Source: a virus. From it: DNA of 23,005 bases. Location: IMG/VR virus record IMGVR_UViG_3300017991_000404, positions 1 to 23,005 of that record; one strand, given 5' to 3'. The position numbers and the translations under genes were made by a program. The notes beneath the pieces were generated by a model, which was not told the DNA's origin, ran no database searches, and saw only the letters and a list, made by a program, of their open reading frames with translations. Positions within the stretch are counted from its first letter, which is position 1. Each line of letters begins with the position of its first letter. This document shows positions 1-23,005 of this stretch, in pieces.

Positions 1-17
1 ATCCATCTGATGGTCAT
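1..17 (-). CDS. Start of next tail gene (partial, runs off window)
   Basis: An ATG on the minus strand at 17-15 overlaps the tape measure stop codon TGA (16-14) as ATGA, the same coupling used repeatedly elsewhere in this window. Only the codons for M-T-I-R-W are visible. A GGAG lies about nine bases upstream of the ATG. In siphovirus genomes the gene after the tape measure is usually a minor tail or distal tail protein, but nothing here shows its identity. Confidence 0.45.
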
Positions 18-3000
18 GTCCTCAGGCTCCCGTTAATGTCATCCCTGTTCTCGGCCAGGAATCGCAGGAAGGCGCCCCTGCCACCGTTGAGAATCTTGTC
101 TGCGGCATCGTCGTCGGCTACCACAACGGCCCTGGATACTCCACCGCCAGACTGGGCTGGCAGCACGTTCCTGGAAGACAGCTCGCCGCCCTCAGCAAAC
201 CCCAGACCTCTGGCCCCTCTGGATGCGGCAGACCTGACGGAGCCAGCCAGCCCACGCAACCCGGCGGGATCGACCAGCCCGGCGTTGATCTTGGCCATCA
301 CGTCCGACCCGTATTTTCGCACGGCGTCCACGCGCATCATGAACTCCCCGGGCGCAGCCCAGATCGGAATGGTGTCAGTGGGGTGCAGCCCAGTCGGGCG
401 ACCGCCAGCGGCCAGCCCCTGCGGGTTGAAATAGTGCCCGAGAGAGGGCCTGCCCCTGCCAGGTATGGTGCCGCCCCTGGCCTTGGTCACAGCTTTGGCT
501 ACCGTGCCTCCAGCGCCCCCAGCGGCACCTCCGAATATACCGGCGATGGCCTTGGCCATTGCGATCTTCATGAAGGTCTGGATGGCCATCTTCGCGATGC
601 TCTGGAGGAGCCTGGCGAACCGTTCCTTGATGTTGACCTTCTTGGTGGGATCGAAGGCGTCTACGATGGTGGTGGAAATGGTTTCGGCCAGTGCATTGAG
701 GGACTGGGAAATAATGTTCGAGATTCCCTGGAACGTGTCTCCGGCCTTCTGAGCAAACGTCAGGAGCCCGTGCTCCATGGCGGTAAAGGGGCCTCCCTCG
801 GCCTGGAGCTTCAGCAACTCAAACTGCTCCCTCTGTTTGCGCAGTGCCTCGCCAGCCAGGTAGACCTCGACCTTCTTCGTCTCATTCAGTCTGCGCTGGG
901 ACTCCTCGGTCTGTTCGAGCTGGGAAATGGCCTCATTCCGCTTATCAAGATCGGTGTAGCCCTGCATCTCTGATTGCTGCTGCAGCAGAAGTAAATTCCT
1001 TTCCTGAGCAACTCGCTGCTTTTCCAAGAACTCCGAGGCCTCTTTTATGTTATCTCGCATGTTCTTGTATTTGCTGGCGGCCTCTTCCAGGGCTTGGAAT
1101 TGTGTCCCGGCCATCAGCTGGCTGATATTGACATCGGTCATTTGGTAGTCGTCTGCCCCTACAGGTAATCCATCGGCGGCACCAGGGAGGGACGACTCAA
1201 GATCAAGTTTGACTTTGATGGGCTTGCTTTCAAGCTTACCCTTCAACTTGTCGAAGATACTAGAGAGCACACCCCAAGCTGTTTTTGCTGTCGCCTTTGC
1301 CGCCCCAGCGGCAGTCCCAGCCAGGTCCTTCATGTCGTCCTTCAAGATGCCGATAGAATCCTTGCCGCTCTTTTCATACTCAAGCCAGAAGTCGTTGATG
1401 GTTTTGCCGATGTCGCCACCGACATTTCTCCAAATGTCCCCTATGGATTCTGCCGGACCAGAGTCATCTATCTCCTTCAGCTTTCTTTGGGCTCTTCTAA
1501 TCTCCACAGTAACCGCTTCCAGTTGCTTGTAGTCGTTGGTGACGTAGCTCTTGGCCTGGAGTGCAATCCTCCTGAGCTTGAGCCAGCCAATATTAGCCCG
1601 AGCCAGGCCACTTTGTAGGAGGTTGAAAGCGTTTTCAAAGCCTATCGTCAGGGTCTTAACCACCTTTTTGGCCAGCATCCCCATGACCCTAAAACCAGCA
1701 GTTAGCTGAGTGACAAAGTCAGCAGAGATCCCTAGCTCCTTGGAAACATGACTGTTTATGACCTCTGCTACCTTGTAGAGAGCGGCCAGGAAGATGCCCC
1801 ACTTAAGGACGATGGTCTTGGTGAGTGCAGCCATCAGGGCCAAGGCCTTCTTTGACACCTTGAGTGTGATTGCTATGACTCGCCACACCGAGCGGACACC
1901 AATCGACAAAACTTTGAACAGTTTCATGGCCGTGTTTACAGCCGTTACGGTAACAAGAATGGCCACAAGTTTACGCAAAACGTCATTAAAAGAAATTCCA
2001 ACTTTGCCGATAGCCGACAGCCAGGAGCGCACCAGAGCCACAATTCCACCAACTATCTGTAATCCGTCCTTAATCCCAAAGAGCACATCCACTACCATAA
2101 TGCCAATGCCTCGAAGTGCATCGGAGATTCTGCCCAGTCCACTAGATAGTTCGCCTGCAGAACCAGCAGACGCCAGTTGTTTGAAATACACAACAACATC
2201 CCGAAGGGCATTGAAGATTTGACGAAAGCCTTCCACCAAAGAGTTGTTTAGCGATATTCCCTGGTCGGTGACATTCACCATGAGGTGGAAGAGTTCCTTC
2301 ATCGTGTCCTTCAGCACCGTGAAGAACTCAAGTCCAGCCGTCCCGGCGAGCTGCTGGAAGGCATCCTTTACTCGGCCAACCATGCCGAGCCAGGTTTCCC
2401 GCAACTTTTTACTGGCCTCGCCGAAGGCCGAGAACTTCTTGAAAAGCTCATCCCCGAGGGTTCCCATCTCCCTCCACTTTTTGACTTGCTGATTTGTGAT
2501 GTTCAGGGCGGCAGCGATTCGAGTGCTTTGAAGACGAATGTTACCCCGAAGGATGGATCGAACCTCTTCCGCCAGCTGCCTCTGGGGCATCTGCAAGGCC
2601 GTGGCGGCCTGGGAGATTCTGACCGAGAACTTCCGGATCTCTCCCAGATCCAAGCCACCGGAAATGCCTGGGGCAATAGCCAATTGATACACGTTCATCA
2701 ATTCTTGGAATGTGGCCTCAGTGTTCAGGGCATCCTTTCGGAGGAGCATGACCTGTTCCCTGGCCTTTTCTTGAGCCCAAGCGAACTTATCCGCCATGGA
2801 AACCATTGCGCCTTGCTTGTTTACTACTTGGCCGGTTGCAGAAATGAGGGCGGCTATGCCTAGCTGCGCCGACTCCATGGTTTTGTTGAACTGGATGCCG
2901 GATGAGACCAGGTTCTTGAACCCCCTGATAACATATCCTGTCCCGCCAAAGACAGCCATGACCGTGATCAGGCGCTGCATGATATTTAGTTGGGTGCGAG

Positions 3001-3286
3001 AGACCTGGCGGAGCTCCTTCTTGGCCTTGGTCAGTCTCTTTGTTTTCCTGGTAGTTCTGCCGGTGGCAGCGGCCATGCCGGTAAGCTTGGCGTTCGTGTC
3101 GGCGAGCAGCTTATTGGTGAGCATGAACTGGTGGTTCATGTTCCTGAGCAGCCGGGTCTGTCTGTTCAGGGCCTTGATGTTGACCATAGAGGTCCGGGAA
3201 AGGGCTTGGAAGGCCTGCCTGGCCTTCCGAAGCCCGAGAGTATTGACTCTGGTGTTTACGTTGAAGTCTATCCCTCTGCGAGCCAT
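14..3286 (-). CDS. Tape measure protein
   Basis: Tail tape measure protein of 1090 residues, which sets tail length and occupies the tail tube before DNA ejection. The N-terminal 110 residues are basic and helical. Hydrophobic helices occur near residues 105-125 and in a cluster around 430-510, typical of tape measures thought to insert in the host membrane. A long coiled-coil stretch rich in Q, E and K (about 720-830) follows. The C-terminus has a Gly/Ala-rich patch and a RGGTIPGRGRPS...HPTDTIPIWAAPGEFMMR segment, a pattern I recognise from many phage tape measure proteins. It lies directly downstream of the G/T tail assembly chaperones, the canonical place. A TAGGAG site sits eight bases before the ATG. 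Size, hydrophobic pattern and position make the call firm; individual domains were not tested by search. Confidence 0.93.
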   Translation of the reverse strand: MARRGIDFNVNTRVNTLGLRKARQAFQALSRTSMVNIKALNRQTRLLRNMNHQFMLTNKLLADTNAKLTGMAAATGRTTRKTKRLTKAKKELRQVSRTQLNIMQRLITVMAVFGGTGYVIRGFKNLVSSGIQFNKTMESAQLGIAALISATGQVVNKQGAMVSMADKFAWAQEKAREQVMLLRKDALNTEATFQELMNVYQLAIAPGISGGLDLGEIRKFSVRISQAATALQMPQRQLAEEVRSILRGNIRLQSTRIAAALNITNQQVKKWREMGTLGDELFKKFSAFGEASKKLRETWLGMVGRVKDAFQQLAGTAGLEFFTVLKDTMKELFHLMVNVTDQGISLNNSLVEGFRQIFNALRDVVVYFKQLASAGSAGELSSGLGRISDALRGIGIMVVDVLFGIKDGLQIVGGIVALVRSWLSAIGKVGISFNDVLRKLVAILVTVTAVNTAMKLFKVLSIGVRSVWRVIAITLKVSKKALALMAALTKTIVLKWGIFLAALYKVAEVINSHVSKELGISADFVTQLTAGFRVMGMLAKKVVKTLTIGFENAFNLLQSGLARANIGWLKLRRIALQAKSYVTNDYKQLEAVTVEIRRAQRKLKEIDDSGPAESIGDIWRNVGGDIGKTINDFWLEYEKSGKDSIGILKDDMKDLAGTAAGAAKATAKTAWGVLSSIFDKLKGKLESKPIKVKLDLESSLPGAADGLPVGADDYQMTDVNISQLMAGTQFQALEEAASKYKNMRDNIKEASEFLEKQRVAQERNLLLLQQQSEMQGYTDLDKRNEAISQLEQTEESQRRLNETKKVEVYLAGEALRKQREQFELLKLQAEGGPFTAMEHGLLTFAQKAGDTFQGISNIISQSLNALAETISTTIVDAFDPTKKVNIKERFARLLQSIAKMAIQTFMKIAMAKAIAGIFGGAAGGAGGTVAKAVTKARGGTIPGRGRPSLGHYFNPQGLAAGGRPTGLHPTDTIPIWAAPGEFMMRVDAVRKYGSDVMAKINAGLVDPAGLRGLAGSVRSAASRGARGLGFAEGGELSSRNVLPAQSGGGVSRAVVVADDDAADKILNGGRGAFLRFLAENRDDINGSLRT

Positions 3287-3297
3287 GTGCTACTCTC

Positions 3298-3640
3298 CTA
3301 TATTCCCCTGCCGTATTGGTTTAGCAGGTCCTGTCCCGACCTAGCGTTGGGATCTACCCCTCCTGGTGTCGCGCTCTTTGTCCAGTCTCGAATGACCGAC
3401 TTGAAATCTTTCTGATCGGCCTGTGCGGCCCTTGCCACATATGCAGCCCTGATCATCTCTGCGCTGGCCACTCGTTCCAGGCTTTCCACCAGTGCTCTGA
3501 ATGAAAGAACGTCTAACTCCGAAATCCAGTCCAGGTCAAATCCCTTGGTCACCGCCATGGTGACCATGTCTTGAAGTTCTAGCCAGAAGTCACTTCCTCG
3601 TCCATGCCCTGGCCCATGTTGGCGGCGTCCATGCCTTTTT
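3298..3640 (-). CDS. Tail assembly chaperone T-part, made by -1 frameshift from G
   Basis: Second half of the G-T tail assembly chaperone fusion, which bridges the tape measure and tail tube during assembly. The real protein begins around the end of G and continues with SDFWLELQDMVTMAV... to the stop at 3298-3300, just 11 nt before the tape measure gene. This frame has no credible start or ribosome binding site of its own. Upstream of the slip zone it reads as low-complexity Gly/Arg sequence, the shadow of G. The frame is -1 relative to G. A G-T product starting at 4121 would be about 274 residues. The start given is the approximate slip point, not a codon. Frameshifting at this place is a conserved siphovirus feature (lambda gpG/gpGT); the exact slippery codon here is uncertain. 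Confidence 0.8.
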
Positions 3641-4121
3641 GCAGCAGGTCCCCCGCCTTCTCCGCTAAAGGGCCGAAGACCCTCTTGTTCGCCTCCACGA
3701 GCGCGATGCACATCTGGAATGCCACCCCGAACGGCAGGTTCTCGACGAACTCCACCTTCTCCTTCATGGAGCAATCCTTCAGGTCATCCTTCAGGCTGTC
3801 GCCCAGCAAGTAGGCAAGGACCTCGGCGTTGGCGGGGTCGAGGAGGGTCTCCACGGCGGCCTTCATCGCCTCCTGGCGCTCCCTGGTGCGGAGCTTCGCC
3901 GTCTCGGTGGGGATGGCCTCGGTGTTGACCTCGGTCACCTTGCCAGAGGGATCGGACTTGGCCCGGGTGGCGCAATCGCTGTCGTTGCGGGTGAGAAGTG
4001 TGGTGATGGCCTTCATCACCGGTCCGGCGACCTGGCGCAGCTTGAAGAAAGCCTTCATGGAAATGGGGTAGAACATCAGCTTCTGCCCCTCGATGGTCTT
4101 CTCCAGCCCCGCAGGCCTCAT
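3579..4121 (-). CDS. Tail assembly chaperone G-part
   Basis: Protein of 180 residues from the ATG at 4121, lying between the major tail protein and the tape measure, where lambda encodes gpG. It is expected to coat the tape measure during tail assembly and then be lost. The sequence is helical, with a FYPISMKAFFKLRQ segment near the start that resembles phage chaperones of this type. The ATG at 4121 has no Shine-Dalgarno. A good AAAGGA site lies further upstream, seven bases before an in-frame ATT (4145-4143), and the intervening codons read ISWNDFTF, which looks like real protein. The true start may therefore be ATT at 4145. It ends at TAG 3579, where a -1 shift allows continuation into the T frame. 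Confidence 0.85.
   Translation of the reverse strand: MRPAGLEKTIEGQKLMFYPISMKAFFKLRQVAGPVMKAITTLLTRNDSDCATRAKSDPSGKVTEVNTEAIPTETAKLRTRERQEAMKAAVETLLDPANAEVLAYLLGDSLKDDLKDCSMKEKVEFVENLPFGVAFQMCIALVEANKRVFGPLAEKAGDLLQKGMDAANMGQGMDEEVTSG
3636..3654 (-). promoter_or_regulatory. Candidate -1 ribosomal frameshift zone in G/T
   Basis: Near the end of G the minus strand reads GCG-GGG-GAC-CTG-CTG-CAA-AAA-GGC. Two homopolymer runs could allow a -1 slip. One is the G5 run at 3654-3650 (GGG can re-pair with GGG). The other is the A5 run at 3640-3636 (AAA can re-pair with AAA). Neither is a perfect XXXYYYZ heptamer in the zero frame. Both are upstream of the G stop and both lead into the open T frame. 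Confidence 0.5.
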
Positions 4122-4168
4122 GAATGTGAAATCGTTCCAGCTAATCTCTCTGTCCTTTCTGTTGTGAA

Positions 4169-4205
4169 ATCTATCCCCCGGGGCCAGTCTCCCCGGGGGG
4201 TAGAT
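4169..4205 (-). terminator. Strong stem-loop between major tail protein and tail chaperone
   Basis: Inverted repeat with 15-base arms (4169-4183 and 4191-4205) and a 7-base loop. Fourteen positions pair perfectly around a CCCCCGGGG core. The remaining position is a U-G wobble on the plus strand and a C-A mismatch on the minus-strand transcript. Only a short T stretch (ATTTC) follows on the minus strand, so it may attenuate rather than end transcription. It lies between the highly expressed tail tube gene and the low-dose chaperone/tape measure genes, a place where phages often lower transcript level. An mRNA-stabilising 3' hairpin is an alternative. Confidence 0.7.
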
Positions 4206-4227
4206 CCCTATGACGGTCCGTGTTCGC

Positions 4228-5085
4228 TTACGACTGGTTGGGGTTTGTGGTAATGGTCATGGTGGGACTGTCCGCATCGGCAGCGGAATTGGCCTCGGCG
4301 GCGCCGGACAGCGGCAGCGTGGTCCACTCATCGCCGATCAGGCTCAGGTCGCCCTCTGCGGTGAGTCTCACCTGGTGGAACTGATACTCGGTCCACTTGT
4401 CTTCATCGGCAGGATTCTCCTGCACGAACTTCAGCGCACCCACGAGCCCGGAATGGGCCAGGGCCTTGACCACATGCACCTTCGCGGTGGAAGAGGCATT
4501 GGCAGCGATGTCGACATCATAGGAACCGGCGTCCATGTTGCCGCCGTCGATCACGAAGATACGACCCAGGTCCTTATCCACAGTGAAGTCGGTGCCTTCC
4601 GTCATGGCCGACCCGCCGCCCGTGGCCTCGATGGTCACATCGCCGATGTCGTAGATGCGGTTGCCCTGGGGCTCCGTGCTTGAGCCGACGCCAGAAGCCT
4701 CATCGTAGAGGTCATACCAGCGGCCCTGGTCCACCACGGTCAGGTTGGCGGTGCCGGTCACACCAGCATCACCCTCGTTGTCCCGCTGTGCGGACGTGCC
4801 GCTGAAGAACAAGGCCAGGTTCTCGAAGTTGATCTCGTCCAGGGTGAGAGTCAGGCCCACCTTCTGGGAGACCACCACCTGCTTGTCGACCACCTTCAGG
4901 CCTTCTCGGGTGCTGAAATGATCCAGCTCTTCCTTCTCCACCGAGATCATGAATTCGGTGGCGTTCCCAAGGTCCCTGTAGCCCTCGGGCAGGTCGTTCG
5001 AATCCAGCTCCGCGAAATACACTTTGCCTCGGCCCAGTGTATAGTCGTCGGTGTTGTGCTGGCCATTCTCTCTGATTCCAGGCAT
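4228..5085 (-). CDS. Major tail tube protein
   Basis: Protein of 285 residues, the likely tail tube subunit (lambda gpV position). The first 100 residues have the pattern seen in siphovirus tube proteins: a GRGKVYFAELDS strand near 18-29, then a FMISVEKEELDHFSTREGL segment and a KVGLTLTLDEINFENLALFF region. The middle contains a charge-poor insert (roughly 110-210) that may be a surface domain. The C-terminal EYQFHQVRLTAEGDLSLIG stretch resembles the closing strands of tube folds. An AAAGGAG site is six bases before the ATG. It lies downstream of the terminator-like 140-residue gene and upstream of the tail chaperones, which fixes the assignment well. No sheath gene is seen, so the tail is probably non-contractile. 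Confidence 0.85.
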   Translation of the reverse strand: MPGIRENGQHNTDDYTLGRGKVYFAELDSNDLPEGYRDLGNATEFMISVEKEELDHFSTREGLKVVDKQVVVSQKVGLTLTLDEINFENLALFFSGTSAQRDNEGDAGVTGTANLTVVDQGRWYDLYDEASGVGSSTEPQGNRIYDIGDVTIEATGGGSAMTEGTDFTVDKDLGRIFVIDGGNMDAGSYDVDIAANASSTAKVHVVKALAHSGLVGALKFVQENPADEDKWTEYQFHQVRLTAEGDLSLIGDEWTTLPLSGAAEANSAADADSPTMTITTNPNQS

Positions 5086-5099
5086 TTTCTACTCCTTTG

Positions 5100-5522
5100 T
5101 TATTGCGGACCTATTTCGGCCCTGATACGATATGCCGCATAGGTCCCCTTGGGCGAGTTCTTTCTCTCGGGGTGACTGTAATCGGCGCTCTCCAGATACA
5201 GAAAAATAACTCTCGTGTCTTCTGTCTTCGCAATGACCGGGACCTGGGCCATCCACGATTCCTCGAAGTCCTCCGTGATAACCTCCTGGTTGAACTCTAT
5301 CACGAGGTCCCAGTCCCAGGAATCCGGCTCCTGGCGCATCCTGTCCCGGCGGGTTGAGGGGCCGAAGGACTTCCCAGACTCTTGCACCTCGATGGCCCTG
5401 GGGGTCACGCTGGTGCCCTCGTCTACGGACAGGCGTCTGCCTACCAGGTGTGTCACCGGGTGGAAGGAGGCGGCCCCTACCTCGTCCAGGATCCGATTGT
5501 GGATCTGCTGGCGATAGTTCAT
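5100..5522 (-). CDS. Putative tail terminator / tail completion protein
   Basis: Protein of 140 residues starting MNYRQQIHNRIL. The reading frame is open further upstream, but that extension is the shadow of the previous gene. The start at 5522-5520 forms an ATGA overlap with that gene's stop (5521-5519) and gives a natural N-terminus. It lies immediately before the major tail tube gene, the usual place of the tail terminator (lambda gpU) or a neck protein. The sequence is mixed alpha/beta, with a DWDLVIEFNQEV strand around 71-82 and an aromatic VIFLYLESADY segment around 103-113. There is no diagnostic motif, so the role rests on gene order and size. Confidence 0.65.
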   Translation of the reverse strand: MNYRQQIHNRILDEVGAASFHPVTHLVGRRLSVDEGTSVTPRAIEVQESGKSFGPSTRRDRMRQEPDSWDWDLVIEFNQEVITEDFEESWMAQVPVIAKTEDTRVIFLYLESADYSHPERKNSPKGTYAAYRIRAEIGPQ

Positions 5523-6046
5523 GGCAGCTTCCTCCAGGACTTGCCCACCCGGCGGGGGTCGGTCTCGGGCTCGATGGTCTTCACTCGGAGGCTGGTATTG
5601 GAGTCGAGGGACTCGCTGGCCTTGAGGATGTCGAGGTTCTCGTTGATCTCGTTCTGATACCGCAGTCGGACCGAGTCCAGCTCCTCCTGGGTCATCCGGC
5701 GGAACGGCCCCTCCTCCTGGAACACGTCCCGGGCCTCGGCGGCGCTGTCGAGAATCATCATCGGGGAGATGTAGCTCAGCTCCAGCCAGATCCACTGAAT
5801 CTCGGTCAGCTCGGCCAGCTCCCGGAGGTATTCATCGTTCTCATCAGGATCGACTGGGGAGGCCTGGGTGATGGCGACCAGGGCGTCAATCCTGGACTGG
5901 GAGAGGACCTTGCGGAACTTCACCCTCACTGTGCGCACGGCGCGCTCCAGCAGGGTGCCAATGTCCGTGTCCTCCGATGTGCTCACTTGAGACATGCGGA
6001 GGTTTTCTTTCAGAGTATCAAGATCGGTAACGAATAGCGGGTCCAT
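5519..6046 (-). CDS. Putative head-tail connector / neck protein
   Basis: Protein of 175 residues starting MDPLFVTDLDTL. I choose the ATG at 6046 because a GGAG site stands about six bases upstream and the previous gene stops at 6050-6048. The longer in-frame start at 6076 has no ribosome binding site and would overlap that gene. The protein is acidic and largely helical (VRTVRVKFRKVLSQSRIDALVAI around 48-70, then QWIWLELSYISPMMILDSAAEARDVF). Its place between the 104-residue head-completion gene and the tail terminator candidate matches connector or neck proteins of lambda/HK97-type phages. No catalytic motif is visible. Confidence 0.6.
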   Translation of the reverse strand: MDPLFVTDLDTLKENLRMSQVSTSEDTDIGTLLERAVRTVRVKFRKVLSQSRIDALVAITQASPVDPDENDEYLRELAELTEIQWIWLELSYISPMMILDSAAEARDVFQEEGPFRRMTQEELDSVRLRYQNEINENLDILKASESLDSNTSLRVKTIEPETDPRRVGKSWRKLP

Positions 6047-6047
6047 G

Positions 6048-6362
6048 TCATTCTCCAGGATATTTGATAAAATCATGAGACAAAATGTTGATGCACTCTT
6101 CCTTCGTCTGCGGGGCCTTCCTCCCCCTATTCTGCACCATGATACGTAATTTCATAACGTCCTGATCTCTCAATAGTTCCGGATCCAGGCAAAAGTCGGT
6201 GACCTGGGTTCGCTTCTTCTCTACTATACCATCAACCAGGAGTTGGCGCCACGTCTCTTTTTCAAAGTCTTCCGGGTATACCCGAACCCCAGGGGGGTAT
6301 GTAACCCCCCCGAGGCTCAGCTCCTTGCGGATATTCACCCGGTAGGCGATCACTAGGATCAC
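6048..6362 (-). CDS. Putative head completion protein (GTG start)
   Basis: Protein of 104 residues beginning with GTG at 6362-6360, which overlaps the major capsid stop as GTGA. An AAGG lies just upstream in the 3' end of the capsid gene, so translation is probably coupled. The sequence starts with strands (ILVIAYRVNIRKELSLGG) and ends in a helical segment (APQTKEECINILSHDFI). Position directly after the major capsid protein corresponds to lambda FI/FII-type head-completion genes. No family-specific motif was recognised, so the function is inferred from order only. Confidence 0.6.
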   Translation of the reverse strand: MILVIAYRVNIRKELSLGGVTYPPGVRVYPEDFEKETWRQLLVDGIVEKKRTQVTDFCLDPELLRDQDVMKLRIMVQNRGRKAPQTKEECINILSHDFIKYPGE

Positions 6363-7405
6363 GTTACCTTGATGTTCATGGAGACGGTGCTGTCAGGCAG
6401 CCTGGGAACCGGCAGGGGCCGACTGTGGGCCAGGGCATACATGACCGAGGGATCCTTCTCGACCCAGGACTTGGAGAAAATCTGCGTCTGGATCGTGCGA
6501 CCCTGCAGGGCATCCATGTCCGGGATGGCGCCGTAGTAGATCACGTTCTCGGCGGCGGGAGACGCGGTCACGAACTCCGCATAGGCGTCCCGCACGAGGT
6601 CGGTGGCGGTCCCATTGCTGTTGACGGAGCGGCTGTATTCCCAGACCTCGATGCCGCAGAACTGCCCCAGATAGAGCGCACCCTGCTCGGAGAAATTGCT
6701 GGTGTAGGTCACCCGACCGGCCTCGATGCGCCGGTTGTCCAGGAGGTCCTTCACCTGGTCGATCTGGAGGAAGTATTTCGCAGCATCCTCCCCCAGGATC
6801 ACGTGGGTGGGGGCCAGGCCTACGTCGTCAGCAATCAGCCGTTTGGCGGCCAGGAAGTCCACCTCGGGCTTGGCCGTGGAGTCCTCGTCCCAGTCGACTT
6901 CTGCGGTCGTGGTGTGAGAGGCCGACCGGGGATAGGTGATCTGCCAGTTGTCCTCGTCCCTCACGGAGTAGCTGATGCTGCCCCGGATGGCCTGGGAGAT
7001 CATCCACTCTTCACGGTTGGTGATCAGGTCCTTGAGGCGCTGCAGCTCCCGAGCGATCTTCTGCTGGATGGCCCGGCGCTTGGAGCCGGAGCTGGCAAAG
7101 ATCACCGTGCCGGGCTGCCTGTTGTAGAGCAGGGAGCTGGGGGTGAAGGGCCGCTTGATCCGGATGTTGGGGGCCTCGACCACGGCGAATTCCTCGCCCA
7201 GGCCTTCGACCAACAGGGCCTCGCCGTTCTTCTTCACGAAGGGGGCGGCGTCCCTGGCGCCAGTCAGGTAGCTCATCTCGATGGTCTCGGTATCGAGAGT
7301 CTCCTTGCGACCGAACAGCAGGTCCCGCAGGAACCGCTGAGGGCCTTTGATCTTGTTGATGGCAGCGGTCATCGTCTGCCATTTCAGTTCGTCAATACTC
7401 GCCAT
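6359..7405 (-). CDS. Major capsid protein, lambda gpE family
   Basis: Protein of 348 residues, the main shell subunit. It resembles the lambda gpE family: similar length, an N-terminal arm, a KRRAIQQKIARELQRLKDLI helix around 108-127 with the REEWMISQAIRG segment after it, and the C-terminal FSKSW...DPSVMYALAHSRPLPVPR signature near 310-340 that is typical of gpE-like shells. The AAAGGAG site is eight bases before the ATG. The gene just upstream encodes a gpD-like decoration protein, the pairing found in lambda. The fold should be HK97-like. The call is strong. Confidence 0.92.
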   Translation of the reverse strand: MASIDELKWQTMTAAINKIKGPQRFLRDLLFGRKETLDTETIEMSYLTGARDAAPFVKKNGEALLVEGLGEEFAVVEAPNIRIKRPFTPSSLLYNRQPGTVIFASSGSKRRAIQQKIARELQRLKDLITNREEWMISQAIRGSISYSVRDEDNWQITYPRSASHTTTAEVDWDEDSTAKPEVDFLAAKRLIADDVGLAPTHVILGEDAAKYFLQIDQVKDLLDNRRIEAGRVTYTSNFSEQGALYLGQFCGIEVWEYSRSVNSNGTATDLVRDAYAEFVTASPAAENVIYYGAIPDMDALQGRTIQTQIFSKSWVEKDPSVMYALAHSRPLPVPRLPDSTVSMNIKVT

Positions 7406-7433
7406 GATTCAATCTCCTTTCGAGATATTTGGT

Positions 7434-7835
7434 TTATCGGACGGCTTCCAGGCCGTCAATGATCAGGCCGCGCTCCAGGCAGTCGGTCCTGAGGGCTTCG
7501 CGGAGGTCGGTGGCGGACTCGCCGTCCGGCAGCTCGATGTCGTCGAAGTGGATGGTGCCGCGCAGCATGACCTGCGCCAGGGACTCGTCGGAGGCGTCGA
7601 GGGTGACCGCATCGGGGTAGATGAACCCCTTGATCTCGTCCACGTCGCCGGTGCCGGAGGCCGACCACACTACCCAATTGTCGTTGCCGGTGTCGAAGGC
7701 CACGGGGGTGCCGACCTTCAGCTCGGTCTCGCTGGCGTCTGCAGCGAACGTCTTCACCTTCACCGTCTCCGGGGAAATTCGCGGGAACGGATCTCGGCTG
7801 GTGTCTTCATACAGCTCGTTGTCTCTCAAAGTCAT
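7434..7835 (-). CDS. Head decoration protein, lambda gpD family
   Basis: Protein of 133 residues that should trimerise on the expanded capsid and stabilise it, as lambda gpD does. Supporting features are the small size, the KVGTPVAFDTGNDNWVVW region near 40-58, the GFIYPDAVTLDAS segment around 69-81, and the VMLRGTIHFDDIELP strand near 88-103, all in the order seen in gpD-like proteins. An AAAGGAG site precedes the ATG by six bases. It is immediately upstream of the gpE-like capsid gene. Decoration proteins of this type are made in amounts equal to the shell protein, consistent with the good ribosome site. Confidence 0.88.
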   Translation of the reverse strand: MTLRDNELYEDTSRDPFPRISPETVKVKTFAADASETELKVGTPVAFDTGNDNWVVWSASGTGDVDEIKGFIYPDAVTLDASDESLAQVMLRGTIHFDDIELPDGESATDLREALRTDCLERGLIIDGLEAVR

Positions 7836-7887
7836 CTTGGACTCCTTTATTTGGTTTGAGGTTTAAGGTAGGTTACTTGGCTCCCCC

Positions 7888-8220
7888 TTAGTCGAGGGTG
7901 CCAGCGAGGTCCTCGCCCAGCTTGAAAAGGTCGTTCTCCTCCTTGGAGAGGCCCTCGACATCGAGGTCGTTTTCGTCCCCGTCGTCGGGGTCCTGGTTGG
8001 AGGCCTTCTGGAGCTTGGCGAGCTTTTCCTTCAGCTCCTTGTTCTCCTTCTCCAGCTTGGCGTCCTTCTCGGCCTTCTCCTTCTCGGTCTTCTCCAGCTC
8101 GGCCTTCTCCAGCTCGGCCTTCTCGGCCTCCCGATCCGTGGCCATCTTCTTGACCACCTCGGAAATGTCCTTCAGGCCCTTCTGGAGGTCTTCCAGTTCT
8201 TTCTTCAGCTTCTCGTCCAT
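7888..8220 (-). CDS. Nested scaffold protein (internal start in protease gene)
   Basis: A second in-frame start inside the protease gene at ATG 8220-8218 would give a 110-residue protein, MDEKLKKELEDLQKG..., consisting of the coiled-coil region only. The ATG is preceded at eight bases by a perfect AGGAGG (8234-8229) lying within the codons for Gln-Glu-Glu. Such a strong site in mid-gene is unlikely by chance at exactly the domain border. In lambda the scaffold Nu3 is made in the same way from inside the protease gene C. The product would form the internal core around which the shell assembles. Confidence 0.72.
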   Translation of the reverse strand: MDEKLKKELEDLQKGLKDISEVVKKMATDREAEKAELEKAELEKTEKEKAEKDAKLEKENKELKEKLAKLQKASNQDPDDGDENDLDVEGLSKEENDLFKLGEDLAGTLD

Positions 8221-8787
8221 TACAGGTTCCTCCTGATCTGTGCGAGCCATCGATTTGATGGCATCCCATATTTTCTGGAGGACCCCAGTGTCCTCCTTCG
8301 AACTCTCGACCTGCGCGGTGCCGAACATCGACACTCCATTCCACTCACCGTCCTGGTAGAGCTTCCGCAGTTTCTCGTCCTCGATCTTGATGACCATGCC
8401 CCAGGCCCCGGTGGCATCCACGGGGTTCCCGTCATAGTCCTTCAGATCCTTGAACCTCGGGTCGTCCTTCTGGACGATGAAGTTCTCCGCCACGAAGGCC
8501 TGCTCGGGGGAGAGCACCTTGCCGTCGTGCCTCAGGTCCAGCTCCCGGTGGTCACGCTGATACTCGTGGGCCATCTCCTTGATCACCTGAGCAGAGGCGA
8601 AATCGCCGTCGGCGTCGGGCCGCTCGGGCACGTAAACCAGGGCGGTCAGCTCCCCCTCAGCCGGGTCGCCCTTCGTCAAGGCATCAAACTGGACTGTTCC
8701 GTCCTCTTTGAAGAGGACCGGCATCCGGTTCTTGCCCCGGGGGCACAAACTGACGCAGGTGATCTTCGCCTTCTTTATCTTTCTCAT
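7888..8787 (-). CDS. XkdF-like prohead serine protease fused to scaffold tail
   Basis: Protein of 299 residues that should cleave scaffold and capsid arms during head maturation. I place the start at 8787 (MRKIKKAKITCVSL), with a GGAG eight bases upstream; a longer in-frame start at 8829 has none. Residues 1-165 match the XkdF-type phage protease pattern: a SLCPRGKNRMP opening, a VYVPERPDADGDFASAQ strand-turn, His87 in RHDG and Ser153 in GVSMFG as likely catalytic residues. Residues 190-299 form a highly charged K/E coiled coil with an acidic end, a typical scaffold. This protease-plus-scaffold layout parallels lambda C/Nu3. It begins the leftward head operon and diverges from the portal gene across about 128 nt. 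Confidence 0.85.
   Translation of the reverse strand: MRKIKKAKITCVSLCPRGKNRMPVLFKEDGTVQFDALTKGDPAEGELTALVYVPERPDADGDFASAQVIKEMAHEYQRDHRELDLRHDGKVLSPEQAFVAENFIVQKDDPRFKDLKDYDGNPVDATGAWGMVIKIEDEKLRKLYQDGEWNGVSMFGTAQVESSKEDTGVLQKIWDAIKSMARTDQEEPVMDEKLKKELEDLQKGLKDISEVVKKMATDREAEKAELEKAELEKTEKEKAEKDAKLEKENKELKEKLAKLQKASNQDPDDGDENDLDVEGLSKEENDLFKLGEDLAGTLD
8091..8120 (-). repeat. Exact 15-bp tandem repeat in scaffold coding region
   Basis: Two identical 15-bp copies (8091-8105 and 8106-8120), followed by a partial third. In the protein they encode repeated AELEK heptad-like units within the coiled coil. This is probably recent slippage inside a low-complexity scaffold and not a regulatory element. 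Confidence 0.8.
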
Positions 8788-8856
8788 GGAAATTACTCCG
8801 AAATGCAGAAAAAATCGAACCCTCTCCATGACTTATACGTATCAGAGAGAGAATGG

Positions 8857-8887
8857 TTTACACTTTTTTGAAGATTTGATGTATATA
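8857..8887 (+). promoter_or_regulatory. Candidate promoter for the portal transcript
   Basis: The AT-rich gap between the divergent protease and portal genes contains TTTACA (8857-8862), close to a -35 box. It is followed by TGTATATAG with a possible -10 at 8880-8887; spacing is 17 to 19 depending on the register. It lies upstream of a GGAGGA ribosome site (8904-8909) and the portal ATG. The match is partial. A weak TATAAG on the minus strand in the same gap could serve the leftward head operon. Confidence 0.35.
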
Positions 8888-8915
8888 GCAAAAACAAATC
8901 TCTGGAGGACCCAAA

Positions 8916-10376
8916 ATGGCCAGAAAATCTCGAAAAGCCCAGTTGGACAATATGTTTCGGCGCCTGCCCCGGCGTCACGTTCCGCTTTATGGAAACGGGA
9001 ATGAAGCCAGGCCGCTGATGGAGGTCCTGACCAAGGCCATGCCGAATGCCGAGGCGGCCAAGGAAGGGGCGTCCAGGCAGGACCCCAACGAGGGAGTGAA
9101 GTCCCCGCCCTTCAATTTTGACAATATAATCAACTTTAAGAACCACAACCCTTACCACAGCGCCTGCATCGACGTGAAGACCCAGGCCCTGATCGGCCTC
9201 GGGTTCGTCACCGAGGAACAGAAGAGGCAGCGCAAGGAGAAGAAGAAGCTGGCGGAGCAGGGCGCGATGGCGGCGCAGCAGGGACCCACAAAGCCGGGCG
9301 AGATGGGTATCGAGGCCCCCCAGGAGGCCCGGGGAGTCAACAAGGAGGACCTGTCGGAGGAGCGGCGCTCCAAGGCCGAGATGGTCCTGGACCCCCTCTG
9401 CATCGACTCCTTCCAGGCCGTCATGGGGCAGGTGGGCGAGGACTTCCAGCAGGTCGGGAACGGCTACATCGAGGTTGTCCGGAACAATGAAGGCTCCATT
9501 GTGGGTCTCCACCACCTCCCGGCAGGCCATGTCCAGATCGTGATTGAGGACAACTTCTACAACAGCCATTTCCAGATCCTCAGCAGCTCCAGCGGGATGG
9601 CAAGCACATACAGGGCCTTCGCCAGGTTCGGAGACAAAGAGGACTTCTTGAAGCGAAAGCCGGAGCTGGCCGAAAAGAGCCGGATCTCCGAGGTCATCCA
9701 CTTCAAGGACCCGTCCTCGCAGGACCGGTGGTATGGGGTCCCGAAATGGCTGGCGTCCGTGGCCGCCATCGAGCTGTTCCAGTGCCTGCACCAGCACGAC
9801 TACGACTTCTACCTGAACAGGGGTGTTCCGGAGTTCATGCTCTTCTTGCTGGGCGCCAAACTCAACGACGACGATTGGGACAAGCTGATGGACTCCATGG
9901 AGGCGCACATCGGCTTGGGCAACTCGTCCAAGAGCCTGGCTCTGAACATCGCCGACAAGGGCCTGACAATCCAACTGGAAAAACTCGCCCTGGGCGAAAG
10001 CTACATGGACGGGTTCGAGGACCGGGTCGATACCTTGAGCCTGGAGATCGTGTCTGCCCACAGGGTCCCGCCGCTGCTGGCAGGCATCCAGATTTCCGGG
10101 AAGCTCGGGGCGGCCAATGAGATCGTATCGGCAACCAAGGCCTTCCAGGCGTTCGTGGTCGGGCCACAGCAGAAGATTTTCGAAACCACGCTGGGCAACA
10201 CGCTGGGCAACCCAGACCTCAACGGGTCGCTGGCCCTCACCCCCAACGACTTCGAGCTGCGGAAGATCACCGAGGAGCTGGAGGTCGAGGAGCTTGATAC
10301 GGTGTCTCGCATGAGGCAGGACTTCAACGCCCCGCAAAATCAGGGCAGGGACCCCAAGGAAGGGCTGAAGGACTGA
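8916..10376 (+). CDS. Portal protein (PBSX/P2-type)
   Basis: Protein of 486 residues that should form the dodecameric DNA gate at the head-tail vertex. Typical portal features are the NPYHSACIDVKTQALIGLG segment near 78-96, the GNGYIEVVRNNEGSIVGL wing strand near 181-198, the W-YGVPKWLASVAA region near 272-284, and the NRGVPEFMLFL stretch near 301-311. An HRVPPLLAGIQ-like motif follows in the last third. A KEKKKLAEQGAMAAQQ low-complexity insert lies around 107-122. GGAGGA precedes the ATG. Unlike all neighbouring head genes it is on the plus strand, so it needs its own promoter. The 1-nt stop/start overlap links it to the next gene. Confidence 0.92.
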   Translation: MARKSRKAQLDNMFRRLPRRHVPLYGNGNEARPLMEVLTKAMPNAEAAKEGASRQDPNEGVKSPPFNFDNIINFKNHNPYHSACIDVKTQALIGLGFVTEEQKRQRKEKKKLAEQGAMAAQQGPTKPGEMGIEAPQEARGVNKEDLSEERRSKAEMVLDPLCIDSFQAVMGQVGEDFQQVGNGYIEVVRNNEGSIVGLHHLPAGHVQIVIEDNFYNSHFQILSSSSGMASTYRAFARFGDKEDFLKRKPELAEKSRISEVIHFKDPSSQDRWYGVPKWLASVAAIELFQCLHQHDYDFYLNRGVPEFMLFLLGAKLNDDDWDKLMDSMEAHIGLGNSSKSLALNIADKGLTIQLEKLALGESYMDGFEDRVDTLSLEIVSAHRVPPLLAGIQISGKLGAANEIVSATKAFQAFVVGPQQKIFETTLGNTLGNPDLNGSLALTPNDFELRKITEELEVEELDTVSRMRQDFNAPQNQGRDPKEGLKD

Positions 10377-11143
10377 TGGGGTCAAGATCAAAGATAGAGA
10401 AGCTGATCCGTCACCTGGCCCTCAAGGAGCAGGGAGGGGCATGGAGCAAAGTAAAAGGCAGCCAGCGCCCAAAGAAGTCAAAGAGTCCAGCTACTTCGAT
10501 TTCCTTCCTGATAGCGTTCCTCATAAAGCAGCTATCGTGGGAACACTGCAACAATGCAGAGGTGCGAGAGATCATTGCGAGCAGGAAACCCAGACGATCA
10601 GGCCCCTCGTCTAACTTACGCATCCCTCACTATTGGATCCAATACTACCATAACGGATACAAAGGCGGGTTCAAGAAGGGCACAGGTCCTTGGCTCTTTT
10701 TCCCAAGGAAGAACAAAAACGGCAAATCAGCCAGAGTAGATCCTCGCAGGCCAAGTAAGGCAAGGAACGAGATTTACAAGAAGGATGTTAAGCGTTTTGG
10801 AAAGCTGTCCCCAGGCAGGGCCAAACAGCTGAAAAGCATGGGAGCGGTATGGGCCTGGAGAAGGAAGGGCTGGCGTGGCGATCCCTTCATGGACAATGCC
10901 ATCATGGACTTCTGGCGCAACGTCGACCAATACCTGCAGGAATACGTAACGGACATAATGTATCTGGACTTCACTGCGGTGGCAAAAAACGCGCTCAACG
11001 GTCGATTCGGCACGACCGTGAGGGCGGAGTCAGTAAGTCCAGAGGATGCGGCCATCCTGTTCCACTTCTATGATCCCATATTCAAAGAGATACGGGGCCA
11101 GACAGACGCCTACCGTATGGGCAAGCGAACGCCTAAAAAATAG
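10376..11143 (+). CDS. Portal-coupled protein of unknown function, possibly structural
   Basis: Protein of 255 residues whose ATG overlaps the portal stop by one base (TGATG), so it is probably translated by ribosomes leaving the portal gene. It is very basic over its first 160 residues. It contains the aromatic HYWIQYYHNGYKGGFKKG segment (about 85-102) and a RRKGWRGDPFMDNAIMDFW segment (about 162-180). The latter faintly resembles the PFM-PAL end of HK97 gp10-like tail completion proteins. One line sampled within it (10501-10560) has 28 G/C of 60, lower than the portal gene. A neck, completion or DNA-contact protein is plausible, but I do not recognise the family. It ends 12 nt before the convergent RuvC-like gene. 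Confidence 0.8.
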   Translation: MGSRSKIEKLIRHLALKEQGGAWSKVKGSQRPKKSKSPATSISFLIAFLIKQLSWEHCNNAEVREIIASRKPRRSGPSSNLRIPHYWIQYYHNGYKGGFKKGTGPWLFFPRKNKNGKSARVDPRRPSKARNEIYKKDVKRFGKLSPGRAKQLKSMGAVWAWRRKGWRGDPFMDNAIMDFWRNVDQYLQEYVTDIMYLDFTAVAKNALNGRFGTTVRAESVSPEDAAILFHFYDPIFKEIRGQTDAYRMGKRTPKK

Positions 11144-11155
11144 ACCACCAGGACT

Positions 11156-11683
11156 CTAGCGTTTCCGCTTTTCTCCCCACGAAGCAAGTCCGATGGCGTC
11201 GATCAGGTGAGTCCACTTCCCCGGCGGGAAAGACACGTCAATGTCCACATCCTTTGGGACAACCCTGGCGCTGTTCGAATGGTAGGACCAACCCACAGCA
11301 TTCAGGATTCTTTTGTGCTTGACGATCTTGGGAACAGAGCCCTTCCAGGTGTTTGGCAGGGGGATCCGGATGTCCTGGCAGAACTCGGACGCCGTTCCGG
11401 CGACAGCCCCCGCCACCTGGGCCAGCTTGATGAGGTCCTTGGGCCTGGCACGACCTTGCTGATAAATCTGCTGGCCCTCGACCACCACCCTCTGGATGTC
11501 AGGAAACCTGCCAAAGAGCTTCCTCACGGCCTTGCAGACCTCCCACGCCATGGCGGCCACGGCGGCCTCTTGCGTGAGCTTAGCGTCGATCCTAGCCAGC
11601 TCTAAGCCACGGCATCTGGAGTTCTCGACCACGGCGAAGGCCGTGTTGTGCAGATCGGGGTCGCAACCAAGAACAAACATCAT
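11156..11683 (-). CDS. RuvC-like Holliday junction resolvase
   Basis: Protein of 175 residues with an RNase H-like fold expected to cut branched DNA before packaging or during recombination. Visible catalytic motifs are Asp8 in LGCDPDLHNTAFAVVE, Glu69 in RVVVEGQQIY, and His159/Asp162 in HLIDAIGLASWG. These fit the first, second and last acidic positions of RuvC. The start is chosen at 11683, where ATGATG overlaps the stop of the GT2 gene as ATGA; the open frame further upstream is a shadow of that gene. It is the last gene of the long leftward operon and meets the plus-strand structural gene tail to tail. Confidence 0.85.
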   Translation of the reverse strand: MMFVLGCDPDLHNTAFAVVENSRCRGLELARIDAKLTQEAAVAAMAWEVCKAVRKLFGRFPDIQRVVVEGQQIYQQGRARPKDLIKLAQVAGAVAGTASEFCQDIRIPLPNTWKGSVPKIVKHKRILNAVGWSYHSNSARVVPKDVDIDVSFPPGKWTHLIDAIGLASWGEKRKR

Positions 11684-12471
11684 GCGCCTCCCTGGTCTTT
11701 GGTGAACGGCTGGTAGACCCGGAGGTTGGCGAGGCCCACCCATTTCTGCAACACAGTCAAATTGGGGTCCGGCCTGAACTTCTTGGGGCGGTGCCCCACG
11801 CCGATCCCCTCCCTCCCGGGCATGCCCTTGATGCCGATCATGAGGTCCCTCTCGGGCTCGAAGATGTCGAAGGTGCCTGCCCCCGTCATGGCCACCTTCC
11901 AGAAGAACGCGTCGAGACCTTTGTTGTTCGTTTCCAGGCAATGCGAGGCGGCCTGGAAGAGGATGGGCAGCAGGTCAGCACTCATCCCGGTCGAGCACAG
12001 GGCCGACCCTCGATTGCGGAAGACCCGGTAGCTTCTGGAGGGAAGATGGTAATACTTCTGCCACACCGTTCCCACGGCCTCTGCCTCCTGCAGCCGGTCC
12101 CACATATCCTCCAGGTAGCCGGACAGGTAGCAGTCGTCGTCCTCCCAGATCAGGATCTTGTCCGCAGATACGTAATGGATGCCGTTGATGATGTTGCTGG
12201 CCAGACTCTGAGGGCCGTATGGGTATGCGCTCTTCTGGCGCACGTGATACATCGTGATGCCGAGGTTCGCCAGCTCGCTTTGGGACTGCTCTGCCACAGC
12301 CTTGGCGGTCGCCTGGGTTCTGCCATCATCCACGATGACCCACTCCACTTGTCCTCCTGCCTCAGGGCTCAGGAAGGACTGCCTCTTCATGTGCCTGAAG
12401 GCCATCTTCAAAGCATCGTAGCGGTCACCTGTGGGGGTGATGATGCTTAACTTTTTAGAAGGTTTCCCCAT
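11680..12471 (-). CDS. GT2-like glycosyltransferase
   Basis: Protein of 263 residues with a GT-A fold glycosyltransferase pattern. It opens with KLSIITPTGDRYDALKMAF, the nucleotide-sugar binding strand and helix. VEWVIVDDGR follows near 42-51, then SLASNIINGIHYVSADKILIWEDDDCYLSGY, where the DDD supplies the metal-binding DxD. Start at 12471 is chosen because it gives the natural beginning of the fold; an AAGGA site stands about ten bases upstream. The gene overlaps the GT-D gene by 25 nt. The donor sugar and acceptor cannot be read from sequence. It shares the LA-N-x3-G-x2-YVS...DD layout with the GT2 at 19331-20059, so the two may be related. Confidence 0.82.
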   Translation of the reverse strand: MGKPSKKLSIITPTGDRYDALKMAFRHMKRQSFLSPEAGGQVEWVIVDDGRTQATAKAVAEQSQSELANLGITMYHVRQKSAYPYGPQSLASNIINGIHYVSADKILIWEDDDCYLSGYLEDMWDRLQEAEAVGTVWQKYYHLPSRSYRVFRNRGSALCSTGMSADLLPILFQAASHCLETNNKGLDAFFWKVAMTGAGTFDIFEPERDLMIGIKGMPGREGIGVGHRPKKFRPDPNLTVLQKWVGLANLRVYQPFTKDQGGA

Positions 12472-13139
12472 TCCTCTGCTGTCCTTTCCTTGTGGTAGGC
12501 CCTGTTGAACTTGCCCACATACGGATCCCACAGGGCGCCCACATCAAGTAAACTCACATTATGTGGCTTGATCCTATGTTTGGTGAAAATGTCATGAATA
12601 AGGACGGATGACGCCAATGACGCCGAGATGCTGAACGTGTCCCACCCCTTGCGGATATACCTGACAATGCCTTCGATGATGCGCTTCCTGGCGATGAAGC
12701 AATTCAATTCTGGAACGCAAACGAACCCGCAGGAGCTATCGGCCACAAAAGGCAGATCCCGTAACCACCGAGGTCCTACCACCACGGACTCGCGGTCGCG
12801 CAAGTAGTTGGCCATCATCCACGCGTTGCCTGCCCTGGAAAGGTGTTCGAACAGCCTGGAAGGGGCGGGATTGTCAAAGGCCTTGTATTTCAAAAGATGC
12901 TTTGCAGAATCTCCAAAGACGGACTCAATCGTCTCTGCCATCAGTCCGTAGGTGACACCTGGCACAGGCCTCTTGGCGGCCCGGATCAGTGCCGTCCGCA
13001 GCTCCTCAGTATACTCGTGGCGATCACAATTGGCAGGGCCATGACCCAACATGCACGCGAACTCTCCGTCCCCGAACCTAGAAATTGAAAAGGTTTCCCT
13101 ATTTAGAAGCTTCTGTATCAGGCCTCGCAGATCACGCAT
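12447..13139 (-). CDS. GT-D (DUF1792) family glycosyltransferase
   Basis: Protein of 230 residues. The SISRFGDGEFACM motif at about 18-30 contains the DxE (Asp24-Gly-Glu26) that defines the GT-D fold, known from DUF1792 proteins acting on Ser-rich adhesin glycans in streptococci. The length agrees with that family, and the C-terminal SLLDVGALWDPYVGK segment fits its closing strand. It starts eight bases before the end of the preceding DUF616-type gene, with AAGGAAG about ten bases upstream. One line sampled in its 3' half (12541-12600) has only 20 G/C of 60, far below its neighbours, which suggests acquisition from elsewhere. The sugar it transfers is unknown. Confidence 0.75.
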   Translation of the reverse strand: MRDLRGLIQKLLNRETFSISRFGDGEFACMLGHGPANCDRHEYTEELRTALIRAAKRPVPGVTYGLMAETIESVFGDSAKHLLKYKAFDNPAPSRLFEHLSRAGNAWMMANYLRDRESVVVGPRWLRDLPFVADSSCGFVCVPELNCFIARKRIIEGIVRYIRKGWDTFSISASLASSVLIHDIFTKHRIKPHNVSLLDVGALWDPYVGKFNRAYHKERTAEEWGNLLKS

Positions 13140-13845
13140 GATTTACGAACTTCCTTCCTTTTTTCTCGCAGAGACTAATTCGCATCTTCTTGGTCTCTTT
13201 GCCCCCGTGCGCCCAAAACTTGGCGTAGGGGTTGTTCCGATAATGTCCGTAGAGCAGGCCCTGCTTTACGTCAGAAAGCCAGAGAGCAAAGTCTACGGAC
13301 ATCTGGTCCCGGGGGTGGCCTCCTTCTTGCAGAAGCTCCCACCACTTCTTGGCGAACTCCCGAACGCAAAAAGACCCTCCCCGAAAGGCCATCAGCCCGG
13401 TGGTAGTGAGGTGGTCCTGGAAGATTTTCATCACCCTCCCGAATACTTGCAGTTGCCTGTCTAGAAGCGCCTTGTCCCACCCGTGACGACCGTGAAGGAC
13501 CTCCGCCTCCTCGTGGATAGAGTCCCTATGGGGGTGCGCCATGGCCAGGACATCGTAGTCCTCCAGGTATGGGTAGACGATGTCCTCGGGCTTTTTCTTG
13601 AGCTGGAACGTCCCGTCAACCCACAAGACGTCATCGTGGGGATAATGGATGGGGGCAAGGATCTTGCGCTGCCGGGCAGGCCACCTGGTGCTCCGCCACC
13701 CCGGGTCCCTCAACTGCTTCACTTCCCACACGGTGGACTTCAGCTCAGGCCTGTTGGTGTAGCAGATATACTCTGCTGCGTCGGACACCTCAAGAGGCTC
13801 CAGGAGCGGATCCTTGTCTCCTATATGTGCGGTAAGGACCTTCAT
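13132..13845 (-). CDS. DUF616 (TOD1/MUCI70-like) glycosyltransferase, copy 2
   Basis: Protein of 237 residues starting MKVLTAHIGDKDP, with GAGGAG a few bases before the ATG and an ATGA overlap with the previous gene. Motifs in order are EYICYTNRP (26-33), RQRKILAPIHYP (58-69), LWVDGTF (74-80, a metal/nucleotide site), AMAHPHRDSIHEEAE (101-115), and RDQMSVDFALW (179-189). This order is that of DUF616-type putative glycosyltransferases. The RDQ...LW element is shared with the next gene upstream, so the two look like diverged duplicates. No signal peptide or membrane helix is seen, so it should act in the cytoplasm. Substrates are unknown. Confidence 0.72.
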   Translation of the reverse strand: MKVLTAHIGDKDPLLEPLEVSDAAEYICYTNRPELKSTVWEVKQLRDPGWRSTRWPARQRKILAPIHYPHDDVLWVDGTFQLKKKPEDIVYPYLEDYDVLAMAHPHRDSIHEEAEVLHGRHGWDKALLDRQLQVFGRVMKIFQDHLTTTGLMAFRGGSFCVREFAKKWWELLQEGGHPRDQMSVDFALWLSDVKQGLLYGHYRNNPYAKFWAHGGKETKKMRISLCEKKGRKFVNHA

Positions 13846-14552
13846 TTTCTCCTCGTCTTTGGCACGTAAGTGAATCCCCATCCCCGGTCGAAATGGTAGT
13901 TGACGTCCCAGCTCACTACATCAAGGCCCCTGGTGTTTATGATCTCCCACAAGGACAGGTCCAGGGTGAGCTGGTCCCGTTCAAGCTCCAAGTGGAGGAA
14001 GTTGTCCCACCACCGCTCATTGAAGGCCCTCACCGCATCGTTGTGCCTGCGGAACAGGACCCCACCAATGTGCATTGGGACCTCCATGTAGGAGAAATTG
14101 CGATCCTCCCACATGCACACGGCACGGCATGCCTCCTCGTGGTTTAGGAGCCTCCGCTCCGCATGGGTCAGGGCAGATATTTCCTCGCGAGGGTTCTGCC
14201 TGCGAGGATGCCGAAACAGGCCCATATCGCGGCGGTCTATGAGGTAGGCGTCAAGAGCCTTCTTGGGATCATCCGGGATGAAAGCAGAATCCACATAGAC
14301 GTGCCTGTCTCCCTCCTCGAAGGGGAAGAAGACCTCAGGCATCATCTTGGCCCGGCGAGATTCCCGAATGAAGTCGATCCGCTCCAAGGGACCCGAACCG
14401 GCCTTGAGGTATTGCGTCTCCAAAAGCACCCAGCCATTGGACCCGCCAGTGTAGAACTCGTCCACAATGGCAATGCCGTCGATGTCCCGTTTCTCCAGGA
14501 TGGGAAGCTGGGGCTGGTATCCTCCCAGGTTGGCTGTGATGAGGTAGTCCAT
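13842..14552 (-). CDS. DUF616-like glycosyltransferase, copy 1
   Basis: Protein of 236 residues starting MDYLITANLGG. The start at 14552 overlaps the methyltransferase stop by one base (TAATG) and has AGAGGA seven bases upstream; the longer open frame is a shadow of that gene. Motifs are SRRAKMMP (65-72), HVYVDSAF (84-91), GLFRHPRRQN (111-120), HIGGVLFRRH (161-170) and RDQLTLDLSLW (192-202). The RHP plus RDQ combination is typical of DUF616-type putative glycosyltransferases. The protein lacks export signals. With copy 2 it forms a tandem pair, which suggests consecutive sugar additions or different donors. Confidence 0.7.
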   Translation of the reverse strand: MDYLITANLGGYQPQLPILEKRDIDGIAIVDEFYTGGSNGWVLLETQYLKAGSGPLERIDFIRESRRAKMMPEVFFPFEEGDRHVYVDSAFIPDDPKKALDAYLIDRRDMGLFRHPRRQNPREEISALTHAERRLLNHEEACRAVCMWEDRNFSYMEVPMHIGGVLFRRHNDAVRAFNERWWDNFLHLELERDQLTLDLSLWEIINTRGLDVVSWDVNYHFDRGWGFTYVPKTRRK

Positions 14553-15154
14553 TAACAGATCCTCTCCAGGGTCAAGAGGCCGTGGCTGAAGGCAACGTGG
14601 CGCTTGATAACCCACTCCGGATGCACAACCATGAACTCGTCTATGGCCAGCCGGATCCCGTGGACCTTTGGGTTGAACTCGGGGGTGACGTGCGGGTCCT
14701 CGATCCAGGTGCCCTTCTCGCCATCCGCACCCCATGTCCCGAAGGTGATGGTGTCGTGGAAGACGATCCACTTCTTGGTCTTCCCCGCAAAGATTTCCAG
14801 CTCGGAGGCAACCTGATGATAGTGGTGCAGGGAATCCACGAAGAGCAGGTCGTGCTCCGGCACGTCCTCCAAGGAGACCTTGGTGGTGTCTGCCTGCGTG
14901 ACCTTCCACTTGTCCCCGATGAGAGGCATGAGGGCCTTGGCTCCCTTGGTGATGACCAGATCGTAACTGTAGAGCTTGCCCTCGCACCAGGCCAAGGCGG
15001 TAGAGGAGGCGCCGTGCTTGATGCCCAGCTCAACCACATTGTCAGAACACAAAGCCAAATCGCGAAGATAGTCCAAATGCCTCGCAGTTGCCGTGCGCCC
15101 TTTGGCAAACTTCGACAGGTGGGCCTTGACGGCCTCTTCGTTCTTGATCTTCAT
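14552..15154 (-). CDS. Class I SAM-dependent methyltransferase (Methyltransf_24-like)
   Basis: Protein of 200 residues with a Rossmann-type SAM-binding site: VVELGIKHGASSTALAW at 40-56 holds the acidic residue and glycine loop. DLLFVDSLHHYHQV (102-115) and WIVFHDT (129-135) follow, the order seen in Methyltransf_24 and cephalosporin-hydroxylase-like enzymes, which often methylate sugars or small molecules. It lacks the DPPY/NPPY motif of DNA adenine methyltransferases and the Pro-Cys motif of cytosine-5 enzymes. A sugar O-methyltransferase fits the neighbouring glycosyltransferases. Its ATG overlaps the preceding stop as ATGA. The acceptor is inferred from context only. Confidence 0.75.
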   Translation of the reverse strand: MKIKNEEAVKAHLSKFAKGRTATARHLDYLRDLALCSDNVVELGIKHGASSTALAWCEGKLYSYDLVITKGAKALMPLIGDKWKVTQADTTKVSLEDVPEHDLLFVDSLHHYHQVASELEIFAGKTKKWIVFHDTITFGTWGADGEKGTWIEDPHVTPEFNPKVHGIRLAIDEFMVVHPEWVIKRHVAFSHGLLTLERIC

Positions 15155-15519
15155 TGCAAAAACCTTTCCATCTCCATATACGGGAGGGACTGAAGGGAGG
15201 ATATGGGAGACAGGTTCACAAGTTCAACGCCCAATTCCTTGAACTCTTTATGCATTCTCCTGAATCCGTCATCTATCTTAGGCACCTGTCTGTTCAGGTG
15301 ATGGTCAACGAGGTCCACCCCAATCAGGCCGATCTTCTTAAAGCCGTGCATGTAGGCCAGCCCGACCGCAGCGAACGGAGAGGTCACGCAGCTTGGGACC
15401 GTTAACGGGCCTTTATACTTGAAAGGAGCGCCCGGCCAGGGCCAGGGATTCTGCAGGGCATACTTCCTGACACTAATCTTGCAAATGAACGGGAAGCATT
15501 CTGGATCCATGATCTTCAT
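15151..15519 (-). pseudogene. C-terminal part of split DUF115/GT42-like protein
   Basis: Downstream part of the interrupted gene, 122 residues from the first ATG after the TAA (15519). It has no ribosome site, so re-initiation would be weak. It carries the conserved-looking core: VTSPFAAVGLAYMHGFKKIGL, then IGVDLVDHHL, a long helix and VELVNLSPISSLQSLP. That sequence of elements parallels GT42 sialyltransferases (TSG...A-ALGYKEIYLSGIDF...LCPNS) and DUF115 proteins. The ends overlap correctly with neighbours (ATGA with the methyltransferase), so the gene seems otherwise intact. It may be a dead remnant, a readthrough product or a sequencing error. Confidence 0.6.
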
Positions 15520-15540
15520 CCACTGATCAGTATAGGGTGT

Positions 15541-15741
15541 TTAAATTCCATCCCAACCCCAAGCGTTGCACCTGATGGTTTCTTTCCTGCTCTCAGTGAA
15601 TCTCCTAGGATGGTCCAGGAGGACAACGCTGTCCCTGTTTTGGGGAGCGTCATTTACCCCCAACAGGAAGGTGTCGTCTGGAAAGCCAGTTAGCTGCATT
15701 GCGCTTTCCCCAAGACCGCATACTATAGCTCGGTTCATCAT
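15541..15741 (-). CDS. N-terminal part of split DUF115/GT42-like protein
   Basis: Reading frame of 66 residues starting MMNRAIVCGLGESAMQL, whose ATG overlaps the diphosphohydrolase stop as ATGATGA. The opening is a nucleotide-binding beta strand and glycine loop like the start of GT42 and DUF115 proteins (IIAGNGPS-like). It then reads FLLGVNDAP and VVLLDHPRRF, and stops at TAA 15543-15541 after WGWDGI. Directly beyond the TAA the same frame continues with TPYTDQWMKIMDPE and runs to 15151. One nonsense codon therefore separates two halves of what looks like one protein of about 196 residues. Confidence 0.6.
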   Translation of the reverse strand: MMNRAIVCGLGESAMQLTGFPDDTFLLGVNDAPQNRDSVVLLDHPRRFTESRKETIRCNAWGWDGI

Positions 15742-16124
15742 GATCTTTTCTTCTTCCTCTCCGTGAGCCACTCGCGCTCTTGCAAGTAGAGACGATTGTC
15801 CCGGCCCTTGTTTTTGTCGATGAACTCTACCAGCATGGCGATGTTGGCGGCGGCATGGTAGATGTGAGGCAGCCCAGACTCCTGGTCTATATCCTCCCCT
15901 TCCCACCACGCCGTCAGGTGGCGCATGCAGGACGCGTAGGGCTGCAACCAGGGGAAGCCTTTTTGCCAGTTGAAGTCACCGTATTTGTCGGCCCCGGCAC
16001 CGAAGACCTTGGCCAGGGCTTTGAACATGGAAACGGGAACCAACTCCATCCGGTCTTTCCCGTCGTCAAACCTGGCTGCCTCGTGTGGGTTGTTCACGTC
16101 ATGATTGTAAGGTGATTTACTCAT
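15738..16124 (-). CDS. dATP/dGTP diphosphohydrolase-like protein (DUF5664)
   Basis: Protein of 128 residues. The motifs ARFDDGKDRMELVP (17-30), FGAGADKYGDFNWQKG (41-56), and RHLTAWWEGEDIDQESGLPHIYHAA are a near-textbook DUF5664 pattern, named dATP/dGTP diphosphohydrolase in phage annotations. The enzyme would hydrolyse purine dNTPs and so shape the nucleotide pool during phage replication. The His and acidic residues in the last motif likely bind metal. It overlaps the polymerase stop by eight bases, which couples it to replication. Comparable enzymes in some phages remove normal nucleotides to favour a modified one, but nothing here proves that. Confidence 0.8.
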   Translation of the reverse strand: MSKSPYNHDVNNPHEAARFDDGKDRMELVPVSMFKALAKVFGAGADKYGDFNWQKGFPWLQPYASCMRHLTAWWEGEDIDQESGLPHIYHAAANIAMLVEFIDKNKGRDNRLYLQEREWLTERKKKRS

Positions 16125-18270
16125 CTTCTTCTGGCTCCCAAACTAAAAGATTTCCCTCATCGTCCCTGACCTCTTCCGCCGCCTTGGACCACCTGCGCAT
16201 CAGGGCTGGCTCGGCCTCGATGGGGACGTCTGGAAACACTTCCTTCATTCCATCGACCATCAACTCCGCCACCCGGTCCGCCCGGGCACCCGCCAGCAAG
16301 TCATCCGGTATCTGAAGCATGATCTCATCGTGGATGAATGCCCATGGCTTGCACCCATAAAGAAGACTACCCGGAGTTTCGCACTCGCGCACCACTTTTA
16401 TGATGGCTTTTTTCGCCCCCTCGGCGGACGGGGACTGCATGCAGGCTCCGTTGGCGCAGGCGCAATAGCTGCAACACGCCCTCCACATGCCCATGGGCGT
16501 TTCGTAGCAGTAGAGGCTCGGGTCGCTTTGGTCCTGGCAATCCTGGTTGATCCAGATGAAATAGTCAACCATCTCCGGGTAGGTTCCCAGCCAAAGCTCC
16601 TTCAACTGGGCCGCCGTTCCCTCGTCCACCGCCACCCCGTAGACTGCAGCAGCGAATTTCACGAACGTGGCCGGGCCAAGGCCCCCGGGATACCCAAGGC
16701 CAGTCGGCTTGGCGAAGGTCCGCCAGTGCTTCCAGAACTTCCTGTCACTTTGATTCTCAGAAGTCTTCAGGGCAAAGAACTTGTCGTAAACCTCGTCGGC
16801 GTCCAGGCCTTTGGCCGTCTGGGCAAAGTCTTCATCGAGATGAAGAGCAAGCTGGCTGCCAAGGAACGAGTGCAGGTCATACCCGGCCAGGACCTTGTCC
16901 CGGTGAACAGAGTAGCCAAACAGGGAGAACGTCTTCTGGGCCACGCTGACAAGCTCCAGGGCGCTGTAGTCCACAGAAGCGAATACGTGCCCCGGGTCAG
17001 GGATGAAGCAGTCCCTGGCCCTGGGATCAACCTGCTGGATGTTGGTGGAGGGGTAGAGGCTGCCGCCGTAGGACGATGTCCTCCCGGTCTCCTTCAGGAT
17101 GTCGAATTCTGGGTGGACTCGGTCGGCATCCAGCTTTGGCAGCTCCGAATTCACCAGCCTTGCAATCTCCTGGCGGTCCTTGTATTCCTGGAGGATTTTG
17201 TTGAAGGGGGCCAGGACCTCCAGGACCGCTCCCTCCGCGCTGATGGCCCCGGACGGCGTCTTGGTGGGAGGGATCTGGTGCTCCTCACAAACCGCCAAGA
17301 TGACTTCCGCCAGGGCCTTCGTGTTCACCGAGGGCTTCTTGGGGCTCGTGAACTTGATCCCGTTCTCCTGCAGATTTTCCCGGTAGGGCTCCCAGTCGAA
17401 GGTGTCATACTGGTCGGCAGGCAGGTCAGGAAACACCTCCGCCAGCTTTTTCTTCATGTTCTTGTAGGGCCTGGGCGGAGTCGCCGGGCGGAGGATGCCT
17501 GACCGGATCAGGCGAGGAAGGTTTTCGGGGAGCATCCTCTCCCCCAGCTCCTTGGCCTTGCTGTCCCGCAACTCCCGGTCTATCCTGACGCCGTTTATCG
17601 TCATGACCCGCAAGCAGAAGTCGGCAAAGACCTGGAGTTCCTCCGTGTTGCAACTACCCGGGCCTCGGGGGGCCGACCGGCGCAACTCCTGCTCTTCGAA
17701 GACCCGCAGGGTGCCAATGGCGTCATCGAGGGCGTAGTCTCTGGCCTCGGTCGGGTAGTCCTCCGCCGCCTTCCCTTCCAGCTCATGATACCGGAGGCGC
17801 CAGATGTCGTCCCCCTCCTTGAACTCTGACCGGTCGACCCCAGTGTATCTCTTCTCCAAGGAGGAGAGCGTATAGCTGACCCGGCGGGATCCGCCATCGG
17901 GCTGGGGCAGGTCCTGGATGTGGCCGAACTGCCCGAGATTCAGGAGCTTCTCTCGGATTTGGGTATCGTGGACAAGCCCCTTCCCCAGCTTGTCGTAGAT
18001 CAAGGGGCGGAGGTGCTCCCAGGTGGAGATGAGGCAGGTGAGGTCGTAGGCCATGTTGTGCCCGATCAGGGCCACATCGTCGTTACCCAAAAGACCTTCC
18101 AAGATGGGCAGGGTCCTGTCGTCGCAGTGGGCGAGCAGATCAGACTCTATCCTATTCGGATTGATCCTCGTGGCCAGGCTGATGCAAATCACCTTGGGTG
18201 CAATCGCTCCCTCCCCCATCAGGAAGGTTTCCGTGTCCAGCGATACCCAGGTCTTGTCTTTCGTAGTCAT
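16117..18270 (-). CDS. Family A DNA polymerase with 3'-5' exonuclease
   Basis: Replicative polymerase of 717 residues. The exonuclease has SLDTET (Asp12, Glu14), HNMAYD (Asp76) and Y179-x3-D183. The polymerase has motif A VDYSALE (Asp434, Glu439), motif B R517-TFA-K521-PTGLGYPGG and motif C AFIHDEIML (His647, Asp648). There is no 5'-3' exonuclease domain, as usual for phage enzymes. The residue equivalent to E. coli Phe762 is Leu525, and the expected Tyr four residues further on is Gly. The ATG at 18270 has AGAGGA eight bases upstream; a TTG one codon earlier is possible. The start lies inside a small zinc-ribbon gene, overlapping it by 119 nt, and the end overlaps the diphosphohydrolase gene. 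Confidence 0.95.
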   Translation of the reverse strand: MTTKDKTWVSLDTETFLMGEGAIAPKVICISLATRINPNRIESDLLAHCDDRTLPILEGLLGNDDVALIGHNMAYDLTCLISTWEHLRPLIYDKLGKGLVHDTQIREKLLNLGQFGHIQDLPQPDGGSRRVSYTLSSLEKRYTGVDRSEFKEGDDIWRLRYHELEGKAAEDYPTEARDYALDDAIGTLRVFEEQELRRSAPRGPGSCNTEELQVFADFCLRVMTINGVRIDRELRDSKAKELGERMLPENLPRLIRSGILRPATPPRPYKNMKKKLAEVFPDLPADQYDTFDWEPYRENLQENGIKFTSPKKPSVNTKALAEVILAVCEEHQIPPTKTPSGAISAEGAVLEVLAPFNKILQEYKDRQEIARLVNSELPKLDADRVHPEFDILKETGRTSSYGGSLYPSTNIQQVDPRARDCFIPDPGHVFASVDYSALELVSVAQKTFSLFGYSVHRDKVLAGYDLHSFLGSQLALHLDEDFAQTAKGLDADEVYDKFFALKTSENQSDRKFWKHWRTFAKPTGLGYPGGLGPATFVKFAAAVYGVAVDEGTAAQLKELWLGTYPEMVDYFIWINQDCQDQSDPSLYCYETPMGMWRACCSYCACANGACMQSPSAEGAKKAIIKVVRECETPGSLLYGCKPWAFIHDEIMLQIPDDLLAGARADRVAELMVDGMKEVFPDVPIEAEPALMRRWSKAAEEVRDDEGNLLVWEPEEDE

Positions 18271-18406
18271 CAAGCAGGTCCTCTCGAACCAGGGCGTTCT
18301 CAGAATAGCACATAGGGCAGGTGCAAGAACGTATCCTCCGATTCATCTGTGCCCTGTAGCGGCAATCAACGCAATGATACATCACTCTTTGTTGGACGCG
18401 CCTCAT
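18152..18406 (-). CDS. Small zinc-ribbon protein overlapping the polymerase start
   Basis: Open frame of 84 residues with its ATG overlapping the FmdB-like gene stop as ATGA (18406-18403). The first 40 residues hold a zinc-ribbon: HCVDC (Cys12, Cys15) and SCTCPMC (Cys28, Cys30, Cys33). The remaining part (after about residue 45) runs through the polymerase start in another frame and looks like shadow sequence (GGGSDCTQGDLHQPGHEDQSE), so only the N-terminal domain is likely to be functional. Its position suggests a role tied to replication, perhaps protein or nucleic-acid binding. I do not recognise a family. Confidence 0.6.
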   Translation of the reverse strand: MRRVQQRVMYHCVDCRYRAQMNRRIRSCTCPMCYSENALVREDLLDDYERQDLGIAGHGNLPDGGGSDCTQGDLHQPGHEDQSE

Positions 18407-18633
18407 TCTTGCCTTTGCCCCCCGGTCTTCTTCTTGGCATACTCTTGGAAGTATTTGTCTTTCTTCTTGATAATCTCTCCCGGGAACCCGTCTCCGAAGT
18501 GGACTGGGGTGGAATGAAAGATCCTCTTCAGCTCGCCTCCGCACGGGCATGTATCAGGGCGCTTCTCGTTCATGCCAAGCTGGACCGAAAGAGGCTTGCC
18601 ACAGTCCTTGCATTTGAAATCGTAGATAGGCAT
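18403..18633 (-). CDS. FmdB-like zinc ribbon protein
   Basis: Protein of 76 residues starting MPIYDFKCKDCGKP, the classic opening of FmdB-type zinc ribbon domains. Cys8/Cys11 and Cys29/Cys31 (CPCGG) form the metal site. The C-terminal half has a PVHFGDGFPGEIIKKKDKYF stretch that is also usual in this family. A strong GGAGG site lies five bases before the ATG. It follows the nested stem-loop and precedes the second zinc ribbon and the polymerase, so its expression may be controlled by that hairpin. FmdB-like proteins have been proposed as transcription regulators, but their role in phages is unclear. Confidence 0.8.
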   Translation of the reverse strand: MPIYDFKCKDCGKPLSVQLGMNEKRPDTCPCGGELKRIFHSTPVHFGDGFPGEIIKKKDKYFQEYAKKKTGGQRQE

Positions 18634-18657
18634 GTTTACCTCCAGAAAGTAAAAGAA

Positions 18658-18716
18658 AAGAGGCCCCTCCAGCGGTCTCAGCAACTTGTTGCGACCAGAT
18701 CCTTTTGGGGCCTCTT
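18658..18716 (-). terminator. Nested stem-loop with U-rich tail between ssDNA-binding gene and FmdB gene
   Basis: A perfect 10-bp inverted repeat (18658-18667 with 18707-18716, AAGAGGCCCC / GGGGCCTCTT) encloses a 39-base loop. Inside the loop a second hairpin forms (GGTC 18674-18677 with GACC 18693-18696; GCAAC 18681-18685 with GTTGC 18688-18692). On the minus-strand transcript the outer stem is followed by TTTTCTTTTACTTT. This fits an intrinsic terminator or attenuator, or the body of a structured small RNA. It fills most of the 103-nt gap. Confidence 0.7.
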
Positions 18717-18736
18717 GGGCTTCAGGTTCGTGCCTG

Positions 18737-19273
18737 TCAGTCCTTGGACTGGTAAGCCGAGGCCATCTGCTTCATTTCCTCCTTCGTGAGCAGCTTGGTC
18801 AGCTCCTCCTCCGTGAACCGCTCCTCGATCTCCTCCTCGGTGAGGACCCGCTTGTAGGACTTGCGGGTGTATTCCTTGCCGGAATCCTTGCCCACCCGGG
18901 TGATGTTGTCGACCTCGACGATGAGGCCAGCGAAGGGCTGATCATCCGAGGTCACGTAGTCACACGCCTCCTCGTCGATCTCATCCTGGGAATCCGCACC
19001 GGACAGGGTGTAGACCATGGACTTGAAGTTGGGCAGGAAGCTGTCGTGCCGGGCCATCTGCAGGTCGGCGAACTCCTCCCCGGGATAGTGGCCCTGGTCA
19101 CCCTCGCTGGCGATGACCTCCAGGCACTTCTTCTGGACGGCCACGAAGTCCTCGCCCTTGCGAGAGGTGCCGACCTTGATGCTCTGGATGAAGACCACAT
19201 ACCGGCCCGGCTTGGCATAGTTGGACTGCATGGACATTTTGGTTTGACCGATACCCTTGAACAATTTACCCAT
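18737..19273 (-). CDS. Putative ssDNA-binding / replication accessory protein
   Basis: Protein of 178 residues beginning MGKLFKGIGQTKM. The GRYVVFIQSIKVGTSRKGEDFVAVQKKCLEV strands (23-53), a HYPGEEFADLQM loop and GLIVEVDNITR (115-125) look like an OB-type beta barrel. The last 45 residues are charged (ERFTEEELTKLLTKEEMKQ), as in many phage ssDNA-binding proteins with an acidic partner-binding tail. It is placed between the helicase and the polymerase, a normal site for such a protein. AAAGGAG lies seven bases before the ATG, and a good promoter precedes it. Strong expression signals fit a protein needed in large amounts. Family assignment is by fold appearance and context only. Confidence 0.6.
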   Translation of the reverse strand: MGKLFKGIGQTKMSMQSNYAKPGRYVVFIQSIKVGTSRKGEDFVAVQKKCLEVIASEGDQGHYPGEEFADLQMARHDSFLPNFKSMVYTLSGADSQDEIDEEACDYVTSDDQPFAGLIVEVDNITRVGKDSGKEYTRKSYKRVLTEEEIEERFTEEELTKLLTKEEMKQMASAYQSKD

Positions 19274-19314
19274 AGTTTCGCTCCTTTCAGTTTTTGCGAC
19301 TTGGGTTCACTCCT

Positions 19315-19343
19315 ATTATACGGCGGAAACCTACTCTTGTCCC
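19315..19343 (-). promoter_or_regulatory. Sigma-70-like promoter before ssDNA-binding gene
   Basis: On the minus strand a perfect TATAAT (19320-19315) follows GGGACA (19343-19338, four of six matches to the -35 consensus) with a spacer of exactly 17. It overlaps the end of the upstream glycosyltransferase gene and would start a transcript about 35 bases before the ssDNA-binding gene ATG. It is the best promoter match I found in the window and likely drives the polymerase-to-RuvC operon. Confidence 0.7.
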
Positions 19344-20059
19344 CTTCTTTTTTCAAAAAGTTCATGTTTTTCTGTCATGACCGAAGGAACCCCCTCCTGG
19401 CGCTCGAAAATGCCCGGGTCCTCCGCCCTGCCGATAATGCTGATTGCCCCGAGGGCGTTCAGCTCCCGGCACCTTCGATCCATCTCCGGCTCGCATTGGC
19501 TGATGTCGATGCCGTCCTTGGTGGTGGCGGTGCTGAAAAGGCCAGTGCAGTAGTGGAAATCCCACCGCATGAGGTGGGCGCAGTCAGAGTAGTAGTAATC
19601 CAGCTTGGGATCCAGCCAGAGGTAGGGACCTCGCTTGGCAGCGGCCTTCCGGTGCTTTTCGCTGACGATGTATTTCACCATTGACACGTTGCTGAAATTC
19701 TCCACCAGCATCTCGGCGTCATCCTCGATGGAATATGGCCTGCGCATGATCATGTCGTCCTGAAGATACAGGATCAGGTTGGGGGCATGGCGGTGGGAGA
19801 CGTATTGAAGCCCCGCATTCAGGTTATTCGCCAACAGCGGCTTGCCGGGAGTATAGAAATACTCGATGTCCTGGGACTCCAAGAAAGCCTCGGTCTCTTC
19901 CCGGAGCAGGTGCCCTTGTTCCTGGATGGCGGTGACCCATGAAACCCTGCATTCTCCCCAATCCATGTTAGTGCGGACCGATCCTATCATCCGCTTCAGG
20001 GCCTCGAATCTCTCTGGATACCGATTCCAGGCAGTGGTCAAAACGCAGATACTGATCAT
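19331..20059 (-). CDS. GT2-like glycosyltransferase downstream of the helicase
   Basis: Protein of 242 residues starting MISICVLTTAWNRYPERFEAL, a GT-A nucleotide-sugar opening. It continues with LLANNLNAGLQYVSHRHAPNLILYLQDDMIM, with the DD metal site, and YYSDCAHLMRWDFHYCTG in the acceptor half. The ATG at 20059 has an almost ideal Shine-Dalgarno AAGGAGGTGA at 20073-20064. The same frame stays open upstream to ATGs at 20221 and 20263, and the extra acidic residues (AEEAEFDLSEF...) do not resemble a GT domain. They may be a separate leader or fused domain. It shares layout with the GT2 at 11680-12471. Its place between helicase and promoter sets it apart from the main glycosyl block. Confidence 0.78.
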   Translation of the reverse strand: MISICVLTTAWNRYPERFEALKRMIGSVRTNMDWGECRVSWVTAIQEQGHLLREETEAFLESQDIEYFYTPGKPLLANNLNAGLQYVSHRHAPNLILYLQDDMIMRRPYSIEDDAEMLVENFSNVSMVKYIVSEKHRKAAAKRGPYLWLDPKLDYYYSDCAHLMRWDFHYCTGLFSTATTKDGIDISQCEPEMDRRCRELNALGAISIIGRAEDPGIFERQEGVPSVMTEKHELFEKRRGQE

Positions 20060-20221
20060 CCCCTCACCTCCTTGGCGATCCTGCTCCTCGGCGTCCTGGT
20101 CCTCCAAAGGCAAGAAATACTTGTCAACATCCCAGTCGTAGTATCCGCCCTTTCTGATGCCCTGCCGGAACTCGCTGAGGTCAAACTCTGCCTCTTCAGC
20201 TCGCACCAGATTCCAGTCCAT
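20060..20221 (-). other. In-frame acidic leader upstream of the GT2 gene
   Basis: 54 codons, MDWNLVRAEEAEFDLSEF... to ...EEQDRQGGEG, continuous with the GT2 frame and with no stop. It is rich in Asp, Glu and Tyr (KGGYYDWDVDKYFLP). It starts inside the 3' end of the helicase gene by 26 nt. Either a small separate protein once ended here and fused with the GT, or a longer 296-residue GT is made alongside the short form. Confidence 0.45.
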
Positions 20222-23005
20222 CCTGGGCTTCCCCGAACTGTTCGTTAATTCTTTGTCTGTCATTGGTAGAAAGCATCCTGTTTTGCATACCGCGCTCACG
20301 TAGGAACTGTGAGGAGTATACCTCGGGGAGCGGATCATAGTCGGCTATCAGCAACTTTTGTCGCTGACCAGTCGTCTGGGTGATGTAGATCGAGTCATTC
20401 AGGGTTGCCGCAAACAAAATCTTGTCCCACCTGAGGGTGTTGCACGTGGTGGCCACGACGGTATCGGCCCTCTGGCCCTGGCGGTGCGTCCTCCCCAGGA
20501 CCTGCTCTGCCTCCTTGGCTGGCCGTGGCCACTGTAGGAAGAACTCGTGCGAGAAGTGCTGGAGGTTTTTCCCGGTGCCGTGTGCCCTCATAGAGGCCAC
20601 ACAGACGGCGTCCTTGTTGCTCGGGTCCATAATCACCTCTCCAGCCCGAGAGCCTGCAGGGCAGTCCAGAGTGCGTATCCCGGCATCCAGGAGGGTCTCC
20701 ACCATCCAGGAGGCGATGGCCTTGTGGTGGACCCAGATGATCCCGCCCTCTCCCCTGGGAAGCTCCTGCGCCCACTTCAGGCCCTGCTGGATCTTGTAAT
20801 CACAGACGCGAACCACCCGGCCCTCCCTGACAGGCATGTTCGGAAACTCCAGGCCCTTCATCTCGATCCAGAGGTCGGCCAGCATCTGTGGGACCTTTTG
20901 CCCCCCAGTTCGGGATATTTCCAGCCCCACCAGGAGTGGGGTGTCCAGGCCACTGGGAGGGCTGCTGGACAGGAAGTGTCGAAGCTCTCTGAGGTATTCC
21001 TGCTTCGCCTCGTGGTGTTCCAGAGCGCCGTCCAGCGCCTTCCTGGCATCCTGGAGGGTCAAGCCGTGCCGACGGGCAACCGTGTCCTCATCCGGCCAGA
21101 TCAGCTCATTGTAAAAGCCAGCAGATAGTTCGTAGAGCCATTTGAATGTGTGAATGGCGTGATCAATCTCGTCTCCGTTGGGCGTGAGGAATTCCGTCTG
21201 GACTTGCTCCGCCAGGGTCTCCAGGGCCTCGAAGCCCTCGAACTTCTCCGGCGCCGGGACTGGCCGGTTGCGCAGGAGCAGGCCGGTGCCTATCTCCTGG
21301 TCGCCCGTGGCCACTACTCCAGGGGTCGTGGTGAGGCGGTGCTTGTATGCGTTCCGGTAGCCCTCGACGGTCTCCTCAAACGTCTCACCAGAGCCGAAGA
21401 ACTTCGTCCTGGCCCAACTCAACAGAGGCTGCAGGGGACGCATCTCCTCGGCAGAAGCGAAGTCCACCTCCGAGTCTATCACGGATCCCCATTCGCCAGC
21501 CTGGACGGGGTTCCTCGGCAAGGGACACGCATCCCCCAGGGCGGCCCGGATCAGATGGTGGTATTCCGAAATCCGCCGGGAGGTGATCGTGCCAGACACC
21601 GCAAGGAACTGAGGTCCCTTTTCGATTATGTATTTGTTCAATCTTCGTGCCCGAGCGGCCCTGAGGTTCTTGAGCTTGTGGCACTCATCAGAAATGATAA
21701 CCTCAGGGCCGATGGCCTCCAGAATGTCATCAGTGTCCTTCACCGAAAGCAGGCTGTAGGGCATCAGGTAGCACCCTGGCCGTCCAGAGTCCACGATCTC
21801 CTTGCGCTTCTTTGGGGTTTTCCGTCCCAACTTGTGGAAGGGAACCCCCAGGGAAATCTTGGTCCTGGCCCACGGTATGTCTCGGTGAATTAACTGACCG
21901 TATACATCAGGCGGCATAAGAAGGATGATCTTCCTTGCCCCCTGAAAATAGAAGTGGTCCGCCGCTTTAAGGGTGATCAGGGTATTGTGTAAAATTATGT
22001 TGTTGCCCACCCAAGATTCGGTTCCGGGCACGTTAAGATCATATACTGGATGTCTTCCGATAGGCTGGACCTTGCATACCCTTGCCCACCTGATATGATT
22101 GTGGGCCAGCTTGGAGTAAGGCCCAGAGTAGTCAAAATCATCACAAAATCTGCTGAATTTTTCCCTGGATACAAACTGGCGAGAAGTGGCACTTAACGCG
22201 TCCCTTATTACCGTCTTGCTGGCACGCATATATTCGGCTATTTCACTTGATTCTTTTCGAGAAATGGGAACAGAATCCTTATTTGGATTGCCGACCTCCT
22301 CATCCGCCCCAACGAACTTTCTCAAAGCAGCACCAGAGACAGTCAGCCTCCAAGAATCGAACTTCTTACCGTTGCATCTGGTTTTTTTATAGTGTGTGCA
22401 GGATATTACACCAAGCCGAAGAAAAAGGTAACGCAAATCAGCCAAGAGTCCTTTGTTGGCAAGGCCAATTTGTAGCTGTCCTCCTCTAGAAGCACTAAAA
22501 TGTCCGTCACAAGCTATGAAACGGTCAAGAAACAGCTTGCATTGCCTCTTAGGCAGCAAATACCATAACGAAGGCAGCCTCTTATTTGTAGCCTTGCAGC
22601 CCCATTGATCCCAACGCCTGACTATGTGGCTCAATCCTCGGATGTTTACCTGGGTTGCTTTACCTGCTGGTTTCCTTGCCCCGAAGCTGCCTCCCAAACA
22701 ATCTACCACCTCTTGCATTTCTGCAAGAATGGCTGGGTCCATGTTAGTGAACGACGGTTGCCCACTTGAAGTGCTTCCATCAGACATCATGTATGCCAAG
22801 AAAACAACTTCCGCATCGGAAACATCGAGCATCTCAGGAGGGTCTGGCAACTCCCTGGGAGTGGCAACCATGTCTCCCTTCTTTAATTTTCCAACACACT
22901 TCCACCCAAAGGGCGTATACACTGGATGGTCCAAGGAAAGACCAACGTCCTCTCCGCAGTCCGTATAAATCCTTACACATTCTTTTTTACCAGATAGAAA
23001 AGATG
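20196..23005 (-). CDS. SNF2-like helicase with intein (5' part outside window)
   Basis: Open frame running off the right edge. The helicase C-extein is 595 residues (20196-21983). Motifs are VIISDECHKLKN (motif II, DECH), FLAVSGTITSRR (motif III), and the C-terminal lobe TGKNLQHFSHEFFLQWPRPAKEAEQVLGRTHRQGQ with the Q-x2-GR-HR-GQ signature of SNF2-like proteins. In this operon it is a likely replication or recombination ATPase. The Thr at 21983-21981 follows the intein and would be the Thr of the Walker A GKT; the Gly-Lys and earlier sequence lie beyond the window. Its 3' end overlaps the leader frame of the GT2 gene. The excised protein only forms if splicing works. Confidence 0.88.
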   Translation of the reverse strand, partial: SFLSGKKECVRIYTDCGEDVGLSLDHPVYTPFGWKCVGKLKKGDMVATPRELPDPPEMLDVSDAEVVFLAYMMSDGSTSSGQPSFTNMDPAILAEMQEVVDCLGGSFGARKPAGKATQVNIRGLSHIVRRWDQWGCKATNKRLPSLWYLLPKRQCKLFLDRFIACDGHFSASRGGQLQIGLANKGLLADLRYLFLRLGVISCTHYKKTRCNGKKFDSWRLTVSGAALRKFVGADEEVGNPNKDSVPISRKESSEIAEYMRASKTVIRDALSATSRQFVSREKFSRFCDDFDYSGPYSKLAHNHIRWARVCKVQPIGRHPVYDLNVPGTESWVGNNIILHNTLITLKAADHFYFQGARKIILLMPPDVYGQLIHRDIPWARTKISLGVPFHKLGRKTPKKRKEIVDSGRPGCYLMPYSLLSVKDTDDILEAIGPEVIISDECHKLKNLRAARARRLNKYIIEKGPQFLAVSGTITSRRISEYHHLIRAALGDACPLPRNPVQAGEWGSVIDSEVDFASAEEMRPLQPLLSWARTKFFGSGETFEETVEGYRNAYKHRLTTTPGVVATGDQEIGTGLLLRNRPVPAPEKFEGFEALETLAEQVQTEFLTPNGDEIDHAIHTFKWLYELSAGFYNELIWPDEDTVARRHGLTLQDARKALDGALEHHEAKQEYLRELRHFLSSSPPSGLDTPLLVGLEISRTGGQKVPQMLADLWIEMKGLEFPNMPVREGRVVRVCDYKIQQGLKWAQELPRGEGGIIWVHHKAIASWMVETLLDAGIRTLDCPAGSRAGEVIMDPSNKDAVCVASMRAHGTGKNLQHFSHEFFLQWPRPAKEAEQVLGRTHRQGQRADTVVATTCNTLRWDKILFAATLNDSIYITQTTGQRQKLLIADYDPLPEVYSSQFLRERGMQNRMLSTNDRQRINEQFGEAQDGLESGAS
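21984..23005 (-). mobile_element. Intein with LAGLIDADG homing endonuclease (N-terminus outside window)
   Basis: About 340 intein residues are visible. Block B is SLDHPVYTPFGW, followed by KLKKGD. Two endonuclease motifs occur, VFLAYMMSDGS and FLDRFIACDGHF, about 100 residues apart, as in LAGLIDADG enzymes. The splicing C-block is VYDLNVPGTESWVGNN, ending in His-Asn at 21989-21984, directly followed by Thr. Block A with the first Cys or Ser is beyond the right edge. The intein is AT-richer than its host gene: one sampled line (22141-22200) has 27 G/C of 60 against 42 of 60 in the helicase (20461-20520), which suggests later arrival. Both endonuclease acidic residues appear present, so it may still be mobile. 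Confidence 0.88.

Follow-up and report, generated by a model that had tools for sequence, protein, structure and literature searches.

Organization of the Locus

The window, which is the whole 23,005-nucleotide stretch of DNA that was analyzed, comes from an uncultured tailed phage and contains six overlapping minus-strand genes at 11680-15741. The predicted products are a DUF115/GT42-like protein, a methyltransferase (MT), two TOD1/MUCI70 proteins (DUF616a and DUF616b), a GT-D-like protein and a GT2 protein. The features of the region are as follows.

8916..10376, plus strand: portal protein gene
11156..11680, minus strand: RuvC-like resolvase, flanking the cassette downstream
11680..12471, minus strand: predicted GT2 glycosyltransferase, 263 aa (PF00535, EDDD motif)
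12447..13139, minus strand: GT-D-like putative glycosyltransferase, 230 aa (RFGDGE motif and homologs; its own model is weak)
13132..13845, minus strand: DUF616b, TOD1/MUCI70-like predicted glycosyltransferase, 237 aa (PF04765)
13842..14552, minus strand: DUF616a, TOD1/MUCI70-like predicted glycosyltransferase, 236 aa (alignment and the PF04765 match of a homolog)
14552..15154, minus strand: MT, predicted SAM-dependent methyltransferase (Methyltransf_24; CmcI/TylF-like), 200 aa (Pfam; present in all cassette-bearing relatives)
15151..15741, minus strand: DUF115/GT42-like protein (phrog_4603/MptE-Maf superfamily), with an N-terminal part at 15541-15741 and a C-terminal part, starting with ATG, at 15151-15519
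15541-15543, minus strand: in-frame TAA splitting DUF115, the frame being otherwise open over the remaining length
15738..16124, minus strand: dATP/dGTP diphosphohydrolase (dNTPase), flanking the cassette upstream

On the upstream side, the overlaps are 4 nucleotides between the dNTPase and DUF115 genes, 4 between DUF115 and MT, and 1 between MT and DUF616a; on the downstream side, they are 4 nucleotides between DUF616a and DUF616b, 8 between DUF616b and GT-D, 25 between GT-D and GT2, and 1 between GT2 and RuvC. The open reading frames and their translations thus confirm the description in the first-pass annotation of six overlapping genes, with an internal TAA, between the diphosphohydrolase and RuvC-like genes. 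The same annotation regarded the block as coupled with the replication genes, and the overlapping glycosyltransferase/methyltransferase block is real, but the implied functional tie to replication is not supported, as unrelated phages keep the block beside portal or capsid genes (see below). In the window, the block and the portal gene are 1.3 kb apart, on opposite strands and with the RuvC-like gene between them. Because of this proximity, "replication operon" is a misleading label; the block sits where the replication genes meet the head genes and not inside the former. The DUF115 homologs in five related contigs are uninterrupted, and the DUF115 step has probably been lost or impaired in the window genome by the TAA, unless this codon is a sequence error.

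Assignment of Enzyme Families

The GT2 protein matches PF00535 at 4e-9, over the cut-off, and its EDDD (DXD-type) motif is invariant in the GT2 alignment. MT matches Methyltransf_24 at 2.7e-6, DUF616b matches TOD1_MUCI70 (PF04765) at 2.9e-5, over the Pfam cut-off, and the homolog of DUF616a in a related phage matches PF04765 at 3.3e-14; TOD1/MUCI70 is present in 5 of 5 cassette-bearing records and in 0 of 10 other relatives. The classes of GT2, MT, DUF616a, and DUF616b are assigned from these sequence matches. The GT-D protein of the window has no Pfam match, and its putative GT-D-like class rests on an RxGDGE motif and on its homologs. The top PDB match of the GT-D profile is the DUF1792 GT-D enzyme 4phr/4pfx, a weak match (E = 0.22) on the SxxRFGDGE motif, and the homolog in contig L148 matches the GT-D-like family PF22882 at 1.4e-4 and the GT-D family PF08759 at 8.8e-4, both below the curated cut-off. 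The structure model of the window protein (pLDDT 68.7) is too weak alone for a fold match; glutamate racemase, which gave its top structural matches, was dismissed as meaningless, and TarA/TagA appear lower among the matches with a probability of about 0.6.

The window copy of DUF115 being interrupted, the intact homolog from L002 was modeled (pLDDT 91.7), and the model resembles the GT42 sialyltransferases CstII and CstI and the Maf glycosyltransferase (Foldseek E 4.7e-4, prob 1.00). By this predicted structure, the DUF115 family has the CstII/Maf fold. The enzyme classes, taken together with the DUF115 homolog model and the GT-D motif and homologs, support the earlier suggestion that the set could assemble a short glycan and cap it, the cap being a methyl group.

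Conservation among Related Phages

The block is kept in the same order and in the same slot in phages that are only about 50% identical, which argues that the gene set is more than a chance assembly, and it is lacking in a sister lineage whose polymerase is of the same type. In the MT tree, the cassette MTs of the two phage groups cluster as a single clade (100/98) to the exclusion of other phage MTs, and within the window lineage the branching follows that of the polymerase tree; these observations point to one module that has long been kept. The content of the module does vary. The four-gene cassette of L002 (contig 3300035698_010279) has neither DUF616a nor GT-D, and the DUF616-DUF616-GT-D segments of L001 and L006 are 90-96% identical, as opposed to only 51-67% for DUF115, MT, and RuvC, a sequence pattern indicating that this segment has been exchanged between the two. 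Besides family fragments and frame artefacts, no gene outside the six was common to all cassette-bearing phages and missing elsewhere. Isolated phages gave no blastn match to the region, and bacterial genomes scanned with the polymerase for a host or prophage gave no match.

The Block beside Head Genes in Unrelated Phages

The order DUF115-MT-(GT-D/DUF616)-GT2 recurs in contigs L114, L118, L121, and L125 and partly in L116, L117, L124, and L148, none of which has a polymerase, portal, or capsid gene recognizably homologous to that of the window. The block of L118 begins about 0.3 kb past the major capsid gene, that of L114 and L121 comes after the portal gene and a Pfam-Collagen gene, and in L148 DUF616-GT-D lies about 1.9 kb from the portal gene. 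The order in L042 is TerL-MCP-portal-collagen-like-DUF115-GT2-DUF616-neck-major tail-tape measure, so that in three lineages the block is preceded by portal and by a collagen-like virion gene. The major capsid and head-tail adaptor genes of L030 enclose GT2-DUF616, and in L034 the major capsid gene is upstream of GT2-DUF616. The block is within the head cluster in L114, L118, L121, L042, and L030. Among contigs of 15 kb or longer in which a portal or capsid gene is recognizable, and with near-duplicates removed, GT2 lies no more than 3 kb from such a gene in 7 of 9 (2.65 expected, p = 0.002). The cassette genes of L124 (about 22 kb), G036 (7.7 kb), and G043 (11 kb) are far from head genes. In 24 of 43 loci, no more than 1 kb separates DUF115 from GT2, and in L030, L034, and L053 the two share a single open frame.

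Proposed Function and Alternatives

Of the three possible targets named in the first-pass annotation (DNA, virion, and host surface), the virion is now the favored one, and the block probably encodes a set of cytosolic enzymes with which the phage glycosylates a virion protein. Decoration of the virion with a short methylated glycan is the most likely function because the same set, in the same order, adjoins capsid genes in unrelated phages. The GT2 and DUF115/GT42-like enzymes would act on the same acceptor, since their genes are neighbors or fused in many phages, and the DUF616 and GT-D enzymes, whose genes vary most between relatives, would for that reason be the chain extenders; MT, judging from its family, would O-methylate a sugar as a cap. 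The host would supply the sugar donors, since no nucleotide-sugar enzyme is among the 25 families listed for the 45 non-cassette proteins scanned. Carried on the particle, the glycan could alter adsorption, stability, or shielding. In mycobacteriophages, a C-terminal extension of the capsid or tail tube protein has been described as the glycan site; alignments inspected by eye revealed no such extension of the capsid or major tail proteins relative to cassette-free relatives, and this candidate site was dropped. No collagen-like protein was found in the incomplete contigs of the window clade.

It is unlikely that the enzymes remodel cell-surface or exported glycans of the infected host, e.g. 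to prevent superinfection or to aid release. Members of the GT2, DUF115/GT42, and CmcI/TylF-type methyltransferase families do act in the synthesis of surface polysaccharides or small-molecule glycosides, and the DUF616 gene of cyanophage S-SCSM1 lies within a large nucleotide-sugar/glycosyltransferase island. However, the block encodes no flippase, polymerase, or polyprenyl-phosphate glycosyltransferase, no cassette enzyme has a membrane-like segment, and a surface-conversion locus would not be expected to recur next to the capsid, portal, and neck genes of unrelated phages.

It is rather improbable that the cassette glycosylates a modified base and so shields the phage DNA from nucleases, even though phage DNA glycosylation is well known, e.g. 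in T4, and the genes are coupled to those for a polymerase and the dATP/dGTP diphosphohydrolase. No hydroxymethylase, thymidylate-synthase-like, TET/JBP, or hypermodification enzyme is among the families listed for the 45 non-cassette proteins of the window and contigs G001, G002, and G003, a result that counts against such enzymes without excluding them, as the contigs are incomplete. Protected DNA would be expected to show relaxed avoidance of restriction sites, but 6-base palindromes are still avoided in cassette-bearing phages (observed/expected 0.50-0.75, compared with 0.97-1.00 for letter-shuffled control words), to an extent within the range of cassette-free relatives (0.20-0.86). Furthermore, the sister lineage has the same polymerase type and no cassette, and the unrelated phages keep the cassette with head genes, not replication genes. 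Finally, an accumulation of unrelated glyco-genes at a permissive site, with no single pathway and with some genes decaying, might account for the TAA in the window DUF115, the reduced L002 cassette, and the L001/L006 exchange, but it is very improbable in view of the same order in unrelated phages, the DUF115-GT2 frames, and the agreement of the MT and polymerase trees within the clade.

Comparison with Known Systems

Phage virion glycosylation is known experimentally mainly from mycobacteriophages. The cluster O mycobacteriophages Corndog and Firecracker have one O-methyltransferase and three glycosyltransferases in tandem between the portal and capsid-maturation protease genes (PMC4351075), and a later account reports, citing Freeman 2023, that products of the Corndog-type block modify the capsid and tail tube (PMC11600133). 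The window block is similar in combining phage-encoded tandem glycosyltransferases with a putative sugar O-methyltransferase. In contrast, it has six genes at the replication/head boundary in its clade, whereas the Corndog block has no DUF115, DUF616, or GT-D and its methyltransferase is TylF/Methyltransf_24. The cassette profiles do not match Firecracker gp34-gp36, the glycosyltransferase sets being non-homologous, and the block is therefore not classed as a Corndog-type member; by analogy, it would work like Corndog-type virion glycosylation without being a homolog.

The cultured phage PAJU2 has a DUF115-GT-like-MT trio (gp10-gp12) inside its head-tail operon, between the head closure and tail terminator genes, and Eowyn carries the same kind of trio. 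Like the cassette, both have a methyltransferase gene near a DUF115 gene of the same family. The PAJU2 DUF115 is 56% identical to that of L042, and the PAJU2 trio comes after the portal gene and gp07, a relative of the collagen-like proteins encoded by L114, L121, and L045. The trios differ in that their methyltransferase is Methyltransf_23 and that DUF616, GT-D, and GT2 are lacking; their middle gene has no Pfam match, but its sequence looks like another glycosyltransferase family. In Cellulophaga phage phi18:1, a Methyltransf_24 gene adjoins a TOD1/MUCI70 (DUF616) glycosyltransferase gene (gp40-gp41) between the head morphogenesis and protease/capsid genes, but there are only two genes and the cassette MT profile does not recognize the methyltransferase. 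A bacterial parallel is dGT1 of Fap1 serine-rich-repeat O-glycosylation, in which a GT-D domain and then a GT-A domain carry out successive steps on one protein, Fap1 (PMC5063993). Both dGT1 domains are weak PDB matches of cassette profiles, but dGT1 is a fused bacterial enzyme with an exported adhesin as its substrate and has no close sequence identity to the cassette.

According to the first-pass annotation, no phage system with this exact set is known to have been described. This stands insofar as tblastn with GT-D, GT2, and MT queries (from the window, L002, L121, and L042) gave no match among 50,697 phage records, and the full DUF115-MT-GT-D/DUF616-GT2 module has so far been seen only in uncultured phages; it is qualified by the non-homologous Corndog set and by the PAJU2 and Eowyn trios. 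We tentatively propose that this portable, unrecognized module may give many unrelated phages a methylated glycan coat on their virion fibers or capsids, and that its isolated cousins are the DUF115 enzymes encoded by PAJU2, Eowyn, and perhaps P1 (PmgP). If so, virion glycosylation would be widespread and not a mycobacteriophage specialty, and the swappable elongation genes would give phages changeable sugar coats. With a conserved cassette near head genes in unrelated phages and a cultured phage of the DUF115 branch, PAJU2, it is directly testable how common sugar-coated phages are. The cassette further points to a possible role of the "alpha-2,3-sialyltransferase" family phrog_4603, relatives of which were found by tblastn in 60 phage records, including P1-type phages (PmgP).

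The six-gene block and its enzymes

The tail and head genes occupy 14-11143 of the window, a 23,005-base IMG/VR virus record, and the replication genes 11156-23003. Six genes of the second part, at 11680-15741 on the minus strand, form a block of glycosyltransferases (GTs) and a methyltransferase (MT) flanked as follows.

11156-11680, RuvC, one flank of the six-gene block on the minus strand
15738-16124, dATP/dGTP diphosphohydrolase (dNTPase), the other flank

In order of transcription the block encodes a DUF115/GT42-like protein, the MT, DUF616a, DUF616b, a GT-D-like protein, and a GT2, adjacent genes overlapping by 1 to 25 nt. The GT2, MT, and both DUF616 proteins were assigned by Pfam, through either the window protein itself or a close homologue. 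DUF115 was assigned by structure prediction for an intact homologue, whose fold matches the sialyltransferases CstII and CstI as well as Maf, and also by phrog_4603. That family (“alpha-2,3-sialyltransferase”) has relatives in 60 phage records and adjoins structural genes in Pseudomonas phage PAJU2. The GT-D-like protein carries an RFGDGE motif; its top PDB profile match, DUF1792, is weak (E = 0.22), and a homologue matches GT-D models at 1e-4 to 1e-3. The DUF115 frame is open apart from a single in-frame TAA (15541-15543), and its homologues are uninterrupted in five contigs; the stop may be an error in the sequence or a recent lesion, or it may divide the product into two chains. An ATG lies seven codons past the TAA, in the C-terminal part, without a clear ribosome-binding site.

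Conservation and exchange within the lineage

The closest match to the window's polymerase (16117-18273) in the phage collection, a Caudoviricetes record from Manatee Spring, is just 26% identical; the window's lineage as a whole is essentially uncultured. Relatives with polymerases 51-57% identical to that of the window (contigs L001/L005, L015/L020, L006/L019, and L004) have all six genes at the same position, and L002, of the same group, has four of them. In the sister phages L008 and L018 the dNTPase directly adjoins RuvC, and the block is also absent from L009, L011-L014, L016, and L017. The polymerase tree places the cassette-bearing phages in one group (84/88), the MT tree branches in the same way, and GT2, MT, and DUF115 are found in all of these phages. 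L001 and L006 share 90-96% identity over the DUF616-DUF616-GT-D stretch, as against 51-67% over DUF115, MT, and RuvC, and L015 agrees with L001 up to GT-D and with L006 from GT2 onward; the contrast and the switch indicate that the putative elongation genes have been exchanged as one piece.

L015/L020, which is from another sample and is identical to L001 and L006 over these respective parts, arose either by natural recombination or as an assembly chimera, with the joint at the GT-D/GT2 boundary. The 255-aa product encoded at 10376-11143, immediately after the portal gene, is diverging fast, has no family, and is found in relatives both with and without the cassette. In one cassette-free relative, G009 (L110), 6-base palindromes are very strongly avoided (observed/expected 0.20).

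The block in other phages

Profile scans found DUF115-MT-DUF616-GT2 in contigs L114 and L125, DUF115-MT-x-GT-D-DUF616-GT2 in L118 and L121, and partial sets in L116, L117, L124, and L148, none of which has a polymerase, portal, or capsid recognised by the window-clade profiles. The cassette MTs of the window lineage and of these unrelated phages fall into a single clade (100/98), separate from the remaining phage MTs. Outside the window clade, DUF115 lies within 1 kb of the GT2 family in 24 of 43 loci and shares one frame with GT2 in three; a fourth possible case, L046, was too weak to be counted. Among nine contigs that are 15 kb or longer and have a recognisable portal or capsid, near-identical contigs having been removed, GT2 is within 3 kb of one of these genes in seven (2.65 expected, p = 0.002, the lineages not being fully independent); exceptions to this proximity are L124, G036, and G043. 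The block begins about 0.3 kb past the major capsid gene in L118, the order in L121 and L114 is portal, collagen-like protein, small gene, DUF115, MT and so on, and that in L042 is TerL, MCP, portal, collagen-like, small gene, DUF115, GT2, DUF616, neck, major tail, tape measure.

Among 50,697 phage records, tblastn detected no relatives of the MT, GT-D, or GT2. In PAJU2, a DUF115 gene whose product is 56% identical to that of L042 precedes genes for a GT-like protein of 275 aa and a methyltransferase, the three lying between the head-closure and tail-terminator genes; phage Eowyn has the same trio, and Cellulophaga phi18:1 combines an MT with a DUF616 gene within its head cluster. PAJU2 also encodes, after the portal, a relative (gp07) of the collagen-like proteins seen in L114, L121, and L045. 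P1 PmgP is a distant member of DUF115, and its scoring as non-essential in a knock-down screen (PMC10695390) is as expected for an accessory enzyme.

Proposed mechanism and acceptor

Enzyme classes (a putative one for the GT-D-like protein), gene order, linkage, and conservation are established for the block. A virion protein is the most likely acceptor, given that several lineages have the block together with their head genes. Nucleotide sugars would be supplied by the host, GT2 and DUF115 would share one acceptor, DUF616 and GT-D would extend the chain, and the MT would cap it. The action of a GT-D and then a GT-A on one protein in dGT1 (PMC5063993) is compatible with this, by a likeness that rests on weak profile matches. 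In the window clade, capsid and tail-tube alignments revealed no tail linked to the cassette and so pinpoint no acceptor there.

Modification of DNA bases by the cassette enzymes is counted against by two arguments, both weak: 45 non-cassette proteins of the window and three relatives (incomplete contigs) have no base-hydroxylating or hypermodifying enzyme among their listed families, and palindrome avoidance, an indirect measure, is not relaxed in cassette-bearing phages. Modification of host surface glycans is disfavoured by the position of the block and by its lack of membrane components, its enzymes having no membrane-like segments.

Freeman (2023) reportedly found glycosylation mainly among actinobacteriophages. 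Glycosylation of a virion protein by the block would work like the Corndog-type system of mycobacteriophages (PMC4351075, PMC11600133). The two sets of GTs lack homology, however, and the block is therefore not classed as a member of that type.

A collagen-like virion gene lies at most 0.6 kb upstream of DUF115 in L039, L042, L045, L114, and L121, with a weak CBM_5_12 match in L121 and L114, and its product is a candidate acceptor in these five contigs. In L151-L155, L158, and L159, GPTGYTG-type collagen-like proteins are encoded 2.4-4 kb away from distant GT-D-like genes. Three or four consecutive DUF616 domains occur per contig in L136, L138, and L140-L142, and long open frames in L025 and L026 have two to three tandem matches to this GT2-domain family.

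Follow-up and report, generated by a model that had tools for sequence, protein, structure and literature searches.

The record studied here ends within an insertion in a phage helicase gene, which raises the question of what was inserted, exactly where, and what it does to the enzyme. We analyzed the virus record IMGVR_UViG_3300017991_000404 in its entirety (23,005 bases; the window). On its minus strand, a single open frame encoding 935 aa runs from position 23003, at the record end, to a stop codon at 20196-20198. Pfam searches of its product detected Intein_splicing (E = 9.8e-11) and LAGLIDADG_3 (E = 2.2e-10), both above the gathering score, and the intein_Cterm profile TIGR01443 matched residues 319-341 above its cut-off. 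The identification of an intein is thus far beyond chance resemblance. The codon of Asn340 occupies 21986-21984, the intein ends ...IILHN/T (the slash marks the junction), and Thr+1 follows at 21983-21981; the boundary that an earlier note on this DNA had placed at 21984 is exact to the base. Downstream of Thr+1, the C-extein continues in frame (LITLKAADHFYFQGARKIILLMP). The record stops at 23005, and the N-terminus of the intein (block A) and the GxGK half of the Walker A motif fall beyond the contig. Judged by alignment with relatives, the off-contig part of the intein would amount to about 43 residues and the full intein to about 383 residues. As the note had also claimed, the intein is AT-richer than the helicase: its GC content is 47.0%, compared with 59.1% in the C-extein and 57.1% across the whole window, and the difference is larger at third codon positions (46.8% versus 73.9% in the C-extein). 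This contrast is consistent with an arrival of the intein from elsewhere. The features of the locus are listed in Table 1.

Table 1. Positions of the intein, the helicase and neighboring replication genes in the window
Feature	Position	Strand	Basis
Intein, C-terminal 340 residues	21984..23005	-	Open frame, Pfam, TIGR01443, alignment
Block B, LSLDHPV (SxxH)	22920..22940	-	Sequence, alignments
LAGLIDADG motif 1, VFLAYMMSDGS	22773..22805	-	AlphaFold model, alignment
LAGLIDADG motif 2, KLFLDRFIACDGHF	22497..22538	-	Pfam, AlphaFold model, alignment
Blocks F and G, PVYDLNVPGTESWVGNNIILHN, with penultimate His and terminal Asn	21984..22049	-	TIGR01443, alignment
Thr+1, splicing nucleophile and Walker A Thr	21981..21983	-	Alignments of relatives
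SNF2-like helicase C-extein, 595 aa and stop	20196..21983	-	Motifs, PHROG, fold of a relative
Helicase motif II, DECH	21678..21689	-	Sequence
Helicase motif VI, EQVLGRTHRQGQ	20472..20507	-	Sequence
Conserved 178-aa replication-module gene	18737..19273	-	Adjoins the helicase in L008 and other relatives
Replication-module DNA polymerase	16117..18273	-	phrog_17, E = 2.8e-52; order kept in relatives

The splicing motifs present in the window fit a class 1 intein, whose N-terminal Cys or Ser (block A) would lie beyond the contig. Block B (LSLDHPV) carries the (T/S)xxH of this class, and the C-terminus ends in His-Asn followed by Thr+1, with TIGR01443 above its cut-off; in the alignment, block F reads PVYDLNV and block G reads NNIILHN. 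We also considered class 3, given the Snf2 intein of Deinococcus radiodurans. This class is defined by a nucleophilic Cys in block F that is part of the WCT motif (PMC7664689), and we rejected it because block F of the window intein has Asp (VYDL) and no Cys.

The endonuclease domain was examined in an alignment and in an AlphaFold model built on a 29-sequence alignment (mean pLDDT 90.6). Both LAGLIDADG motifs retain their catalytic Asp (FLAYMMSDG and FLDRFIACDG), and the model contains two full LAGLIDADG repeats, one from helix 63-74 to 125-130 and the other from helix 152-166 to 224-231, followed by a helical segment and the C-terminal splicing strands. The motifs are therefore intact, as the note had suggested. 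The best match of the model in the PDB was the VMA intein of Thermococcus litoralis (7qss; E = 7.5e-21). Compared with its relatives, the window intein is without about 20 residues just past the second repeat, so the endonuclease may be weakened, although it is probably still active.

The host protein has the motifs of an SF2 helicase, namely a DExH motif II (DECH) and a motif VI of the form QxxGRxHRxGQ (EQVLGRTHRQGQ), and matched the phage DNA-helicase family phrog_62. Its nearest relatives are 45-53% identical and lie in other phages. With the SNF2 profile, the C-extein scored below the gathering score (11.2 versus 24.9), whereas L008, one of the two closest relatives (L008 and L009; 53% identical), scored above it (30.3). 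Further, SWI2/SNF2 motors ranked first in the PDB for the model of L008 (pLDDT 87.6), and for this reason 'SNF2-like', the name already used in the note, is a fair one. Downstream of the helicase are the 178-aa gene, a zinc-ribbon gene and the DNA polymerase gene. The same order is found in the intein-less L008 and L009, indicating that the helicase gene is part of a replication module.

Two further regions of the window attracted our attention. A 335-aa ORF that matches no family (19331-20338) overlaps the end of the helicase and precedes the 178-aa gene; in L008 and L009, the spacing is too short to fit a counterpart. In addition, a run of genes at 11680-15154, flanked by RuvC-like and dNTP pyrophosphohydrolase genes, encodes glycosyltransferase (Glycos_transf_2, TOD1/MUCI70) and methyltransferase domains and perhaps functions in DNA or surface modification.

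To locate the insertion, we compared the junction with uninterrupted and interrupted relatives. In intein-less relatives with a readable Walker A motif, GxGxGK is followed at once by the residue that aligns with Thr+1, usually a Thr. L008 and L009 read GVGQGK/TLITLLIAA without interruption, and the 14 bases past the junction are identical between L008 and the window. In the model of L008, the first helix after the loop starts at the Walker A Lys, as in a canonical P-loop. Further, a 108-kb phage contig (L212) carries a complete intein of 424 aa and reads LAVGSGK/Cys1...HN/TLLDFLAP. The helicases L037, L049 and L059 share 41-51% identity with the C-extein of L212, and we assigned L212 to the helicase family of the window on the basis of these matches. 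The C-side of the K/T insertion was read directly in the window, and the N-side is predicted from the intein-less relatives and L212. The location in the Walker A loop proposed in the note is thus supported by homology.

An insertion at this point has precedents. Inteins of mycobacteriophage TerL1-a lie between the invariant Lys and Thr of Walker A, a 'classic' P-loop insertion that is said to be common among cellular intein-containing proteins (PMC5050341). The insertion in the window is probably of this classic type and hence of a known kind, because its predicted K/T junction matches that description. The host differs, being a terminase in TerL1-a and an SNF2-like helicase in the window. 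Two other phage inteins, L089 and L211, share the junction and the clade of the window intein and possess LAGLIDADG motifs, but their hosts are terminase large subunits. L212 agrees with the window in helicase family, K/T junction and clade, although the nearest relatives of the two inteins differ (L211 for L212) and their helicases are distant within the one family. The VMA-b intein of T. litoralis is likewise a P-loop intein with a LAGLIDADG endonuclease (7qss; PMC8966425), for which cutting was demonstrated (PMC8966425); its host is an archaeal V-ATPase, and it is only about 22% identical to the window intein. DnaBi1 of Mycobacterium smegmatis and the RadA intein of Pyrococcus horikoshii are also inserted in the P-loop, and their splicing precedes ATPase function (PMC6195587, PMC5790916). 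These two inteins are without an active endonuclease, whereas the window intein has both LAGLIDADG repeats; further, DnaBi1 is a class 3 intein, unlike the window intein, which has no block F Cys. Finally, the D. radiodurans Snf2 intein, cited in two papers, shares with the window a Snf2-family helicase as host but belongs to class 3, with a block F Cys where the window intein has Asp (VYDL) (PMC6195587, PMC7664689).

These results very probably reflect a P-loop intein that is spliced out to leave an active helicase, encodes a homing endonuclease, and behaves as a mobile element rather than a dedicated regulator. In the precursor, the P-loop would be split between Lys and Thr; the ATP site should not form and the precursor should not bind ATP, because the insert parts GxGxGK from T. 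Splicing would follow the class 1 route, with an N-terminal Cys or Ser predicted from relatives and with two residues that are present in the window, the terminal Asn and Thr+1. This autocatalytic reaction would excise the intein and rejoin GxGxGKTLITL, and helicase activity would have to await it. The P-loop Thr would then serve twice, first as the splicing nucleophile and later in coordinating Mg, a dual use already described for the Ser of DnaBi1 (PMC6195587). The endonuclease, with its intact fold and both catalytic Asp residues, would cut the P-loop codons of intein-less alleles and so allow the intein to be copied in. In the simplest reading, the element persists because the P-loop is conserved and imprecise loss is not tolerated.

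The note had raised the possibility that helicase activity is conditional on splicing. A precursor of this kind could also act as a regulatory switch, in which the helicase would stay inactive until splicing is triggered by single-stranded DNA, redox state or the stage of infection. Conditional splicing was demonstrated for the P-loop inteins of P. horikoshii RadA (PMC5790916) and M. smegmatis DnaBi1 (PMC6195587), and a switch in the window would be proposed by analogy with them. We consider it improbable. The intein is absent from every intein-less relative of the helicase in which the Walker A motif is readable, and the endonuclease, intact in the AlphaFold model, suggests a mobile rather than a domesticated element; on these two grounds we favor a mobile element.

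Slightly less probable still is that the insert is decaying, having lost splicing or homing, and that the helicase gene is non-functional. Such decay might explain the absence of about 20 residues past the second repeat and the substitution of the block F His (GTESW). However, the same position is occupied by E, K, G or T in other members of the clade, and we rejected the substitution as a sign of a dead intein. Moreover, the frame is open from end to end, the splicing residues and both catalytic Asp residues are retained, and the intein was modeled with high confidence.

An assembly chimera would arise if, at the contig end, a terminase intein became fused to an intein-less helicase via a P-loop word common to both. 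The exact junction and L212 speak against it, and we assign it a very small probability. In its favor, the intein lies at the extreme terminus of the record, its GC content differs, and its nearest relative is a terminase intein. However, the intein continues into the helicase without a seam, in frame and precisely at K/T. In a chimera, the P-loop word would have to sit between the two parts, whereas here block G abuts the TLITL of the helicase itself; terminase C-exteins have TFFAS or TYAAS instead. L212 also has the same arrangement inside its contig.

We also examined the lineage of the intein. The intein protein alone as query yielded no matches in the viral contigs, and the helicase profile yielded none in genome_contigs; relatives of the intein were gathered by profile scans for the intein. 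In the resulting tree, 23 phage inteins, that of the window included, formed one clade (support 100/99). All of them sit at a GK/T or GK/S junction, and every member with a readable start has Cys or Ser right after GK. Their hosts are 20 terminases, two SNF2-like helicases (the window and L212) and one ResIII-type helicase (L223; ResIII, 5.6e-14). Among the terminases, PHROG matches confirmed L089 and L211, and the others were assigned by similarity of the junction-flanking sequence. The nearest relative of the window intein is the terminase intein L089 (about 42% identical), and that of the L212 intein is another terminase intein, L211 (99/96). A terminase-only clade excluding the helicase inteins was rejected (p-AU 1.6e-5), and a common origin of the two helicase inteins gave p-AU of 0.149 with 51 rows and 0.027 with 26 rows. 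At this loop, the lineage apparently passes from one ATPase to another, unrelated one. The part of the literature that we searched contained no paper on a lineage moving between unrelated P-loop genes.

Several side observations were made in these comparisons. Related inteins occupy the GK/T or GK/S junction of other phage ATPases (L223, L226, L228 and L249), the hosts being a ResIII-type helicase, two DnaB-like helicases and a Sak4-like protein. Nine inteins (L091, L092, L093, L095, L220, L221, L222, L223 and L229) form one subclade with a common one-residue deletion in LAGLIDADG motif 2 (e.g., FLNRLFT-DG). The terminase ORF of L114 (IMGVR_UViG_3300024262_000019, 2074-5718) apparently contains two inteins six residues apart in one P-loop and reads LTG/C...HN/SIGWGK/S...HN/TFFAS.

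At the DNA level, terminase and helicase genes agree exactly over as many as 15 bases spanning the junction (GGTTGGGGAAAA/ACC, in L222 and L013), compared with at most 9 at random points in the same DNA, a control that ignores the common protein motif. Because the shared protein motif was not corrected for, this comparison indicates only that a common DNA target for the terminase and helicase insertions is possible. More tentatively, the lineage may be specialized on the P-loop, its endonuclease recognizing GWGKT-like codons and moving between terminases, SNF2-like helicases and ResIII-type helicases at K/T; we hold this proposal to be plausible but doubtful.

If it is true, the target of the element would be the DNA of a protein motif and not of one gene. 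P-loop inteins are well known, and their frequent insertion into the same loop of unrelated ATPases may reflect a DNA target common to these genes, the ability of the protein to tolerate an insert there, or regulation. Because related inteins here occupy the same K/T position in terminase genes and in phage helicase genes of two kinds, and alleles free of the intein are available, homing across genes is directly testable. For annotation, SNF2-like helicases of phage replication modules count among the hosts of phage P-loop inteins.
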